64,000 nt of DNA, taken from Halanaerobium saccharolyticum. Its GTDB lineage: Bacteria; Bacillota; Halanaerobiia; Halanaerobiales; Halanaerobiaceae. How positions within the stretch are numbered: the stretch's first letter is position 1; the number at the start of each line of letters is the position of its first letter. The DNA is taken from contig NZ_SNWX01000004.1 in assembly GCF_004362045.1 (NCBI RefSeq), positions 105,396 through 169,395 on the forward strand. Direction: 5' to 3'. Below the pieces are notes generated by a model. That model did not search any database and had not been told where the DNA came from. It saw nothing but the letters and a program-made list of their open reading frames with translations. Below, piece after piece: positions 1-64,000 of this stretch. Both the position numbers and the translations under genes were made by a program.

Positions 1-1
1 T

Positions 2-250
2 CCGCCAATATTTTACTGCAGCTCATGAATATTATCATTTAAAATATAATGTTAATTTAAATGGAAAACAGAAGTCGCTAGAGAAAGAAGCTGATACTTT
101 TGCCTCTTATTTATTAATGCCCCGAGAAGCCCTAAATTTTCATCTAAAAAAAGCTTACTAAAAAAAATAAAATTTCAGAGAGTAGATATAATGAGTATCT
201 AATTGAAGGTGGATATGGCTACCTGGTATTTGGAGATGACGATTATAATG
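2..250 (+). pseudogene. Truncated copy of ImmA/IrrE-type peptidase gene
   Basis: This stretch matches 5959-6467 almost base for base, so it is a second copy of the metallopeptidase gene at 5741-6499. It enters the match at about residue 73, keeps the HEYYH zinc motif, loses 2 bases in the A-run near 147-152 (frameshift), then skips about 255 bases. The jump joins the copy of position ~6131 to the copy of ~6386 through shared AATAA-type sequence. The match ends near 250 with a few substitutions. No open frame survives. The window edge may cut off more of the copy, although base 1 already differs. Confidence 0.9.
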
Positions 251-328
251 TTAATATAGTATAACAAATATATTTTTGATATTTCAATAGAAGTTATATA
301 AAATTAACATTAATGGGGAGGTGCCATT

Positions 329-1471
329 ATGAAAGTGGCAGAAGTAATAGCTAAAAATTTAAAAGAGCTGCAGGATGAATTCAACCTTAACCAGACTGAA
401 ATGGGAGAGATCATAGGGGTTACCAGACAGACTTTTGCAAAGTATTTAGATGGAGAAAGAGTAATGGATAGCGGCAAATTATACAAATTAACCAGATATT
501 TTGATAAAGAGATTGATTTCTTTTTAAGCAAAAAATCAAAAAGAGAAAAAGTATCATTTATGTTTAGAGCCGATGATCCAGAAAATAATTTTGATGACAA
601 ATTAAAAAATAAAATTGCAGAGAAATTTAAATTATATCATGAAATTATAGAACTGAGTGATGACCCAGTAAAAGATTATTTACCAGAAGAATATAAACTA
701 AAAATCGAAGGTAATAAATTAAATGAAAAAGAAAAAACCGCGATAGAAAAAATTGCAGAAAAACAGAGAAGATATATGGGGGTAGATGATGCATTAAATA
801 TCAATGTCTTTACTCTTTTTGAAGAAAATAATATTAATGTAATTGCTCAGGAAATAAAAAATGCTAATTTAGATGCTGTTTCTGCTTATTCTGAAGATAA
901 AGGTGCCTATATTTTTATTAATGACAGCAGAGATATTCCCGAAGAAAGAAAAATCTTTTCTGCAGTCCATGAATTAGGGCACTTAATTCTTCACCGTGAT
1001 CAATACAGCAAAGATATTAATGAGTTAAAGTATGCTAACACCCGGATGAAAGATATAAGAGAAAAAGCAGCAGATCATTTCGCAATGTCATTTTTAGTAC
1101 CTGCTAATGTTTTAAAAAATTATGATTATTATTTTGATGGTTATATTGACCTGGACCTGATTATTGAGAAGAAGAAAGAATTTGGTGTTAGTGCAAAGTC
1201 TTTGATCATGACTTTAAATAAATATGGTTATATAAATGGTAAAATATTAGGTGCTTTATTCAAAAAACTCAAAGAGGCTGGATATGACAAAAAAAAACCA
1301 GAACCGAGGGATAATATAAGAAAAAATGAAAAGCTATTTGCTCTGGTTAGAAAATTAGTTGTCAAAGAAGAAATAACCATTAATAAGGCTGCAGAAGTAT
1401 TAAATATTTCAGTTTTAGAAATGAGAAAACTGGCTAAGAAATGGAAGAATTATGAATACAGAACGGCTTAA
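329..1471 (+). CDS. XRE-family HTH / ImmA-IrrE metallopeptidase fusion
   Basis: A 380-residue protein. Residues about 5-66 form an XRE-type helix-turn-helix (NQTEMGEIIGVTRQTF). The zinc motif HELGH lies at 214-218, with a downstream EKAADHFA helix typical of ImmA/IrrE (COG2856) proteases. A second helix-turn-helix-like stretch (INKAAEVLNISVLEMRKL) closes the C-terminus. Known relatives cleave or inactivate repressors of mobile elements, or act in toxin-antitoxin-like pairs. The start ATG follows a GGGGAGGTG ribosome site. It stands alone, unlike the two-gene version at 5.4-6.5 kb. The biological target cannot be read from the sequence. Confidence 0.85.
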   Translation: MKVAEVIAKNLKELQDEFNLNQTEMGEIIGVTRQTFAKYLDGERVMDSGKLYKLTRYFDKEIDFFLSKKSKREKVSFMFRADDPENNFDDKLKNKIAEKFKLYHEIIELSDDPVKDYLPEEYKLKIEGNKLNEKEKTAIEKIAEKQRRYMGVDDALNINVFTLFEENNINVIAQEIKNANLDAVSAYSEDKGAYIFINDSRDIPEERKIFSAVHELGHLILHRDQYSKDINELKYANTRMKDIREKAADHFAMSFLVPANVLKNYDYYFDGYIDLDLIIEKKKEFGVSAKSLIMTLNKYGYINGKILGALFKKLKEAGYDKKKPEPRDNIRKNEKLFALVRKLVVKEEITINKAAEVLNISVLEMRKLAKKWKNYEYRTA

Positions 1472-1548
1472 AAACTTTAAAGGAGAAACTATAGTATAAG
1501 ATTACTACTCCCAATTTTAACTTTAGAATTTATTTGGAAAATTTTTGA

Positions 1549-1583
1549 AATATATATTGATTCTAGTCTTTATTTAGGGTATA
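1549..1583 (+). promoter_or_regulatory. Promoter of the 1686 gene
   Basis: TTGATT and TATAAT are separated by 17 bp. The A/T-rich sequence just upstream (TTGGAAAATTTTTGAAATA) closely matches the region before the 9136 toxin-like gene. Confidence 0.55.
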
Positions 1584-1685
1584 ATTTAATAAAGGAATTG
1601 CAATTGGGGTTTATAGATATAATTTTATAGACTTCATTATTTACTAAGCTTTTATAATGCTAGTTTAAACTTAGGAGGAAAAGCT

Positions 1686-2339
1686 ATGGATGCTAATATC
1701 CAGCAGGCACAGGTGGTATTATTTTATAATTTTTGGAAGTCATCCAACCTTTTTAAAATAGCTGATTCTTTTGATAAAAGTTTTGCTAATATATTTGATG
1801 GTGGGCAAAAATCAGTTCTGCCAGTAAATGACCAGACCCCTCCTGAAGTACCTCGAATTATTATGTCTTCACAGGATGGAGAATATCAATTTCAGCTGAG
1901 TTCGCTTCGTGCTAACTTTATTATCCAGGGTGAAGTTTCTTCTAAAATTAATAAAGCAGTTGATTTTGCTAAAACAATTGCAGCAGTTTCGCTTAACGAT
2001 TATAACTGGTCGATTAATAGAATTGGGTTAGTCATTAATGCTAAAAAAGAATTTAATAATAATACTTTAAAATTTTTAGATAAGCATTACTTCAGCAATA
2101 ATTTACAGAGCCAGGAAAAACAGAAAGAAATTCATTCATTGATTGAAGATCTCTGGGAAGGTGAAAAAGTTAATCAGTGGCTGCGTTTAAAAGCTGATGC
2201 TAATTATTTGAATATTGTTGTAGATAGAAATCTAGTTCCAGATGATGATAGAGATTTGAGTAAAAGTGATATCTTTCAATACTTAGAAATCTCCAGTGAA
2301 AAAATTAAAGAAATAATTAGTAATTTACCGGATCAGTAA
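1686..2339 (+). CDS. Hypothetical protein, possibly TIGR04255-like
   Basis: I do not firmly recognise this 217-residue protein. It has no signal peptide or membrane segment. The middle section (TPPEVPRIIMSSQDG followed by QFQLSSLRANF) recalls the sporadically distributed TIGR04255 family, but this is only a resemblance. The ATG follows an AGGAGG site. It sits just upstream of the IS110 element. A ribosome site and ATG at 2340-2356 immediately after its stop suggest that another gene followed before the insertion. Its promoter resembles that of the toxin-like gene at 9136, which hints at shared control. Confidence 0.6.
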   Translation: MDANIQQAQVVLFYNFWKSSNLFKIADSFDKSFANIFDGGQKSVLPVNDQTPPEVPRIIMSSQDGEYQFQLSSLRANFIIQGEVSSKINKAVDFAKTIAAVSLNDYNWSINRIGLVINAKKEFNNNTLKFLDKHYFSNNLQSQEKQKEIHSLIEDLWEGEKVNQWLRLKADANYLNIVVDRNLVPDDDRDLSKSDIFQYLEISSEKIKEIISNLPDQ

Positions 2340-2382
2340 GGAGCATTCCTGTAATGAATAAAAATCAATATCGACAAAAAAA

Positions 2383-2445
2383 TACCCCCTTGGTATAATA
2401 CGGAGTATCAGAGGTCATTCTGATCTCTAAAAAACCAAGGAGGTA
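2383..2445 (+). promoter_or_regulatory. Nested hairpin sequestering the transposase ribosome site
   Basis: The outer arms TACCCCCTTGG (2383-2393) and CCAAGGAGGTA (2435-2445) pair at 10 of 11 positions, so the AGGAGG ribosome site is buried in the stem. An inner hairpin pairs ATCAGA (2407-2412) with TCTGAT (2419-2424). Such structures typically keep read-through transcripts from making transposase. Confidence 0.7.
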
Positions 2446-2451
2446 TCTAAT

Positions 2452-3740
2452 ATGAATTATACTCAAAACAAAAAGATTATGCAAGTAAAAGTTTCAACGC
2501 TGGTAGTTGGAGTGGATATCGCAAAGAATAAACATGCTGCAAGATCCTTCAATTTTAGAGGAATAGAATATGATAAAGCAATCTTTTTTGAAAACAATGA
2601 AGCAGGTTTCAAAAAACTTCTACACTGGATTAAAAAAGTAAGTGAGAAGGAAAATAAAACTGATGTAATAGTTGGAATGGAGCCAACAGGACATTACTGG
2701 TTATCCTTAGAGGAATATCTAAGAAGAAAGACAGACTTTTTGAGAGTAGTGGTAAATCCTGCTCATGTAAAAAAGAGCAAGTCTTTAGATGATAACTCAC
2801 CTACTAAAACAGACAGAAAAGATGCTAAAGTCATAGCTAAACTGGTAATAGATGGTAGATATTCTGTGCCACATATACCAGAAAAAGAATATGCAGATTT
2901 GAGAGTAGCAATGACTCACAGAGAAAGACTGGTTAAAGATATAGTAAATCTTTCAAATAAAGTGCAGCAGCTGATAGACAAATATTTTCCTGAGTATAGC
3001 ACTGTTTTTAAAAAATGGGATGGAAAAGCTTCAGTTGCAGTTTTAAAAGAACTCTTTTTACCTGAATTGATACTTGAAAAAACAGAGGAAGAAATAGTTG
3101 AGATTTTCAGAAAAGGTGCTAATAGAGCTGTAGGCATTAAAAGAGCCAGAAAGCTTAAAAAAGCGGCTTTAAGTTCAATTGGTATTAAAGAAGGTGGAGA
3201 ATTTACTCGGTTTGAATTAAGGAATCTACTGGAGCAGTATGAGCTTTTAAATAAGCAGAAAGAACTGCTTGAAGAAAAAGTAGAAGAACTGCTTGAGAAT
3301 ATGGAAGAAGCTAAATATATGGAATCAGTAAATGGTGTAGGTCTAATTACAGTAGCAGGATTCATTGCAGAAGTTGGAAACATAAAGGACTATGATCATC
3401 CAAAACAGATACAGAAACTTGCAGGTTTAAACTTAAAAGAAAACAGTCAGGTAAGCATCAGGGTCAAACCAGAATAACTAAAAGAGGAAGACCTAAATTA
3501 AGAGCATTGCTGTACAGAGTAATGATGCCAATGCTGGCCAATAATCAGGAGTTTAAACAGCTGCATGAATACTATACTACTCGAAGGGATAATCCTTTGA
3601 AACCTAAACAGTCAATGATAGCTTTAGCCTGCAAATTGATTAGAATATTTTTTGCATTGGGTCAAAAACATGTTAATTATGATGGTGAAAAGTTGATGAA
3701 CGATATTGAGAGAAATTTAGATTTACAGGAAGCAGCCTAA
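2452..3740 (+). pseudogene. IS110-family transposase, frameshifted
   Basis: The first frame (2452-3477) carries the RuvC-like DEDD domain (GVDIAKNKH with Asp22, then MEPTGHYW). It then enters the C-terminal transposase_20 domain (VNGVGLITVAGFIAEVGN, QKLAGLNLKENS). The rest of that domain (GQTRITKRGRPKLRALLYR through the FALGQKHV tail) continues in the next frame to 3740. One missing base near 3446-3447 explains the shift; restoring it would give the family pattern NSSGKHQGQTR. The break falls at the SSG motif that holds the catalytic serine. Programmed frameshifting is not usual in this family, so I treat it as inactivated. Confidence 0.85.
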
Positions 3741-3764
3741 GTATTAAGTGTATTGTTGTTAATG

Positions 3765-4075
3765 AGTTAATAAGTTTGTTGATTTAAAAAAGCTTGTTTA
3801 AAGTTGAGTAATAGAACTTTGAAAGAGGAAGACTGGATTAGCCGGAAATTATTTATACCATTAGGGCTTAACCTAAGTTAAGACCCGGTTGAGGAGCAGA
3901 ACCGGCCTCCACCCATGGGAAGGTAGAACGAAGGAATGTTGGGACATAGATCCTGGGAGATATGGGAGGTAAGACCACCATGGTTATGTGGAGATCCAAA
4001 GCGACCATAGAGGAATTTTTTAGAAAAAAGACAGATTTTTTAATCGGGTCGTCTCTATATTTCCAAAAATTAATA
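3765..4075 (+). ncRNA. Candidate bridge RNA of the IS110 element
   Basis: This region has higher GC than its flanks, no open frame and several hairpins. GGGCTTAA pairs with TTAAGACCC (about 3864-3887), CCGGTT (3885-3890) with AACCGG (3900-3905), and ATAGAG (near 4009) with CTCTAT (near 4053). IS110-family elements are known to encode a bridge RNA with target- and donor-binding loops in a non-coding end, and in the IS1111 group it lies downstream of the transposase. The assignment rests on position and foldability only; the loops that would match donor and target were not identified. Confidence 0.45.
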
Positions 4076-4180
4076 TTTATGACTTAAGTTTCTACTTTTC
4101 TGATTCAAAGAAAAATGAAAAACTACGAATGAGCTAGTATTTAAGAGATAAACTTAATTTAAAGAGGGAGGTAGAATATA

Positions 4181-4687
4181 ATGGAAAGAACAACTTCAAA
4201 ATCACCTGAAAATTATTCAATTAATAATAGTGTTTCTTATGTAAGTGAGTTCTTTGATAACAGCAATTTAACTGCTCAGATAAGAGATAATATAAATTCT
4301 TTTCAGCGTATTACAGAGGGCTTAAAAATTACTGACCAATTTAATTTTTCTACTTCAAATTTACTAAAAAATTTATCTAATATTTATAAGGTGCAGACTA
4401 CCGTAGCTAAAGAAGAGAAAGAAATAAGCATTGTAGTTAGTTTGTTTTCAAAAATAGATGGAGTAGAGTCTATTTATGCTAAATATGATAATGGCTATTA
4501 TGATATTAAAATATTTACTACGAATGATAAATATGATGCTGAACTTATGGAACGCTTATTTAACATTGAAGATACTATTTTTGAAGTAATGGGAACTGAA
4601 AATTTTAGCTTTGAATATTTACCTGCTAAATATCTTAGCCCCAAAGACGTTTTATCTGAAAAATATTATATAATTTTTAAAGGGTGA
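4181..4687 (+). CDS. Hypothetical protein upstream of HEPN-like gene
   Basis: I do not recognise this 168-residue protein. It is soluble, with an N-terminal helical half and a C-terminal alpha/beta half (VVSLFSKIDGVESIYAKYDNGYYDIKIFTT). The C-terminal half loosely recalls a degenerate nucleotidyltransferase (MNT) fold lacking the catalytic GS-DxD signature. The ATG follows AGGGAGGT. The next gene starts 4 bases after its stop, so the two are co-translated. Because HEPN toxins are often paired with MNT antitoxins, an antitoxin role is possible but unproven. Confidence 0.6.
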   Translation: MERTTSKSPENYSINNSVSYVSEFFDNSNLTAQIRDNINSFQRITEGLKITDQFNFSTSNLLKNLSNIYKVQTTVAKEEKEISIVVSLFSKIDGVESIYAKYDNGYYDIKIFTTNDKYDAELMERLFNIEDTIFEVMGTENFSFEYLPAKYLSPKDVLSEKYYIIFKG

Positions 4688-4691
4688 TTGG

Positions 4692-5147
4692 ATGGCAGCT
4701 GAAAAGGAACATCTTAAACAGGCCTGGCATAATACAATTTTAAGCAAAGAATTATCTGATCAAAAGCAGGTTCACTATCGTGATTGGATAATCACGGTAA
4801 GTTTTTATGCTGCACTGCATTTTGTTGAGGCATGGTTATCAACTACTGAAATGGTAAGTGCTGTTAAATATAAAAATAGCAATAATGTCAAAGAATCTAT
4901 TCATAAGATTAGATCTGATTTAGTAAAAAAGAATACAGATAGAAGAACTGCTCATAGTTATAAACAATTATATACCATGTCAATGCAGGCCCGGTATTTA
5001 ATGAACAATGGAGCAATTACAACTTATAATTATTTTGATAATTCAGATGCTGAGCGGGCAGTAAGTGATTATCTAGTTAATATAATATCTTATTTCAATT
5101 ATAATGACTCTCAAGATGAATTTGAGATATCGGATATTTTAAATTGA
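4692..5147 (+). CDS. HEPN-like helical protein
   Basis: A 151-residue all-helical protein. The segment YRDWIITVSFYAALHFVEAWL resembles the first long helices of HEPN-type proteins. A later SIHKIRSDLVKK and DRRTAHSYKQLYTMSMQARYL recall small HEPN families with a conserved Arg/His pair. The classical RX4-6H catalytic motif is not clean: Arg and His are 4 or fewer residues apart. It is coupled to the upstream gene and followed by a terminator. HEPN proteins commonly act as RNases in toxin-antitoxin or abortive-infection systems. Alternative: a plain uncharacterised helical protein. Confidence 0.55.
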   Translation: MAAEKEHLKQAWHNTILSKELSDQKQVHYRDWIITVSFYAALHFVEAWLSTTEMVSAVKYKNSNNVKESIHKIRSDLVKKNTDRRTAHSYKQLYTMSMQARYLMNNGAITTYNYFDNSDAERAVSDYLVNIISYFNYNDSQDEFEISDILN

Positions 5148-5187
5148 ACTCTCATTAGAACTTAAAGTTTCTGGTGGGAGTTTTTTT
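5148..5187 (+). terminator. Intrinsic terminator
   Basis: ACTCTCATTAGAAC pairs, with G-U pairs, to GTTTCTGGTGGGAGT and is followed by seven T. The stem sequence resembles the terminators at 19199 and 26614. Confidence 0.8.
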
Positions 5188-5189
5188 AT

Positions 5190-5285
5190 TGCAACAGTGT
5201 TCTTGTGTTGCAGTGGAGATTTGCTAAAATGCAATAATAGGGAATTTTAGTTTGCAACTTTCAAGAATACTACTTTGCAACTTTC
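5190..5285 (+). repeat. Short inverted and direct repeats upstream of XRE operon
   Basis: TGCAACA (5190-5196) is inverted as TGTTGCA (5206-5212). TTTGCAACTTTC occurs twice, at 5251-5262 and 5274-5285, with a 23-bp period. These may be regulator-binding sites; no function is shown. Confidence 0.5.
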
Positions 5286-5340
5286 GGTAATTTTAGTATA
5301 CAACAAATTGAATTATGTTACTTTCTTAATTTTATATTGT

Positions 5341-5374
5341 TTCATTGTAACAAATATGTTACAATGAATATATA
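5341..5374 (+). promoter_or_regulatory. Promoter with perfect palindromic operator
   Basis: TTCATTGTAACA (5341-5352) and TGTTACAATGAA (5357-5368) are perfect inverted arms around AATA. They cover a -35-like TTGTAA (5345-5350), and the -10 TATATA follows at 5369-5374. The position fits autorepression by the XRE protein encoded next. Confidence 0.75.
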
Positions 5375-5400
5375 AGAATTTAAATGAAGGGGTGAGCATA

Positions 5401-5739
5401 ATGTTAAACTATGAAAAGATTGCAAAAAGGTTAAAAGAAGCTCGGGTGGATATGAATTATTCACAGCAGGAAGTAGCTGATTTAATTGGTAAAAAAAGAA
5501 GTCAAATCTCCTACTATGAAACAGGTGCCAGAAAAATTAATTTATCTTTGTTAAACAAATTCTCTAACCTATATGGTAAAAGTATTGAATACTTTGTTGG
5601 AGAAAGAACAGAAGAAGAACAATTAGAGATAGCTCACCGCTCAACTGATATTAAACAGGATGATCTTGAGAAAATTGAATGGGCAAAAAATTTTGTTAAT
5701 AACTTATATGAATTAAAAAATATGCAGGAGGTAAAATAA
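5401..5739 (+). CDS. XRE-family transcriptional regulator
   Basis: A 112-residue protein. Residues about 5-65 form a Cro/C1-type helix-turn-helix (SQQEVADLIGKKRSQISYYE). ATG 5401 is chosen because the AAGGGG ribosome site ends 8 bases before it; the in-frame GTG at 5392 overlaps that site. The gene overlaps functionally with the next one (stop and start 1 base apart), a metallopeptidase. This is the classical repressor/ImmA pair in which the protease removes the repressor when induced. The perfect palindrome in its promoter is its likely operator. Confidence 0.88.
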   Translation: MLNYEKIAKRLKEARVDMNYSQQEVADLIGKKRSQISYYETGARKINLSLLNKFSNLYGKSIEYFVGERTEEEQLEIAHRSTDIKQDDLEKIEWAKNFVNNLYELKNMQEVK

Positions 5740-5740
5740 A

Positions 5741-6499
5741 ATGAGTAAAGCTAATAATCCTCTTGCTGAAACTAGAGCTATAGAAACCAGAAATGAATTT
5801 GGTTTGAGCAATACAGAAGCAATTAATATTTTTGAAGTTTTAAAATATAATGGTAATGTAAGTATTATAAAAATGTCAATTGAGAGTGGATTATATGGTC
5901 TTTTCATCAAAAAAGGTGAGGTGCAGGCAATTTTAATTAATATTAATACCTCGCCAGGCCGCCAATATTTTACTGCAGCTCATGAATATTATCATTTAAA
6001 ATATAATGTTAATTTAAATGGAAAACAGAAGTCGCTAGAGAAAGAAGCTGATACTTTTGCCTCTTATTTATTAATGCCCCGAGAAGCCCTAAATTTTCAT
6101 CTAAAAAAAAGGCTTACTAAAAAAAATAAGAGTAAAATTGATGTATCAGATTGTCTTTATCTCGAAAATTATTTTAAAATTAGCCACCAGGCTCTTATCT
6201 TGAGACTAAAACTGGATAATCATATAAAAAATAAAGAATATCAAAATTTAAAAGATATTAATATAACTAAAGCGGCTAAAAGATACGGATATTCAACAGA
6301 ATTATACTTTAAAGTAAAAACTGATGCAGATATAATCGTAGAATCTGACTATGCTGAATTAGCTGAAGAAGCACTTGAAAATAATAAAATTTCAGAGAGT
6401 AGATATAATGAGTATCTAATTGAAGGTGGGTATGGCTACCTGGTATTTGGAGATGACGATGATAATGATCATAAAGATACTTTAGATGAGCTTGATTAA
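5741..6499 (+). CDS. ImmA/IrrE-type metallopeptidase
   Basis: A 252-residue protein with the zinc motif HEYYH at 81-85 and a downstream KEADTFASYLLMP helix that supplies the third ligand, as in ImmA/IrrE (COG2856). The ribosome site AGGAGGT lies inside the end of the upstream XRE gene. By family knowledge it should relieve repression by cleaving, or provoking cleavage of, its partner. The C-terminus is acidic (GDDDDNDHKD). A decayed duplicate opens the window at 2-250, so this gene or its surroundings have been copied within the island. Confidence 0.85.
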   Translation: MSKANNPLAETRAIETRNEFGLSNTEAINIFEVLKYNGNVSIIKMSIESGLYGLFIKKGEVQAILININTSPGRQYFTAAHEYYHLKYNVNLNGKQKSLEKEADTFASYLLMPREALNFHLKKRLTKKNKSKIDVSDCLYLENYFKISHQALILRLKLDNHIKNKEYQNLKDINITKAAKRYGYSTELYFKVKTDADIIVESDYAELAEEALENNKISESRYNEYLIEGGYGYLVFGDDDDNDHKDTLDELD

Positions 6500-6809
6500 A
6501 GAAAAATTGTAAAAGCATTGAATAGGCAAGTAAAGTTAGATTTAGTTTGATTTCTAATCTTACTCTAATAGGTGAGATATTTTCTTTTTTAAAGCTTTAA
6601 TTTAATGCCGCATAATTCACAAGTGCGAAATTATCAATTTAGATGGTGATAGCTACAGATTAACTTGCAGAGAAATCATTTTTGAAAAGTCTTAGGTGTA
6701 AAATCTTATTTAACGAAAGTGTAAAATATTATTTGATATTTATAGCTAATTAGCAGTTGCTTTTTCATTCTGTTAAAGGTTTTAAAATAAAAGAAATAAA
6801 TTGTAAAGC
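6500..6809. other. Intergenic region between convergent genes
   Basis: No convincing gene. One imperfect hairpin (AGTAAAGTTAGA near 6530 with TCTAATCTTACT near 6556) could be a weak terminator for the upstream operon. The rest is AT-rich with no recognised structure. Confidence 0.4.
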
Positions 6810-7136
6810 TCATAAAATAACACAAGAAAACAAAAAAGAACAAGAAGAGTAGTTTTCCTCCTTGTTCTGATAGTTAGTATTTTCTTCCCAGATATCCGAT
6901 TCTTTTAATTCCCAGGGATCGCCACCATTTTCTTTAAAGATAATAAAATGATGAATCCATGATTTAAAATCTTCCTCTGTAACAGGTAATTCTTCATAAT
7001 TAATTCCGTTCTGTTGATAGAACAGATGGAGCTCTTCTGAATCAATATCATATTTTTCCTGAAAATTTAATAAAACATTTTTTGAGTGTTCTGGTTCTTC
7101 GACAATTTCAAAAACATCTTCTAGATTTATATCCAT
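6810..7136 (-). CDS. Hypothetical acidic protein
   Basis: I do not recognise this 108-residue protein. It is rich in Glu and Asp and has tryptophan-containing patches (FKSWIHHFIIF, GGDPWELKESDIW). The ATG at 7136 has an AAAGAGGTGG ribosome site on the reverse strand, which is the main support for it being real. It has no obvious partner and faces the XRE/ImmA pair convergently. A small antitoxin- or immunity-like role would fit its neighbourhood but nothing in the sequence proves it. Confidence 0.55.
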   Translation of the reverse strand: MDINLEDVFEIVEEPEHSKNVLLNFQEKYDIDSEELHLFYQQNGINYEELPVTEEDFKSWIHHFIIFKENGGDPWELKESDIWEENTNYQNKEENYSSCSFLFSCVIL

Positions 7137-7401
7137 AGGACCACCTCTTTCTCTTACTGTAAGTTTATTTTAATAGCTGACCAATTGATTTGCAAGGAAT
7201 CGGAAGAAAATTCTTCGGTGTTTTAGTATATAAAAAATTAATTATAAGGATTTTCTTGAATAAAACGAACAAATGTATTATAATTTGAGTAGATAGATTA
7301 ATAAACAACTAATAATCTAATTTAAATTCTTTCTTTAACCAGGTAAATATTTCAGTTATTCCAATCGAGAATCTATCAAATAAAAATTAAGGGTGATTTT
7401 A

Positions 7402-8220
7402 ATGAAAAAAGATGCTCATTACTATGCTTTGCTGGCAATGGCCCGTTCTGTTGGAATAGAAAAGGAAACTGCCCACAAAATAGCTTATGCTTCTCAGTTT
7501 GTTGATGATGCCAAAGTAAATAAAATAACCCTTGCTGCTGATAACCCTTCCGACTTACTTTCTCAACTTGGTGATGAAATTATTAATGCTGCCACCTGCC
7601 ATAGTTATTCGGACTTAAGTACATATAATTATTCTTCTATGACGGCCAATACCTCTGCTTTTCATTTTGTCCCTGCTTATGGTCATGGTCAGGTGTATTC
7701 TTATCCTGATATTCCTTATTTAGAGTGGCGATATGAATATGATGCAACTGATAACTTTTCAAGTCAATATCAAGTTAGCAGAGTTAAGAATAATGAAATA
7801 TTTATTGATGCATTCAAAAAAATTAAAGATATTTTACAGAAGTTTTTAGAAAATAATGAACAGTATAGAGATGATTCAATTGTTGAAGTAAATTATGAAG
7901 AATTTCATTCTATTCTTACTACTAGAAAAGTTGAAGAGGAGCGAATAGATGACTGGAAAGACTTTATGCTTGCTAATGGTTTGCTATCTTCTTCAGATCA
8001 AAATATTATTGAATATTATCATAATATGTGGTTAAAGAAAGCTTTTAAAGATTTCATTAACTGTGATTTTGAGAAAAGAATAGTTAATAGGGTACATTTA
8101 GCTGATGATTTTCTGCAGAGTAACTGGTATAAATACTATCAAGGAATTCAGTGGTATAAACAATTATTTTTTAAAGCAGCAGAAAAGAATGGCTTGAGTA
8201 TTCCTAATAGTTATAGTTAA
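7402..8220 (+). CDS. DUF6765-like hypothetical protein
   Basis: A 272-residue protein. The N-terminus (MKKDAHYYALLAMARSVG, then AHKIAYASQFVDDA) and the later AFHFVPAYGHG patch resemble the DUF6765 family, which has no assigned function. The conserved His, Asp and Gln in these patches look like a metal or active site. ATG 7402 is chosen because AAGGGTG sits at proper distance; an in-frame GTG at 7393 overlaps it. A zinc-finger protein gene follows 33 bases later, probably in one transcript. Confidence 0.65.
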   Translation: MKKDAHYYALLAMARSVGIEKETAHKIAYASQFVDDAKVNKITLAADNPSDLLSQLGDEIINAATCHSYSDLSTYNYSSMTANTSAFHFVPAYGHGQVYSYPDIPYLEWRYEYDATDNFSSQYQVSRVKNNEIFIDAFKKIKDILQKFLENNEQYRDDSIVEVNYEEFHSILTTRKVEEERIDDWKDFMLANGLLSSSDQNIIEYYHNMWLKKAFKDFINCDFEKRIVNRVHLADDFLQSNWYKYYQGIQWYKQLFFKAAEKNGLSIPNSYS

Positions 8221-8253
8221 TTTTGTTATATTGGACTTTGAAAGGGGTAAAAA

Positions 8254-8472
8254 ATGAGAAGTTTTTGTCCTGAATGCAGAAAAGAAGTTGAGTATCATAT
8301 TGAAAAGTTAGTTGAGAAAAAAGAGGTTCGGGGTCTGGAATTTGAATATGAGGCAGAAAGAGCTTATTGTAATGAATGTGGATCCGAGATTTTTATTTCT
8401 GAACTTCATGATCAGAATCTTAAAAGAATAGATAAGGCTTATAAAGGTGGTGATTCCCCTGCGCACTTTTAA
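8254..8472 (+). CDS. YgiT/MqsA-type zinc finger protein, short
   Basis: A 72-residue protein with CPEC at 5-8 and CNEC at 39-42, the four-cysteine fold of YgiT-type (MqsA N-terminal) zinc fingers. The family usually continues into a DNA-binding helix-turn-helix after the phrase HDQNLKRIDKAYK. Here the frame ends soon after (GGDSPAHF), so the HTH is missing and the gene is probably truncated. It overlaps a small open frame at 8450. The ribosome site AAAGGGG is good. The lack of a toxin neighbour also suggests decay of a toxin-antitoxin unit. Confidence 0.65.
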   Translation: MRSFCPECRKEVEYHIEKLVEKKEVRGLEFEYEAERAYCNECGSEIFISELHDQNLKRIDKAYKGGDSPAHF

Positions 8473-8638
8473 AGAAAGAATTAAAAATATAGAAGAACAT
8501 TTTAATAATCTAAGTATAGAGGAATTTGAAAAGAATATGTATAATGCCCGAGCTTATAAAATTAAAGCTGCTGAAGAATCAGGTTTTAGACTTTCTCAAT
8601 CTGAAGAAATCACTCTGGAAATGGATTTAGATTCCTAA
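8450..8638 (+). CDS. Small hypothetical protein overlapping zinc finger gene
   Basis: An open frame of 62 residues (start GTG at 8450, or GTG 8447) that overlaps the end of the zinc finger gene by 23 bases. The product is helical and charged (FKERIKNIEEHFNNLSIEEFEK). A start this deep in the upstream gene would need translational coupling. It is followed by the yvrJ leader hairpin, which would serve as its terminator. I do not recognise the family; it may also be a remnant. Confidence 0.4.
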   Translation: MIPLRTFKERIKNIEEHFNNLSIEEFEKNMYNARAYKIKAAEESGFRLSQSEEITLEMDLDS

Positions 8639-8657
8639 TAACTTACAAACCATCCTT

Positions 8658-8718
8658 CCTCTTTTTGAACTAAGGTGATACCATTAACGCAAACGTTAGT
8701 TCAGAAAGGGGATTTTTT
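8658..8718 (+). promoter_or_regulatory. Terminator-like hairpin enclosing the yvrJ ribosome site
   Basis: Sixteen-base arms at 8658-8673 (ends TTGAACTAA) and 8696-8711 (TTAGTTCAGAAAGGGG) pair fully if G-U is allowed, and a run of T follows. The 3' arm contains the AAAGGGG ribosome site of the next gene. The same arms recur at 10437-10490 with a different loop. It can act both as terminator of the upstream operon and as a translational lock. Confidence 0.7.
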
Positions 8719-8898
8719 ATGGAACAATTATTCAACTTAATCAGTTCTTATGGGTTTCCGATGGTTTTATCCATTTATCTATTGTTGCGCTTTGAAACAC
8801 TGATCAGAGGTCTCAAAGAATCAATAGACACCTTAATTATTTTAACCAATGTCGAATCAGCTGAATTGAGAAGACTTAAAAAAGAAAAAAAGATTTAA
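8719..8898 (+). CDS. yvrJ: YvrJ-family small membrane protein
   Basis: A 59-residue protein beginning MEQLFNLISSYGFPMVLSIYLL, the signature of the YvrJ family: short N-terminal amphipathic part, one membrane segment (about residues 10-25) and a basic C-terminus (RRLKKEKKI). Function is unknown in the family. ATG 8719 lies 7 bases after AAAGGGG. A decayed copy with the same flanking hairpins lies at 10437-10590, so the gene and its flanks were duplicated as a unit. Confidence 0.8.
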   Translation: MEQLFNLISSYGFPMVLSIYLLLRFETLIRGLKESIDTLIILTNVESAELRRLKKEKKI

Positions 8899-8909
8899 GT
8901 TAAAGTGGC

Positions 8910-8935
8910 AGCCCCTGAATAAACAGGGACTGCAG
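8910..8935 (+). terminator. Hairpin after yvrJ
   Basis: GCAGCCCCTG pairs with CAGGGACTGC around AATAAA. There is no T-run, so it may be an RNA stability element. An identical hairpin follows the yvrJ remnant near 10562-10588. Confidence 0.6.
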
Positions 8936-9052
8936 GAGTGATTAGTTGTGAATGGCAAATAATATTTTAAACTTTTTGCTCATTAAGATTTTATATGTTT
9001 TGTTTTAATATTATCTAATCCATTATTTTGATAAAATTAATTGGAAATTTTT

Positions 9053-9091
9053 TGAAATAAATATTGAAATGTCATTAGATTTGATATATAA
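9053..9091 (+). promoter_or_regulatory. Promoter of the toxin-chaperone unit
   Basis: TTGAAA and TATAAT are separated by 17 bp. The upstream block TTGGAAATTTTTTGAAATA matches that before the 1686 gene at nearly every base. Confidence 0.6.
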
Positions 9092-9135
9092 TTTAGTTAG
9101 TCAGAAAGAACTAAAGGGGACGGAAAGGTGTAAAT

Positions 9136-9723
9136 ATGCCAGCGACAATAGCTGCTTATCATGGGACAGATAGCAATAATGTTGATGATATAAAAGATAA
9201 AAATTTTATCTATAAGCATGATAAATCTCATTGGTTAGGAAATGGAATATATTTTTTTATGGATGGTATTGGCGAGGATCCAATTACACTTGCTTCAAAA
9301 TGGGCTATTGCCCAGAGCTGGAATAACAATGCAAAACATTATTCTTATAAAAACTATTCAGTATTAAAAACAGAGGTTAATTTAGAGAATATTTCTATTT
9401 TGGATCTTACTTCTGATGATGGTTTAGAACTATATAATAGATATCGGAACCGATTATTAAATAAATTGAGTTACTATGACTTGCGAGAAAATTATAGTGG
9501 AAATAGTGGGTTTGAATATGATTTTAAATTATTTGAACATATAAAAAACAATTCTAGTGTAGGTATAATTATTTCTCATATATACATTAAATTTACTAAA
9601 GAAAGAAAAGCACTGGTCAAATCAAGAATTCCAAACTGCACAATAATTTCAATAGATGATAATAATTATCTTGATAAAGGTTCTATAGCCGAAGTGAAAA
9701 AAGGGAGGGTTGATAATGGATAA
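9136..9723 (+). CDS. ART/PARP-like toxin candidate
   Basis: A 195-residue cytosolic protein. The N-terminus reads AAYHGTDSNNVDDI (His9) and WLGNGIYFF (Tyr39), which matches the YHGT...GxGIYF pattern of ADP-ribosyltransferase-fold families such as DUF3990-like proteins and PARP (H-Y-x class). It also has the following A-x(2-3)-WA helix (ASKWAIAQSW). The third catalytic residue is not certain. Its last codons overlap the start of the next gene by 8 bases, and a SecB-like chaperone comes third. In that setting it is most likely a toxin that modifies a host molecule. The target is unknown. Confidence 0.65.
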   Translation: MPATIAAYHGTDSNNVDDIKDKNFIYKHDKSHWLGNGIYFFMDGIGEDPITLASKWAIAQSWNNNAKHYSYKNYSVLKTEVNLENISILDLTSDDGLELYNRYRNRLLNKLSYYDLRENYSGNSGFEYDFKLFEHIKNNSSVGIIISHIYIKFTKERKALVKSRIPNCTIISIDDNNYLDKGSIAEVKKGRVDNG

Positions 9724-9994
9724 TTTAACAGAATTAAAGCAAAATGAGAAGCTGGTTATTAATTCAAATAAGTTAGAAGAGGAAATTGATGCATATTTTG
9801 ATAATGTGACTAAAGAAGATTTAATAAAAGATTTAAATGAAGCTGGGATTGAGATACAGGATGCGGAAAAAGATTATGCGTCTGTTTTTGATGCCTATAT
9901 TTGTAATCAAAATGAAAATTATACATTTAAATCACCTAAAAAAAGTAGCTCTCAATCTGTGGAAGAAAATGAAGTGGAGTTATTAGCAGCATGA
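9716..9994 (+). CDS. Candidate antitoxin with LLAA C-terminus
   Basis: A 92-residue acidic protein I do not recognise by family. ATG 9716 is chosen because GGGAGGG precedes it at proper spacing; it overlaps the toxin gene by 8 bases. It overlaps the chaperone gene by 4 bases (ATGA). The first two thirds are helical; the last 20 residues are Ser/Glu rich and end ENEVELLAA. The terminal LAA imitates the ssrA tag recognised by ClpXP. In known toxin-antitoxin-chaperone systems the antitoxin tail is the chaperone-binding, degradation-prone part, so this tail is the logical equivalent. Confidence 0.6.
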   Translation: MDNLTELKQNEKLVINSNKLEEEIDAYFDNVTKEDLIKDLNEAGIEIQDAEKDYASVFDAYICNQNENYTFKSPKKSSSQSVEENEVELLAA

Positions 9995-10422
9995 AAAACA
10001 ATAAAAGCGTTTTAGAATTTGAGAATTATTATGTTGATGAATTTGTATTTAAAAAAAATAAAAATTTTGCAAAAGGCCAGGATCAAAAAATTGATGTAGA
10101 TTTAAATTTTGAATTTGAAACTGAAAGAAATCAAAATAATTTTAAAAGAATTGTGACTTGCTATATATTTGATAAAAACTATGTCGAGAATAATAAACCA
10201 TTTTATCTGAAATTAAAAATTAATGGGAACTTTTCCTTAGCGAATTATGATGATAAAAATAGAAAGCATAAGGAAATAATTAAGAAAAACACTTTAGCTA
10301 TATTATTTCCTTACATTAGAAGCATTATAAGTCATATGACTTTAGAAATGCAGGTTGGACCTGTACAAATGCCGCCAATGAATATAAATCATTTTTTTGA
10401 TGACGAAAAAGATGAAAATTAA
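9991..10422 (+). CDS. SecB-like chaperone
   Basis: A 143-residue protein close in length to SecB (about 155). The C-terminal half carries the SecB signature: ILFPYIRSIIS at 104-114, then MPPMNINHFF at 127-136, corresponding to ILFPYARECIT and LAPVNFDALF of E. coli SecB. The N-terminal half has the expected beta-strands (KIDVDLNFEFE, YLKLKINGNFSLA). Low-GC Gram-positive bacteria generally lack a housekeeping SecB, and this copy is translationally coupled to a toxin-like pair, so it is better read as the chaperone of a TAC system, as in Mycobacterium Rv1957. Confidence 0.8.
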   Translation: MKNNKSVLEFENYYVDEFVFKKNKNFAKGQDQKIDVDLNFEFETERNQNNFKRIVTCYIFDKNYVENNKPFYLKLKINGNFSLANYDDKNRKHKEIIKKNTLAILFPYIRSIISHMTLEMQVGPVQMPPMNINHFFDDEKDEN

Positions 10423-10436
10423 ATATTATTTAATAT

Positions 10437-10497
10437 CCTCTTTTTGAACTAAAGTGATCTTATTTGATCAGATATTAGTTCAGAAAGGGGTTTTTTT
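10437..10497 (+). terminator. Second copy of yvrJ leader hairpin
   Basis: The arms (10437-10452 and 10475-10490) are identical to those at 8658-8711, while the 22-base loop is different. Seven T follow. It probably terminates the three-gene unit upstream. Confidence 0.75.
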
Positions 10498-10500
10498 AAC

Positions 10501-10556
10501 AGAACAGTTATTCAGCTGAATTGAGAAGACTTAAAAAAGAAAAAAAGATTTAAATT
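10501..10556 (+). pseudogene. yvrJ remnant with internal deletion
   Basis: AGAACAGTTATTC matches the start of yvrJ but has AAC where the ATG should be. It then jumps to CAGCTGAATTGAGAAG near the 3' end, losing about 120 bases at a TCA shared by both sides. The ending and the following GCAGCCCCTG hairpin are intact. Confidence 0.85.
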
Positions 10557-10596
10557 AAAGGGGCAGCCCCTGAATAAACAGGGACTGCAGGAATGA

Positions 10597-10935
10597 TTAG
10601 CAAATTATTTTATCAAAAATGATAAAATAAAGTCTTAATTCATTGTTAGTTAATTTAGCCTTGCAATCTCGCACATCCCTTTTGCATTTGTTTTCATCTC
10701 TGGGACAGTCATTACAAAAACAGCGATTCTTTCTGCTCAGGTCGGTAAATTTTTTTACCAGTTCTTCCAATTTATCTGAATCTCTAAACCTACCAAAACA
10801 GGCAGTAAAGACCTGATAACTGGGAAGAAAGGGATCACTGTTGATTTCTCTTGCCCCCGGAACCTTTTCTATTTCTTCGGCCTTTTTCCACAGCAGTTTG
10901 TATAATTCTTCTTCTGTATATCTTTCTGCATTCAT
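10597..10935 (-). CDS. Phage-type hypothetical protein, Cys-rich tail
   Basis: A 112-residue protein. The first 60 residues (YTEEELYKLLWKKAEEIEKVPGAREI, FTACFGRFRD) resemble the homing-endonuclease-associated repeat found in phage and plasmid proteins, a DNA-binding helix-turn-helix-like unit. The tail holds a cysteine cluster (CFCNDCPRDENKC) that could bind zinc. It is the last of three reverse-strand genes: its ATG directly abuts the stop of the 10936 gene, implying coupled translation. Precise function unknown. Confidence 0.6.
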   Translation of the reverse strand: MNAERYTEEELYKLLWKKAEEIEKVPGAREINSDPFLPSYQVFTACFGRFRDSDKLEELVKKFTDLSRKNRCFCNDCPRDENKCKRDVRDCKAKLTNNELRLYFIIFDKIIC

Positions 10936-11475
10936 TTACTGCACCTCATTTTCTTCTGAGATTAAAAGCAGTTTCTCCTTGAAGGGTCTGGGCAGATAAG
11001 CGGTCTCCTGATTCTTTAAATTAATTTCCTGATAGATTTTGATAAACTGGTTTTTAACATAACTTGTGTCTTGACTGTGGCAGAGGGCGGCAAAACCACC
11101 AAAATTGCGGACAGCTTCTCTAACTCCAGGCGGCAGAGATTCCATAGCCTCCCCAGGGTTATAGTAGCCAAATTTACGCACAGCTTTTAAAGCCAGATAC
11201 CAGGCTTTTCCGGCTGTGATTTTAGCTGACTCTGGTTGTTTTAGTATTTCTATTGTCTTAACTATTTCGCCGGGAGTGGGAGGCCACTGCGGCTGATTGA
11301 TAATCAATTTCTTTACCGCTGCCACCACCAGCTGGTACTGATATAATTTCAGGAGATCATACCAGACCTCCACCATCATTGTCGAACTGTCATCATCAGC
11401 CTTTGGAAACTTAAAGCGGTTATTATAGCAGTTGTTTAAATAACTCAGGATTTTAATGATTTCACTTTTCTTCAT
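10936..11475 (-). CDS. Phage replicative helicase loader-like protein
   Basis: A 179-residue protein. The N-terminal part (ILSYLNNCYNN, VEVWYDLLKLYQYQLVVAAVKKLI, QWPPTPGEIVKTI) has the pattern of SPP1 G39P-type loader/inhibitor proteins, which deliver the replicative helicase to a phage origin. It overlaps the end of the upstream replisome gene by 14 bases. With that gene it forms a phage replication module. The module has no helicase, integrase or structural genes beside it, so it looks like a remnant or a domesticated fragment. Confidence 0.65.
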   Translation of the reverse strand: MKKSEIIKILSYLNNCYNNRFKFPKADDDSSTMMVEVWYDLLKLYQYQLVVAAVKKLIINQPQWPPTPGEIVKTIEILKQPESAKITAGKAWYLALKAVRKFGYYNPGEAMESLPPGVREAVRNFGGFAALCHSQDTSYVKNQFIKIYQEINLKNQETAYLPRPFKEKLLLISEENEVQ

Positions 11476-12508
11476 GGCTATTTTCCTCCTCTTTTGCTGC
11501 CAGATACAGTTCCTTTAGGAGATTATTTTTTTGACTGGGAGCATTAAATTTAGAACTTTTAAGTTTGTTTTCCAGTTTAATTACCTGTTTTCTTAATTTT
11601 TTAGCACTTAAGATATTGTTTTTCCAGAACTGATCCTGCTGGCTGAAAGAAATAATCGCTTCTATTTCTGCAAAGCTGTAGCCTTTATTTTCCTTAGCCT
11701 TTGCTCCTACCGGACCAAGGCGGTGGAGTTTTTCTATTTCTTTTGTCCACTTTAGAAAAAGCCTGTCGGCAGGATCTTTTTTTGGAACAGCAGCCCGGGG
11801 ATTATTAGCAGCTATCAGCTCAATTAAATAAGAAGCGAGTTCAGCTGCCTTTTTAAAATTATCATCTGAGTTTATCTGTTCTAAAAATTCAGCTTCCTCC
11901 TTTTTTTCAGCCTCTGTTTTTATTTGAGCTTGAGCTGGAGTTTGAGTTGGAGATAGAGATAGAGCTGGAGCTTGAGAGTTACTATTATTTGTCGAAAGCC
12001 CATCCAGACTGTTTGTCTGCAGCCCCTTATTTCTATCTGCAGTAAGCCCCTTGTCTTTTCTGGTTGAGAAGCCCTTTTTTAAGAATCTTTTCTTTTTGCT
12101 TTCCGCCTTGAGATAGCTGTAAAATTTAGGATTATATAGTTCTGCCTGTTCAATAAAACACTGCAGCAGCGGGGAGGTCGGCAGAGCCTCCAGTTTGTTT
12201 AATGCTGACTTGTAGTGGTTAATATTATTTAGAGGTTGATACTTTAAAGCATTGATGATCAAAATAATGGAGTTGTCTTTATCGTATTTAATAAAGTTAT
12301 CAGCACTGAGTTTATTAACCCCCTCCAGAATTTCTTCCTTTTTTAAGCACATATCTTCTGCCATGTAACTTAAAGGCAGGTGATAAAGTCCTTCGGAAAT
12401 ACTGTGCTGATTGCTTAATAAATAGAGGGCGATCATCCGCGTTTTAAAATCCCAGTTTTTAACCTTTTCATCAATCCAAAAATTATCCTGAATCTTGTTA
12501 TAACCCAT
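11462..12508 (-). CDS. Phage replisome organiser-like protein (winged helix)
   Basis: A 348-residue protein. Residues 1-110 look like the winged-helix DNA-binding domain of phage replication initiators (WIDEKVKNWDFKTRMIALYLLSN, HLPLSYMAEDMCLKKEEI, KYDKDNSIILIINALKYQP). A basic stretch (KKKRFLKKGFSTRKDKG) and a low-complexity linker of Ser, Pro, Ala and Gln follow; the linker DNA is a 6-base repeat near 11925-11970. The C-terminal part is DnaD/loader-like. ATG 12508 has an AAAGGATG ribosome site. It would melt an origin and recruit the loader encoded next. Confidence 0.65.
   Translation of the reverse strand: MGYNKIQDNFWIDEKVKNWDFKTRMIALYLLSNQHSISEGLYHLPLSYMAEDMCLKKEEILEGVNKLSADNFIKYDKDNSIILIINALKYQPLNNINHYKSALNKLEALPTSPLLQCFIEQAELYNPKFYSYLKAESKKKRFLKKGFSTRKDKGLTADRNKGLQTNSLDGLSTNNSNSQAPALSLSPTQTPAQAQIKTEAEKKEEAEFLEQINSDDNFKKAAELASYLIELIAANNPRAAVPKKDPADRLFLKWTKEIEKLHRLGPVGAKAKENKGYSFAEIEAIISFSQQDQFWKNNILSAKKLRKQVIKLENKLKSSKFNAPSQKNNLLKELYLAAKEEENSHEEK
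11925..11972 (-). repeat. Imperfect hexamer repeat in replisome gene
   Basis: GAGCTG/GAGTTT/GAGTTG/GAGATA units repeat in the + strand reading and encode the Ser/Gln/Pro linker. The length of such linkers changes easily by slippage. Confidence 0.6.
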
Positions 12509-12718
12509 TTAAATCATCCTTTCTGTTTATTAAGAATTTTATCACAATTTAAAATAATAATATGGAGTCCTCCTTTCTGCAAAATTCATATTAGATATTA
12601 TAGCATTTGCTGGAAAATTTTTTAACAGTATTTTGTAATTATTTATAGATAGTAAATATTATAATGTGGAGGGGAGGCTGGAGATTGCCACATCTTTTCA
12701 CTATTATTGTCGAATCAA

Positions 12719-12747
12719 TTGAATTAAGAAAGAAATTGCAATATAAT
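12719..12747 (+). promoter_or_regulatory. Promoter of the CapD-like gene
   Basis: TTGAAT (12719-12724) and TATAAT (12742-12747) are separated by exactly 17 bp. Confidence 0.65.
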
Positions 12748-12796
12748 ATAATTAGTTATAAGCAGGGAGCAATTTAAATCGGGGGTTGAGTTTAAA

Positions 12797-14671
12797 ATGA
12801 TTGAATATCTTTTAAAATTATATAAAAAGCCGAGGTTAATTATCATTGACCTGGCTTTAGTTAATCTGGCAGTACTATTTTCCTTTATTTTGCGTTTTGA
12901 TGAAGCCTGGATGCAGTATTTTAGAATTGATTATTTGCTGGCAATTACAGTTATCTCATTTTTTGTCCTCTATTTTTCAGCACTCTATAATAAGATGTGG
13001 CAGTATGCCAGCATGTCTGAGCTTTATTCTATTTTTAAAGCCACAATAGTAATCAATATTATATTTGTAATCTATATCTATTTCTTTAGAGTTTCTTTTC
13101 CCCGCAGCATAATCGCCATTAATTTAATGTCGGATATCTTTTTGCTCGGAGGAATGAGGTTTGGACTTCGCCTGCTCAAAGATTATTTAAACCGCAATCA
13201 GACTCATAAATCTCAGAGCAGAGTTTTAATTATTGGAGCCGGTGATGCTGCAGAAATGATAATTAGAGAAATGCAGAAACATCCGGAAATTGGCAAAAGA
13301 ATTGTGGGGCTTGTCGATGATGATCCGGCTAAGCAGTCTCTGGAGATTCACGGGAATCGGGTGCTGGGTAAAACTTCAAAAATACCGCAGTTGATTGAGG
13401 AATACGATGTTGATGAGGTAATTATAGCTATTCCCTCTGCTGATGGTAAGACAATTAAGCGGTTTTATGAGCTGAGCAATAAAAAAGAGGTCAAGGTGGA
13501 AATTGTACCTGGAGTTTATGAAATTCTAAAAGGTGATGTTTCCTTAAATCAGATCCGGGAGGTTAAGGTAGAAGACCTGCTGCGCCGGGATCAGGTGGAT
13601 TTGATAACTGATGAAATTTCTGATTATCTGCAGGATAAGACTGTGCTGGTCAGTGGTGGTGGGGGCTCAATCGGTTCTGAACTCTGCCGTCAGGTTGCTA
13701 AGTTTAATCCGAAAAAAATAATTATTTTTGATATTAATGAAAATACTACCTATTTTTTAGAAAGAGATTTGCGCGATAAATATCCCAATTTAGATTTAGT
13801 CTCCATCATCGGAAGTATCAGGGACAAAAATAAGCTGCAGAAAGTTTTTGGCGATCATTCTCCAGATGTAATCTTCCATGCGGCAGCTCATAAACATGTA
13901 CCCTTAATGGAGACCAGTCCGGAAGAGGCTATTAAGAATAATATCCTGGGAACCAGAAATCTGGCAGAGACAGCAGCGGAATTTAAAATTAATCGTTTTG
14001 TTCTAATTTCAACAGATAAGGCAGTTAACCCAACTAATGTGATGGGAGCTTCCAAAAGGGCAGCTGAGATGGTTGTCCAGACTATAAACAAAAAATCTGA
14101 AACTAAGTTTATGGCAGTCCGCTTCGGTAATGTTCTGGGCAGTCAGGGAAGTGTAATCCCCTTATTTAAAAAACAGATTGCTGATGGTGGTCCGCTGACA
14201 GTGACTCATAAGGATATAACCCGCTACTTTATGACTATTCCTGAGGCCTCTCAGCTTGTGATCCAGGCTGGTGCGTTAGGTATGGGAGGAGAAGTTTTTG
14301 TTCTGGACATGGGAGAACCGGTCAAGATTATGGAGCTTGCCGAAGATTTAATTTCGCTTTCTGGTTTAACTCCCTATGAAGATATTGATATTGAGGTGAT
14401 CGGACTGCGCCCGGGCGAAAAACTTTACGAAGAGCTTTTATGTGATACTGAAGATAATCTGCCCACAGAACATGAGCGGATTTTTATCAATAATTTAGAA
14501 GCTGTAGACCAGGAGTTTTTAAATAAACATCTGGAGCGCCTGGCAAAACTTGCAGAAAAATCTTCTGGTAGTGAGATAGTTGCAGCTTTGGTTGATCTGG
14601 TAGAGACCTATCAGCCGAGGCGAGATAATGTCAAAAAGATTGATTTTAAAAAGGGTAAAAAGAGTTCATAA
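12797..14671 (+). CDS. CapD/FlaA1-type UDP-sugar 4,6-dehydratase, membrane-anchored
   Basis: A 624-residue protein of the WbpM/PglF/CapD class. Four membrane segments occupy about residues 10-115. A first Rossmann domain follows (LIIGAGDAAEMIIREM, about 149) and then the catalytic dehydratase domain (VSGGGGSIGSEL, about 287). It has the MGASKRAAE active-site Lys, where long family members have Met in place of the usual Tyr, and RFGNVLGSQGSVIP. It should convert UDP-GlcNAc to its 4-keto-6-deoxy form at the inner membrane for surface polysaccharide or glycoprotein sugars. No other polysaccharide genes lie beside it. Confidence 0.9.
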   Translation: MIEYLLKLYKKPRLIIIDLALVNLAVLFSFILRFDEAWMQYFRIDYLLAITVISFFVLYFSALYNKMWQYASMSELYSIFKATIVINIIFVIYIYFFRVSFPRSIIAINLMSDIFLLGGMRFGLRLLKDYLNRNQTHKSQSRVLIIGAGDAAEMIIREMQKHPEIGKRIVGLVDDDPAKQSLEIHGNRVLGKTSKIPQLIEEYDVDEVIIAIPSADGKTIKRFYELSNKKEVKVEIVPGVYEILKGDVSLNQIREVKVEDLLRRDQVDLITDEISDYLQDKTVLVSGGGGSIGSELCRQVAKFNPKKIIIFDINENTTYFLERDLRDKYPNLDLVSIIGSIRDKNKLQKVFGDHSPDVIFHAAAHKHVPLMETSPEEAIKNNILGTRNLAETAAEFKINRFVLISTDKAVNPTNVMGASKRAAEMVVQTINKKSETKFMAVRFGNVLGSQGSVIPLFKKQIADGGPLTVTHKDITRYFMTIPEASQLVIQAGALGMGGEVFVLDMGEPVKIMELAEDLISLSGLTPYEDIDIEVIGLRPGEKLYEELLCDTEDNLPTEHERIFINNLEAVDQEFLNKHLERLAKLAEKSSGSEIVAALVDLVETYQPRRDNVKKIDFKKGKKSS

Positions 14672-14686
14672 TTCTGTGCCAACTTA

Positions 14687-14982
14687 GATCAGAAGCTGAA
14701 ATCTTAGAGACACTTGTGGCCCGTTTTGACCAGCTTGATAAACGTTTTGATAAGTTGGTTAATATTCTTGAAGAGCAGAATATTGAACTGTATAATATCA
14801 AATCAACTCTTAAAAAGCACGATGAGAAACTTGATGAAATGGGACATACTATTAAAAAGATTCATAATCAAACTGCTCGCCTGAGTATTGGCCAGAGTGA
14901 ACTGAATATGAAATTGATAAGCTTAAGAATTCAAGCTCAGAAAAAAACGAGAAAAATATCAACAGTATGTAAAATCACTTAA
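14687..14982 (+). pseudogene. Decayed coiled-coil protein gene
   Basis: The longest frame starts at GTG 14716 and gives 88 residues, but codons encoding SEAEILETLVARFDQLDKRF extend upstream without a start codon. They match the beginning of the intact coiled-coil gene at 18858 (PESEILDRILNRIDQLDGKF). Near 14935 the sense reading moves to another frame (NEKNINSM), so the C-terminus is also broken. The middle (HNQTARLSIGQSELNMK) matches YDQTVRLTLGQTALKMD of the intact copy. It is therefore a degraded paralogue, followed by a good terminator. Confidence 0.65.
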
Positions 14983-15001
14983 ATATTAAGAAAGAAATAG
15001 C

Positions 15002-15041
15002 AAGAGCAGTTCTCATTTTTGGCAGAGGCTGCTCTTTTTTT
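15002..15041 (+). terminator. Intrinsic terminator
   Basis: AAGAGCAG pairs with CTGCTCTT and is followed by a T-run. Confidence 0.85.
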
Positions 15042-15102
15042 ATTTGCTAACAGAGCTAGTAAGAGCAAATATCAAAACTGAAATTGATAGTATAAGCAAA
15101 GA

Positions 15103-15124
15103 AAAGCCCTCTAATGAGGGCTTT
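15103..15124 (-). terminator. Terminator of the AbrB/RelE operon
   Basis: A perfect 9-bp stem, AAAGCCCTC/GAGGGCTTT, with a TAAT loop. On the reverse strand it is followed by T-rich sequence and lies about 70 bases after the toxin stop. Confidence 0.7.
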
Positions 15125-15192
15125 GATTTATTAATTAGCTAATATTTTACTTTTATCTTTTTTCTGAAAGTGCGGTAATTTGGGGATAGTGT

Positions 15193-15507
15193 TTATAATA
15201 ATCCATTTTTTTTAAGAGCTTTAACTCTTCGTTTTGCCTCCAGATAAATATTTTGCCTGCTGCCGACAATAATCAACAGACATACTTTATTATCTTCTAA
15301 AATTTCAAAAATTGCTCTATATTGTCCATTAGATAAAGTGAACTTAAAACTTCTTAATCCTTTGAGATTTCCAGATAAAGATTTGCTTTTTTTAATTGGA
15401 TCATTTTCTAAAGAAATAATTTGTTTAATAGCATTTTCTTTTTGATGTTTAAGTCTTTTTAAGTCATCTTTTACTAAATGAATAATCTCAACAGAATAAT
15501 TATTCAT
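15193..15507 (-). CDS. RelE/ParE-family toxin
   Basis: A 104-residue protein with the RelE/YafQ-like fold: EIIHLVKDDLKRLKHQ, SKSLSGNLKGLRSFKF, GQYRAIFEILEDNKVCLLIIVGSRQNIYLEAKRRV. The conserved Arg residues (GLRSFKF, QYRAIF) and the C-terminal GSRQNIY are those of mRNA interferases that cut in the ribosomal A site, or of ParE relatives. It overlaps the AbrB-type antitoxin by 8 bases. It appears intact and is about normal length. Confidence 0.85.
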   Translation of the reverse strand: MNNYSVEIIHLVKDDLKRLKHQKENAIKQIISLENDPIKKSKSLSGNLKGLRSFKFTLSNGQYRAIFEILEDNKVCLLIIVGSRQNIYLEAKRRVKALKKNGLL

Positions 15508-15754
15508 CTAATTTAATCCCCTCTTCTTCAGCAAAATCTCTCAGATTTTGTGTATTCCCTTTTTTATATTCACTTTCTGCATATGCAGTTAATTCTACAA
15601 GTGGATCTTCAATTGCCCTGGTTAATTCTACTCTTCCAGGGCTGAGATTCATAAAAAGTACATCTCCTGATTCAATATCTGCAGCTTTTCTAGCTTCTTT
15701 GGGGATTGTTATTCTGCCTCTTGAGTCCACTTTGACAACTAATTTATCACTCAT
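15500..15754 (-). CDS. AbrB/MazE-type antitoxin
   Basis: An 84-residue protein. Residues 1-45 are a SpoVT-AbrB swapped-hairpin DNA-binding domain (KVDSRGRITIPKEARKAADIESGDVLFM). The C-terminal third is a helical toxin-binding tail (LTAYAESEYKKGNTQNLRDFAEEEG). ATG 15754 is chosen because GGGTGG sits at proper distance on the reverse strand; the longer frame to 15790 lacks a ribosome site. It neutralises the RelE-type toxin encoded next and should repress the operon. Confidence 0.85.
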   Translation of the reverse strand: MSDKLVVKVDSRGRITIPKEARKAADIESGDVLFMNLSPGRVELTRAIEDPLVELTAYAESEYKKGNTQNLRDFAEEEGIKLDE

Positions 15755-16023
15755 TTTATCACCACCCTGTATTTTATGGGTTTTACCCACATTTATATTA
15801 TATAATATGAAGAACTTTATAGCAACTCATAATAGAAACTGTTATAATTTTTCTGTAATAGGAGAAATTTTGGTTTGCAGTTTTTTGATTTACAATTTTT
15901 ATTCTCCAGTCCAAAACACTTTTGTTGGAGAACACCTGAAGGTTATGCTATAATTAAAATTAATAATGAATAGATCAAAAATTTTAAAATATAAGATCAA
16001 TTGGCTGCACAGGAGGTTAAAAT

Positions 16024-17166
16024 ATGCCACAGCAAAATTTAGGCGATTACTTATCGACTCTAACCAAAAAGGAACTAACTGAAATCAGACAGTACTGGCA
16101 GTTTGGCGGAATCAGTCAGTTAAACAAGTCTGAATTAATAGAGGCTCTTGCTGAAAGAATTAAAGCTCAGCTTAAAGACTGGCTTAAGTATCAGCTTCCC
16201 AGAAATATTGATTTTTTAGAGATGGTAATTGAAAAACAGAAGCAGAAGCAGAGAGTGAAAGTAACTTTTAAAGAAGTTTTACCCGATGCTTTAAATAATT
16301 TTTATTACCGGGGTATTCTTGACCTGATAGATGATGAAGAGGAAACTACAGTTAGAATACCGGCTGATTTAGTCCCCCAAATTGAAGAAGTTATAACTGA
16401 CTCTGAGTTTAAAGAACAGCTGAAGAAAAATAAAGAAATCATGACTTTTGTCAGTGGTTTGCTGGTTTATTATGGGGCCTTAAGCGTAAGTGAAATTTAT
16501 GATTTTTATGAAAAATATTATGATAACTCTGAAAAAGATGTAAATTATCTTTATCTGCGAAAGCTAGTAGATGAAATATATCTCTCAACTGATAGAATTG
16601 AACGTTACAGTTATTATTATCTTGATCCCGGAGTTATTAGCCCGGAAGAAATAATTGATGAAATCGAGATGAGGCAGAATGTAGATTATTATTTACCTCG
16701 AAAAAAGGATATCCTTTATGCCGGCAGCAATGAAGAGGAAAAGTTGAATTCTGTGCAGCGTAAATTCAAAAAAATGTTAATTAATGATTTTTCAATTCCA
16801 GAAGATAGGGCTGAAGATATTCTCTGGACTATGAAGCTGGATATAAAAAATGATTTTAGTTCTATGTCGATGCTGCAGGATTTTGCCATTGATTATGAGT
16901 TTAAAAATGAGAAACAGACCCAGGAATTTGTTAAGCAGCTGAATGAGCTGCACAATAACACCCGGATGTGGATTTTAAAAGGCCATACTCCAGAGGAGCT
17001 GTTTGAAGAAGAGAGAAAGCACCTGCAGCCCCTGTCAAAAAATGAAAGAGATGGTTCCGTTGGTGAACAGACAGTTGTCAAAGGCGAAAAGGTAGGCCGA
17101 AATGATCCCTGTCCCTGTGGTAGTGGAAAAAAATATAAGAAGTGCTGCCTGGGTAAGGAGAGTTGA
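16024..17166 (+). CDS. SEC-C motif protein
   Basis: A 380-residue protein. Residues about 10-45 ([30 protein letters not shown]) resemble a Rho-N/SAP-like helical module. The C-terminus ([18 protein letters not shown]) is a textbook SEC-C zinc motif with CxC and CC ligands, as in SecA and many accessory proteins. The middle is helical and acidic and I do not recognise it. The ATG follows AGGAGG. SEC-C proteins often work with nucleic acids or chaperones; the specific role is unknown. Confidence 0.8.
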
Positions 17167-17240
17167 TGATTTATGAGTTCATAGTTAAAAAAAAGAAGTA
17201 GCAAATTATAACAAGAAATTAATGTTTAGAAAGTTTCTTA

Positions 17241-17246
17241 TATAAT
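17241..17246 (+). promoter_or_regulatory. Possible -10 box of the structured RNA
   Basis: TATAAT lies about 10 bases before the first hairpin of the structured region. No good -35 was found. Confidence 0.35.
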
Positions 17247-17249
17247 TGA

Positions 17250-17695
17250 GTTATCTGACATTATGACAATGTCACTGCAGCTAATAAGAGCAGAAGAAAG
17301 GGTTTGGTTATCGCAGAATCTTATTTTTATACTTTCTCCGGGGAAGGTAAATAGAAACTGCAGAGTTTTTATCTTAGCCGGGTGCTCTGAGGGAGATCGT
17401 GATCAATCTTATGAGAGGTTATAGCATTATCTTCAAAACTTCCGACTGATGGTTAAGTTTTTTGCGGGCAGACCGTGGCAAAAAAGAAGATAGAGGTTCG
17501 GAGTTTTGAAGATAAATGATAAGCAGTAGAGTCGATATTGTCATAACAGACAGATAACATGGGATTAACGGCATGCCCTCTGGCGCAAAGCTTGCTATTA
17601 AACAATTGCGAGTATGATGGCAAACTTTGCACCAGGTCTGTGGACAACGGGCACACCGCGAATCCCAGTATCGTTACACGACATGCCTATTATTT
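17250..17695 (+). ncRNA. Candidate large structured non-coding RNA
   Basis: About 450 bases without a credible gene and with GC well above the flanks. TGACATT/AATGTCA forms a perfect hairpin at 17256-17274. An 18-bp stem joins 17427-17445 with 17498-17515 (TTATCTTCAAAAC with GTTTTGAAGATAA, plus TCCGA with TCGGA). It encloses TTTTTTGC/GCAAAAAA (17458-17485). CTGG-C-GCAAAG (17580-17590) pairs with CTTTGC-A-CCAG (17625-17635). GGCATG (17570-17575) pairs with CATGCC (17682-17687). I could not match it to RNase P, tmRNA, 6S, SRP RNA or a group II intron. The orientation is not proven. Confidence 0.5.
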
Positions 17696-17843
17696 ATATA
17701 TTAAAAGGTATAATTTTTTATTTTTTTAGCTGGTGTGACATTTGATTTTCTTATAACTAACTTAATCCCTTGATATAACTGTGATTATAAAAAAACAGAC
17801 TAGCCATATATTATTTATTATTATAAATAGTGAGGTGTGACAG

Positions 17844-18062
17844 ATGGAAGATATACTTAAAAAATATGGACCAATGCTTTCAGGCGAATTAAAAGAATTA
17901 TTGATTGAAAAATATTCTATTAGCTCAGAAGCAGCAAGAAAAAGAATAAGTAGAGCAAAAGTAGATGGGCGCTTAATAACTCTACAGAATTCTATCAACA
18001 AAAGAAAGTTGTATTTTTCTGTACCAAACATGAAATATTTTAATTTATGGAGGTGCAGATAA
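17844..18062 (+). CDS. Small winged-helix-like protein
   Basis: A 72-residue protein (GPMLSGELKELLIEKYSISSEAARKRISRAKVDGRLITL) that reads like a winged helix-turn-helix with a beta-wing (KRKLYFSV). Its stop codon overlaps the start of the Phd-type antitoxin by 1 base, so it is part of that operon. The ribosome site GAGGTG is acceptable. It could be an extra operon regulator or the N-terminal piece of a larger lost protein. Confidence 0.55.
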   Translation: MEDILKKYGPMLSGELKELLIEKYSISSEAARKRISRAKVDGRLITLQNSINKRKLYFSVPNMKYFNLWRCR

Positions 18063-18361
18063 TGGTTACTTTAAGAATTGATAGAGATCATATGGTCTCA
18101 TCTTCTGAAATTGTTCGTAATTTTAGTAAAATGTTAGATAAAACAAAAGAGTCCCCGCTTTTTATTACTAGAAATAATGATATTGAAGGTATTATGATGG
18201 ATATTGAAGAATATGAAATGTTACTAGAAAAAATCGAATTTCTGGAAGATCAATTAGAAGATGCCCATATTGAAGAGATTATAACCAAACGAAAAGAAAA
18301 CTTTGATCTTAAAGATGCAGTAAGCGAAAAAGAAATAATGGATTTATTAGATAAAGAATAG
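18062..18361 (+). CDS. Phd/YefM-type antitoxin
   Basis: A 99-residue protein with the Phd/YefM pattern: MVSSSEIVRNFSKMLDKTKESPLFITRNNDIEGIMMDIEEYEMLLEKI split across residues 10-57. ATG 18062 has a GGAGGTG ribosome site; a longer frame to 18047 lacks one. The C-terminal helix normally wraps the toxin. The toxin gene that follows is truncated, so this antitoxin is probably an orphan. Confidence 0.85.
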   Translation: MVTLRIDRDHMVSSSEIVRNFSKMLDKTKESPLFITRNNDIEGIMMDIEEYEMLLEKIEFLEDQLEDAHIEEIITKRKENFDLKDAVSEKEIMDLLDKE

Positions 18362-18382
18362 ATTTTAGGGGGGCTTTAGTTG

Positions 18383-18532
18383 ATGAAGCTTAAGTTTCAT
18401 CCTGAAGTTAAAGACGATATTAATAATTTAGATGGAAGTGTTAAACCCAGGCTTAAAAGTACACTTAATAAAATCAAAAAATCACCTGAATTAGGGAAAC
18501 CACTTGGAAATAAAAGAAAAATTAGTAGATGA
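18383..18532 (+). pseudogene. Truncated RelE-type toxin
   Basis: The ATG follows AGGGGGGC. The product is 49 residues (MKLKFHPEVKDDINNLDG, then SPELGKPLGNKRKISR) and stops at TGA. Members of the family run to about 85-95 residues, with the catalytic Arg and Lys/Tyr in the missing second half. Downstream sequence does not continue the toxin in any frame, so it was cut by a rearrangement rather than a single point change. Confidence 0.75.
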
Positions 18533-18857
18533 AAATCTAAAAGAAAAAGAATATTTAATGATTTGGAAAAAGCAATAGATTATTGCCAGATATCATATAA
18601 AATGAGATTGACGTTATGCCTTCTGTCATATGACTTGCAGCCAATCCAATCCTGGAGATGGTTCTATGAAAATAAATAGTGAGTTTTATAAAATAGAAAA
18701 TTATTTTAGTGCATATATAAATTACGACTAGAAGATTTGCTGGGAGTCTGAATTATAACACAATTATAAATTGATCAAATTAATACTTGCTGCTCACCAT
18801 TATTTTAAGATATAATATTGATATATGGAGAATACGAAGATAGGAGGGGTAGAAAAA
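18533..18857. other. Intergenic region with decayed sequence
   Basis: No intact gene. The segment 18570-18624 is similar to 17518-17582 of the structured RNA region (shared ATGxGATTxACGxxATGCC and flanking AAGCA-TAGA). The promoter of the next gene is TTGCTG (18787-18792) with TATAAT (18811-18816), spacing 18. Confidence 0.5.
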
Positions 18858-19169
18858 ATGCCCGAATCTGAAATTTTAGATAGGATCTTAAATCGTATTG
18901 ATCAACTGGATGGTAAGTTTAGCGATAAGTTTAATAATCTTGATGACAGACTTGACAGGGTAGACGAAAGATTCAACGAGGTGGATAATCGACTTGATAA
19001 GATAGATGACCGACTTGATATGATTTATGATCAAACTGTTCGCTTAACTCTGGGCCAGACCGCTTTGAAAATGGATATTAATGAGATAAAAAGTGTCTGC
19101 AATTATCTTAATAATGAGGTGGCCAGAAATACTAAGGATATTTATGTTATGAAAAATGAAAAAAATTAA
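18858..19169 (+). CDS. Coiled-coil protein
   Basis: A 103-residue, almost entirely alpha-helical protein with seven-residue repeats (DDRLDRVDERFNEVDNRLDKIDDRLD) that form a long coiled coil. It ends in a more polar tail. ATG 18858 is chosen for the AGGAGGGG site; an in-frame ATG at 18825 lacks one. A decayed relative lies at 14687-14982. Function unknown; such proteins are frequent near mobile regions of low-GC bacteria. Confidence 0.75.
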   Translation: MPESEILDRILNRIDQLDGKFSDKFNNLDDRLDRVDERFNEVDNRLDKIDDRLDMIYDQTVRLTLGQTALKMDINEIKSVCNYLNNEVARNTKDIYVMKNEKN

Positions 19170-19198
19170 ATATAAAATTTTAATAATATAAGATGAAG

Positions 19199-19240
19199 AC
19201 TCTCACCAGATATATTCAAATTTTCTGGTGGGAGTTTTTT
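19199..19240 (+). terminator. Intrinsic terminator
   Basis: ACTCTCACCAGA pairs with TCTGGTGGGAGT and six T follow. Confidence 0.9.
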
Positions 19241-19320
19241 GCACATTAATGTCGAAAAGCTTGCAGATTAATGCTGAATCAAATATAATTTGATTTAACT
19301 ATACTACTAACTATATAGGA

Positions 19321-21752
19321 ATGAGCTCAAAATATATGATAAGAAAAATAATAGAATTCATTTTAAAGCTGTTTAAAACAAAGTCAAAGAACAGGGAAGA
19401 ATTAGATTTAGAAAAAGAATATATAGAAAATCAGATAAAAAAATACCATAATCTTTTTCATAACTATGGGGAATATCCCTTAAACAGAAAACAGCAGGAG
19501 GCTGTTGTTAAAAACAAAAAATATAATCAGGTAATTGCGGCGGCAGGAACCGGAAAAACTACAGTTTTGGCCTATAGAATAAAATATTTAATCGAAGAAG
19601 GGATAACACCTGAGAGAATTCTGGCAATAACCTATTCTAATAAAGCTGCGGAAGAGATGCAGATTAGATTAAAAGAAAAATTTGAGATTACTGAGGTAAA
19701 TGTAAGTACTATTCATTCTTTTGCAAATAGCATTGTTAAAGAAGAGAGTGATTATAAGCTTTCTACCGTAGAACCTAATGATATTACTAATATTGTTGAA
19801 GCAGGCTATAATAAGTTTTTGAATTCTAATCAGGAGTTCAGAGAATATTTTTATAAATTTTTAAGCCACAATGATGATGAATATCTCAATGAAGATGATT
19901 TTGAAGAAAAAACCGATTTTCTTGCTGAAATGAGATCTAAAAAATATGAAACTCTCAAAGGAGAAAAAGTTAGATCGCGGCAGAAAAAGCAATAGCCGAT
20001 TTCTTCTTTTTATATAATATTAAATATCAATATGAAAAAATTGCTGACTGGGCAGATAAAAGAGAAGATAAAGTTGTCTATCAACCTGATTTTTATTTAC
20101 CGGAATATGATATTTACCTGGAGCACCTGGGAGTAAATAGAAAAAATGAAGTTCCAGAATGGTTTGAGTTGACTTCTCAAGAATATTTAGCAAAAATGAC
20201 CTGGGCAAGAGGCCAGTTTAAAAAATATAGCAAAATTTTAGTAGAAAGCTTTGATTATGATTATCAGGAAGGTAATTTGGAAAGTATTTTAAAAGATAAA
20301 TTAAAATCTCAAGGAGTTAAATTTAAAAAGAAAAGTTTTGAAGAATTTATTGATTCAGTTGCAGATGTTAACACCTATTCTTTAATTGATGACTACAAAA
20401 AATTTATAAATACTGCTAAAATAAATAATGTAAAAGTTGATCAAATCGAGAATTTGCTAACACGAAAGTTTGAAAAACAGTATTATTTTGCTAAAAGTGC
20501 AGCCATGCTATATCAGTATTATGAAGACTATTTAAAGGAAAACAGGAAAATTGATTTTAATGACATGATCTATAAAGCGGCTGCTATTCTAAAAGGAAAT
20601 CCTCAAAAATATCAACAGCGATATGATCACCTATTAGTGGATGAATTTCAGGATGTATCACTGGGGCATATTGAAATTATTAAACAATTTTTTGAAGGGG
20701 ATTCTCAAGTCAAATTATTCTGTGTTGGAGATGACTGGCAGAGCATTTATTCTTTTCAGGGTTCTGATCCTAAATATTTTATAGATTTTGAAAAATATTT
20801 TGGCAGGGCAGCTAAAACTTATCTTGTTGATAATTATCGCTGTCCCAGATCAGTACTGGATGCTGGTAATTATCTAATAGAAAATAACAAACATAAAATT
20901 GAGAAAAAAGTTAATGCAAATAATAAAGCAGAAACTATTCCCAAATTGCATGTTTTATCAGAGAGTAATCGCTATAAATATAAGGTAACAAAATACACAG
21001 TTAATCTGGTTAAAGAATATCTGGCAGAAGGAAATGAACCAGAAGAGATAATGATTATCTGTCGTTATGATGGAGCTGCTCCTTTATTAAAAGAAATAAA
21101 AGAAGAGCTGAAAAATGCTGGCATTTCCTATCTTGGCAAAGGTGATGACTATTATAATGTTGAGGATAATGGTAGTATTCCCGAGAATGCGGTTTCAATA
21201 TTTTCGGTACATCAATCTAAGGGTAGAGAAGCAGATAATGTTATTTTATTGCATATGGTAAAAGATGATAACTTTAGTTTCCCGACAGTTGATAAAGAAA
21301 ATAAGCTGATTGAGCCGGTTAAACTTAACAGGATTAACCACCTGGAAGAAGAAAGACGGCTGTTTTATGTTGCCATTACCAGAGCAAGTAAAAATCTTGA
21401 TATTTTAACCCAATCTAATAATATGTCCCCGTTTGTAAAGGAAATTGATTCTAATTTAGAAAGAGCGGAGACTTTAGATTTTTCTGGAATTAAAACTGAT
21501 AATAATTTTAACTTAACAGCAAAACTCTATCGGATCTGGGATTCGGATAATGATAAAATAAGGCAGTCGGGACTGCTGGAAACTAGAACAGATGAGACAA
21601 TAAATTTTATTTCCTGGGAAAGCTGGGGCTTAAAAGAGTTAGAAAAAAATGTCTGGTATAAACTAAGAAATTTAAGAGTAAAAGAATTTAAGGGGCAGAA
21701 GCAGATTCACTTTACAGCAGACACAGAAATAATTGATCTTTATCAGGAATGA
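19321..21752 (+). pseudogene. UvrD/HelD-like SF1 helicase with nuclease-like insert, frameshifted
   Basis: Two frames together make one protein of about 810 residues. The first (19321-19995) has Walker A (AAGTGKTT) and motif Ia (ITYSNKAAEEM, STIHSFAN). The second continues from about 19979 with a YQPDFYLPEYDIYLEHLG segment that looks like a PD-(D/E)xK-type nuclease insert. It then has motif II (VDEFQD), motif III (GDDWQSIYSFQG), motif IV-V (SVHQSKGREA) and motif VI (VAITRA). One missing G near 19976-19980 (restoring S-A-A-E-K-A) causes the break. The gene is likely dead, unless the base is a sequencing error. Confidence 0.85.
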
Positions 21753-21785
21753 TTAAATAAAAATATTAAACAAATTGATTTTTAA

Positions 21786-21824
21786 CCTGACACTTTGAAA
21801 CTTAAGCTGTCAGGTCTTTTTTAT
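21786..21824 (+). terminator. Intrinsic terminator
   Basis: AACCTGACA pairs with TGTCAGGT, followed by a T-run. The phrase AGCTGTCA recurs at about 21806, 21829 and 21852. Confidence 0.85.
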
Positions 21825-21956
21825 GACTAAATTTAAGCTGTCACCTGTTTTAGTTGTGGCTGTCACAATAGATAATTGTTTCACAATCTCTGAGAGGTAT
21901 TTTAAAATAGTAAGTGAACTGAGAAAGTGAAATAAAAAACTTTTAGGGGGAATATT

Positions 21957-23921
21957 ATGTATAACAACCTATTTTCCAGTGGTGAAATTGGAACAATGAA
22001 AAGTAAAAATCGAATTGTAATGACCGCAATGGGAAACTATTTAGCAAATACAGATGGAACTGTCTCTGAGGAAGACATAGCCTTTTATACTGCAAGAGCT
22101 AAGGGAGGAGTTGGAATAATAGTTACCGAAGCCACCTGTGTCGATGATAAAAGGGGTAGAGGAAACACCCATCAGATTTCGATAGCAGATGATAAGTTTA
22201 TTCCGGGTTTAAAAAAATTAGCAGAGTCTGTCCAGCAGTATGATAGTAAATTGATAGCACAGATCTATCATCCAGGACGCCAGGGAGTAAGTGCTATTAA
22301 TCAGAAACAGGGCATGTTAGCACCAAGTGATGTAGAATGTGAAGTTGTGCATCAGCCAATAGAAGTAATGTCTCTCCAACAGATAGAAGAAATGATAGAA
22401 AAATTTATTGATGCTGCAGAACGCGTAAAGAAGGCTGGGGTGGATGGAGTTGAAGTTCACGGGGCTCACGGTTATTTAATCAACGAATTTTTAAGCCCTT
22501 ACACCAATCGAAGGAACGACAAATATGGTGGTAGTTTTGAGAATAGGATGAGATTTTTGGAAGAAATTGTGATGGGGATCAGAGACCGTTGTGGCGAAGA
22601 TTTCCCTTTGCTTGTCCGTCTTTCAGTTGATGAATTTTTGGAGACAGTTGGCAAAGCAGATACAGGTTTAAAATTAGCTGAAGGGATAAAAATAGCACAG
22701 AGATTGGAAGAATTAGGAGTTGACGCTATTGATGTTAGTTCTGGAATCTATGAAACAATGAATACTGCCTGGGAACCAACTTCTTTTGCAGAGGGTTGGA
22801 AAATCAATCTGGCTGAGTCAGTAAAAAAGAAGATTGAGATTCCTGTAATTGGTGTTTCTGTTATCAGAAACCCTGAATATGCTGATCAGCTGCTTAAGGA
22901 CGAAAAAGTCGATTTTATTGGTTCGGCCAGACAGCATCTTGCAGATCCAGAATGGTCAAATAAGGCTAAGACTAATCGGGAAAATGAAATAAGAAAATGT
23001 ATTTCCTGTCTGCGCTGTATGGAAACTTTAATTTCTGCTGACCAGAGACCGGGTGGATTTGAATGTGCCGTCAATATTAAAGCTGCTGCTGAAGTTGAGT
23101 ATGCTGAGCTAAGTAAAAACGGCAAAGGTGAAAATGTGGTTATTATCGGTGCTGGCCCATCTGGATTAGAAGCTGCCAGAGTTCTAGCAGAGAAAAATTA
23201 TAAGCCTATTATTTTCGAAAAAGAAGATAAGATTGGAGGCCAATTACAATTAGCAAAAAGACCGCCTAAAAAAGATAAGATAGCCTGGTTAATAGATTAT
23301 TATCAGGAGCAGCTCAAAAGATTAGATATAGATTTACGGTTAAATACTAAAGCAAGTATAGCCAGCATTAAAGAAATTAATCCCGCTGCAGTATTTGTAG
23401 CCCAGGGATCAAAGCCAATTATTCCCGATATTAAAGGGATTAATTCCGGAAATGTATTAAGCTCAGAAGATATTTTAAATGATCAAGTTGAGTTAAAAAA
23501 TAAAAAAATTGCAGTTATTGGCTCTGGAATGACCGGAATCGAGATTTCTCATTTACTGGCAGAAAAAGATAATGATTTAAGTTTATTCGAAATGGAATCT
23601 GAGATTGGTGCGGACCTTTATTTTCAAAATCTAATTGATCATATGAACTATATAGGAGAACTTGGAGTCGACTTATATCCAGAGCATAAACTAATTGAAG
23701 TCAGAGATGGAAAAGCAGTTTTTGAATTAATGGATAGTGATCAAACTAAAGAATATGATTTTGATTATATAATTTTAGCTCTGGGCAGAAGAGAAAATGA
23801 AGAACTAACAGCTAAAATCAAATCAGAATTTTCAAATGTCAAAACATTGGGTGATGCAAATAAAGTTGGCAAGATTAGAAATGCAGTTGAAAGTGGATTT
23901 AAGGCAGCTTGTTCTATATAG
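21957..23921 (+). CDS. Old Yellow Enzyme-family flavoprotein (2,4-dienoyl-CoA reductase type)
   Basis: A 654-residue two-part enzyme. Residues 1-340 are an FMN-binding TIM barrel (YHPGRQG, GVEVHGAHGYLINEFLSP, YGGSFENR). An iron-sulphur cluster motif follows (CISCLRCME ... FECAVN, about 343-363). Residues 380-654 are an FAD/NAD(P) domain with two GxGxxG motifs (VIIGAGPSGLEAAR, IAVIGSGMTGIE). This is the layout of 2,4-dienoyl-CoA reductase, trimethylamine dehydrogenase and 2-enoate reductase. It passes electrons from NAD(P)H to an unsaturated or aromatic substrate. Neighbours suggest a redox operon with the C_GCAxxG_C_C protein. Confidence 0.9.
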   Translation: MYNNLFSSGEIGTMKSKNRIVMTAMGNYLANTDGTVSEEDIAFYTARAKGGVGIIVTEATCVDDKRGRGNTHQISIADDKFIPGLKKLAESVQQYDSKLIAQIYHPGRQGVSAINQKQGMLAPSDVECEVVHQPIEVMSLQQIEEMIEKFIDAAERVKKAGVDGVEVHGAHGYLINEFLSPYTNRRNDKYGGSFENRMRFLEEIVMGIRDRCGEDFPLLVRLSVDEFLETVGKADTGLKLAEGIKIAQRLEELGVDAIDVSSGIYETMNTAWEPTSFAEGWKINLAESVKKKIEIPVIGVSVIRNPEYADQLLKDEKVDFIGSARQHLADPEWSNKAKTNRENEIRKCISCLRCMETLISADQRPGGFECAVNIKAAAEVEYAELSKNGKGENVVIIGAGPSGLEAARVLAEKNYKPIIFEKEDKIGGQLQLAKRPPKKDKIAWLIDYYQEQLKRLDIDLRLNTKASIASIKEINPAAVFVAQGSKPIIPDIKGINSGNVLSSEDILNDQVELKNKKIAVIGSGMTGIEISHLLAEKDNDLSLFEMESEIGADLYFQNLIDHMNYIGELGVDLYPEHKLIEVRDGKAVFELMDSDQTKEYDFDYIILALGRRENEELTAKIKSEFSNVKTLGDANKVGKIRNAVESGFKAACSI

Positions 23922-23944
23922 TTAACTTAGGGAGGTATATGCTA

Positions 23945-24442
23945 ATGAAAGATAAAGAACTGGACATGATTGAAAAAAAAGCCAGAGAAACAGAAATCAG
24001 AGATGATGTTTGTTCACGCAGTACATTTTGTGGATTAAGCAGTTTTTTTGATTTTATATCCGAAGACATAGTAAATGCGTCTTTAAATCTTGCTGGAGGG
24101 GGCGGTGCTGCTAGTGGAAGTTGTGGAGCCTATACAGCTGCTCAGTTGGCAGTTGGTTTAAAGTTTAATCCCTCAATTAAAGAAGTAGGAACTGCCGAAT
24201 TTAAAGAACAGGAAGAATTGGCTCAGGTTAAAATGATGCAGTTTAGAGATTTATTTATAGAAGAATTTGGAACAACTCTCTGTCCCAAAATCCAGAAAGA
24301 TTTATTTGGAAAGGAATTTGATTTTACTAATCTAGAGGATACAGAAAATTTTTTTAATATAGAAGATCATGCAGAAAAATGTGGAGAAGTGGTTGGTAAA
24401 ACAGCACGACTTGCTGCTGGATTTATTGAAAAAAATAATTAA
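23945..24442 (+). CDS. C_GCAxxG_C_C family redox protein
   Basis: A 165-residue protein with conserved cysteines: CSRSTFCG near the N-terminus, GGGAASGSCGAYTAAQ (the GCAxxG motif with its Cys), then LCPKI and HAEKCGEVVG. The family binds a metal or cluster, or works in electron transfer, and is often beside oxidoreductases. ATG 23945 is chosen because GGGAGGT is too close to the ATG at 23939. It starts 23 bases after the flavoprotein, so the two probably work together. Confidence 0.8.
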   Translation: MKDKELDMIEKKARETEIRDDVCSRSTFCGLSSFFDFISEDIVNASLNLAGGGGAASGSCGAYTAAQLAVGLKFNPSIKEVGTAEFKEQEELAQVKMMQFRDLFIEEFGTTLCPKIQKDLFGKEFDFTNLEDTENFFNIEDHAEKCGEVVGKTARLAAGFIEKNN

Positions 24443-24488
24443 AGAACTGAGTTATGATTTAATATCCTAAAAAAATGGAGTGATAATT

Positions 24489-25634
24489 ATGTCAAAATAT
24501 GCACAGACATGTCCTATTATTTATGGAAAAGGCAGTACAGAACAATTAGGCCAAGAAACTAAAAATTTGGGCTGCAGTAAAGTCCTGTTGGTTACTGATC
24601 AGGGAGTAAAGAAAACAGCTGCTTTTAAAAATAGTGTTAAGAGTTTGGAAGAAGCTCAGATAGAAGTTGTAGTTTTTGACAAAGTAATTCCTGATCCACC
24701 AGATTATATAATTAATGAAGGTGGAGAACTTGCTCAAAAAGAAGAAGTAGATGGAATTGTAGCAGTTGGAGGCGGAAGCCCTATGGATGCAGCTAAAGGA
24801 ATCAACATTCTAATAAATAATCCTCTACCGATCAACCAGTATTTTGGAGATCCAACTTATCAGCCTGGAGTGCCGGTTATTATGGTTCCTACTACAGCTG
24901 GCACGGGAAGTGAAAGCACTTCAATTGCTGTGGTAACAGATACTACCAATGATGCTAAAAATTCTGTGATCGGTAATGCGGATCTTGGAATTCTGGATCC
25001 CGAAAACACAACTTCTCTTCCTTTTGAGATAACAGCCCAGACTGCGATTGATACTCTGGCTCATGCAGCAGAAGCAATTACCGCTAAAATCCCTAATCCT
25101 CGCTCTGAATTAATGGCAGTAGATGCAATAGAGAAAGTAGTCAATAATTTAGAAATTGTTTTAAATGACAGTGAAAATCTGGAAGCCAGAAGGGATTTGC
25201 TGCTGGCCAGCAACTTTGCCGGAATTGCTTTTAATGATGCCCTGGTCCATTTAGGGCATGCACTGGCACATTCCATTGGAGCTAAATTTCACCTGACCCA
25301 TGGAGTAGTTTGTGGATTAGCCCTACCGGAAGTGATGATTTATGCCGCTGAGGTGAAGCCGGATAAGGTAAAAACTGTGGGAGAAGCCTTTGGTCTAAAC
25401 TTTAGTGGAGAAGAATCAGACTCCCAAGTTGCTGAGAAAACAGCTGCAGAAATCAGAGAATTTGTAAAGAAAGCAGGAATTAAATCTTTTGCAGAATTGG
25501 GAATTAGCAAAGAAGAATTGGTAGATACAGCAGATATGGTAATGGCTGATGCCTGTTATAATTTTGTACCCAGAGAATTAACTACAGCAGAAATAGAAAA
25601 TATCCTTGCAGAGATGTACGATAATTATAAATAA
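24489..25634 (+). CDS. Iron-containing alcohol dehydrogenase
   Basis: A 381-residue group III alcohol dehydrogenase. It has GGGSPMDAAKG (NAD-binding turn), PTTAGTGSE, and the metal-binding stretch with Asp (AQTAIDTLAHAAEAI) and His residues (LVHLGHALAHSIGAKFHLTHG). The length is normal. ATG 24489 follows GGAGTG; a longer frame to 24480 is less likely. It reduces an aldehyde to an alcohol with NAD(P)H or the reverse in the cytosol. It is in the same direction as the flavoprotein and redox protein and probably co-transcribed. Confidence 0.92.
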   Translation: MSKYAQTCPIIYGKGSTEQLGQETKNLGCSKVLLVTDQGVKKTAAFKNSVKSLEEAQIEVVVFDKVIPDPPDYIINEGGELAQKEEVDGIVAVGGGSPMDAAKGINILINNPLPINQYFGDPTYQPGVPVIMVPTTAGTGSESTSIAVVTDTTNDAKNSVIGNADLGILDPENTTSLPFEITAQTAIDTLAHAAEAITAKIPNPRSELMAVDAIEKVVNNLEIVLNDSENLEARRDLLLASNFAGIAFNDALVHLGHALAHSIGAKFHLTHGVVCGLALPEVMIYAAEVKPDKVKTVGEAFGLNFSGEESDSQVAEKTAAEIREFVKKAGIKSFAELGISKEELVDTADMVMADACYNFVPRELTTAEIENILAEMYDNYK

Positions 25635-25665
25635 CAAATATTGCTATAAATAATATTTTCACTCA

Positions 25666-25703
25666 AAAAACTTGTATGTTATAATCAAAGCATACAAGTT
25701 TTT
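25666..25703 (+). promoter_or_regulatory. Inverted repeat holding a -10 box before the LysR gene
   Basis: AAAAACTTGTATG (25666-25678) and CATACAAGTTTTT (25691-25703) are perfect inverted arms. The 12-base loop contains TATAAT (25680-25685). It can be a terminator for the dehydrogenase gene, a LysR-family operator, or both. Confidence 0.65.
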
Positions 25704-25719
25704 TATTAAGGGTGATTTT

Positions 25720-26607
25720 ATGAATATCGATGATTTAAAATACTTTATCAAAGTTTTTGAGAATGAAAATCTAACCAAATCTGCAAAAGAATTATTTATA
25801 ACTCAGCAGGCATTAAGTCAGAAGATCAGTAAACTGGAAGCAGAAATTGGAGTTAAACTATTTGAGAGAAATTCCAGGGGGGTTAGTCCGACAGAGTTTG
25901 CCGAATATTTTTACCCAGAAGCTAAAGGGCTGAAAAAATATTTTGATGATTTTAAAAGTGAGGTATATAGAAAGGCAGAGAAAGAAAAAAAGAAGTTAAA
26001 AATTGGTTTTTCACCTGGAACACTGCAGGTCTTGAATGCTCAGGATATTATTGAAAACAGCCGCCAGGAACTTGGGATTGAGATCGAAATATCTGAGTTT
26101 ACTGATGTTGACTGCGAAAAAAATGTTTTAAATAATAATCTTGATCTTGCAATCACAGTTAACCCGCAAAATAGTGATGATTTTAATTTTAAAAGTTTAT
26201 ATCATGATAATTTTGCAGTGGTGGTTAAGAAAAGTGATTCGCTGGCCAAAGAAGATGAACTCAAACTTGTCGATATCAAAAATAGAAAACTAATCCTATT
26301 AGATGAGACATTTAGGATGCAGACAGTACTGGAGCGAGAATTTAAAAAGGCAGATTTCGAGCCGGAGGTTTACAGCCGCTGCAACCACGACTTAGATGCT
26401 GCCTATGAGTTTGTGAGTTTAAATAAGGGGGTATTTGTTTTTGTTGATTCACTGATATATTTAGAGCGGTACCCTGATTTAAGCAAAATCCCGATAAAAG
26501 ATTTGGAGTCAAAATGGGAGATTGGAATTATAACCAAAAAAGAGGCAAATATCGGTCCAAATGTTAAGAAATTTATAAACTTTTATGAAGCTGAAAATGA
26601 TTTGTAA
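25720..26607 (+). CDS. LysR-family transcriptional regulator
   Basis: A 295-residue protein. The N-terminal winged helix (MNIDDLKYFIKVFENENLTKSA, TQQALSQKISKLEAEIGVKLFER) is typical LysR. The C-terminal two-lobe effector domain follows (KKLKIGFSPGTLQVLNAQ, LDLAITVNP, FAVVVKKSDSLA). ATG 25720 follows AAGGGTG; the in-frame ATG at 25672 lies inside the inverted repeat and has no ribosome site. It probably controls the oxidoreductase genes just upstream, or itself. A clear terminator follows. Confidence 0.9.
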   Translation: MNIDDLKYFIKVFENENLTKSAKELFITQQALSQKISKLEAEIGVKLFERNSRGVSPTEFAEYFYPEAKGLKKYFDDFKSEVYRKAEKEKKKLKIGFSPGTLQVLNAQDIIENSRQELGIEIEISEFTDVDCEKNVLNNNLDLAITVNPQNSDDFNFKSLYHDNFAVVVKKSDSLAKEDELKLVDIKNRKLILLDETFRMQTVLEREFKKADFEPEVYSRCNHDLDAAYEFVSLNKGVFVFVDSLIYLERYPDLSKIPIKDLESKWEIGIITKKEANIGPNVKKFINFYEAENDL

Positions 26608-26613
26608 TATTCA

Positions 26614-26646
26614 CTCTCACCAGCGTATTTTAGGTGAGAGTTTTTT
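26614..26646 (+). terminator. Intrinsic terminator
   Basis: CTCTCACC pairs with GGTGAGAG and six T follow. Confidence 0.9.
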
Positions 26647-26700
26647 AATTACTATATTTTTGCCATTACTTTTTCGGAAAAGATTTGTGGTAATCAACTG

Positions 26701-26729
26701 TTGAACTTAGATAATTGTGAAGGTACAAT
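26701..26729 (+). promoter_or_regulatory. Promoter of the PRD regulator operon
   Basis: TTGAAC (26701-26706) and TACAAT (26724-26729) are separated by 17 bp. Confidence 0.65.
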
Positions 26730-26789
26730 ATAATTAGAAAAAATAAAGAGTTAAAAACTTTAATATTTCCATAACTAGGGGAGCTAAAG

Positions 26790-28991
26790 ATGTTAAAAAA
26801 TCGGGAATGCAAAATAGTAAAAAAGTTGATTAGAACTGACAGCCCTCTTGTTATTAAAGAATTAGCAGCTGAATTATCGGTTAGTACCAGAACTATCAGA
26901 TATGATTTAGATAAAATTGAAGATTGGATTGAAGAAGAAGGACTTAAAATGCACCGTAAGCAGGGAATAGGTATTTATCTTGAGAGTAATGCCAAAGATA
27001 AACTCACAGAAATTTTGGATCTTGAAATAGAGTATCATCGAGCCTATACTCCAGAGGAAAGACAGCACATTATTTTAAAAGAACTTTTAGCCAGAGAAGA
27101 ACCAATTATTGTCAAAGAATTTGAAATAAATTTAGATGTCAGCGAAGGAACAATAATCAAAGATTTAAACAAGGTAGAAAAGTGGTTAGCTAAAAGAGAT
27201 TTAGAATTAATCCGTAAGCCTAATTATGGAATAGAAATCAAGGGGGATGAAAATAACTGGCGAAAAGCGGTTTTTGACTTTTTAGAAGACAGTAGTACCG
27301 AAGATGAAGTAATAAATATCCTTAATCTATTTGAAAACACCAAAAGTTTACCTTCTTTTATTGATTCTTATAGCGATTTATTAAATTCTATTAATTCTAC
27401 TCAGGTTAAGTTTGTAAAAAATCTTATTAGAGACACCGAAAAAGATTTAGATTATTCTTTTACTGATGCTGCATTTTCTGCCTTAATCCTCCATATAGTA
27501 ATTGCTCTGCAGAGAATTATTAAAAACAAAGATATTAATATGAAGTCTAAACAGCTATTGATTCTTAAAAATAAAAAAGAGTTTAAAATCGCAGAAGAGA
27601 TAGTAAAAAAGCTGAGTTCTAAATTTAAAATAGAAATTCCAGAGTCAGAAATTGGTTATATTACTCTTCATCTTCTGGGAGCGAAGTTCCGCCATCTAGG
27701 TGATTTTGATTTTAAAGCTGATAAATTGTTTGATGATAAATTACTAGATTTAACCTATCAGCTGGTCGGAATTGCTGCTAAAATTTTAAATTTAGAATTA
27801 ACTAATGATCAGGAGTTAATTTATGGTCTTGCGCTTCATTTAAAACCTACCTTAAATAGAATAAAATATGATCTTAATATTGAAAATCAATTAGTTGCGG
27901 ATATTCAAGAAAAATATCCTCAAATTTATCGTGCTTCTAAGATAGCTGCTGGAGTAATCCAGACAGAGATTTTTGGAGAAATAAGAGAAGAAGAAATTGG
28001 TTTTATTGCAATGCATATTGGAGCTGCAGTAGAAAGAAAAAACGTTAAATCAAAACTTAATAATAAACTGAAAGTTGCATTAGTCTGCAGTACTGGAATC
28101 GGAACAACTCAAATTTTGGCAGAAAGATTGAAAAATGAATTTCCTAATTTAAAAATTGTAGATACTTATTCTTATCATGATCTAGAAGCCGGTAGTTTTG
28201 AGAAAGAGATAGAGCTTGTGATTTCTACTATTAAATTACCGGGAATAGGGATTAATAAGATTCAGGTAAACCCTCTCTTAAAGGAGGAAGATATTAAAAA
28301 TATAGAAAATTATATTATAAATATTTTCAATAATAAGATTTATCAAAAAAATAAAAAAATTGAAGAATGTGAGGGATTAAGAGGAAAAGTTAATACAGAT
28401 ATTGATCAGCTAACTGCTGAGACGATAGAGCTATTAAAGGCAAATCATCAACTGCTGGCAGAAAATGACCTGGAAAATGAATTAAAAGAATTATTTAAAG
28501 AGCATTTAAAAGAGGAAGCTGGAGATAACAAGAAAGAAATTCAAGAACTAGAATTAAGTGATATTTTAAATCCTGGTTTAATAAGAGCTAAAGTTAGATG
28601 TAAAGACTGGAAAGAAGCAGTTAAAAAAAGTGGAAAATTGCTTTCAGCTGCAGGAATGGTGTCTGAAAATTATATAAAAAATATGATTGGAAATATTGAG
28701 GAAAGAGGGCCTTATGTAGTAATAACTCCAGGACTTGCACTTGTTCATGCTGCTCCAGAGAGGGGAGTGAAAAAAGTTGGTATTTCTTTGATAACTTTAA
28801 GTAAAGCAGTGAATTTTAATCATTCTCAAAATGATCCGGTAGAAATTGTCGTTGCCTTTGCCTCTCCAGATAAAGAACAGCATGTTAAAGCTTTAAGTAA
28901 TCTGGTAGATAAATTATATAATAGCAGTTTAAGGGAGGAGATAATTTCTACTGAAGATAATCAAAAGATTTTAGATTTACTAAAAAATTAA
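26790..28991 (+). CDS. PRD-domain transcriptional activator with EIIB and EIIA domains
   Basis: A 733-residue MtlR/LicR-type regulator. Two helix-turn-helix domains (about 1-60 and 85-140) are followed by two PRDs (about 190-410), an EIIB-like domain with CSTGIGTTQ (Cys near 432) and an EIIA domain at 590-733 (ITPGLALVHAAPERG, His near 652). PTS proteins phosphorylate these domains to sense substrate and energy state. It heads the PTS operon. The EIIA domain is visibly close to the stand-alone EIIA at 29948, sharing WKEA-KKSG, ITPGLAL-HA and NDPV. That suggests duplication within the operon. ATG 26790 follows GGGGAG. Confidence 0.92.
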   Translation: MLKNRECKIVKKLIRTDSPLVIKELAAELSVSTRTIRYDLDKIEDWIEEEGLKMHRKQGIGIYLESNAKDKLTEILDLEIEYHRAYTPEERQHIILKELLAREEPIIVKEFEINLDVSEGTIIKDLNKVEKWLAKRDLELIRKPNYGIEIKGDENNWRKAVFDFLEDSSTEDEVINILNLFENTKSLPSFIDSYSDLLNSINSTQVKFVKNLIRDTEKDLDYSFTDAAFSALILHIVIALQRIIKNKDINMKSKQLLILKNKKEFKIAEEIVKKLSSKFKIEIPESEIGYITLHLLGAKFRHLGDFDFKADKLFDDKLLDLTYQLVGIAAKILNLELTNDQELIYGLALHLKPTLNRIKYDLNIENQLVADIQEKYPQIYRASKIAAGVIQTEIFGEIREEEIGFIAMHIGAAVERKNVKSKLNNKLKVALVCSTGIGTTQILAERLKNEFPNLKIVDTYSYHDLEAGSFEKEIELVISTIKLPGIGINKIQVNPLLKEEDIKNIENYIINIFNNKIYQKNKKIEECEGLRGKVNTDIDQLTAETIELLKANHQLLAENDLENELKELFKEHLKEEAGDNKKEIQELELSDILNPGLIRAKVRCKDWKEAVKKSGKLLSAAGMVSENYIKNMIGNIEERGPYVVITPGLALVHAAPERGVKKVGISLITLSKAVNFNHSQNDPVEIVVAFASPDKEQHVKALSNLVDKLYNSSLREEIISTEDNQKILDLLKN

Positions 28992-29009
28992 AAAAGGAGG
29001 GTCAGTTTA

Positions 29010-29948
29010 ATGCAAAAGATTAATACTTTAACTGGAGAAATTGAGGTTGAGGATTTAGGCTTTGTCCGAATGCATGAACATTTACTTACCGATCCACCTG
29101 ATTTAAGGGTTAAAAAAGATTCGGACTATGTTCTTGATAGTCCTCGTAAGGCTGTGGAAGAACTTAGAAAATTGGAAAAAACAGAAGTTAATACTTTTGT
29201 AGATGGAACTACCATAGATTATGGAAGAAACATTGATCAGATGGCTAAAATTGCAAAGAGAACAGAGATTAATATTTTGGCTACTTCTGGTTTTAATCGT
29301 GGTCTATTTTTTGAAGACTGGGTTCATAACTATTCTTTAGCTGAACTTACAGAACTTTTGATCAGAGAAGTGACTGAAGGTATAGATGGAACAGATTTGA
29401 AAGCAGCTATTTTAAAAGCAGGTAGTGATTATAATCGAATTACTAAATCAGAAGAGAAAACTTTTGTGGCTGCTGCAAATGCCCATTTAGAAACAGGAGC
29501 TTCAATAAAAACTCATACTGAAATGGGAACAATGGGAATGGAACAGCTGGATATTTTTGAAAGAGAAGGAGTTGATCTTGCGCGAGTTCTTTTAATCCAT
29601 ATGGATAGAAATTTAGATTATGGATACCACAGAAGGGCTTTAGAAAGAGGAGCCAACATTATGTATGATGGTCCATCCAAAATTAAATATTATGCAGATC
29701 AAAAGAGAATAGATATGTTAAAAAAATTAGTCGATGATGGTTTTATAAACCAGCTTTTTATTTCTAATGATATGGGAAGAAAGTCTTATCTCAAATCCTA
29801 TGGAGGAGGACCGGGTTGGGAATATATTCAGCATAAATTTATTCCCCGGCTACTTAGAGAGGGCTTTACCCAGGGACAGATAGATACCATTTTTATTGAT
29901 AATCCAAAAAGATTTTTGCCATTTCAGCAGATACAGGAGGGTAAGTAA
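29010..29948 (+). CDS. Phosphotriesterase-family lactonase-like hydrolase
   Basis: A 312-residue TIM-barrel metal hydrolase. It has the paired HxH (MHEHLL, His22 and His24), the bridging Lys (ILKAGSD, near 133), two His (THTEMG near 168, IHMD near 196) and the final Asp (SNDMG near 253). Members of this family beside a PTS are known to open phosphorylated sugar lactones in Mycoplasma. Here an ascorbate-type PTS follows at once (stop and start overlap by 1 base), so the likely substrate is a sugar-lactone phosphate. Exact substrate unknown. Confidence 0.85.
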   Translation: MQKINTLTGEIEVEDLGFVRMHEHLLTDPPDLRVKKDSDYVLDSPRKAVEELRKLEKTEVNTFVDGTTIDYGRNIDQMAKIAKRTEINILATSGFNRGLFFEDWVHNYSLAELTELLIREVTEGIDGTDLKAAILKAGSDYNRITKSEEKTFVAAANAHLETGASIKTHTEMGTMGMEQLDIFEREGVDLARVLLIHMDRNLDYGYHRRALERGANIMYDGPSKIKYYADQKRIDMLKKLVDDGFINQLFISNDMGRKSYLKSYGGGPGWEYIQHKFIPRLLREGFTQGQIDTIFIDNPKRFLPFQQIQEGK

Positions 29949-30403
29949 TGATCTCAGAATATTTAACTAAAGATAATATACGATTAGGTGTTGAAGCTAA
30001 AGACTGGAAAGAAGCAATAAAAAAGTCTGGAAGCATTTTAGAAGTTAATAATCTAATAGAAGCCGAGTATATAGATGCTATGATAGAAATGGTAAAAGAT
30101 AAAGGGGCATATATTGTAATTACTCCAGGTCTTGCCTTACCTCATGCTCGCCCAGAAAAAGGAGCAAAAGAGAATGGGTTAAGTCTTTTAACTTTAAAAG
30201 AACCGGTAAAATTCGGTCATTCTAAAAATGACCCAGTAAAGGTAGTAATCAGTTTCTGCGCTGCTGATGACAGCACTCATACTCAGATGTTAAGTGAATT
30301 AGCTGAATTTTTAAAAGTTAAAGAAAATGTTAATTATATAAAAGAAGTTGATTCTAAAGAAGAACTGCTTTCCTATTTTGAAAACTATGATAGGGGGAGG
30401 TGA
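29948..30403 (+). CDS. PTS EIIA component, ascorbate/fructose type
   Basis: A 151-residue single EIIA domain. The phosphorylated His lies in ITPGLALPHARPEKG, as in UlaC and mannitol-type EIIA. It receives phosphate from HPr and passes it to the EIIB encoded next. The start overlaps the stop of the lactonase gene by 1 base (TAATG). The order EIIA-EIIB-EIIC and tight spacing show one complete transporter. Confidence 0.9.
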   Translation: MISEYLTKDNIRLGVEAKDWKEAIKKSGSILEVNNLIEAEYIDAMIEMVKDKGAYIVITPGLALPHARPEKGAKENGLSLLTLKEPVKFGHSKNDPVKVVISFCAADDSTHTQMLSELAEFLKVKENVNYIKEVDSKEELLSYFENYDRGR

Positions 30404-30408
30404 GAGTA

Positions 30409-30687
30409 ATGAAGATTTTGACAGTATGTGGAGCGGGACAGGGCAGTAGTCTTATTCTTAAAATGAATGTCCAGGATGTTGTGGATGAACTTGGACTTGA
30501 TGCTGAAGTAGATAATGGTAATATAAGTACTGCTAAAAACTCTGGTGCTGATCTTATTCTGGCTGGAGAATTTCATGAGGATGCTCTAGAGGATTTTGAG
30601 GTCCCTGTGATTACTGTTTCTGATTTTATGGATAATGAAGAAATAAAATCAAAAATACAAAACTTCTTAGAGGAAAAGGGGGAGTAA
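30409..30687 (+). CDS. PTS EIIB component, ascorbate type
   Basis: A 92-residue UlaB/SgaB-like protein. The phosphocysteine is in LTVCGAGQGSSL close to the N-terminus, and the downstream PVITVSDFMDNEEI fits the family. ATG 30409 follows GGGGGAGG. It phosphorylates the sugar during entry through the EIIC encoded 4 bases after it. Confidence 0.9.
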   Translation: MKILTVCGAGQGSSLILKMNVQDVVDELGLDAEVDNGNISTAKNSGADLILAGEFHEDALEDFEVPVITVSDFMDNEEIKSKIQNFLEEKGE

Positions 30688-30691
30688 TGTA

Positions 30692-31984
30692 ATGGATGGT
30701 TTAGTTGCTGTAGCGAGATGGATTGCTAATAATATTTTTAGAGAGCCAGCAAGTTTGATTGGTCTGGTTGCTCTAATAGGCCTCTTATTACAGAAAAAAA
30801 GTACAAGTGATGTGGTTACGGGAACTATAAAAACAATACTTGGATTTATGATTATCCAGGGTGGTTCTACTTTAATAGCAAATTCTCTAGGAGCATTTGG
30901 TCCTATCTGGCAGAAAGTATTTGGAATGACCCAAAGTGCTCAGGTTGGTGGAATGTCAACAAATGAATTTTTAAGTAGCTATGGTGGAGCAGTAACCTTA
31001 ATTATGACTTTTGGATTTTTAGTAAATGTTTTATTAGCCCGGATTACAAAATATAAGTACATTTATTTAACAGGACATATGATGTTCTGGGTCAGTTTTG
31101 TTTATGCAGGAATAGTTGTTCAGGTTTATGGACCGGGAGTTTCCCAGATGTGGATGATCATCAGTGGAGCAATTCTCCTGGGAATTTACTGGACACTACA
31201 ACCTGCTTATCTACAAAAATATGTAAAAAGTTTTACCGGCAAAGATAATTTTGCTGTAGGTCACACCTTCTCAACTGGTGCCTGGTTGGGAGCAGTTTTA
31301 GGTAAGCATTTTGGTAATAAAGATAATGATACTGAAGATTTAAATATGCCGGAAGGGCTTGGTTTTCTAAAAGACAGTAATGTTGTGATTGTTTTAGTTA
31401 TGGGAATAATGTATGGCTTAGGAGCTCTTTTAGCCGGTTCTGAATTTGTAGGGCAATATGCTGGGAATAAAAATCATATAGTTTTTGGAATTCTAAAGGG
31501 TTTCCGGTTTGGTGCAGGGATTGCTGTTGTACTTCATGGAGTTAAATTATTAATTGGAGAGATTGTTCCTGCTTTTAGGGGGATATCCAAAAAATTAGTA
31601 CCCAATTCCAAGCCTGCTCTTGATGTTCCTGTAACTTATGCCTATGCTCCTGCTGCTACAATTATTGGTTTTGCAGCCTCTTTTGTAACTATGGCTGTAA
31701 TCATGATAATTATGGGCGCCACTGGTTTTTATGTTTTTGTTCCTCCTATGATTGCTATCTTTTTCCATGCTGCTGGTGCTGGAGTTTTTGGTAATGAAAC
31801 TGGTGGAGTGAAAGGTGCTATTATTGCTGGTGTTGTTGTAGGTGCAATTATTACATTTGGTCAGGCAATATTTATCAAATATATTATCCCGGATACTGTA
31901 ACTGAATTTATACTCTGGGGTGGAGACACCGACATGTTTGTCTTTGGTACTATTTTAAAGTGGATAATGAGCTTATTTGCTTAA
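30692..31984 (+). CDS. PTS EIIC component, ascorbate type (UlaA/SgaT-like)
   Basis: A 430-residue membrane protein with about 10-11 membrane segments. Family features are FREPASLIGLVALIGLLLQ at the start, the FSTGAWLGAVLGKHFG region and AAGAGVFGNETGG near the end. It carries an ascorbate-like sugar acid or lactone across the inner membrane, coupled to phosphorylation. A hairpin with a T-run follows at 31997-32026, so transcription of the next two genes may be reduced. Confidence 0.9.
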   Translation: MDGLVAVARWIANNIFREPASLIGLVALIGLLLQKKSTSDVVTGTIKTILGFMIIQGGSTLIANSLGAFGPIWQKVFGMTQSAQVGGMSTNEFLSSYGGAVTLIMTFGFLVNVLLARITKYKYIYLTGHMMFWVSFVYAGIVVQVYGPGVSQMWMIISGAILLGIYWTLQPAYLQKYVKSFTGKDNFAVGHTFSTGAWLGAVLGKHFGNKDNDTEDLNMPEGLGFLKDSNVVIVLVMGIMYGLGALLAGSEFVGQYAGNKNHIVFGILKGFRFGAGIAVVLHGVKLLIGEIVPAFRGISKKLVPNSKPALDVPVTYAYAPAATIIGFAASFVTMAVIMIIMGATGFYVFVPPMIAIFFHAAGAGVFGNETGGVKGAIIAGVVVGAIITFGQAIFIKYIIPDTVTEFILWGGDTDMFVFGTILKWIMSLFA

Positions 31985-31996
31985 GTTTGTAGGAAT

Positions 31997-32026
31997 AAAA
32001 AGGGGGTTCTTTTAGCCCTCTTTTTT
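31997..32026 (+). terminator. Intrinsic terminator or attenuator after EIIC
   Basis: AAAAAGGGGG (31997-32006) pairs with CCCTCTTTTT (32016-32025). The next gene starts 21 bases later, so partial read-through is likely. Confidence 0.75.
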
Positions 32027-32046
32027 GAAAATTAGGAAGTGATTTA

Positions 32047-32775
32047 ATGAAAAAATTAGCAGAAATAAACTGGAAAGAAGCAGAAAAAGAATTAAAAGGT
32101 AAAACAGTTATACTTCCATTAGGAGCAGTTGAGGCTCATGGTTACCATCTACCATTGAGTACAGATAATTATATTGCTCAAAAAATTGCTGAGATTGCTG
32201 CCGAAAAATTAGATGCTTTATTATTACCTCTTATTCCATATGGCCAGGTATGGTCTCTACGAAATTTTCCGGGATCTATTTCTTTGAGTGATCAAACCCT
32301 CATTTCTATGATTGGTGATCTTGCTAAAAGTTTAGATCATCATGGAGTAGAAATATTAATAATTATTAATGCTCATTTTGGTAATAAGTCAGCTTTAAAA
32401 AAGGCAGAAAGACTTATAAAAGAAAAATATGATATTCAAATTTTGCGTTTTACCCATCCTGGTTTAAAAGATCTAGAAAGAAAATATATTGAAAGCAGCA
32501 GAGTTCATCCTAACTATCTTCATGCTGAAGAAATTGAAACTTCAATGATGCTTCAGGTGAATAGTGACCTTGTAGATATGAGCAAAGCAGAAGCAGATAG
32601 TCCAGAAATTCCAGAATATTTTAGTAGTTATTCTGTACCCTGGGATCAGATTACTAATAAAGCAGTTTTAGGTGATCCGACACAGGCAACAAAAGAAAAA
32701 GGAAAGAAATTAATAAAGGGAATAGCAGCTAAAATTGTGGAGATAGTCAATAATTTTGAAAAGGGGGTTGAATAA
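32047..32775 (+). CDS. Creatininase-family amidohydrolase
   Basis: A 242-residue protein with the creatininase fold: LPLGAVEAHGYHLPLSTD (metal ligands Glu and His), YGQVWSLRNFPGS, IINAHFGNKSA and LHAEEIETSMML. Members act on cyclic amides, or on intermediates of sugar, flavin and mycofactocin pathways. It is one base-overlap from the SIS protein gene and follows a lactonase-PTS set, so it probably hydrolyses a derivative of the imported compound. The substrate cannot be read from the sequence. Confidence 0.85.
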   Translation: MKKLAEINWKEAEKELKGKTVILPLGAVEAHGYHLPLSTDNYIAQKIAEIAAEKLDALLLPLIPYGQVWSLRNFPGSISLSDQTLISMIGDLAKSLDHHGVEILIIINAHFGNKSALKKAERLIKEKYDIQILRFTHPGLKDLERKYIESSRVHPNYLHAEEIETSMMLQVNSDLVDMSKAEADSPEIPEYFSSYSVPWDQITNKAVLGDPTQATKEKGKKLIKGIAAKIVEIVNNFEKGVE

Positions 32776-33503
32776 TGTCTTTTGCAAGATATAGTGATAA
32801 AATATCTGAGATTTTAAAAGCAATTGATAAGAATGAAAGCAGAAAAATAAACAAAATAGCTAAAAAGTTTGTAGAGACAATTAATAATGATGGTATAATC
32901 CACGTTTTTGGTTCAGGGCATTCCCATATGCTGGCAGAAGAAGTATTTTATAGAGCTGGAGGGCTGGCAGTTATGAGTCCGATTTTTGATTCGGGAGTTA
33001 TGTTGGATGAAGGAGCTATTAAAAGCACTAAAATGGAGCGTTTAGAAGGTTATGGAGAGATTATTATAAATAATTATGAGCTGCAGGAAAAAGACTTAAT
33101 GTTGGTTGTCTCCAATTCTGGTCGTAATCCTGTCCCTATAGATGCAGCTCTTAAAGCCCAAAAAGAAGGTTTAGAAGTAATTGCTCTTACTTCTCTGGAA
33201 TATTCTAAAGCTAATGATTCCAGACATCACACTGGAAAAAGATTATTTGAAGTAGCAGATCATGTTCTTGATAACCACACTCCTTATGGAGATGCAGTAA
33301 TAGATTTTGAAATAACTAAGGCTGTTCCTGGTTCTACTATTGCCGCTTCCTATATTATTAACAGCATTATTGCTGAAACTATTGCAATTATGAAAGAAAA
33401 AGATATGGAAATACCAGTTTATAAAAGTGGTAATATAGATGGAGCAGATGCAGATAATAAAAAATTAGCTCAAAAGTATGGAAAAAGAATTAAAGATTTA
33501 TAA
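32775..33503 (+). CDS. SIS-domain phosphosugar-binding protein
   Basis: A 242-residue single SIS domain: VFGSGHSHMLAEEVFYRAGG, LVVSNSGRNPVPIDAALKAQ and the C-terminal AETIAIMKEK. It resembles the UPF0309 group. SIS domains bind or isomerise phosphorylated sugars. As the last gene of the operon it may isomerise the sugar phosphate freed by the lactonase and creatininase. The start overlaps the previous stop (TAATG). Confidence 0.85.
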   Translation: MSFARYSDKISEILKAIDKNESRKINKIAKKFVETINNDGIIHVFGSGHSHMLAEEVFYRAGGLAVMSPIFDSGVMLDEGAIKSTKMERLEGYGEIIINNYELQEKDLMLVVSNSGRNPVPIDAALKAQKEGLEVIALTSLEYSKANDSRHHTGKRLFEVADHVLDNHTPYGDAVIDFEITKAVPGSTIAASYIINSIIAETIAIMKEKDMEIPVYKSGNIDGADADNKKLAQKYGKRIKDL

Positions 33504-33574
33504 ATTGGAGTATAATCTTATTTGGAATTACTTAGTTTGTGTTTGATTACATCTAAAATTAGATAATTAAGAAC

Positions 33575-33616
33575 TCCTGTTAGCTGTTTTTATTTCAGCT
33601 GACAGGATTTTTGTTT
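33575..33616 (+). terminator. Intrinsic terminator of the PTS operon
   Basis: TCCTGTTAGCTG pairs with CAGCTGACAGGA, followed by T-rich sequence. Confidence 0.85.
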
Positions 33617-33629
33617 TCGAGCGAAATTT

Positions 33630-33980
33630 CTACCCCTTTTCAGACTCAATAAATTTAATCAGATTTCTATAAAATTCAATATTATCATTAGACATGCCTC
33701 GTATTTCGTTAAATAATAATTTAAGTTGATCATTATTTAATATTTCTTTAGTAATATTATTTTCACTCACCTGATAGCTGTTATAATCAACTGCAAGTAG
33801 TGTATCAATACTGCAGTCTAGGGCTTTAGCAATTTTTTTCAGTACATCATAAGCTGGCTCCTGGTTTTTGCTTTCATAGCCGGCAATGGTTGAGCGTTTA
33901 ATCCCGACGATCTCAGCTAAATCTTTTTGAGTAAAACCTTTATTTTTGCGAGCTTTTTTAAGGTTTTCACCGAAAGTCAT
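33630..33980 (-). CDS. XRE-family regulator
   Basis: A 116-residue protein. Residues 5-62 are a Cro/C1 helix-turn-helix (GENLKKARKNKGFTQKDLAEIVGIKRSTIAGYE), and the C-terminal half is helical. ATG 33980 is chosen for its GGAGGA site on the reverse strand; a longer frame to 34046 lacks one. A divergent consensus promoter with a palindrome inside its spacer lies 60 bases upstream, a natural target for this repressor. Confidence 0.88.
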   Translation of the reverse strand: MTFGENLKKARKNKGFTQKDLAEIVGIKRSTIAGYESKNQEPAYDVLKKIAKALDCSIDTLLAVDYNSYQVSENNITKEILNNDQLKLLFNEIRGMSNDNIEFYRNLIKFIESEKG

Positions 33981-34039
33981 AAAAAATTCCTCCAATTTTG
34001 TCGAATAATAAAAACTAACAAAAAATTTATAAAAATAGC

Positions 34040-34068
34040 TTGACATTGTTCTAATTTAGAACTATAAT
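34040..34068 (+). promoter_or_regulatory. Consensus promoter with operator palindrome in its spacer
   Basis: TTGACA (34040-34045), 17 bp, TATAAT (34063-34068). The spacer contains the perfect palindrome GTTCTAATTTAGAAC (34048-34062, central T). It points toward a region with only a small open frame. Confidence 0.85.
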
Positions 34069-34074
34069 AAACTT

Positions 34075-34353
34075 GAAATGTGATAATTATAAACTAAAGT
34101 TCAGAAACAAGAAATGGACAGAGTTATCCCTTGCTCTTTTTGCAGACAAAGGAGGTATTAAATATTGATAGTAGATTAGATAAAAAAGGGTAACAGATTT
34201 CAGTTGGCGCTGTTCTGTTAAAGTTAATACTGAATAATTATATCACATTCGTTGAAGGGTGTAAATTTTAAGGACCCGCTTTTTGTGTTAAAAATCAGAA
34301 TCTTTGGAACAGTCGGTTTAATAAGTCCTGGTGGTTCCCGGGAGGGATCTCTT
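34075..34353 (+). other. Transcribed leader without clear gene
   Basis: Lies between the consensus promoter and the small gene at 34354. A strong AAAGGAGG site at about 34149 is followed only by very short frames. No known riboswitch was recognised. It may be a regulatory RNA or the relic of a lost gene. Confidence 0.4.
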
Positions 34354-34497
34354 TTGAGTAAAAAATATAAAGAAGAGCTGACAGACTTAGTTAAGTTTCA
34401 ACCTGGAGATAAAATATACAAACTGTTTAAATATCAAAAGGTTTTAGTAAAAGGGCAAAAAGAAAATTTCGTAATCCAAATAAAAAAAGTCAAATAA
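34354..34497 (+). CDS. Small hypothetical protein
   Basis: A 47-residue basic protein starting at TTG 34354, 7 bases after GGGAGG (MSKKYKEELTDLVKFQPGDKIY ...). An open frame continues upstream to 34252 but without a ribosome site. A strong terminator follows. It is the only candidate product of the repressed promoter at 34040, so it may be a small effector under XRE control. Family unknown. Confidence 0.4.
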   Translation: MSKKYKEELTDLVKFQPGDKIYKLFKYQKVLVKGQKENFVIQIKKVK

Positions 34498-34516
34498 GAA
34501 ACTAACCTGGGGCCGT

Positions 34517-34553
34517 GGGCCGGGAAATTTATTTTTCCTGGCCCTATTTTTTT
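34517..34553 (+). terminator. Intrinsic terminator
   Basis: GGGCCGGGAAA pairs with TTTCCTGGCCC and eight T follow. Confidence 0.9.
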
Positions 34554-34623
34554 GTTTTAAAAGTGTACTTTGGATTTTGAAATGAATCTTGAAACAACAA
34601 AATAATAAGGAGGATTTTAAATT

Positions 34624-35607
34624 ATGAAAAAAATTCTTAGCTTAATAGTATTGGTATCATTACTTTTTGTTCTCACAGCTTCAGTTTCTGCTCAGGAGTA
34701 TACCTTAAGATACGGTCATGTTTTAAATGAAAGCCATCCTTTTCACGAAGGTTTTTTAAAAATGGCAGAACGAGTAGAAAAAAGAACTGATGGTGATCTG
34801 CAAATTCAGGTTTTCCCCAGCTCTCAATTGGGAGTAGAAGAAGATGTTTTAGAACAGCTGAGATCTGGAGTGCCCATAGCCTGGAATACTGATGCAGCAC
34901 GTTTAGGTACTTATGTGCCCGGGCTGGCAGTTGTTAACGCTCCCTATTTTGTTGATTCAATCGAGGAAGTTCAAAAACTCCGCCAGACTCCGACCATGCA
35001 AAAATGGGAAAAAGAACTGGCAGAAGAATATGGTATCAAAATACTTTCTTTCTCCTGGGTTCAGGGATTCAGGCATTTTATGACCAATACCCCTGTCAGA
35101 ACTCCCGAAGATCTGAATGGATTAAGAATCCGAACTCCACCCGCACCAATCTGGCATGAGTCAGTGGAAGCATTAGGTGCTGTGCCGACAGCAATGAATT
35201 TTGGCGATATTTATACCGGACTGCAGCAGGGATCTGTTGATGGAGCGGAATTGGTTTACAGTAATATTCCTGCTGGAAATTTATTTGAAGTTTTAGATTA
35301 TGTAAATGAAACCAGACATTTTTTATTAGTTAACTTTCAGGTGGTAAGTAATCAGTGGTTTGAAAGCCTCCCCGAAGCTTATCAGGAAGTTTTAGTAGAA
35401 GAATCTAATAGAGCTGGACTGGAAACTTCCCGGAAATTAGCCGAACAGACTGAGGAAATAAAGAAAACTGTCCAGGAAGAAGGAATGACAATTATAGAAG
35501 ATGTTGATCTGGAAGCATTTAGAGAGGCTGGAATGCAGGCCTATAAAGAATTAGATTTGATGGATGAGAGAGAGCAGATTTATAAAGAAATGGAAGCAAT
35601 AGAATAG
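34624..35607 (+). CDS. dctP: TRAP transporter solute-binding protein (DctP)
   Basis: A 327-residue secreted binding protein. A signal peptide covers about residues 1-24 (KKILSLIVLVSLLFVLTASVSA). Typical DctP features follow: LRYGHVLNESHPFHEG, the Arg-containing MTNTPVRTPEDLNGLRIRTPP that grips the carboxylate, and GDIYTGLQQGSVDGAE. It delivers an acidic sugar or acid to the DctQM pair encoded next. The genes downstream are for sugar-acid breakdown, which suggests an aldonate or uronate. ATG follows AAGGAGG. Confidence 0.93.
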   Translation: MKKILSLIVLVSLLFVLTASVSAQEYTLRYGHVLNESHPFHEGFLKMAERVEKRTDGDLQIQVFPSSQLGVEEDVLEQLRSGVPIAWNTDAARLGTYVPGLAVVNAPYFVDSIEEVQKLRQTPTMQKWEKELAEEYGIKILSFSWVQGFRHFMTNTPVRTPEDLNGLRIRTPPAPIWHESVEALGAVPTAMNFGDIYTGLQQGSVDGAELVYSNIPAGNLFEVLDYVNETRHFLLVNFQVVSNQWFESLPEAYQEVLVEESNRAGLETSRKLAEQTEEIKKTVQEEGMTIIEDVDLEAFREAGMQAYKELDLMDEREQIYKEMEAIE

Positions 35608-35623
35608 AAATAAATAATGTTAT

Positions 35624-35645
35624 CCCCGGTCAAATCTGGCCGGGG
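35624..35645 (+). promoter_or_regulatory. Hairpin between dctP and dctQ
   Basis: CCCCGG (35624-35629) pairs with CCGGGG (35640-35645). There is little T-run; it is probably a stability or partial termination element that keeps binding-protein mRNA above permease mRNA. Confidence 0.65.
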
Positions 35646-35664
35646 TTCTTAAGGAGGTTTAGAG

Positions 35665-36192
35665 TTGGAGACTGCAAAAATTATTTATAATAAGATCTGC
35701 CAGATTGAAAAGATGATTTCAGGTATATTCTTAGTTTTGATTATGGTAATTGTATTTCTGTCGGCTATTGGCAGAGCAGTAGGGCATCCTTTAAATTGGG
35801 CAATTGATATTTCTGCTTTTCTTTTTGCCTGGACGGCATTTTTTAGTGCGGATGTTGCGATGCGCCAGGATAGACACTTAAGTGTTAAATATATTGTTTT
35901 AAAACTACCCGAAAAGATTCAGTACTATATTACTTTAGCAAATTACTTAATTATTGTTGTTTTTCTGGGTTACCTGATTAGATTTGGATTTATTCAAACT
36001 TATAATACTAGATTTAGAACCTTCCAGGGTATTCCGGAACTCAGTTATGCCTGGGCAACACTCAGTGTTCCAGTCGGTTCAATTTTATTATTAATTTCTA
36101 CGATTGTTAAGCTGCATCATGTCTATAAGTCAAAAGAGGCAGCCTCTGTTAAAATGGAAAATAAAGAAAAGGTTGATCAATTAAGTGATTAA
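35665..36192 (+). CDS. dctQ: TRAP transporter small permease (DctQ)
   Basis: A 175-residue membrane protein with four membrane segments (SGIFLVLIMVIVFLSAIGRA, DISAFLFAWTAFFSADVA, YYITLANYLIIVVFLGYLI, SVPVGSILLLISTIVKL). It is the small subunit of the sodium- or proton-coupled TRAP permease. The start is TTG at 35665, 7 bases after AAGGAGG. A charged tail (KMENKEKVDQLSD) ends the protein. Confidence 0.9.
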   Translation: METAKIIYNKICQIEKMISGIFLVLIMVIVFLSAIGRAVGHPLNWAIDISAFLFAWTAFFSADVAMRQDRHLSVKYIVLKLPEKIQYYITLANYLIIVVFLGYLIRFGFIQTYNTRFRTFQGIPELSYAWATLSVPVGSILLLISTIVKLHHVYKSKEAASVKMENKEKVDQLSD

Positions 36193-36211
36193 TTTAGGGG
36201 GAAGATAATAG

Positions 36212-37492
36212 ATGCTGGAAGTAATAATTATATTTGCAATATTTCTAATGATGGGGATGCCCGTTGCTTTTGCGATTGGAATTTCTGGATTTTTCTTTTT
36301 CATGCAGGAGCCGGCACTGCCCTATACAATGCCAGTGCAATTAGTTTTGTCAGAAACTCAGAGTTTTACCCTGCTGGCAATACCGATGTTTATGTTAGCC
36401 GGAAATTTATTAAATAATACAGGAATTACGACTAGATTATTAGATTTAGCCTCAGTCTTAGCAGGACATTTATATGGCACCCTGGCCCAGGTTACGGTGG
36501 TTTTAAGTACCTTGATGGGAGGAGTATCCGGATCTGCAATTGCTGATTCTTCCATGCAGGCCAGAATTTTAGGACCTGATATGACAAAACAGGGGTATAA
36601 AAAGGGTTATTCAGCGGCAATTATAGGTTTTTCGGCCCTGATCTGTATAGCAGTTCCACCGGGGATTGGTCTGGTTCTTTATGGGAACATTGGTGAAATA
36701 TCAATTGGAAGACTTTTTACAGGAGGAATAGTACCCGGCTTAATGATGATGGCTTTTTTAATGGCTGCAGTTACCATCACCGCCAGAAAAAAGGGTTATA
36801 CTCCGGAAAGAGAAAAAATGGCCTCGATTGATGAAATCATCCCAACATTTATTAAAAGTATCTGGGCCCTTTTATTTCCGGTAATTTTAATTGTAGGTTT
36901 AAGATTTGGTTTAATGACTCCCTCAGAGGCCGGATCTTTTGCCGCAGTTTATGCAATTGCAATTGGGGTTTTTATTTATAGAGAACTGAGCTGGCAGAGA
37001 TTTATTGATTCAGTTAGGGACACAATTGGTGATGTTGGAATGATAATCTTTTTAATATCCCTCTCATCACTATTTAGCTATGGAATCGTCTGGGACAGAA
37101 TACCTGTGATTTTAACAAATTTTTTGTTAAATATTAGTGACAGTCCGCAAATAATATTTTTAATAATCCTCACATTTTTATTTTTCCTGGGAATGTTTAT
37201 TGACTCAACAGTAATAATTTTACTTTTAACCTCAATTCTGGTGCCAGTGATTACCAGAATTGGCATTGATCCTGTGCATTTTGGAGTAGTGATGGTTATA
37301 ACCTGTGCTATGGGATTACTGACACCTCCGGTGGGGGTTGCAATGTATTCGGTTTGTTCGGTGATGGAATGCTCAGTTGGTGAATATATGAAAGAAAGTT
37401 ATCCCTTTTTATTAGCATTATTTGCAGTAATAATTTTGTTGGTGTTTTTTCCTCAACTGGTAATCTTTTTACCTAATTTGATTTTCAACTAA
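36212..37492 (+). CDS. dctM: TRAP transporter large permease (DctM)
   Basis: A 426-residue membrane protein of about 12 segments with DctM signatures: MGMPVAFAIGISG, LTLLAIPMFMLAGNLLN-like phrase near 50, GGVSGSAIADSSM and PPVGVAMYSVCSV near the end. It forms the ion-coupled channel with DctQ. The start ATG follows AGGGGGAAG. It completes one full TRAP system with the two genes before it. Confidence 0.93.
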   Translation: MLEVIIIFAIFLMMGMPVAFAIGISGFFFFMQEPALPYTMPVQLVLSETQSFTLLAIPMFMLAGNLLNNTGITTRLLDLASVLAGHLYGTLAQVTVVLSTLMGGVSGSAIADSSMQARILGPDMTKQGYKKGYSAAIIGFSALICIAVPPGIGLVLYGNIGEISIGRLFTGGIVPGLMMMAFLMAAVTITARKKGYTPEREKMASIDEIIPTFIKSIWALLFPVILIVGLRFGLMTPSEAGSFAAVYAIAIGVFIYRELSWQRFIDSVRDTIGDVGMIIFLISLSSLFSYGIVWDRIPVILTNFLLNISDSPQIIFLIILTFLFFLGMFIDSTVIILLLTSILVPVITRIGIDPVHFGVVMVITCAMGLLTPPVGVAMYSVCSVMECSVGEYMKESYPFLLALFAVIILLVFFPQLVIFLPNLIFN

Positions 37493-37540
37493 GATAATTT
37501 GAAATTAAGATCTGATTTGAGCTTAGGAAAGGAGATTTAA

Positions 37541-38281
37541 ATGGAAATTAAAGTTGCAATTATAACGGGTGCTGTTAATGGAATTGGAAGAGCTATTGCT
37601 GATCGATTAGTGGAAAATGATTATACTGCAGTAATTTGTGATATTAACAAAGAGGAAGGTGAAAAATTAGAGGAAAAGAGTTCTGATCAGGAGGGAGAGT
37701 ACAGGTTTAAACACTGCAATGTGGCCAAAGAAGATGATGTAAAACGAGTAGTTAATGAAGTTAGGGAAGAATACGGCAGGATTGATGCTCTGGTAAATAA
37801 TGCGGGGATTATTAAAAGAAGAGATGGTGAAAAAATAAGTATAGCTGACTGGGACCAGGTTTTTGCAGTTAATTGCAGAGGAGCATTTTTATTCTGTAAA
37901 TATTTACGGCCTGCATTTAAAAAACAAAAAGAGGGAAGAATTGTAAACATTTCTTCTATCGCGGCTAAAATGGGTGACATAACTTCTGCTCCGGGATATG
38001 GTCCTTCAAAAGCAGCAGTTGATGGAATAACTAAAACATTTGCCAGAGATTTAGCTCCTTATAATGTAACAGTTAATGGAGTTGCCCCTCATGCAATAGA
38101 AACTGATATGAGTTCAGAGTGGTCAGCAGAAAAAAGAGAGAGAATAATTTCTGAGATTCCGCTTAAGAGGCTGGGCCAGCCGGAAGATGTTGCAGGTGCT
38201 GTAAGTTTCCTATTATCAGATGCTGCTGGTTTTATCACTGGCGAAATAATTGATGTCAATGGTGGATTTCTGATGGATTAA
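37541..38281 (+). CDS. SDR-family oxidoreductase
   Basis: A 246-residue short-chain dehydrogenase. It has a cofactor-binding GAVNGIGRA near residue 10, the NNAG motif (LVNNAGI) and the catalytic Ser and YxxxK (NISSIAA, YGPSKAA). It uses NAD(P) to oxidise a hydroxyl of the imported sugar acid or a reduced intermediate. Placed after the TRAP genes with a GGAGAT ribosome site, it likely belongs to the same operon. Glucose/gluconate 5-dehydrogenase-like enzymes are the closest guess. Confidence 0.88.
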   Translation: MEIKVAIITGAVNGIGRAIADRLVENDYTAVICDINKEEGEKLEEKSSDQEGEYRFKHCNVAKEDDVKRVVNEVREEYGRIDALVNNAGIIKRRDGEKISIADWDQVFAVNCRGAFLFCKYLRPAFKKQKEGRIVNISSIAAKMGDITSAPGYGPSKAAVDGITKTFARDLAPYNVTVNGVAPHAIETDMSSEWSAEKRERIISEIPLKRLGQPEDVAGAVSFLLSDAAGFITGEIIDVNGGFLMD

Positions 38282-38327
38282 TTATTCAATAGAAAAATAA
38301 ATGGAATAACCTATAGGAGGAATAAAG

Positions 38328-39278
38328 TTGTCAGAAAAAATTTTGATTACCCCAAAATCATATTACAAAATTAGAGATAAAATGATGCCGCTGCCTGGAG
38401 ATTATCAGCCTATTTTTAATGATACGGGTAAAACCTTTACTGAAAAACAGATGCTCAATTTAGCTGAAGATGTGGTGGGAATCATAATCGGTGTTGATCC
38501 GATAAGCAGAAAGGTAATTGAAAATGCTTCAAAACTAAAAGCAATTTCTAAATACGGTGTCGGAATGGATAATATTGATCTGGAAGCTGCCAGAAATAAA
38601 AATATTAAACTGGATAATACTCCGGGCACCAATAATGTATCTGTAGCGGAGTTAGCTCTGGGCCTGATTTTTGCAGCCGCCCGTAATATTCCTCAGGCAG
38701 TTACTTCTGTCAAAGAGGGAGAATGGAAGCGGATCAAGGGTACAGAATTGACTGATAAGACTTTAGGCTTAATGGGCTGTGGAAAAATTGGCCGAGAAGT
38801 GGTAAAGAGAGCTGCCGGAATATTTAAGTCCATTCAAGTCTATGACCCTTATTTTGATGATAATGATTTTATTAAAAAATATAAGCTGCTGATGCTGGAT
38901 AAGGACAGGCTGCTGCAGGAAGCAGATTTTGTCTCCCTGCATCTGCCGCTAAATAAAGAAACAGAAAATTTCATTTCCAGAAAAGAACTTTCATTAATGA
39001 AAGGTGATGCTGTGTTGGTCAATACTTCCCGGGGAGGCCTAATTGATGAAGCTGAGTTATATAAAGCACTAAAGAATAATGAGCTTGGAGCAGCAGCCTG
39101 TGATGTTTTTTCGGAAGAACCTCCAGGTAAACATCAATTGTTAGAACTTGATAATTTTCTGCTGACTCCTCACATGGGTGCCAATACAAAAGAGGCAGTG
39201 GAAAAAATGGCGGCTGCTGCCACCAGAAATTTAATTGCAATGCTAGAGGACAATTCAGCAGGAGGTGTTAAAAATTAA
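38328..39278 (+). CDS. D-2-hydroxyacid dehydrogenase (phosphoglycerate dehydrogenase type)
   Basis: A 316-residue protein. It has SKYGVGMDNIDLEAA, the NAD-binding GLMGCGKIGREVVKRA, the active-site Arg region (VNTSRGGLIDEAELY) and the catalytic His (LLTPHMGANT). TTG 38328 is used, 7 bases after AGGAGG. It interconverts a 2-keto acid and a D-2-hydroxy acid with NAD. Beside a racemase-like gene it may handle a hydroxy-acid form of the substrate. Its end overlaps the next gene. Confidence 0.88.
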   Translation: MSEKILITPKSYYKIRDKMMPLPGDYQPIFNDTGKTFTEKQMLNLAEDVVGIIIGVDPISRKVIENASKLKAISKYGVGMDNIDLEAARNKNIKLDNTPGTNNVSVAELALGLIFAAARNIPQAVTSVKEGEWKRIKGTELTDKTLGLMGCGKIGREVVKRAAGIFKSIQVYDPYFDDNDFIKKYKLLMLDKDRLLQEADFVSLHLPLNKETENFISRKELSLMKGDAVLVNTSRGGLIDEAELYKALKNNELGAAACDVFSEEPPGKHQLLELDNFLLTPHMGANTKEAVEKMAAAATRNLIAMLEDNSAGGVKN

Positions 39279-40569
39279 TAATAAAAGTTTAGTTTTAGAA
39301 AGAAATTCTGCTTCGAAAAAAATATCGACTGCAGAAGAAAAAGAGCTTTTAAGAAAATATACAGCCCAAATTTCTTCTAAAATTAAAAATATAATCATTA
39401 TCCCGCCAGATTACACCCGGAAACACTCGGGTTCGGGTAGACTGACCAGAGAATTATATCAACTTTTAAAAGCTGACCATCGAGTTGATGTTATGCCGGC
39501 CCTGGGGACACATAAAGCAATGACAGAGCAGGAAATAAGGGATATGTTTGGGCAAGAAATTCCACTTGAGAATTTTTTGGTTCACGATTTTAAAAATGAT
39601 ATTCAGAAAATAGGAGAAATCCCGGATAATTTTGTTGAAACAATCTCTGAAGGAAAGTTAAAAAGATCAATCGAGGTCAAGATAAATAAAAGACTGGTTA
39701 ATGGAGAATATGATCTTGTAATTTCGGTTGGTCAGGTTTTGCCTCATGGAGTTGTGGGGATGTCAAATTTCAATAAAAATATTTTTGTGGGCTGTGGTGG
39801 CGCGGAAATGATAAATGTTTCTCACTATCTGGGTGCTGTTTATGGAATAGAGCGTTTACTTGGCAGAGGGGAGACTCCTGTCAGAAAATTATATGATTAT
39901 GCGGAAGATATCTTCTTAAAAAATGTAGATGTTGATTATATTTTAACTGTTAATTCTACCGAAGTGAATAAAGAGACCGGAACGACTGATCTGCTGGGCC
40001 TTTATCTTGGTCGAGATCAAGATATATTTAAGTGGGCAGTTAAATTAAGTCAGCGGCACAATATAACTCAAGTGTCGGAGCCCCTGGAAAAAGTAGTTGT
40101 TTATATGGACGAAAAAGAATTTAAATCTACCTGGTTAAGCTGTAAGGCAATTTATCGGACCAGACTGGCGATAGCTGATGGAGGAGAGCTGATTGTAATT
40201 GCTCCGGGCTTAAAAGAATTTGGAGAATACGAAGAGGTAGATCAGCTAATTAGAAAATATGGGTATCGAGGTAGTAAACTAATCAGGAAAGAAGTTGAGA
40301 ATAATGCTGATCTAAAAAATAATTTATCAGCAGCAGCCCACTTAATCCACGGTTCAACTGAAGGTAGATTTGAAGTCACTTTTGCGACTGATAAATTGAG
40401 CCGCGAGGAGGTTGAGGGGGTAAATCACAGTTATTTACCTCTGGATAAAGCGCTGGCCCGCTACCCAATTTCTCAATTTGATTCCGGGTTTAATACTCTG
40501 ATTAATGCCGAACGGGTCTATTATATTGACAACCCAACAACAGGACTCTGGACCTCACAGGCCCTTTAA
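39265..40569 (+). CDS. Lactate racemase LarA-like protein (DUF2088)
   Basis: A protein of about 430 residues with LarA features: PPDYTRKHSGSGR, PALGTHKAMTEQEIRDMFG, and cofactor-anchoring residues in VLPHGVVGMSNFNKN and NVSHYLGA (His, Lys, His). LarA uses a nickel-pincer nucleotide to racemise hydroxy acids; related enzymes epimerise sugar acids. No cofactor genes (larB, larC, larE) are in the window. The start is unclear: GTG 39265 overlaps the AGGAGG site, and a non-standard ATT at 39274 would be at ideal spacing. Context favours epimerisation of the imported sugar acid. Confidence 0.85.
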   Translation: MLKINNKSLVLERNSASKKISTAEEKELLRKYTAQISSKIKNIIIIPPDYTRKHSGSGRLTRELYQLLKADHRVDVMPALGTHKAMTEQEIRDMFGQEIPLENFLVHDFKNDIQKIGEIPDNFVETISEGKLKRSIEVKINKRLVNGEYDLVISVGQVLPHGVVGMSNFNKNIFVGCGGAEMINVSHYLGAVYGIERLLGRGETPVRKLYDYAEDIFLKNVDVDYILTVNSTEVNKETGTTDLLGLYLGRDQDIFKWAVKLSQRHNITQVSEPLEKVVVYMDEKEFKSTWLSCKAIYRTRLAIADGGELIVIAPGLKEFGEYEEVDQLIRKYGYRGSKLIRKEVENNADLKNNLSAAAHLIHGSTEGRFEVTFATDKLSREEVEGVNHSYLPLDKALARYPISQFDSGFNTLINAERVYYIDNPTTGLWTSQAL

Positions 40570-40723
40570 TTTATCCGGAATCAGGATAAAAATAATTCAG
40601 CTGAAATCAGGACAGGACTGGAATCAAGATAAAATTGAAATCAGGATAAAACTGAAAATAGGATAAGAATAGATTGATTGGAGATAGACAGATTAAATTA
40701 GTAATTAAATGAGGAGGAGTAAA

Positions 40724-41539
40724 ATGGATATTTTTGATATTAAAGATAAAGTTGCGGTAATAACCGGTGCCGGTGGAATTTTATGCAGTAAAATTGCGAT
40801 TGAACTTGCTAATCAGGGAGCTAAAATTGCGCTTTTAGATATTAATCTGGATAATGCATTAGAAGTTGCAGCTGAGATTAAAGACAATGGCGGGGAGGCT
40901 TTAGCAATCAAGACAGATGTTTTAAATAAAGAGAGTTTAAAAAATGCCCGCCAGGAAGTCTTAGATAAATTTGGCAGAGTGGAGATCCTGATTAATGGTG
41001 CGGGCGGCAATAAAAAAGAGGCAACTACCAGTGAAGAGGTTGATTTCTTTAATTTACCCCAGGATGCCATAAAATGGGTCTTTAATCTTAATTTTTTAGG
41101 TACTGTTTTAGCTTCCCAGGTTTTCGGAGAAGAAATTGCTGCTAATGATAAAGGAAGTATTATAAATATTTCTTCGATGGCGGCTATTAGTCCTCTAACT
41201 AAAACTATTGCTTATTCGGCAGCTAAAGCTGCTGTTAGCAATTTTACCCAGTGGCTGGCAGTTGATTTAAACCAGAATTTTTCTGAAAATATCAGAGTAA
41301 ACGCAATTGCTCCTGGATTTTTGTTAACAACTCAGAATAAGTATTTACTGATTGACCAGGAAACAGGAGAGGAGACCGAAAGAGGTAAAAAAATTAAAAA
41401 TAATACTCCAATGAACCGTTACGGCAGCCCGGAAGAATTAATAGGAGCGGTAATCTGGCTGGCCTCAGATGCATCTTCTTTTGTAAATGGTTCAATTATA
41501 CCGATTGATGGTGGCTTTGCAGCTTACTCTGGAGTTTAA
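40724..41539 (+). CDS. SDR oxidoreductase, D-mannonate oxidoreductase-like
   Basis: A 271-residue short-chain dehydrogenase. It has GAGGILCSKIA at the cofactor site, INGAGG, ISSMAAISP and the catalytic YSAAKAA. The phrase FFNLPQDAIKWVFNLNFLGTVL is characteristic of the SDR group that reduces fructuronate to D-mannonate. ATG 40724 follows GAGGAGG; a longer frame to 40709 overlaps that site. With the kinase and aldolase that follow it supports a hexuronate/aldonate route. Confidence 0.88.
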   Translation: MDIFDIKDKVAVITGAGGILCSKIAIELANQGAKIALLDINLDNALEVAAEIKDNGGEALAIKTDVLNKESLKNARQEVLDKFGRVEILINGAGGNKKEATTSEEVDFFNLPQDAIKWVFNLNFLGTVLASQVFGEEIAANDKGSIINISSMAAISPLTKTIAYSAAKAAVSNFTQWLAVDLNQNFSENIRVNAIAPGFLLTTQNKYLLIDQETGEETERGKKIKNNTPMNRYGSPEELIGAVIWLASDASSFVNGSIIPIDGGFAAYSGV

Positions 41540-41563
41540 TATATATTTTAGAGGAGGTAAAAA

Positions 41564-43006
41564 ATGTACATTCTGGCTCTGGAGTTTAGTACTTCAGCTG
41601 TTAAAGTGACATTGTTTTCTCAGGAAAAGGGAATTATTAAAAACTTAAGCAAAAATTATGATGATACGATTGGAAATATGGAAAGACAGTCAGCGGAGGA
41701 ACTTTATAAATTTCTTATAAAGACGGCCGCTAAATTAATCAACGGCTTCACTAAAGCAGAAAAAAATAAAATTGAATTAATCACTCTGGTCAGCACCTGG
41801 CACAGTTTTCTGGTTTTAGATCAGGACAGAAAGCCGATTACTGATATTTTAACCTGGGCTGATACATCTGCCGGTGAGACAGTTTTAAAATACAGAGAAA
41901 ACAAAAAAATATCTCAGACGGTATATCAAAAAACTGGCTGTCCTGTTCACAGTATCTATCCGCTCTGGAAGTTTATCCATTTAGATAAAAGCAGTTTAAA
42001 GTTTGAGCGGCTATCTATTTCATCTAAGCCGGAATATATTTTCGAAAAATTAACTAAGCGCCGGGCAATTTCTTTAGCATCTGCTTCGGGAACCGGGTTG
42101 TTCAATATAAATAATCTTAACTGGGACCAGGATATACTTGATTTTGCCGGTCTCTCATCTGAACAGTTATCACCACTAAAAGAGTATGATTTTCGAGCTT
42201 CTTTAAGTAAAAAGGCCGCTCAAAAACTTGACTTAAAATCAGGACTGCCGGTCTTACTTCCCGGCCCGGATGGGGCTTTTAACCAGATAGCAGCCGGTGG
42301 TTTAAAATCTAAAATTATGACACTTTCAGTTGGAACCAGTGGTGCTCTCAGGGTTACATCAGATAAAGCTAAAATTCCGGACCAACCATCTACCTGGTGT
42401 TATTATGGTGCTGAAGGAAAAAGAATAGTCGGGGCAGCTACTTCTGGTGCCGGCAACTGTACTCAGTGGTTTAAAAAAAAGATAAAAGAAAATAATTCTA
42501 ATTTTGCTGAATTGGAAAAATCTATCGAGGATCTAAATAAAAAAGAAGCCCCGATTTTTCTGCCATTTATTTATGGTGAGAGATGTCCAGGCTGGCAGGA
42601 TAAGCGAAAAGCTCAGTTCTGTGAAATTAAAGGCAGCCATTTTTCAGCCGACCTTTATTATGCAGTTCTGGAGGGAGTTTTATTCAACCTTTATCAGTCA
42701 TATTTAATAATTGAAGAAATGGGTTTAAAACCTGAAAAGATCAGGATTTCTGGAGGTATTACAAATTCTGAGAAGTGGCTGCAGATGGCAGCTGATATTT
42801 TCGGAAGAAAACTAATAGTATCTAATTTTAAAGATTCTTCGACAATGGGATCGATTATTCTGGGACTTAATGCTTTAGGCTTAATTGATAAGCTAAGTGA
42901 TTATCAGCCAGAAGAAGGTAAAGTTATTGATTTTAATTCAGATCGACATCAATTTTATCAGTCACGATTTGAAAAATATAAATATTGGTATCAAAAAACT
43001 ATTTAA
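41564..43006 (+). CDS. FGGY-family carbohydrate kinase
   Basis: A 480-residue two-lobed sugar kinase. The N-terminus reads LALEFSTSAVKVTLFS (phosphate-binding loop) and the C-lobe has LLPGPDGAFNQIAAGG, LSVGTSGALRV and RISGGITNSEKWLQ. Members phosphorylate gluconate, xylulose and related sugars; gluconokinase-like use fits because a KDPG aldolase gene starts 12 bases after its stop. AGGAGGT precedes the ATG. Confidence 0.88.
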   Translation: MYILALEFSTSAVKVTLFSQEKGIIKNLSKNYDDTIGNMERQSAEELYKFLIKTAAKLINGFTKAEKNKIELITLVSTWHSFLVLDQDRKPITDILTWADTSAGETVLKYRENKKISQTVYQKTGCPVHSIYPLWKFIHLDKSSLKFERLSISSKPEYIFEKLTKRRAISLASASGTGLFNINNLNWDQDILDFAGLSSEQLSPLKEYDFRASLSKKAAQKLDLKSGLPVLLPGPDGAFNQIAAGGLKSKIMTLSVGTSGALRVTSDKAKIPDQPSTWCYYGAEGKRIVGAATSGAGNCTQWFKKKIKENNSNFAELEKSIEDLNKKEAPIFLPFIYGERCPGWQDKRKAQFCEIKGSHFSADLYYAVLEGVLFNLYQSYLIIEEMGLKPEKIRISGGITNSEKWLQMAADIFGRKLIVSNFKDSSTMGSIILGLNALGLIDKLSDYQPEEGKVIDFNSDRHQFYQSRFEKYKYWYQKTI

Positions 43007-43018
43007 AGGATGATTATA

Positions 43019-43654
43019 ATGAATACAATTAATAAACTGAAGGAGACAGGTATAGTTGCTGTTGTTAGAGCAGAAAATGCAGAAGAAGCGATTGAAATTG
43101 CAAAGGCAGTCAAAAAAGGTGGAATTAAGGGAATAGAGATTACAATGACAGTTCCCGGAGCAGTGGATGTGATTTCTGAATTAAGTCAGGAATTTAAAGA
43201 AGAGGATATCATAGTAGGAGCTGGTTCTGTCCTGGATGCCGAAACTGCCAGAGCCTGTATTCTGGCCGGGGCGGAATATATTGTCAGTCCCTCTTTTAGT
43301 AAAGAGATGGTTAGATTATGCAATCGGTATCAAAAGCCTGTAATACCGGGAGCAATGACAGTTACCGAAGTGATTACAGCTATGGAGGCAGGTGCTGATC
43401 TAGTTAAGATTTTTCCGGCCTCACTTTTTGGTCCAGAAATAATTAAGGCTATCAAAGGCCCGGTACCTCAGGCACCACTGCTGCCTACAGGTGGAGTCGA
43501 TCTGGATAATGTTGCTGAGTGGATAAAAGCCGGAAGTGCAGCGGTAGGAGTTGGAAGTTCCCTGACTGCTGGTGCTAAAACCGGAGATTTTGATAAAGTT
43601 ACTCAAACTGCGGCGGCTTTTATAGAGAAAATTAAAGAGGCTAGAGAAGCTTAG
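43019..43654 (+). CDS. eda: KDPG/KHG aldolase
   Basis: A 211-residue class I aldolase with VVRAENAEEAI, GIEITMTVPGAV (catalytic Glu), GAGSVLDAETA and the Schiff-base Lys in DLVKIFPASLFGP. It splits 2-keto-3-deoxy-6-phosphogluconate to pyruvate and glyceraldehyde 3-phosphate. ATG 43019 follows AAAGGATG. As last gene of the operon it supplies the end step of the Entner-Doudoroff-type route. No separate KDG dehydratase was seen in the cluster. Confidence 0.93.
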   Translation: MNTINKLKETGIVAVVRAENAEEAIEIAKAVKKGGIKGIEITMTVPGAVDVISELSQEFKEEDIIVGAGSVLDAETARACILAGAEYIVSPSFSKEMVRLCNRYQKPVIPGAMTVTEVITAMEAGADLVKIFPASLFGPEIIKAIKGPVPQAPLLPTGGVDLDNVAEWIKAGSAAVGVGSSLTAGAKTGDFDKVTQTAAAFIEKIKEAREA

Positions 43655-43740
43655 CTCTAAGATAATATATAAAAGCTAAGTCCTAATATCAAACTGCGGC
43701 ATAAATATTATTGATAAATCTAATTGAATAGAAACTGGAA

Positions 43741-43779
43741 TCCTGCTGTTTTCTGTAATTTTTAAACGGCAGGATTTTT
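43741..43779 (+). terminator. Intrinsic terminator
   Basis: TCCTGCTGTTT pairs with AAACGGCAGGA and five T follow. Confidence 0.88.
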
Positions 43780-43864
43780 ATAATATAGTTTATCGAATTC
43801 ATATTAATAAAATAATTTTAAAAAAATTCTATTTTTTTGCAGGAGATTTTGATTTAGTGTTGAA

Positions 43865-43885
43865 TTAATTAATTAGGTTAACTAA
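43865..43885 (+). promoter_or_regulatory. ROK operator, copy 1
   Basis: A 21-bp A/T-rich site with core TTAGGTTAACTAA directly upstream of the ROK gene. Its exact reverse complement is at 46721-46741. ROK repressors of Firmicutes bind similar TTAGTTx-type sites. Confidence 0.75.
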
Positions 43886-43912
43886 TAAATAATACAAATT
43901 AGGTGATTATAT

Positions 43913-45100
43913 ATGACAAATTCACGACATAAATCTTATAAACCCTTAAATATAAGACACGAAAATATAAAACAATTGATTAAACTACTTAAAAATTCGA
44001 AAAGAAAACTATCCAGAGCTGATATTGCAAGAGAACTTTCTTTGAGTACTCCAAGTGTCTCATCTATTGTAAATGTTTTAATAGACAGTGATATAATAAT
44101 TGAAACAGATGATGAGAATATCGGAAACAATGTCGGCAGAAAACCAATTTTACTTAAATTAAATGAAGACTGCGGCTATTTGCTGGGAGTATTAATTTCC
44201 GAAAAAAAACTAACAATTGCTCTAGCTAATTATCTAGGTGAGGTAATTAAAGAAGAAAGTTTTTATTATAAAGACAATAATAAAAAGTGTTTAGGTTTTT
44301 TAATTGATAGTATTGAACACCTTTTAAAAAATAATCAAATTGATTTAGATAAATTATTAAGTATTAGTATTTCTTTTCCCGGGGTATATGATCATGATGA
44401 ACAGGAAATAAAATTTGCCCCGCACAGTGGTGACTGGCAAAATGAGCCAATAATTAGCCGATTGAATGAAGAATATAACTGCCAGGTTAAGATGGAGAAC
44501 AATGTTAATACAGCTGTACTTGGCGAAAAATGGCAGGGTAAGATTGCAAAGAAAAATAATGCGGTATATTTAAAACTGGGAAATGGGATTGCAGCAGGAA
44601 TTATTATTAACGGCCAGTTATATCGTGGTTATAATAGTCTTGCAGGCGAAATCGGATTTTCTGTAACCAGTTCTAAGCAATTAACAGATAAAATAACTGA
44701 TAGTGGTTCTTTTGAGCAGCGATTTAATACTGATACAATGCTTGAAGAAATAAGGAAAGAAATTGGAATTGAAGTTTCAGATTTTAATGAGTTAAAGACT
44801 ATAGTTAAAGATAATCCAGAACTGAGTCGATATATAGACAATGTTAATCAAAATGTTAAGATGTTATTAATTAATCTGATAAGCATTTTAAATCCAGAAG
44901 TAATAGTTATTGGAGGAGAATATAGTCAGATAATTGATAATTATATTGTTGATCTAAAATCACAGATTTTAAAAAATGTTCCATTTGCTGCTGAGATTCT
45001 AGTATCTGAGTTAGAGGATGAGGTTTATGTTTTAGGAGCAATAGCAAATTCTCTCCAGAATCTTGAAAGAGAGTTAATAAAAAAATATTTTATGGAGTGA
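43913..45100 (+). CDS. ROK-family transcriptional repressor
   Basis: A 395-residue NagC/XylR-like protein. The N-terminal winged helix reads KRKLSRADIARELSLSTPSVSSIVN. The ROK part contains KMENNVNTAVLGEKW, VYLKLGNGIAAGIIINGQLYRG and VIVIGGEYSQI. The usual zinc motif (CxCGxxGC after GExGH) is absent: the sequence after LAGEIG has no cysteines. It heads the amino-sugar operon and has a 21-bp site just upstream that is repeated before the TRAP genes. It should release DNA when bound to GlcNAc-6-phosphate or a related sugar. Confidence 0.9.
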   Translation: MTNSRHKSYKPLNIRHENIKQLIKLLKNSKRKLSRADIARELSLSTPSVSSIVNVLIDSDIIIETDDENIGNNVGRKPILLKLNEDCGYLLGVLISEKKLTIALANYLGEVIKEESFYYKDNNKKCLGFLIDSIEHLLKNNQIDLDKLLSISISFPGVYDHDEQEIKFAPHSGDWQNEPIISRLNEEYNCQVKMENNVNTAVLGEKWQGKIAKKNNAVYLKLGNGIAAGIIINGQLYRGYNSLAGEIGFSVTSSKQLTDKITDSGSFEQRFNTDTMLEEIRKEIGIEVSDFNELKTIVKDNPELSRYIDNVNQNVKMLLINLISILNPEVIVIGGEYSQIIDNYIVDLKSQILKNVPFAAEILVSELEDEVYVLGAIANSLQNLERELIKKYFME

Positions 45101-45105
45101 TTAAA

Positions 45106-45501
45106 TTGAATGTTTTAAAAAGCGATACACTGGGTTATAAGATGATCTTTTCTAATCAGCGATGGGGGGTTGGATATAAAAATTATTCTCCCCAGCAAGA
45201 TCTGGTCTGGCAGAGACACTTTGAGAGTGATGAGGGATTTATACTTTTATCAGGTAAATGTTGTTTGTTAACTAAAAATGAGGGAAAGATAGATATTAAC
45301 TGGCTGGAAAAGTCAAAATTTTATCTGGTAAAAAAGAATGAATGGCATTTTAATTTGATGTTTAAAGATGCTGAAATATTTATAGTTGAAAATAATGATG
45401 TAAGTGAGTCAAATACTGAAAACGTAAAGCTTACAGAATCGGAGCAAAAATTCTTAAATAAAAATGAAGAAATATTAGATTTATTAAAAGAATTTTCTTA
45501 A
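45106..45501 (+). CDS. Cupin-like hypothetical protein
   Basis: A 131-residue protein with beta-rich pattern (QRWGVGYKNYSP, VWQRHFESDEGFILLSGKCCLLT, FYLVKKNEWHFNLMFKDAEIFIVE) like a small cupin. The metal ligands are incomplete. TTG 45106 is preferred because TGGAG lies 7-8 bases before it; GTG 45097 is too close. It starts within a few bases of the ROK stop, so the two are coupled. It may bind or isomerise a sugar; the function is unknown. Confidence 0.6.
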   Translation: MNVLKSDTLGYKMIFSNQRWGVGYKNYSPQQDLVWQRHFESDEGFILLSGKCCLLTKNEGKIDINWLEKSKFYLVKKNEWHFNLMFKDAEIFIVENNDVSESNTENVKLTESEQKFLNKNEEILDLLKEFS

Positions 45502-45528
45502 TATTATTACATGGAAAGGGGGTAAAAT

Positions 45529-46698
45529 ATGCTGCAGTTATTAAATGCTGATCTGATAACTCCATATCAGATCAAAAAAGCAAATCTTTTAATCCAGAAC
45601 AAAAAAATTATTAGCATTGGTAACAATATACATCAGGATGCAGAAACTCTAGACTTAACTGGCAAATATATAGCACCTGGTTTTATTGATATCCACTTAC
45701 ATGGGGGTGGCGGAGCTGATTTAATGGATGGTGATGTAGATTCCATTTTAAAAATTGCTGAAAGTCATATTAAGTACGGTACCACAAGTTTTTATCCTAC
45801 TACTTTAACAGCAAAAGATGAAGAATTATTTAAATTGTTTGATAATTTAAAAATAGCAATATCCAAAAATAACAAAGGTGCCAGAATTATGGGGGTTCAC
45901 TTAGAAGGTCCATATTTATCTGCTAATCAAAAAGGAGCTCAAGATGAAAGATTTTTAAAAGAACCAATCGCAGAGCATTATAAAAAAATTATAAATAGTT
46001 CAGATTATATTGCGCGAGTTACCGCAGCACCAGAAATACCAGGAGCATTAGAATTGGCATCTTTTTTACAGCAAAAAGGTATTATTGCATCTATTGGGCA
46101 TACTGATGCAGAATATCAGGATATGCTCAAGGCGCTTGAACATGGATATAGTTTACTGACTCATTTTTATTCGGGTATGAGTTCCTTAAAGAGGGTAAAT
46201 GGTTCTAGAGTCCTTGGAGCTGTAGAATCAGGATATTTATTTGATGAATTTAATGTGGAAATTATTGCAGATGGATATCATCTGCCACCTGAATTATTAA
46301 AATTGATTTATAAGATAAAAGGAGCAGACAGTATAGTTTTAGTGACAGATGCTATGCGTGGTGCAGGAATGCCGGAAGGTAAGTCTATTTTAGGTAGTTT
46401 AGAAAATGGTATAGAAGTAATAATTGAAGATGGAGTTGCAAAGATGCCGGATCGTCAGGCCTTTGCAGGCAGTGTTGCAACAATGGACAGGCTTGTTCGA
46501 AATATGATTAAATTAGCAGATGTTCCCTTAACTGAAGCAGTTAAAATGGCTACACTTACTCCAGCAAAAATAATGGGTATTGCTGATCAAAAAGGAACTA
46601 TCTCTCAGGGGAAAGATGCTGATTTGGTTATTTTAAATAAAGAATTAGAAGTTGAAATTGTTATTGTAGAGGGAGATATACGATATCAAAAGGGATAA
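45529..46698 (+). CDS. nagA: N-acetylglucosamine-6-phosphate deacetylase
   Basis: A 389-residue amidohydrolase. It has the metal site DIHLHGGGGADLMDG, GVHLEGPYLS, IGHTDA, a variant THFYSGMSS where the family normally has THLFNAM, and VTDAMRGAGMP. It removes acetate from GlcNAc-6-phosphate in the cytosol. The partner NagB is encoded after the TRAP genes. GGGGGT precedes the ATG. The variant motif is worth noting but the catalytic Asp and His are kept. Confidence 0.92.
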   Translation: MLQLLNADLITPYQIKKANLLIQNKKIISIGNNIHQDAETLDLTGKYIAPGFIDIHLHGGGGADLMDGDVDSILKIAESHIKYGTTSFYPTTLTAKDEELFKLFDNLKIAISKNNKGARIMGVHLEGPYLSANQKGAQDERFLKEPIAEHYKKIINSSDYIARVTAAPEIPGALELASFLQQKGIIASIGHTDAEYQDMLKALEHGYSLLTHFYSGMSSLKRVNGSRVLGAVESGYLFDEFNVEIIADGYHLPPELLKLIYKIKGADSIVLVTDAMRGAGMPEGKSILGSLENGIEVIIEDGVAKMPDRQAFAGSVATMDRLVRNMIKLADVPLTEAVKMATLTPAKIMGIADQKGTISQGKDADLVILNKELEVEIVIVEGDIRYQKG

Positions 46699-46720
46699 GA
46701 ATTATTTTTTAATTAATTAG

Positions 46721-46741
46721 TTAGTTAACCTAATTAATTAA
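46721..46741 (+). promoter_or_regulatory. ROK operator, copy 2 (inverted)
   Basis: Exact reverse complement of the 21-bp site at 43865-43885, placed before the TRAP genes, with an extra half-site (TTAATTAATTAG) just upstream. Confidence 0.75.
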
Positions 46742-46833
46742 CTATTAAGGGAGGTGATGCTGCTAATAAAAGCGATATGGAGTTTTTATGGTCTTTAGAA
46801 ATTATTAAAACAAAATTATGGGGGTATAAAAAA

Positions 46834-47799
46834 ATGAAGAAAATTTTATCTTTGCTTTTCGTATTTGCTTTGTTATTAACCTTTGGGCAGACTGTTATGG
46901 CTGAGACAATCACTTTAAAACTCGCTGAGAATCAACCTGCAGATAACCCTGTGACAAAAGCAGATCTCTATTTTGCTGACTTAGTTGAAGAAAAAACAAA
47001 TGGGGAAGTAGTAATTGATGTACACTATGGTGCCACTTTAGGTCAGGAAGCAGAAACAATTTCTATGGCTCGTACTGGTGTTGTTGCAATGGCAAGAGTA
47101 AATGCTGTACCACTGGCAGAAGTTGTAAGTGATGTTGGAGTATTTAATCTACCTTTTATTTTCAGTAATTATGATCATCTCTGGAATGTACTAGAAAGTG
47201 ATGTTGGAACAGAAATTAATAGCAAACTTGAAGAAGTTGGTCTGGTAGGTCTTACCTGGTTTGAATCTGGTTTTAGAAGTTTTTATACAACTGAACCGGT
47301 AGCAGAACTAAGTGATCTGGCAGGAATGAACATCAGAGTTCAGGAAGCTGAATTACCAATGAAAATGGTGGAACTTCTTGGAGCGAACCCAACACCGATG
47401 CCTTATGGTGATGTTTACAGTGGCCTACAGACTGGTGTAATTGATGGTGCAGAAAATGATTATGTAAGTTATTATACTTCAAGTCATTATGAGGTTGCTC
47501 CATATTATGCAGTAGATAATCATATACATCCACCAGCAATTATCATAATGAATAAAGCTAAACTTGAAAGTCTTTCTAAAGAACATCAGCAGGCAATAAT
47601 GGAAGCTGCAGAAGAAGCAAAAGAATTTGAAAAACAAGAAATGAGAGCTTTCCAGGATGAATCTAAAGCAAAAGTATTAGAAGCTGGAGTAGAAATTACA
47701 GAAGTAGATACATCAGAGTTTCAGGAAGCAGTAATGCCACTTTATGAAGAGTATCCTGAGCTCCAGGGTTATATTGATAGAATTATTGAATTACAATAA
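46834..47799 (+). CDS. dctP: TRAP transporter solute-binding protein (DctP)
   Basis: A 321-residue secreted protein. Residues 1-24 form a signal peptide (MKKILSLLFVFALLLTFGQT ... MA). DctP features are KLAENQPADNPVTKADLYFADLV, the conserved Arg in DLAGMNIRVQEA, and YGDVYSGLQTGVIDGAEND. ATG 46834 is chosen for the GGGGG site and signal peptide; a longer frame to 46777 lacks these. Position inside the nagA-nagB operon points to an amino sugar or sialic-acid-type ligand. Confidence 0.92.
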   Translation: MKKILSLLFVFALLLTFGQTVMAETITLKLAENQPADNPVTKADLYFADLVEEKTNGEVVIDVHYGATLGQEAETISMARTGVVAMARVNAVPLAEVVSDVGVFNLPFIFSNYDHLWNVLESDVGTEINSKLEEVGLVGLTWFESGFRSFYTTEPVAELSDLAGMNIRVQEAELPMKMVELLGANPTPMPYGDVYSGLQTGVIDGAENDYVSYYTSSHYEVAPYYAVDNHIHPPAIIIMNKAKLESLSKEHQQAIMEAAEEAKEFEKQEMRAFQDESKAKVLEAGVEITEVDTSEFQEAVMPLYEEYPELQGYIDRIIELQ

Positions 47800-47812
47800 A
47801 CACTTATTTACA

Positions 47813-47842
47813 GGTATAATCCTCTGCAAAGGGGATTATACC
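47813..47842 (+). promoter_or_regulatory. Hairpin between dctP and dctQ
   Basis: GGTATAATCC (47813-47822) and GGATTATACC (47833-47842) form a perfect 10-bp stem without a T-run. Confidence 0.7.
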
Positions 47843-47865
47843 ACTTTAAATCTGGGGGTAAGCTT

Positions 47866-48366
47866 ATGCCAAAAAAATTGTTAAATCAAATTTATGAAGG
47901 TATTTATAAAATCATAACTTTTATCTGTGTTTCTTCATTAATAGTTTTAGTAGCTTTAGTCTTTGTATCAGTGGTTATGCGTTATGTATTTAGTTCGCCA
48001 ATTAGGGGGGCTCAGGAGTTTTCGATATATTTATTATTATGGTTTGGATTTCTGGGAATCATTAAAGGTCATAGAGATGGAAACCATATTAGTATAACCT
48101 TTTTTGTAGACAAGTTACCTGAAAAAGGGAAAAAAGTAATGAATTTATTTTCAGAATTAATGATTATGCTATTTAGTGGAACAATGTTTTATCAGGGGCT
48201 TAAGTTATATGAATACAATATAATTAGTCCATTACCTGCTACTAATATTCCTTCGAGAACACTTGCTGTTTTAATAAGTATAGTAGGGATAATGTTAGTA
48301 ATACAGAGCACTATTAAAATGTTTTTTATGGTGTTTAGGGAGGGAGAAACATGGAGCCGGCAATAA
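47866..48366 (+). CDS. dctQ: TRAP transporter small permease (DctQ)
   Basis: A 166-residue membrane protein with four segments (FICVSSLIVLVALVFVSVVM, EFSIYLLLWFGFLGIIKG, MNLFSELMIMLFSGTMFYQ, LAVLISIVGIMLVIQSTIKM). RYVFSSPIRGAQEF and HRDGNHISITFF are typical DctQ. It overlaps the DctM gene by 16 bases. Sequence is clearly different from the DctQ at 35665, so the two TRAP systems are not a recent duplication. Confidence 0.9.
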   Translation: MPKKLLNQIYEGIYKIITFICVSSLIVLVALVFVSVVMRYVFSSPIRGAQEFSIYLLLWFGFLGIIKGHRDGNHISITFFVDKLPEKGKKVMNLFSELMIMLFSGTMFYQGLKLYEYNIISPLPATNIPSRTLAVLISIVGIMLVIQSTIKMFFMVFREGETWSRQ

Positions 48367-49634
48367 TTATACTCTTAGGATCATTTTTTCTTTTAATATT
48401 TTTAAATGTCCCGATAGCTTTTGCAATGGGTATATCTTCGGTTTTAACAAGTTATTATCTAGACATTCAATTAATCATGGTATTCCAGCGCATGATTTCT
48501 GGTTTGAGAACCTTTACTTTTCTGGCAGTTCCATTTTTTATTTTAGTCGGATTAATTATGGGGAATTCCGGTATTTCTGAAAAGATAATTAAATTTGCAA
48601 GTCTTTTTATCGGTAGAATCAAAGGTGGATTGGCCATGGTTAATGTATTGGCCAGTATGCTTTTTGGTGGAATTTCTGGTTCATCATCTGCTGATGTATC
48701 TTCAATTGGGGCTCTTTTAATTCCTTTGATGCAGGAGGAAGGATATGATGATGATTTTTCGGTTGCAGTAACTACAACTTCTTCAGTTCAGGGAGTAATA
48801 ATTCCACCAAGTCAAAATATAATTTATTACTCACTTGCTGCTGGCGGTTTATCTGTTGGACGTTTGTTTATAGCTGGTTATATACCTGGAATTACCCTTG
48901 GTATATTTTTGATGGTCTTATGTTATATTCTAGCTAGAAAGAGAGATTATCCAACTGGTGAAACCATTGCCTTAAAAGAGGTGCCTAAGGTTGTGTTTGA
49001 TTCATTTTTAGGACTATTTACTATAATTATAATTATTGGCGGTATTGTAGCTGGAGTATTTACTGCTACTGAATCAGCGGCAGTGGCTGTGGTTTATGTT
49101 CTGTTTTTATCTCTCTTTGTCTATAAGTCGCTGACTATAAAAGATATAATTAAAATTTTTAATCAGTCTATTGGCACACTCTCAATGATCATTGCAATAA
49201 TAAGTACCTCGAGTGCTTTTGCCTGGCTGCTGGCTTATTTAAATATTCCACAGCTATTATTAAATTCACTCCTAGGCATAACTGAGAATAGAATAATTTT
49301 ATTGCTTTTAATTAATGTTATTCTGCTCTTTTTGGGAATGATAATGGACATGGGAATTATAATCTTACTTATAACTCCAATATTACTGCCGATAGTTGTA
49401 CAACTTGGAATGAACCCAATTCAATTTGGGATCATGATGATGTTGAATCTGGGTATTGGCTTAAATACCCCTCCAGTTGGGACATCTTTATATATAGGCT
49501 GTGCAATAGCCGGTATAAAAATTGAAGAAACTTTAAAGATCTTAGTGCCATTTTACATAGTAATGGGAGCAGTGCTTTTATTAACTACATTCTGGCCAGA
49601 ATTTACATTATATTTACCAGATTTAATTTTCTAA
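48351..49634 (+). CDS. dctM: TRAP transporter large permease (DctM)
   Basis: A 427-residue membrane protein of about 12 segments. It shows LNVPIAFAMGISS, FLAVPFFILVGLIMGNSGIS, GGISGSSSADVSSIGA and NTPPVGTSLYIGCAIAG. It forms the permease for the amino sugar delivered by the DctP at 46834. The ATG follows GGGAGGGAG. It belongs to the ROK-controlled operon and is followed by nagB. Confidence 0.93.
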   Translation: MEPAIIILLGSFFLLIFLNVPIAFAMGISSVLTSYYLDIQLIMVFQRMISGLRTFTFLAVPFFILVGLIMGNSGISEKIIKFASLFIGRIKGGLAMVNVLASMLFGGISGSSSADVSSIGALLIPLMQEEGYDDDFSVAVTTTSSVQGVIIPPSQNIIYYSLAAGGLSVGRLFIAGYIPGITLGIFLMVLCYILARKRDYPTGETIALKEVPKVVFDSFLGLFTIIIIIGGIVAGVFTATESAAVAVVYVLFLSLFVYKSLTIKDIIKIFNQSIGTLSMIIAIISTSSAFAWLLAYLNIPQLLLNSLLGITENRIILLLLINVILLFLGMIMDMGIIILLITPILLPIVVQLGMNPIQFGIMMMLNLGIGLNTPPVGTSLYIGCAIAGIKIEETLKILVPFYIVMGAVLLLTTFWPEFTLYLPDLIF

Positions 49635-49665
49635 TTACAATTAATCAAATAGGAGGAAACAAAAA

Positions 49666-50403
49666 ATGAAGATAAATGTTTATCAAGACAAAAAAACAAC
49701 AAGTAAATATGCAGCAGAAAGAGCTAGAGAGATTTTGATTGAAAGTATCGAAAAAGATGGGGAAGCAGTATTTATTATTGCTACCGGTAATTCTCAACTT
49801 GATTTTTTAGCAGCACTGGTAGAGTTTGATGATATAGATTGGTCCAAAACTAAGCTTTATCATTTGGATGAATATGTAGGTATAGATGAAACTCATAAGG
49901 CCAGTTTTAGAAAATATATTAAAGAAAACTTCATTTCTAAAGTTGGTGAATTAAAAGAAATTAATTTAATTGATGGCATGAATGATCCAGAAAAAGAATG
50001 TCAGAGGTTGAATCAAAAAATTAAGGAAGAAGATAAAATCCAGGCGGCATTTGTTGGCATAGGTGAAAACGGTCATCTGGCTTTTAATGAACCACCTGCA
50101 GATTTTGAAGAAGAAGCGCCTTTTATTATTATTGAGCTGGATGATGTTTCCCGAAAACAGCAGGTTAAAGAAGGCTGGTTTGAGACTATTGCTGATGTTC
50201 CCAAAAATGCGATTACGATGACAGTTAAACAGATTATGAAGTCAGAAAATATTATCTGCACAGTGCCCGGTTCAAGAAAAGCCGAGGCTGTAAAAAATTG
50301 CCTGGGAGATGATAAAATTTCAGTTGACTGTCCTTCCTCAATTTTAAAAGAGCATAAAAGTACAGATGTCTTTTTAGACGAAGATTCGGCAGAATTGTTA
50401 TAA
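49666..50403 (+). CDS. nagB: Glucosamine-6-phosphate deaminase
   Basis: A 245-residue enzyme with IATGNSQLDFLAAL, YHLDEYVG (catalytic Asp), GIGENGHLAFNEPPADF (catalytic Glu/His) and TVPGSRKAEAVKN. It converts glucosamine-6-phosphate to fructose-6-phosphate and ammonia in the cytosol. It closes the amino-sugar operon; AGGAGGAA precedes the ATG and a terminator follows the stop. No separate GlcNAc kinase is in the cluster. Confidence 0.93.
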   Translation: MKINVYQDKKTTSKYAAERAREILIESIEKDGEAVFIIATGNSQLDFLAALVEFDDIDWSKTKLYHLDEYVGIDETHKASFRKYIKENFISKVGELKEINLIDGMNDPEKECQRLNQKIKEEDKIQAAFVGIGENGHLAFNEPPADFEEEAPFIIIELDDVSRKQQVKEGWFETIADVPKNAITMTVKQIMKSENIICTVPGSRKAEAVKNCLGDDKISVDCPSSILKEHKSTDVFLDEDSAELL

Positions 50404-50418
50404 ATTAAAATTATAAAT

Positions 50419-50479
50419 AAGACTCCCTTTTAAAAAAACGGTAGTATAAAAAAAGTGGGACATAGAAGGGAGTCTTTTT
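50419..50479 (+). terminator. Terminator after nagB
   Basis: AAGACTCCCTT (50419-50429) pairs with AAGGGAGTCTT (50466-50476), followed by T-run. Confidence 0.8.
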
Positions 50480-50515
50480 ATAAATACGATTTTAAATATC
50501 TTAAATATTTTGAAT

Positions 50516-50549
50516 TTGACAAAAATAATAAAGTGTGTAATAATATAAT
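50516..50549 (+). promoter_or_regulatory. Promoter of the ABC/NAGPA operon
   Basis: TTGACA (50516-50521). The -10 is AATAAT or TAATAT near 50539-50546, with a TATAAT at 50544-50549 at poorer spacing. Confidence 0.55.
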
Positions 50550-50567
50550 AAAGTTTTTTAAATAAAA

Positions 50568-50583
50568 TTGCTAACGATGGCAA
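50568..50583 (+). promoter_or_regulatory. LacI-type operator O1
   Basis: TTGCTAACGATGGCAA, a near-perfect palindrome about 20-30 bases downstream of the promoter. Confidence 0.75.
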
Positions 50584-50620
50584 AAAAAATTAAAGCAAGG
50601 AGGTTATTTTTTGAATTATT

Positions 50621-50636
50621 TTGCCAACGATGGCAA
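50621..50636 (+). promoter_or_regulatory. LacI-type operator O2
   Basis: TTGCCAACGATGGCAA, perfect palindrome (arms TTGCCA/TGGCAA), 53 bp from O1 centre to centre (about five helical turns). It lies between two candidate starts of the binding protein. Confidence 0.8.
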
Positions 50637-50649
50637 AAAGGGGGACAAA

Positions 50650-51900
50650 ATGAGAAAAAATATTATTTTGCTGACTTTTTTACTTATCGTTCTAGTTTCT
50701 ATTTCCGTAGGTGCTGAAGACATAGTTTTAAATTATTACTCTCATGGCGTAGAAAATGGTACCAGAATGGATATTATTGAAGAGTTTGAGGCAACACATC
50801 CTGGAATAAAAGTAAATTTAGTAGAATTACCACAGGATACAAATAAAAAGTTACAGATGATAAATACTATTTTACAGTCTCAGGATAATTCAATGGATAT
50901 TTTTGATTCTGATGTGACATGGCCACCAATTTTTGCAGCTGCTGGTTGGGTAGAGCCTTTAGATGGCTACTTATCTGAAGTTGAAATGGACGATTTTTTA
51001 CCTGGACCGGTTGGTGCAGTAACATACATGGGTAAAGTATGGGGAGTTCCTTATCGTACAGATGCTGGAATGCTCTATTACAGAAAAGATCTTTTAGAAA
51101 AACATAATAAAGAAGTGCCTAAAACCTGGGATGAATTAATTGAAACTTCCAGGTATATTATGGAGAGGGAAGAAGGAATTAAAGGTCATGCAGGTTCCTG
51201 GGCTCAATATGAAGGTTTAACCTGTAACCTGATGGAATTTGTCTGGAGTTATGGAGGAAAAGTGTTTAATGAAGAAGGAGAAGTAGTCTATAATAGCCCT
51301 GAAACAGTTGCAGCTGTTTCAACAATGACTGATATGATTAATAAAGATAATATTATGCCTAATGGTATAGTTAATTTTTATAGTGGTGATGCAAGAGCGC
51401 CTTTCTTCTCCGGTAAACTTGTATTCTTAAGAGACTGGCCAAGTGGATGGCGTAAGTCCCAGAATCCTGATAACTCTCAGGTGGTTGGAAAAGTGGGAAT
51501 TGCAGCTCTTCCAATGGGAAGTCCTGATCAGAGAAGTTATTCCACTCTGGGCGGCTGGCAGGTAATGGTTTCTAAGTATTCAGATCATAAAGAAGAGGCA
51601 GTTGAATTTGCCAAGTTCAGAGGCGGTAAAGAAGCTCAGAAGATGGCTGCTCTAGGTCTAAGTCATATTCCTGCTAGAGAATCATTATATTCTGATTCTG
51701 ATATTCTAGAAAAAATGCCTTTTATTGAAGATATGTTTCCTGCTTTTGTAAGTGCATACCCAAGACCTAAGTCTCCTTATTATGCAGAGGTTTCCAATAT
51801 TCTGCAGGTGGAAACACAAAAAGCATTTGTAGAAGATAAAACAGCAGCAGAGGCTGTAAAAGATGCTGATCAAAGAATTAAAGATTTACTGGGACAATAA
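50650..51900 (+). CDS. ABC transporter sugar-binding protein
   Basis: A 416-residue family-1 extracellular binding protein. The signal peptide (MRKNIILLTFLLIVLVSISVGA) has no lipobox Cys. DCATWPP-like phrase FDSDVTWPPIFAAAGWVEPL, VWGVPYRTDAGMLYYRKDLL and FYSGDARAPFFSGK match MalE/UgpB-type proteins. ATG 50650 fits the signal peptide and has AAGGGGG; an alternative TTG at 50611 has an excellent AGGAGGT site and would add 13 residues. The operator O2 sits between. The ligand is unknown, but a glycoside is likely given the genes downstream. Confidence 0.9.
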   Translation: MRKNIILLTFLLIVLVSISVGAEDIVLNYYSHGVENGTRMDIIEEFEATHPGIKVNLVELPQDTNKKLQMINTILQSQDNSMDIFDSDVTWPPIFAAAGWVEPLDGYLSEVEMDDFLPGPVGAVTYMGKVWGVPYRTDAGMLYYRKDLLEKHNKEVPKTWDELIETSRYIMEREEGIKGHAGSWAQYEGLTCNLMEFVWSYGGKVFNEEGEVVYNSPETVAAVSTMTDMINKDNIMPNGIVNFYSGDARAPFFSGKLVFLRDWPSGWRKSQNPDNSQVVGKVGIAALPMGSPDQRSYSTLGGWQVMVSKYSDHKEEAVEFAKFRGGKEAQKMAALGLSHIPARESLYSDSDILEKMPFIEDMFPAFVSAYPRPKSPYYAEVSNILQVETQKAFVEDKTAAEAVKDADQRIKDLLGQ

Positions 51901-51912
51901 CTAATAAAATCT

Positions 51913-51934
51913 GGGGCTATGTTCGCATAGCCCC
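51913..51934 (+). promoter_or_regulatory. Hairpin after the binding-protein gene
   Basis: GGGGCTATG (51913-51921), TTCG loop, CATAGCCCC (51926-51934). No T-run; probably protects the binding-protein mRNA. Confidence 0.7.
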
Positions 51935-51955
51935 CAAACTATTGGGGTTGATTGA

Positions 51956-52831
51956 ATGAAGGCTAAAGACAAAATGGGATATTTATTTATTATTCCTTCT
52001 TTAATTTTGATTTTTGCTTTAATATTGTATCCTGTATTTAATACACTTTATTTAAGTTTTTTTAACTATAGGGTTCAGACAATGGCATTAGGAAAGACTT
52101 TTGTTGGTTTAAGAAATTTTATTAAAATCTTTAATGATGAGACTTTTTTTAAATCATTAAAATTTACCCTGCTTTTTACAGTAGTAGCAGTAAGCATGGA
52201 AACCATAATTGGAATGATCTTTGCTAATATAATGAATAGAAAACTTCCAGGTCAGGGAATTATTAGAACTTCAGTTTTAATCCCCTGGGCTATTCCTACA
52301 ATAATTTCAGGTTTGATGTGGAAGTTTATGTACAGTCAGCAGTACGGCATAATTAATCATATTTTTTTAAAGTTACAGTTTATTAAGGAAGCAATTCCCT
52401 GGCTCAGTGATTCTTTTGTTGCTGTTATCGCAGTAATTATTGCAGATGTCTGGAAAACAACACCATATATGTCGCTTTTAATCTTATCCGGCCTTCAGAC
52501 AATTCCGATTCAACTTTATGAAGCAGCAGCGATAGATGGAGCAAATAGAAAAGATATTTTTCTTAAAATTACATTACCACTAATTAAGCCGGTTTTATCT
52601 GTAGCTATTTTGTTCAGGGTGCTTGCTACTTTTAGAATATATGATTTAATTGCAGTTTTAACAAGTGGTGGCCCGGCAAATGCTACTCAAAGTTTATCTT
52701 TATATACTATTAAGACATACTTTGATTTTGGGAATATTGGTTATGGAGCTGCACTTGCAACTGTGACTTTTATAATTTCCCTACTCATTAGTTTATTGTT
52801 TTTAGATTCTCTTAAATCAAAATTGGAATAG
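51956..52831 (+). CDS. ABC sugar transporter permease (MalF-like)
   Basis: A 291-residue membrane protein with six segments and the conserved EAA loop (YEAAAIDGANRKDIFLKITLPLIKP). It forms the inner-membrane channel with the next gene. GGGGTTG precedes the ATG. As is common for such operons, no ATPase gene is present, so a shared MsmK-type ATPase elsewhere must power it. Confidence 0.92.
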   Translation: MKAKDKMGYLFIIPSLILIFALILYPVFNTLYLSFFNYRVQTMALGKTFVGLRNFIKIFNDETFFKSLKFTLLFTVVAVSMETIIGMIFANIMNRKLPGQGIIRTSVLIPWAIPTIISGLMWKFMYSQQYGIINHIFLKLQFIKEAIPWLSDSFVAVIAVIIADVWKTTPYMSLLILSGLQTIPIQLYEAAAIDGANRKDIFLKITLPLIKPVLSVAILFRVLATFRIYDLIAVLTSGGPANATQSLSLYTIKTYFDFGNIGYGAALATVTFIISLLISLLFLDSLKSKLE

Positions 52832-52841
52832 GGGAGATAAA

Positions 52842-53693
52842 ATGCTAAAATTATCAGATATTAAAAATAATAAGTATTTAGTAAATTTCTTATACCTGAT
52901 ATTTTTTATATTTTTTGTTGGTACAATTGCTTTTCCTTTTATCTGGCAGTTTTTAAATTCTTTTAAAACACAACGGGATCTTTTTAGTGTGCCGCCAACA
53001 TTCTGGCCAACTGAGTGGACTTTAGAGAACTATATTGATGCTTTTACCAGACAGCCTTTTTTGTTATACATAAAAAATAGTTTTGTAATTGCTATTTTAA
53101 GTACCTTTCTTTCTATTACAATAGGTAGTCTGGCCAGTTATTCGATATCCAGAACAAATATAAAGTTTAAAAAAACATATTTATTATTACTGTTAAGTAT
53201 TACTCTTTTACCACCAATCACAATTGTTAACCCTTTATATATGCTCATGAGAAGCTTGAATTTGTTAAACTCTTATTTGGGGCTTGCAATTGTAAATACA
53301 ATCTTTGGACTGCCGCTTGCAGTCTGGTTTTTATCAGGTTTTTTTGATACGATTCCTAAAGAATTAGAAGAAAGTGCTTTAATAGACGGAGCAACCATTT
53401 TTCAGGCTTTTTATAAAATAATTGTTCCTTTAGTAATTCCCGGTATTTTTACGGTCAGTATTCTAGTTTTTATAGCTGCCTGGAATCAATATTTATTTGC
53501 TCAAATTTTAAATCCGCTCAGGGTTAGAAGGACTATTACAGTTGGAATAACACTTTATCAAACGGATTACACAATTCCCTGGGGAACAATTTCTGCAGCA
53601 TCAATTATTGTCACTGTACCTCTTTTGATTTTAGTATTATTACTGCAGAGAAAAATTATTTCTGGAATGCTAGAAGGTGGAGTAAAGGGATGA
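52842..53693 (+). CDS. ABC sugar transporter permease (MalG-like)
   Basis: A 283-residue membrane protein with about six segments. The EAA-type loop reads EESALIDGATIFQAFYKIIVPLVIPG. The first membrane segment starts after a short cytosolic tail. It pairs with the MalF-like gene. The stop overlaps the next gene's start by 4 bases (ATGA), so the large NAGPA-domain gene is co-translated with the transporter. Confidence 0.92.
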   Translation: MLKLSDIKNNKYLVNFLYLIFFIFFVGTIAFPFIWQFLNSFKTQRDLFSVPPTFWPTEWTLENYIDAFTRQPFLLYIKNSFVIAILSTFLSITIGSLASYSISRTNIKFKKTYLLLLLSITLLPPITIVNPLYMLMRSLNLLNSYLGLAIVNTIFGLPLAVWFLSGFFDTIPKELEESALIDGATIFQAFYKIIVPLVIPGIFTVSILVFIAAWNQYLFAQILNPLRVRRTITVGITLYQTDYTIPWGTISAASIIVTVPLLILVLLLQRKIISGMLEGGVKG

Positions 53694-56233
53694 GCAGAGA
53701 AAAATTTAGCAGTATATATAATCAAAACTATATAGGTGGATCTTTTTTGAGAAAAGAACTTAAAGGGCATTTTCAATTTTATCGTTATAATTATGCTGCT
53801 TTAAGTGTAGATGCTGCTAAGGGTAATTTTAAGATGAAGGATTCACTAAATGATTTTTTATTTACAAAAAATATAATTAGCAAAAAGGAATATAAAGCTT
53901 TTTATGATTATTTAAGAGAGTATTTCTATTCGTTTTCAGAGCTTGCAGATTTAAGTGATGAAGAAATTTATGGTGAAATTCAAAAGCATAGATGGAATAT
54001 TTATAGGGGTCAAGCTTTTTCAGATTTAAGAGAACTTAGAAATAACAATTTAAAAAAGTGTTATAATAAATCACAACAAATTAATGATTTAGACTCTTTG
54101 TTAAAAGAAATAATCTACTCTGATTTAGAAATTGAGAAGAGGAAAATGCAGAGTCCAATAAATAAAATTGAGAACCTAAAAAAAGAAATTTTAAGAAGTG
54201 ATAAGGAACTAACTTTAATTGCAGATCACTATACTCAGCTGCCTTTTTTATTGAAATTAATTTCTGATAACCTACTTAATGGAAAAAAAGAAATTGAGAT
54301 TAAAATTAATCTTTTATTAAAAAAAAGGACTACGGTAGCTGAACCTGATCTCAGTGATTGGGAATATTTAAATAGCATTGCCAAAAATGATCAATTAGAA
54401 AGTTTAGTTCAAGACTATAGATTTAAGCTTTTATCATATAATAGTTACAGTCCTGGAATTGATTTATCAGAGCTCGATCTGGCTGTAAAAGAGATATTTT
54501 CAAGAGCAGTAAAAAGAAAGAGCCTTGTTATTGGTTTTGGAGAAAGTTTAATTTTTTCACTAAATCAATCTAATTTTGACTATTATATTTTAGCTGCAGT
54601 CAGATCAATTAGAGCACAGCGTTATACAAATCTTTACCGGAATGGATCTGTAAACATACCCTTTATTGCCGCTAAAGTTTTTGCAGGCGAAACTGCAGCC
54701 TTAAATTTTTCTGGAGTAGAGCTAATTGATAAAACCTTATACCATTATAATTATTTATTTGATAAGATAGGAAGGCATAAAGATCAGAGTATAAATGAAT
54801 TATGTCCAAAAATTAAGTTCAATTTTTATTCAAACACATTTTTAGACTCTGATTTGCCAGAGTTTGAAATTAATAGGAAAAATAATTTATCAAATATTGA
54901 AAGTATCAAACAGGCAAGATTTAAAGCAATAATTGAAAATAATAATAAGCTAATTTATCAGAGTTCTTATTATGATTTAAAAGATTTTACTAGACTTAAT
55001 AAAATTAATAATTTGAAAGAAATTGAGGAACCTCTTATTTTTAACAGTATTATAGTTAAAGATCCAGCAAAAATAGAATTAAAACCCTTTTTAGCAGAAG
55101 GCACTAATAATGGTATAGTTTCAGCTCGTCAATTAGTTAAAAAATCAATTCAGCCTAAAAATTCAGCTTTTTATCATAACTTTTTATACTTCCTTACAGA
55201 TAAGTTGATTTCTGATTATAATGAATTGAGAAAAGAGTATCCGTTAGAACAGTTAAACTTGGACAATATATTTTTGGGATATTACCTGCAAAATAGGGGT
55301 AGCAGAAAAGAAAGTTTTCCCCTGTATAATAAAGGTTTTATGGGTTATAGTAATTCTGGTCAAATTATTTTTGGTAATAGGAGGCTTGAGGGTGGAAATT
55401 TGGAGATTAATGGTTATAAAATTTCCTGGACAAAAGAACAGGTCAATTCTTTAGAGAAAAATTTTGATTTTATAATTTATACTCCGATGATTGAAAATGA
55501 AAGTTTAGCTGAAAAAGTTATAGATTTTCGCAATTATAAATACTTTATTGGTAGAGATAGGTTGAATCTGTTGTTGATTGATAATAAAATTGTAGTTGTA
55601 AAAGAGGGAGAGCTAGTAATGCCAAGTATTGGTGTAGTTCTTTCTTTTGTTGGAGAAATGAAAGCTAAGATCAAGAGAATCTTAAATTTAGAAGAAATTA
55701 AAGGCCAGTATTATCAGACAGCTGAATATAATTTAAATATAAAACTTGATCCTCCTTCTGAAATAGCTAAAAAAGACTGGGAAGATATAGTCTGGGCCTA
55801 TGGTGGTGGGACTATTTTAGTTAAAAATGGTGATAATCTTGTTAAAAATAGAGAAAGCCAGATAGAAGCTTTTAAAAACGAAGGCTGGTTTCATCCCCTT
55901 TCTAAAAGAACTCAGGAAACTCAGCTTCAAAAATGGGAAAGGGGTCCAAGAACAGTTATTGGAACTACAAAGGATCAAAGATTTTTTGTGGCAACTTTTT
56001 CAGGTAGAACTCGTTTAAGCTGTGGAGCTAATTTTGCTGAAGTAGTAGAAATTTTAAAGAAAGAAATTAAAAATTTAAACTGGGTAATGAATCTTGATGG
56101 TGGAGCATCAAGTTGCTTAGCTTTAATTTATAAAAAAGAGTTTTTTGAACTAAACTATCCTGCGGTTTCAAATTATACGGCTGCAGGAATGGCAAGACCT
56201 GTTAATTCAATGATCTTTATAAAAAAGAGATAA
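53690..56233 (+). CDS. Large protein with C-terminal phosphodiester glycosidase (NAGPA) domain
   Basis: An 847-residue protein. The last 150 residues are a NAGPA domain: RGPRTVIGTTKDQRFFVATFSGR, then WVMNLDGGASSCLALIYK and GMARPVNSMIFIKK. This family removes sugars attached through a phosphodiester. The first 690 residues are helical and charged and I cannot name them. There is no signal peptide, so it should act in the cytosol, unlike mammalian NAGPA. It is coupled to an ABC sugar transporter and followed by the LacI regulator and a glycosyltransferase, suggesting that the imported compound is a sugar-phosphodiester. Confidence 0.8.
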   Translation: MSREKFSSIYNQNYIGGSFLRKELKGHFQFYRYNYAALSVDAAKGNFKMKDSLNDFLFTKNIISKKEYKAFYDYLREYFYSFSELADLSDEEIYGEIQKHRWNIYRGQAFSDLRELRNNNLKKCYNKSQQINDLDSLLKEIIYSDLEIEKRKMQSPINKIENLKKEILRSDKELTLIADHYTQLPFLLKLISDNLLNGKKEIEIKINLLLKKRTTVAEPDLSDWEYLNSIAKNDQLESLVQDYRFKLLSYNSYSPGIDLSELDLAVKEIFSRAVKRKSLVIGFGESLIFSLNQSNFDYYILAAVRSIRAQRYTNLYRNGSVNIPFIAAKVFAGETAALNFSGVELIDKTLYHYNYLFDKIGRHKDQSINELCPKIKFNFYSNTFLDSDLPEFEINRKNNLSNIESIKQARFKAIIENNNKLIYQSSYYDLKDFTRLNKINNLKEIEEPLIFNSIIVKDPAKIELKPFLAEGTNNGIVSARQLVKKSIQPKNSAFYHNFLYFLTDKLISDYNELRKEYPLEQLNLDNIFLGYYLQNRGSRKESFPLYNKGFMGYSNSGQIIFGNRRLEGGNLEINGYKISWTKEQVNSLEKNFDFIIYTPMIENESLAEKVIDFRNYKYFIGRDRLNLLLIDNKIVVVKEGELVMPSIGVVLSFVGEMKAKIKRILNLEEIKGQYYQTAEYNLNIKLDPPSEIAKKDWEDIVWAYGGGTILVKNGDNLVKNRESQIEAFKNEGWFHPLSKRTQETQLQKWERGPRTVIGTTKDQRFFVATFSGRTRLSCGANFAEVVEILKKEIKNLNWVMNLDGGASSCLALIYKKEFFELNYPAVSNYTAAGMARPVNSMIFIKKR

Positions 56234-56280
56234 AATAAAGCAGTAAAAAGGTCTAGTTAACTCAAAAAGGAGTTTTTAAA

Positions 56281-57306
56281 ATGAATGAAGATAAATATAC
56301 TGTTAAAGACATAGCCAAAATGTCTGGTTTTTCTGTCAGGACAGTATCGAGGGTAATCAATGATAAACCAAATGTAAAAGATGAAACAAGAGCAAAGATA
56401 AAGAAAATATTAAAAGAAACTGGTTTTCAGTCAAATATTTTTGCAAAAAATTTAAGAAAAAGAGATATGAAAAATATTATGATCGTTATCGAGAAACAGA
56501 AAAAAATCTATCCTGGTCAGTGGTATACAAATATCTTACAGAAAATGATTAATACTGCCTCCAGTAAAGGATATAATGTTTTCATGAAAGAATATGTGCC
56601 AGAAAAGGCTAAAGAAGAATCAGAGGCTTTTAAACTTTTGCGATCAGGCTTTGTCGATGCTGCTGTAGTATTCAATATAAGAGAAAAAGATGAAAAAGTA
56701 AAGATGCTAAAAAAATTAAACCTACCTTTTGTTACTATTGGAAAGTCGGTTGAATTTGATGAGGTTCCATATGTAGTTAGTAATAACTGGCAGGGAGCAT
56801 ATCAGGCCGCTGATTATTTGATAACTCAGGGGAATAAAGAATTAGTTTTTATGGTGGGTAGTAAAAAATATACGATTAATAAGGATAGAATTTCCGGTTT
56901 TAAAGGAGCATTAAAAGATAATAATGTTAATTTTAGAACTAATATGATTTATGAAGATATAAGATCATTTAAGGATAGTTATAACTTAGCAAAGAAATTG
57001 ATTGCTGAAAATAGAGTTCCAGAAGCTTTTTTTATTTCTGGTGATGAAAAATCTTTTGGTGTTTTAAAGGCTTTAAATGAGAAAGGTTTTAAGGTTCCAG
57101 ATGAAGTTTCAGTTATAGGGTTTGATAACATTCCAATTTCTGAATATGCTATTCCCGCTTTAACTACAATAGAACAGCAGGCAGATAAAATTGTTCAGGA
57201 AACTGTAAATATTTTAATGAATATTTTAAATAATAATGATCAGGAATTTGAAATGCAGAAAGTTATTCCAACTAAATTAATAATAAGAGATTCAACAGGG
57301 AGGTAA
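56281..57306 (+). CDS. LacI-family transcriptional regulator
   Basis: A 341-residue protein. The helix-turn-helix and hinge are clear (YTVKDIAKMSGFSVRTVSRVINDKPNVKDETRAKI split over residues 6-40). The periplasmic-binding-like domain follows (MKNIMIVIEKQ, VISNNWQGA-type phrase, ISGFKGAL, VIGFDNIPISEYAIPALTTIEQ). It should bind the two TTGCxAACGATGGCAA sites before the operon and fall off when it binds a sugar. AAGGAG precedes the ATG. Confidence 0.92.
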   Translation: MNEDKYTVKDIAKMSGFSVRTVSRVINDKPNVKDETRAKIKKILKETGFQSNIFAKNLRKRDMKNIMIVIEKQKKIYPGQWYTNILQKMINTASSKGYNVFMKEYVPEKAKEESEAFKLLRSGFVDAAVVFNIREKDEKVKMLKKLNLPFVTIGKSVEFDEVPYVVSNNWQGAYQAADYLITQGNKELVFMVGSKKYTINKDRISGFKGALKDNNVNFRTNMIYEDIRSFKDSYNLAKKLIAENRVPEAFFISGDEKSFGVLKALNEKGFKVPDEVSVIGFDNIPISEYAIPALTTIEQQADKIVQETVNILMNILNNNDQEFEMQKVIPTKLIIRDSTGR

Positions 57307-57311
57307 TAATA

Positions 57312-58526
57312 TTGAAGCTGGCAATGGTGATTAATGTCTATATAGATACAAAAATAAATAAAAAAAATAAATTTGATCATCCTACAGATTTTGATAATTT
57401 TGAGAATGAAAATACTTTTGTTAAAACTATTGCAAGTATTAATAAGTTGAGAAAAACTGAAGATGATTTAAGCTTATATATATTTGCTGTGGCAGCAGGT
57501 GAAGACAGAAGTCATGACCAGGAAATTAAAAAGAAAATAAATAAGATATTAAGAAAAAGCAGCTATCCATATTATCTATTTACTAATAGTGATGTAAAGC
57601 AATTAAATGATTATGCTAAGAGTAGATTTTTTTCAGTTAGTGGTTATCCTGAGATAAGAAATTTGGGGTTAATCATTCCCTCACTGCTTAATGAAGACAT
57701 TATTATTCAGATAGATGATGATGAATTATTGCGGAAAGACTATTTAATGACTTTAAAACGGATTTTAAAGGATAACCCAGATAAATATCTTTTTACTGCC
57801 CCTTACGAAAAAAATGGAACGACTGAAATAAATAATAAGGATTCTTTAAAATCATGGCGAAAATTTTATTCAATGCAAAAAGATATGAATAGATTAATGA
57901 AAGATCAAAGTTTAAAAGAAACACTTTTTGGTTTTGGTGGTAACATGATTATTAGAAATGAACTGGCTGAAAATTCTTTATATCCCTCCGGTGTTCCAAG
58001 AGGTGAGGATTTTTCTTATCTTTTAGCAAATAGATTGATATATGAAAATGGTAACCCCGAAGCTGGAATAGAAAAGAAAAATGAAATTTATAAAGCTTAT
58101 TTTTCACCTTTAAAAGAATTAACAATAATTCATGAACCTCCAGCTGAAGCAAAAAGTAACTTTTTATTTTATTTAGAAAAGAATCTAAAGAGATTTATTA
58201 TGGAATGGAGTATTTTTAATAAGCAGGATAACTTATCAGTTTCCGAATTAAAAAATTTGTCTTATTATTTAGCAGAAATGTTTGGTTATGATGATTTTAA
58301 ATCTAAATTATTAGATATTATAGAAGAGGTTAAAGTTAATTATGATTCTAAAACAGCCGAAAACTTCGAAAAAGAAATACTCAGTTTTTATGATCAATGT
58401 AGTAAAATTAACAGGTTTGAATTATATAAAAAAGATCAGAGCGATTATATAGATTTTCTTGACAATTGGAAGGACAATAATGAATTTAGAGAGCTGCTTT
58501 TAAGTTTCAAAATAAATAGAAATTAG
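57312..58526 (+). CDS. GT-A-type glycosyltransferase-like protein
   Basis: A 404-residue soluble protein. A beta-alpha N-terminal half leads to the DDD-type metal motif (IIIQIDDDELLRKDYL, near 135), then FGFGGNMIIRNELA and PRGEDFSYLLANRLIYE (near 228). This is the layout of GT2-like transferases using nucleotide sugars. TTG 57312 follows GGGAGGT at proper spacing. It sits 5 bases after the LacI gene. A catabolic operon with a glycosyltransferase is unusual: it may build, or act in reverse on, the sugar-phosphodiester handled by the NAGPA protein. Confidence 0.75.
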   Translation: MKLAMVINVYIDTKINKKNKFDHPTDFDNFENENTFVKTIASINKLRKTEDDLSLYIFAVAAGEDRSHDQEIKKKINKILRKSSYPYYLFTNSDVKQLNDYAKSRFFSVSGYPEIRNLGLIIPSLLNEDIIIQIDDDELLRKDYLMTLKRILKDNPDKYLFTAPYEKNGTTEINNKDSLKSWRKFYSMQKDMNRLMKDQSLKETLFGFGGNMIIRNELAENSLYPSGVPRGEDFSYLLANRLIYENGNPEAGIEKKNEIYKAYFSPLKELTIIHEPPAEAKSNFLFYLEKNLKRFIMEWSIFNKQDNLSVSELKNLSYYLAEMFGYDDFKSKLLDIIEEVKVNYDSKTAENFEKEILSFYDQCSKINRFELYKKDQSDYIDFLDNWKDNNEFRELLLSFKINRN

Positions 58527-58731
58527 AATAAAAAAGAGTATATTTTTATAATAATGCTTGCAATATATTATAAACCTTTTTAGATTATAAGTCTTATTGA
58601 AAATTAAGATACCAGAGATTGGGGAAATAGTAGTTATATGATAAAAACGAACAATCTCTGGTTACATTTAAATAATCAAGGTACTTGTAAAACTTTTTAA
58701 AGAAGATTTTTAAAATAAATCAAACTAATAG
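58527..58731 (+). other. Intergenic region with long-loop hairpin
   Basis: No gene. ACCAGAGATTG (58611-58621) and CAATCTCTGGT (58652-58662) are perfect inverted arms with a 30-base loop and no T-run. It may end the upstream transcript or be a binding site. Confidence 0.55.
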
Positions 58732-58760
58732 TTGCAAAATTTTAAATCTTATGCTAAACT
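58732..58760 (+). promoter_or_regulatory. Promoter of the yhf operon
   Basis: TTGCAA (58732-58737), 17 bp, TAAACT (58755-58760). Confidence 0.6.
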
Positions 58761-58769
58761 AATATACAG

Positions 58770-58818
58770 AATACAGTACATTGTATTTTATTTTTGTGCC
58801 ATTGTACAGAAAATTGTA
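58770..58818 (+). promoter_or_regulatory. Two inverted repeats before yhfZ
   Basis: AATACA-N6-TGTATT (58770-58787) and TACA-N6-TGTA (58805-58818), 33 bp apart centre to centre. Their position just after the promoter fits binding of the YhfZ regulator. Confidence 0.55.
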
Positions 58819-58837
58819 TATTAAAAGGAGGAATTTG

Positions 58838-59773
58838 ATGGTTTCTGAAATAAAAAGCAAAATGATGTCAAAAATAGGATTTATAACTTCCATGCTGGCC
58901 CGGGACTTTTTCTTAAAAAATAAAGGCGAAAGAATTGACACAATTAGTGGTTATGCAGAGCGCTACAATACAGGTCGGGGTACTATCCAGTCTGCTATAT
59001 CATTTTTAACTGAACATCAGGCTGTAGAGCTGGAGTCAAAAGGACATTTAGGCAGCTATATTCTTGATTTAGATTATCATCTGCTCTGGGAAATTGCAGA
59101 TCTGGGAATGATTATGGGACTTTTACCACTTCCTTATTCTCTGCGCTATGAGGGGCTGGCAACAGGCTTAAACCAGGAGTTTAAAAAGGCAGATTTTAAT
59201 TATAGTATTGCCTATACCAGAGGGGCAGAAAAAAGACTGAATGTCCTGAAAGATGACAAATATGATTTTATAGTTTTATCAAAATTTGCAGCTGATAATT
59301 ATGATGATCAGGACCAATTTGAAATTTTTTGTGAATTTGGACCTGGAACCTATCTTTCTAAACATGTGATAGTTTTTTCGGATCCGGAAGCTAAAGAGAT
59401 TGAAAGTGGAATGAGGATCGGTCTTGACTCAACTTCAATTGACCATAAGCTTTTAACAGAGTTGGAATGTCAGAATCGTGATGTAGAATTTGTAGAATTA
59501 ACTTATATGAAAATTATGGAGCATATAAAAAATAAAACTATAGATGCAGCAGTCTGGAATTATGATGAGATTAAAGATTTAGATAATATAAACTTTACTG
59601 AGCTGCAAAATGATAGTTCTATTTCCAAAAATAAAGATATCAGTAATGCAGTTATTTTAATTAATAAAAACAGCAAAATGATCAGGAGACTTTTAACTAA
59701 AACAATTATTCCTGAGGAAGTAATTAAAACTCAAAAAGAGGTATATAATCATAAATTAATTCCGGAATATTAG
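58838..59773 (+). CDS. yhfZ: YhfZ-like HTH regulator
   Basis: A 311-residue protein. An N-terminal GntR-like winged helix (YAERYNTGRGTIQSAISFLTEHQAVELESKGHLGSYI split over residues 35-75) is followed by a periplasmic-binding-like effector domain (MGLLPLPYSLRYEGLATGL, YDFIVLSKFAA). This matches E. coli YhfZ, the presumed regulator of the yhf operon. ATG 58838 follows AAAGGAGGAA; a longer frame to 58781 would start inside the operator. It heads the operon that runs past the window end. Confidence 0.85.
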   Translation: MVSEIKSKMMSKIGFITSMLARDFFLKNKGERIDTISGYAERYNTGRGTIQSAISFLTEHQAVELESKGHLGSYILDLDYHLLWEIADLGMIMGLLPLPYSLRYEGLATGLNQEFKKADFNYSIAYTRGAEKRLNVLKDDKYDFIVLSKFAADNYDDQDQFEIFCEFGPGTYLSKHVIVFSDPEAKEIESGMRIGLDSTSIDHKLLTELECQNRDVEFVELTYMKIMEHIKNKTIDAAVWNYDEIKDLDNINFTELQNDSSISKNKDISNAVILINKNSKMIRRLLTKTIIPEEVIKTQKEVYNHKLIPEY

Positions 59774-59783
59774 GGGGATAAAA

Positions 59784-60158
59784 ATGGATTCAAAATTAAA
59801 ACAGCGCCTGGAGATACTGGTAGCAGGTGAGCAGCTGGAAGCTGAGTTAAAAGAAAAAATTGAGGATTTGTTAAAAAAATTTGAGTCTGATTTTGAGCTT
59901 GAATTAAAAAATGAGAATGCAGCTATGCTGGTGACTCACCTACCAATGGCCTTGATGAGAATTAAAAGAGGTGAGGAAGTCGAAGATTTAGATGAAGTAA
60001 TTTTACTGGAATTAAAAAAAGAAAATTTTTATTCTGAATGTATGGATTTTATAGATCAGATAGAAACTAAAACTAAAATTAAAATTCCTGCTGGAGAGAA
60101 AAACTATCTGGCATTACATTTTTGCAATTTAATTAAACAGGAAAGGAGGAAAAACTAA
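59784..60158 (+). CDS. yhfY: PRD-domain protein (YhfY-like)
   Basis: A 124-residue single PRD domain (LVTHLPMALMRIKRGEEV, IKIPAGEKNYLALHFCNLIKQ), with conserved His residues that PTS proteins can phosphorylate. E. coli YhfY is the same size and position. The stop codon and the next start overlap by 1 base (TAATG). It probably links operon output to sugar phosphotransferase activity. Confidence 0.82.
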   Translation: MDSKLKQRLEILVAGEQLEAELKEKIEDLLKKFESDFELELKNENAAMLVTHLPMALMRIKRGEEVEDLDEVILLELKKENFYSECMDFIDQIETKTKIKIPAGEKNYLALHFCNLIKQERRKN

Positions 60159-60514
60159 TGAAAATTGTAGTTGGAGGTCAGGTTGATCGTCAGGAGATAG
60201 CCAATAAAATTAAGGAAATAGCTGGAGAAAAGGTAGAAGTTGAAGTGATGGATGATATTCAGGCTGCTACTGCTATTAAAAGTGGAAATGCTGACTATTA
60301 TTTTGGTGCCTGTCATACAGGCGGTGGTGGCGCTCTGGGAATGGCAATGGCGATTTTAACCAGTGCTAAATGTGCTACTGTATCGATGCCTGGTAGAGGA
60401 CCTAAGGCAGAGAAAATAAAAGAGGAAGTAGATGCTGGTAAGGTTGCCTTTGGATTTACCGCAGATCATATTGATAAAACTGTAACACTTTTACTAAAAA
60501 ATATCTTAGATTAA
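60158..60514 (+). CDS. yhfU: DUF2620 protein (YhfU-like)
   Basis: A 118-residue protein with VVGGQVDRQEIANKI, YYFGACHTGGGGALGMAMAILT and GFTADHIDKTV, the DUF2620 signatures. It resembles a glycine-rich EIIB-like alpha/beta domain. The family always lies next to YhfT and is presumed to be a partner of it. AAGGAGGAAA precedes the ATG. Confidence 0.85.
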   Translation: MKIVVGGQVDRQEIANKIKEIAGEKVEVEVMDDIQAATAIKSGNADYYFGACHTGGGGALGMAMAILTSAKCATVSMPGRGPKAEKIKEEVDAGKVAFGFTADHIDKTVTLLLKNILD

Positions 60515-60559
60515 ACAAAGATTAAACAAACTTAATAATCTAAACGAGGAGTGTATAAG

Positions 60560-61834
60560 ATGCAGACAATTTTAATGGCATTAATGGGTGGACTGGCAGC
60601 AATACTTACCAACAAGGGGATTGCAGTTTTTAATGATGGACTGCGGCCGATTATACCCGAATATGTTGAAGGAAGAATGAGCAAGCGCGATCTGGCAGCT
60701 ACCTCATTTGCGATGAGTTTTGGTCTGGTAATTGGTTTTGGAATTCCTTTTAGTTTATCAGCCAATATCCTGTTAATACATAGTATTTTACTGGGAACAG
60801 ATATTATTGGTACCTGGGCCCCGGACAGCAAAAAGGGAATGGCTACTGCAGGTATTGTTGGTGCTCTTTATGGGCTTGGTTTGATGTATGGACTTGAATT
60901 TGTAGTTAATATTTTTGAAAAAATGCCTGTTAATTTCTTGAGTGATCTGGGTAAGGTTGGAGACCCAATAGTTGTTGCCTTTGCTGCCTTCCCTGCTTTA
61001 GCAGTCGCTTATCAATTTGGCGTCAAAAAAGGTGCATTTACTCTCCTGGCAGCAGGTATTGTTAGACAGTTGGCTGTAACCTTTAGTCCCCTGATGCTGG
61101 GTGGGCTGGAAGTAAACGTTAATCCTGAAGGAATGGCTTTAATTACTGGAATGATTATCTTACTAATTTTTGCTACCAGAGAAAAAAGCAGCAGCAGTAA
61201 TGTTGGTGATCTGGTTTCAGTCTTTAGTGAAAGAGTTGCCAGAATCAAAAAGAATCTGCCTCTGCTGGCTTTAATGGGAGCTCTAGTTGCGGCAGCTACT
61301 GGCTATCAAATTTTAGCTGGAGATCCAATTTCTTTAAACTTAATGAAAGAAGGCGCTCTAAATGAAGCAGCCCTGGCAGCACTTGCTCGTGGAATTGGAT
61401 TTATACCTTTAATTGCTACTACAGCAATTGCAACAGGAGTATATAGTCCTGTTGGAATGACCTTTATCTTCGCTGCAGCTTTATTCTTAAAAAATCCACT
61501 GCTGGCAGCAGCTGCCGGTGCGATAATTATATCTCTAGAAATATTATTCCTGGATAATCTGGCAGGACTGCTGGATAGATTTCCTGGAATCAAAAAAGCT
61601 GGAGATAATATCAGAACAGCAATGTCTAAACTGCTGGAAGTAGCTCTTTTAGTTGGTGGTATGAATGCAGCTAATGCAATTATGCCTGGTTTTGGATTTC
61701 TCTTTGTTGCTGGGCTTTATATTTTGAATGAAATTGGAGACCAGCCGATAGTTAGAATGGCAGTTGGACCGACAGCAGCTATTTTAGTCGGAATTATTGC
61801 CAATGTTTTTGCCTTACTTTCTATCTCGTTTTAA
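60560..61834 (+). CDS. yhfT: YhfT-like membrane transporter
   Basis: A 424-residue integral membrane protein with about 10-12 segments (LMALMGGLAAILTNKGIA, ATSFAMSFGLVIGFGIPFSL, VVAFAAFPALAVAYQFG, MAVGPTAAILVGIIANVFALL). It matches the uncharacterised YhfT family, presumably the transporter for the operon's substrate. ATG 60560 follows GAGGAG. A strong hairpin follows its gene. Confidence 0.85.
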   Translation: MQTILMALMGGLAAILTNKGIAVFNDGLRPIIPEYVEGRMSKRDLAATSFAMSFGLVIGFGIPFSLSANILLIHSILLGTDIIGTWAPDSKKGMATAGIVGALYGLGLMYGLEFVVNIFEKMPVNFLSDLGKVGDPIVVAFAAFPALAVAYQFGVKKGAFTLLAAGIVRQLAVTFSPLMLGGLEVNVNPEGMALITGMIILLIFATREKSSSSNVGDLVSVFSERVARIKKNLPLLALMGALVAAATGYQILAGDPISLNLMKEGALNEAALAALARGIGFIPLIATTAIATGVYSPVGMTFIFAAALFLKNPLLAAAAGAIIISLEILFLDNLAGLLDRFPGIKKAGDNIRTAMSKLLEVALLVGGMNAANAIMPGFGFLFVAGLYILNEIGDQPIVRMAVGPTAAILVGIIANVFALLSISF

Positions 61835-61866
61835 TTTAAGCTGAAAAAATGTTTATTACAGATTGG

Positions 61867-61893
61867 AACCAGGGGGCTTAAAGTCCCCTGGTT
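61867..61893 (+). promoter_or_regulatory. Hairpin between yhfT and the amidase-like gene
   Basis: AACCAGGGG (61867-61875) pairs with CCCCTGGTT (61885-61893). No T-run, so it may set relative mRNA levels within the operon. Confidence 0.65.
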
Positions 61894-61908
61894 TAAAAAG
61901 GAGTTACT

Positions 61909-63030
61909 ATGAGTAATAATTTTGAGTTAAAGAAAAAATTCAATAATGCTCTTGTCAGCAATTCTAAGTCGGTGGTTTATCATAATCAGCGTCTAAAAAG
62001 CAAACTGGCAGAATTAGTTGAATCTAAAAGAGAACATTATCTGCTGGGGGTTAAAAATACCTCTCAGATTGAAAAAGAATTGGTGGATAAATTAACTGAG
62101 GATCAGGACTTTCTTCTACATACAATTGATAAGATGGCCAGAGGTGGAAGAGCAGTTGATCCTGAGCTAATCAATCCTCTAACAATGAGAGTGATGACCG
62201 GTTCCAGCAGTGGCGGCTGTCTTAATATTCTCCAGGGGATTAATGACCTGGCTCTGGGAACAGATGGTGGTGGCTCAGTTCTGGCTCCTGCAGCAGCGGT
62301 TTCTCTGTCTTCCCTGATGGCCAAAGGAATGGGACTTCAGGGAACTAAGAAGAGAGTTTCAACTGACAATTTAGAATTCACCCCGGGAATTGGCTTCATT
62401 TCCCATGACTTTAAGCTCTGTCTTCTGGCTTTAAAAAAGATTTTGAGTCAGGAGCAGCTGGCATCGGGTAGAGAAGTTGAATTAGAAAAAAATTTGACTA
62501 TTGCTCTGCCTGAGGTGGGAAGTGTTTTACTGCCGCATGGAGAAGATATGGCTGCTGTTACTTCAGAAATAGAAGCTGAGATGAGTTATTTTAACCTGAA
62601 TCGGATTGAGCTTACAGGTAGTGAAGATCGTGAGCAGGCAATTCAGATTATAGAAAAAGCTTTTGCACAGGGAAACGAGATTATAATAACTGCTGAAGGC
62701 CCTGTTGATTATTATGGTTATGGTGATTCTGTTGCCGGCAGTTTTAAAATTGCTGAGGCCGCCCAAAAAAGGAGCGGTAAATATTTAATGCGGGCAGCTA
62801 ATCTGGTCAATGCAACTGCTGTTACTATCCCCACTGACAGGCTGGGGGTGGCTTTAGTTTTACTGGCCAAACCTGGGATGGAAAGTGGATTTAAAGTAAT
62901 TAAATTGGCTGAGCGTTTACAAAAATGCTATAAGCGGCCAGAACTTTTTGTAAGATATTTTCTCAAAAATTATGCTGAAAAAGAAAATGATTTTCTAGGA
63001 GCTGATAATTTTGATCAATACTTTGAATAA
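61909..63030 (+). CDS. Amidase-signature-family protein in yhf operon
   Basis: A 373-residue protein with the amidase-signature core: GVKNTS (Lys49), TGSSSGGCLN (cis-Ser near 99-101) and ALGTDGGGSVLAPAAA (nucleophile Ser123). The triad is complete, although the protein is shorter than most family members (about 450-500). The C-terminal part (MRAANLVNATAVTIPTDRLG) also fits. It hydrolyses an amide or ester. It is not one of the E. coli yhf genes and takes a slot there. AAGGAG precedes the ATG; it overlaps the lactonase gene by 20 bases. Confidence 0.8.
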   Translation: MSNNFELKKKFNNALVSNSKSVVYHNQRLKSKLAELVESKREHYLLGVKNTSQIEKELVDKLTEDQDFLLHTIDKMARGGRAVDPELINPLTMRVMTGSSSGGCLNILQGINDLALGTDGGGSVLAPAAAVSLSSLMAKGMGLQGTKKRVSTDNLEFTPGIGFISHDFKLCLLALKKILSQEQLASGREVELEKNLTIALPEVGSVLLPHGEDMAAVTSEIEAEMSYFNLNRIELTGSEDREQAIQIIEKAFAQGNEIIITAEGPVDYYGYGDSVAGSFKIAEAAQKRSGKYLMRAANLVNATAVTIPTDRLGVALVLLAKPGMESGFKVIKLAERLQKCYKRPELFVRYFLKNYAEKENDFLGADNFDQYFE

Positions 63031-63907
63031 ACAAATAAAGGCAGAGGCGATGGGAATTACAATGTATCATGAACATTTAACTATAGATCTTTCAGAGCAG
63101 AAAAATGATCCAGATGCCCGGCTTGAAGGTGAGGCTCTGCTGCAGGATCTTAAAGAAATAAAAAAAGCAGGAGTTAGAACAATTGTCGAACTGACGAATA
63201 TCGGGATGGGAAGAGATGTAGAAAGACTCCGCTCGCTGGCTGACCAGCTGGGATTTAATATTGTTGCCAGCACAGGTTTTTACAAAGAACCCTATCTGCC
63301 AGATTTTTTCTATCAGAAGACTAAACAGGAACTGGTAGAATTGATGGTCAGCGAAATTAAAGATGGAATCGATGGAACAGATATCAAAGCCGGTGTGATT
63401 GGAGAAGTGGGTACCAGTCAAAAAATAACTGCAGCTGAGAAAAAATTACTGCAGGCTGCTGCTCTGGCTCAAAAGGAGACTGGAGTTCCGATTATTACCC
63501 ATCTGACACTTGGCAGCTGTGGACTGGAACAGCTTGAAATTTTAGAAAATGCAGGTGCTGATTTAACCAATGTGGCTCTCAGCCATCTTGATCTGGCAGA
63601 TGATATTGATTATGTGCTGGAGCTTGCTGCCAGAGGAGTATTTATCGGTATTGATACCATTGGTAAGTTAAAATATCAGAGTGATCAATTTAGAATTAAA
63701 TTGATTAAGGCACTGCTTAAAGCAGGTTTTAAAGATCAGATTTTAATTTCTACAGATATTACCCGGATGTCCCACTTAAAAGCAAATGGTGGTCACAGTT
63801 ATCAGTATCTTCTGGAAGAGTTTATTCCAAAATTAAAAGCAGCAGCTGTAAGCGAAGAAGAGATTGAAGGTATCCTGATTAATAATCCGGCAAAATTATT
63901 TTCATAA
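63011..63907 (+). CDS. php: Phosphotriesterase homology protein (Php-like lactonase)
   Basis: A 298-residue TIM-barrel hydrolase. It has MYHEHLTID (His20, His22), GEVGTS with Glu as the metal bridge (near 132, as in E. coli Php, unlike the Lys of the 29010 enzyme), ITHLTLG, SHLDL and the final Asp in STDITR. Start TTG 63011 lies 9-10 bases after TAGGAG inside the end of the amidase gene. Family members open lactones or phosphotriesters. It is in the same operon as YhfT and YhfS, as in E. coli. Confidence 0.87.
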   Translation: MINTLNKQIKAEAMGITMYHEHLTIDLSEQKNDPDARLEGEALLQDLKEIKKAGVRTIVELTNIGMGRDVERLRSLADQLGFNIVASTGFYKEPYLPDFFYQKTKQELVELMVSEIKDGIDGTDIKAGVIGEVGTSQKITAAEKKLLQAAALAQKETGVPIITHLTLGSCGLEQLEILENAGADLTNVALSHLDLADDIDYVLELAARGVFIGIDTIGKLKYQSDQFRIKLIKALLKAGFKDQILISTDITRMSHLKANGGHSYQYLLEEFIPKLKAAAVSEEEIEGILINNPAKLFS

Positions 63908-63940
63908 AAGATATCATTCTTATAAATGGAGGTTTTAAAG

Positions 63941-64000
63941 ATGAAGACTTATCCTCTTAAGTCACTGAGTGTGGAGCAAGCTATAAAATTACAGCATAAA
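63941..64000 (+). CDS. yhfS: YhfS-like protein, start only
   Basis: ATG 63941 follows GGAGG. The first 20 residues (MKTYPLKSLSVEQAIKLQHK) resemble the N-terminus of E. coli YhfS (MKTFPLQSL...), a PLP-dependent aminotransferase-fold protein. The rest lies outside the window. Confidence 0.7.
   Translation, partial: MKTYPLKSLSVEQAIKLQHK

Follow-up and report, generated by a model that had tools for sequence, protein, structure and literature searches.

A putative LacI-repressed sugar-importer operon with a non-secreted NAGPA-type protein in Halanaerobium saccharolyticum

What would a glycosidase of a typically secreted family do inside the cell, among the genes of a sugar importer? Proteins with a NAGPA domain occur widely in the phylum (in 87 of 119 genomes) and are nearly always secreted, and to our knowledge the substrate specificity of the bacterial members is largely unknown. 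The window analysed here, a 64-kb stretch (64,000 nucleotides) of a 3.36 Mb Halanaerobium saccharolyticum genome assembled in 79 contigs, carries between 50516 and 58526 six open reading frames, all on the + strand, in which the usual sugar-cutting enzyme of a sugar-uptake operon is replaced by a rare, non-secreted NAGPA relative of 847 residues. We know of no other NAGPA-type enzyme in an ABC-importer operon. The original prediction, made from the letters of this DNA, named an ABC transporter, a NAGPA-domain protein, a LacI regulator and a glycosyltransferase, and all six genes are found in their places as one co-directional cluster.

The first gene encodes a CUT1 solute-binding protein (SBP) of 416 aa (50650-51900, +); its frame was listed from a TTG at 50611, but the ATG at 50650 is the proper start and yields a signal peptide. 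Two ABC permeases follow, of the MalF/UgpA type (51956-52831, +) and the MalG/UgpE type (52842-53693, +), and the Pfam matches of the three proteins (SBP_bac_1, E 1.5e-48; BPD_transp_1, 2.2e-17 and 2.8e-15) identify a CUT1 importer of the MalEFG type. The start of the 847-residue frame (53690-56233, +) overlaps the stop of the second permease by 4 bp (ATGA), with a good ribosome-binding site, GGTGGAG, upstream. The gene for a LacI-family repressor (56281-57306, +; Pfam LacI, 2e-14) starts 47 bp after it, and 5 bp after lacI comes that of a GT-A glycosyltransferase (57312-58526, +), whose TTG start is preceded by GGGAGG. There is no kinase or downstream catabolic enzyme within the operon, and the genome's single gene for a MalK/UgpC-type ATPase with an OB domain lies outside it on contig C33. 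G+C content is 30% for the operon and 28.6% for the 847-residue gene, against 33% for the whole window, and the lower operon value is compatible with acquired DNA.

Upstream lies the sequence TTGACA-17-AATAAT (50516-50544, +; 11/12 matches), a putative promoter of the sigma-70 type in which TG precedes the second hexamer; it is the best in a region where the scan as a whole did not exceed chance, as judged by shuffled sequences. The leader also holds two putative operators for a LacI-family repressor, neither assigned to a strand: a palindrome at 50566-50585 (TTGCTAACGATGGCAA, at 50568) and a second at 50619-50638 (TTGCCAACGATGGCAA, at 50621, which is the palindrome TTTTGCCA-ACGA-TGGCAAAA), the two being spaced 53 bp or about five helical turns apart. 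A whole-genome scan allowing up to two mismatches returned these leader sites and one unrelated two-mismatch site; at 0 or 1 mismatch the leader sites were the only matches, and a control with the reversed pattern gave 0. The operators are a local, self-contained regulon, and presumably belong to the operon's own LacI gene.

The Pfam NAGPA family (PF09992) matches residues 671-844 of the 847-residue protein (E 2.9e-16; 60.6 bits against a curated cut-off of 25). In profile-profile alignment (hhalign) with ten canonical SPOR-SpoIID-NAGPA-type proteins of the same order, residues ~460-825 align to the whole NAGPA catalytic region (P 98.7, E 3.6e-16), which comprises ~385 residues spanning about 460-845 and is annotated here as ~460-847. 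The predicted C-terminal phosphodiester glycosidase domain is therefore present, but extends over ~460-845 and not only the last 160 residues; and because the profile alignment carries NAGPA homology back to ~460, the unexplained part, previously given as residues 1-690, is corrected to ~1-455. As in other NAGPA/DUF2233 glycosidases, which include the mammalian uncovering enzyme and the Halanaerobiales SPOR-SpoIID-NAGPA proteins, the core motifs are kept, here as GPRT, SGR and NLDGGAS, in agreement with the family pattern PRT, (D/S/T/N)GR and NLDGGxS. The protein differs from these glycosidases in lacking a secretion signal, in its unique 455-residue N-terminus and in its place in an ABC-transporter operon.

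Loss of the Asp of DGR might be taken to mark a dead enzyme. This was rejected: the first residue of the motif is D, S, T or N across 46 sampled NAGPA loci, with SGR also in an ordinary member (L094), and because these residues occur naturally SGR is no sign of inactivity. Two further motifs do depart from the canonical sequence, as NGG(Y/F)F, a sub-motif that lies early in the catalytic region and is no part of the NAGPA family cut-off, is represented by NFLYF at 497-501, and VNR reads VNS. These changes, in a family whose bacterial members are poorly characterised, would fit a domain that is non-catalytic or not glycosidic, in a regulatory or storage-glycan factor present in the operon by chance; such a role seems unlikely, given that PRT, GR and NLDGG-S are kept, as are PR, GR and NLDGG-S in the 990-aa relative described below. 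AlphaFold runs on two-sequence alignments gave two models of pLDDT 29 and 33, which are unusable, and a PDB sequence search with the protein and its C-terminal profile found no homologue, the sole match to the 847-residue sequence being at chance level (E 0.26).

The N-terminus of the protein is not hydrophobic (best 15-residue mean 0.17) and there is no transmembrane segment (best 19-residue mean 1.52), which supports its description as cytosolic; of the 29 NAGPA proteins whose N-terminus could be read, 27 have a clear hydrophobic segment there, scored over a slightly longer span. A surface protein, whose match to the N-terminal part would have counted against the prediction, was rejected, there being neither signal nor transmembrane segment, and no such match was seen. 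At 46 other NAGPA loci, the 1.5 kb around the gene held no relatives of the window SBP, permeases, LacI or glycosyltransferase. The genome's second NAGPA protein (L063:6012-8216, on contig C1), a SPOR-SpoIID-NAGPA protein of 734 aa, is of the ordinary secreted type and is closely matched in most of the genomes sampled from the genus.

A survey of 38 genomes of the order gave a single full relative of the 847-residue protein, a 990-aa protein (genome G034), and none was found at E 1e-8 in 398 genomes across the phylum. A peptide-pattern scan of 85,000 species genomes led to the same single contig, JAGYMU010000084 (Halanaerobiales MAG M55B127; L023/L045); the two contig pattern scans, which used few peptide patterns and are of limited sensitivity, returned only this relative. 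In viral contigs, phages and plasmids no relative was found apart from one protein of an Acetoanaerobium record, which matched weakly and looks like an ordinary secreted NAGPA protein. The 990-aa protein matches residues 469-845 (27% identity, E 2e-23) and also 168-327 (24%, E 3e-4), and since both parts are matched the shared two-part architecture is real. It has NGAYF, and differs from the 847-residue protein in an N-terminal hydrophobic segment and in its neighbours, which include no transporter: its locus (L023:1-7278) encodes a PPDK-N-like protein, a ROK-like protein with an extra N-terminus, the NAGPA protein itself and a PGI with a hydrophobic N-terminus. These large proteins look unlike the rest of the MAG, a possible binning error, and since the other four genomes sampled from its genus lack the gene, the contig may not belong to the MAG.

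Could the N-terminal part be a second enzyme? In the 990-aa protein it gives a weak Pfam match to ARMT1/DUF89 (PF01937; E 8e-4, 19.1 bits against a cut-off of 25); the 847-residue protein itself gives no DUF89 match in Pfam, and the paired 847/990 alignment runs in register with the DUF89 profile over one alpha/beta stretch (hhalign, single-target E 0.0024, probability 12%). The metal-binding DNxGE and KGQxN motifs of the DUF89/ARMT1 phosphatases are not kept. With the curated cut-off not reached and the motifs lost, membership of DUF89 was rejected, and the apparent resemblance, weak and degenerate, is a hint only. A glycosyl-phosphodiester import pathway with a two-domain cytosolic enzyme, in which the NAGPA part would free the sugar and a DUF89-like N-terminus would act on the resulting phosphomonoester, is in our view decidedly improbable.

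Downstream of the operon (58781-61834) are a YhfZ-type regulator, a PRD-like protein, a small protein and a multi-TM permease, a set that resembles the poorly understood yhf cluster of E. coli. Upstream (43913-50403) an amino-sugar utilisation island lies beside the operon, comprising a ROK regulator, a small protein, NagA, a three-gene TRAP transporter and NagB. The canonical mammalian NAGPA, the uncovering enzyme, is an alpha-GlcNAcase that removes GlcNAc from GlcNAc-1-P-mannose (PMC12024695), and with nagA-TRAP-nagB directly upstream one may imagine that GlcNAc-1-phosphodiesters from wall or teichoic-acid fragments are imported, that the NAGPA domain frees GlcNAc and that NagA and NagB (45529-50403) complete the pathway. 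However, the nag genes are served by a TRAP transporter and a ROK regulator of their own, they are set apart from the operon by an inverted repeat with a T-run at ~50420-50480, and the operators are not found at them. The nagA-TRAP-nagB genes are a separate unit, and this form of amino-sugar salvage is quite unlikely.

The glycosyltransferase offers a different comparison. Its Pfam match is weak (0.0035, below the cut-off), a PDB search with its profile found no homologue (a profile including the cNMP domain matched cNMP proteins), and by sequence it appears to belong to an undescribed family, barely recognised by Pfam, in which the IDDDE and RGED motifs are invariant. Most relatives in the order are ~580 aa long, with a fused cNMP-binding domain, and lie in a conserved three-gene cluster. 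This encodes (L038:4470-8602) a 395-aa protein without a Pfam match, a GT4 and a GT-A fused to a C-terminal cyclic-nucleotide-binding domain, and recurs in an Acetoanaerobium record and at several of the Halanaerobiales loci sampled (L036, L037, L039, L041-L044, L114); the fused enzyme is perhaps gated by cyclic nucleotide. The 2.6-Mb Acetoanaerobium noterae ‘plasmid’ record (NZ_CP154629.1; L113, L114) carries housekeeping genes and resembles a chromosome. The short form without the cNMP domain is found in three genomes only, that of the window, G008 and G186, and all three copies adjoin LacI and a CUT1 transporter, the window enzyme being 25-28% identical to its relatives.

In G008 (L040) the short GT-A shares its operon with an MGG-synthase-like GT4 (NF041101, E 3e-135) and a sucrose-phosphorylase-like GH13, and in G186 (L064:9855-15397) it lies directly downstream of an MGG-type transporter in the order LacI-SBP-permease-permease-GT-A, with no MggS or GH13. 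The source genome has its own complete MGG/glucosylglycerate operon on contig C26 (L062:4423-16293), encoding LacI, SBP, two permeases, a MggS-like protein, a GH13_18-like enzyme resembling sucrose phosphorylase, two dehydrogenases, a hydroxyacid dehydrogenase and a glycerate kinase. The transporters of these three loci are 65-87% identical, whereas that of the window shares only 32-35% (permeases) and 23-25% (SBP) with them, too little for orthologous transporters, and its substrate may for this reason be unrelated to MGG. Both kinds of operon combine LacI, SBP and two permeases with one glycosyltransferase and one glycoside-cleaving enzyme, but the window operon has no GH13, no glycerate-processing genes and no MggS (NF041101), of which the genome's only copy is at C26, and its cleaving enzyme is NAGPA-type. 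The layout of the window operon is that of the MGG operon with both enzymes exchanged; a duplicate of the MGG operon was rejected, the identity being too low.

An alternative is an osmolyte system without any phosphodiester, in which the GT-A would make a glycosidic compatible solute, the transporter recapture leakage and the 847-residue protein degrade the solute when salinity falls. The order is halophilic, the same glycosyltransferase family sits in the G008 MGG operon beside the MGG-synthase-like and GH13 enzymes, and the MGG operon of the genome under study is complete, including genes for a glycerate kinase and a hydroxyacid dehydrogenase. Yet LacI control suggests induction by a substrate, not by salt, the product of so divergent a glycosyltransferase may differ, and the window and MGG SBPs are distant from each other. 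We regard an osmolyte role as rather doubtful.

The reading we prefer, at a probability of roughly 0.42, is of a LacI-repressed operon for the uptake and intracellular cleavage of a small glycoside, possibly a glycosyl phosphodiester. The SBP and permeases would import the glycoside, presumably powered by the genome's single MalK/UgpC-type ATPase, and the 847-residue protein would remove the sugar in the cytosol through its NAGPA-type domain, acting on a glycosyl-1-phosphodiester or another alpha-glycoside; the one pointer to a phosphodiester substrate is the family name of that domain. The imported compound or its product would release LacI from the two operators, probably opening a loop, and the GT-A, translated directly after LacI, may re-glycosylate the product or make a related solute from a nucleotide sugar. 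The broader proposal, a sugar-uptake operon under LacI control whose NAGPA-type enzyme is cytosolic, is supported. Recurrence of the gene set was borne out in part: the glycosyltransferase, LacI and CUT1 genes recur in two genomes, with an MGG-type transporter alongside, but the 847-residue gene accompanies this set in no other sampled genome of the order or phylum. The combination was found once in the genome collections examined, so there is no comparative sign that the 847-residue protein and the glycosyltransferase share one pathway, and the operon could be a chance assembly, because no further member of the protein's family was found in such a setting.

If the reading as a glycosyl-phosphodiester import pathway is true, this would be the first NAGPA-type enzyme known from an operon for an ABC importer, and glycosides linked through a phosphodiester would form a class of nutrients or osmolytes that has a dedicated uptake system. 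For a family whose bacterial substrates are almost unknown, a non-secreted member in a sugar-importer operon offers a tractable route to the substrate by way of the binding protein and of the effector of LacI. The GT-A family, tied to MGG-type transporters, provides a second lead, to what may be an undescribed step in glycosidic osmolyte metabolism.
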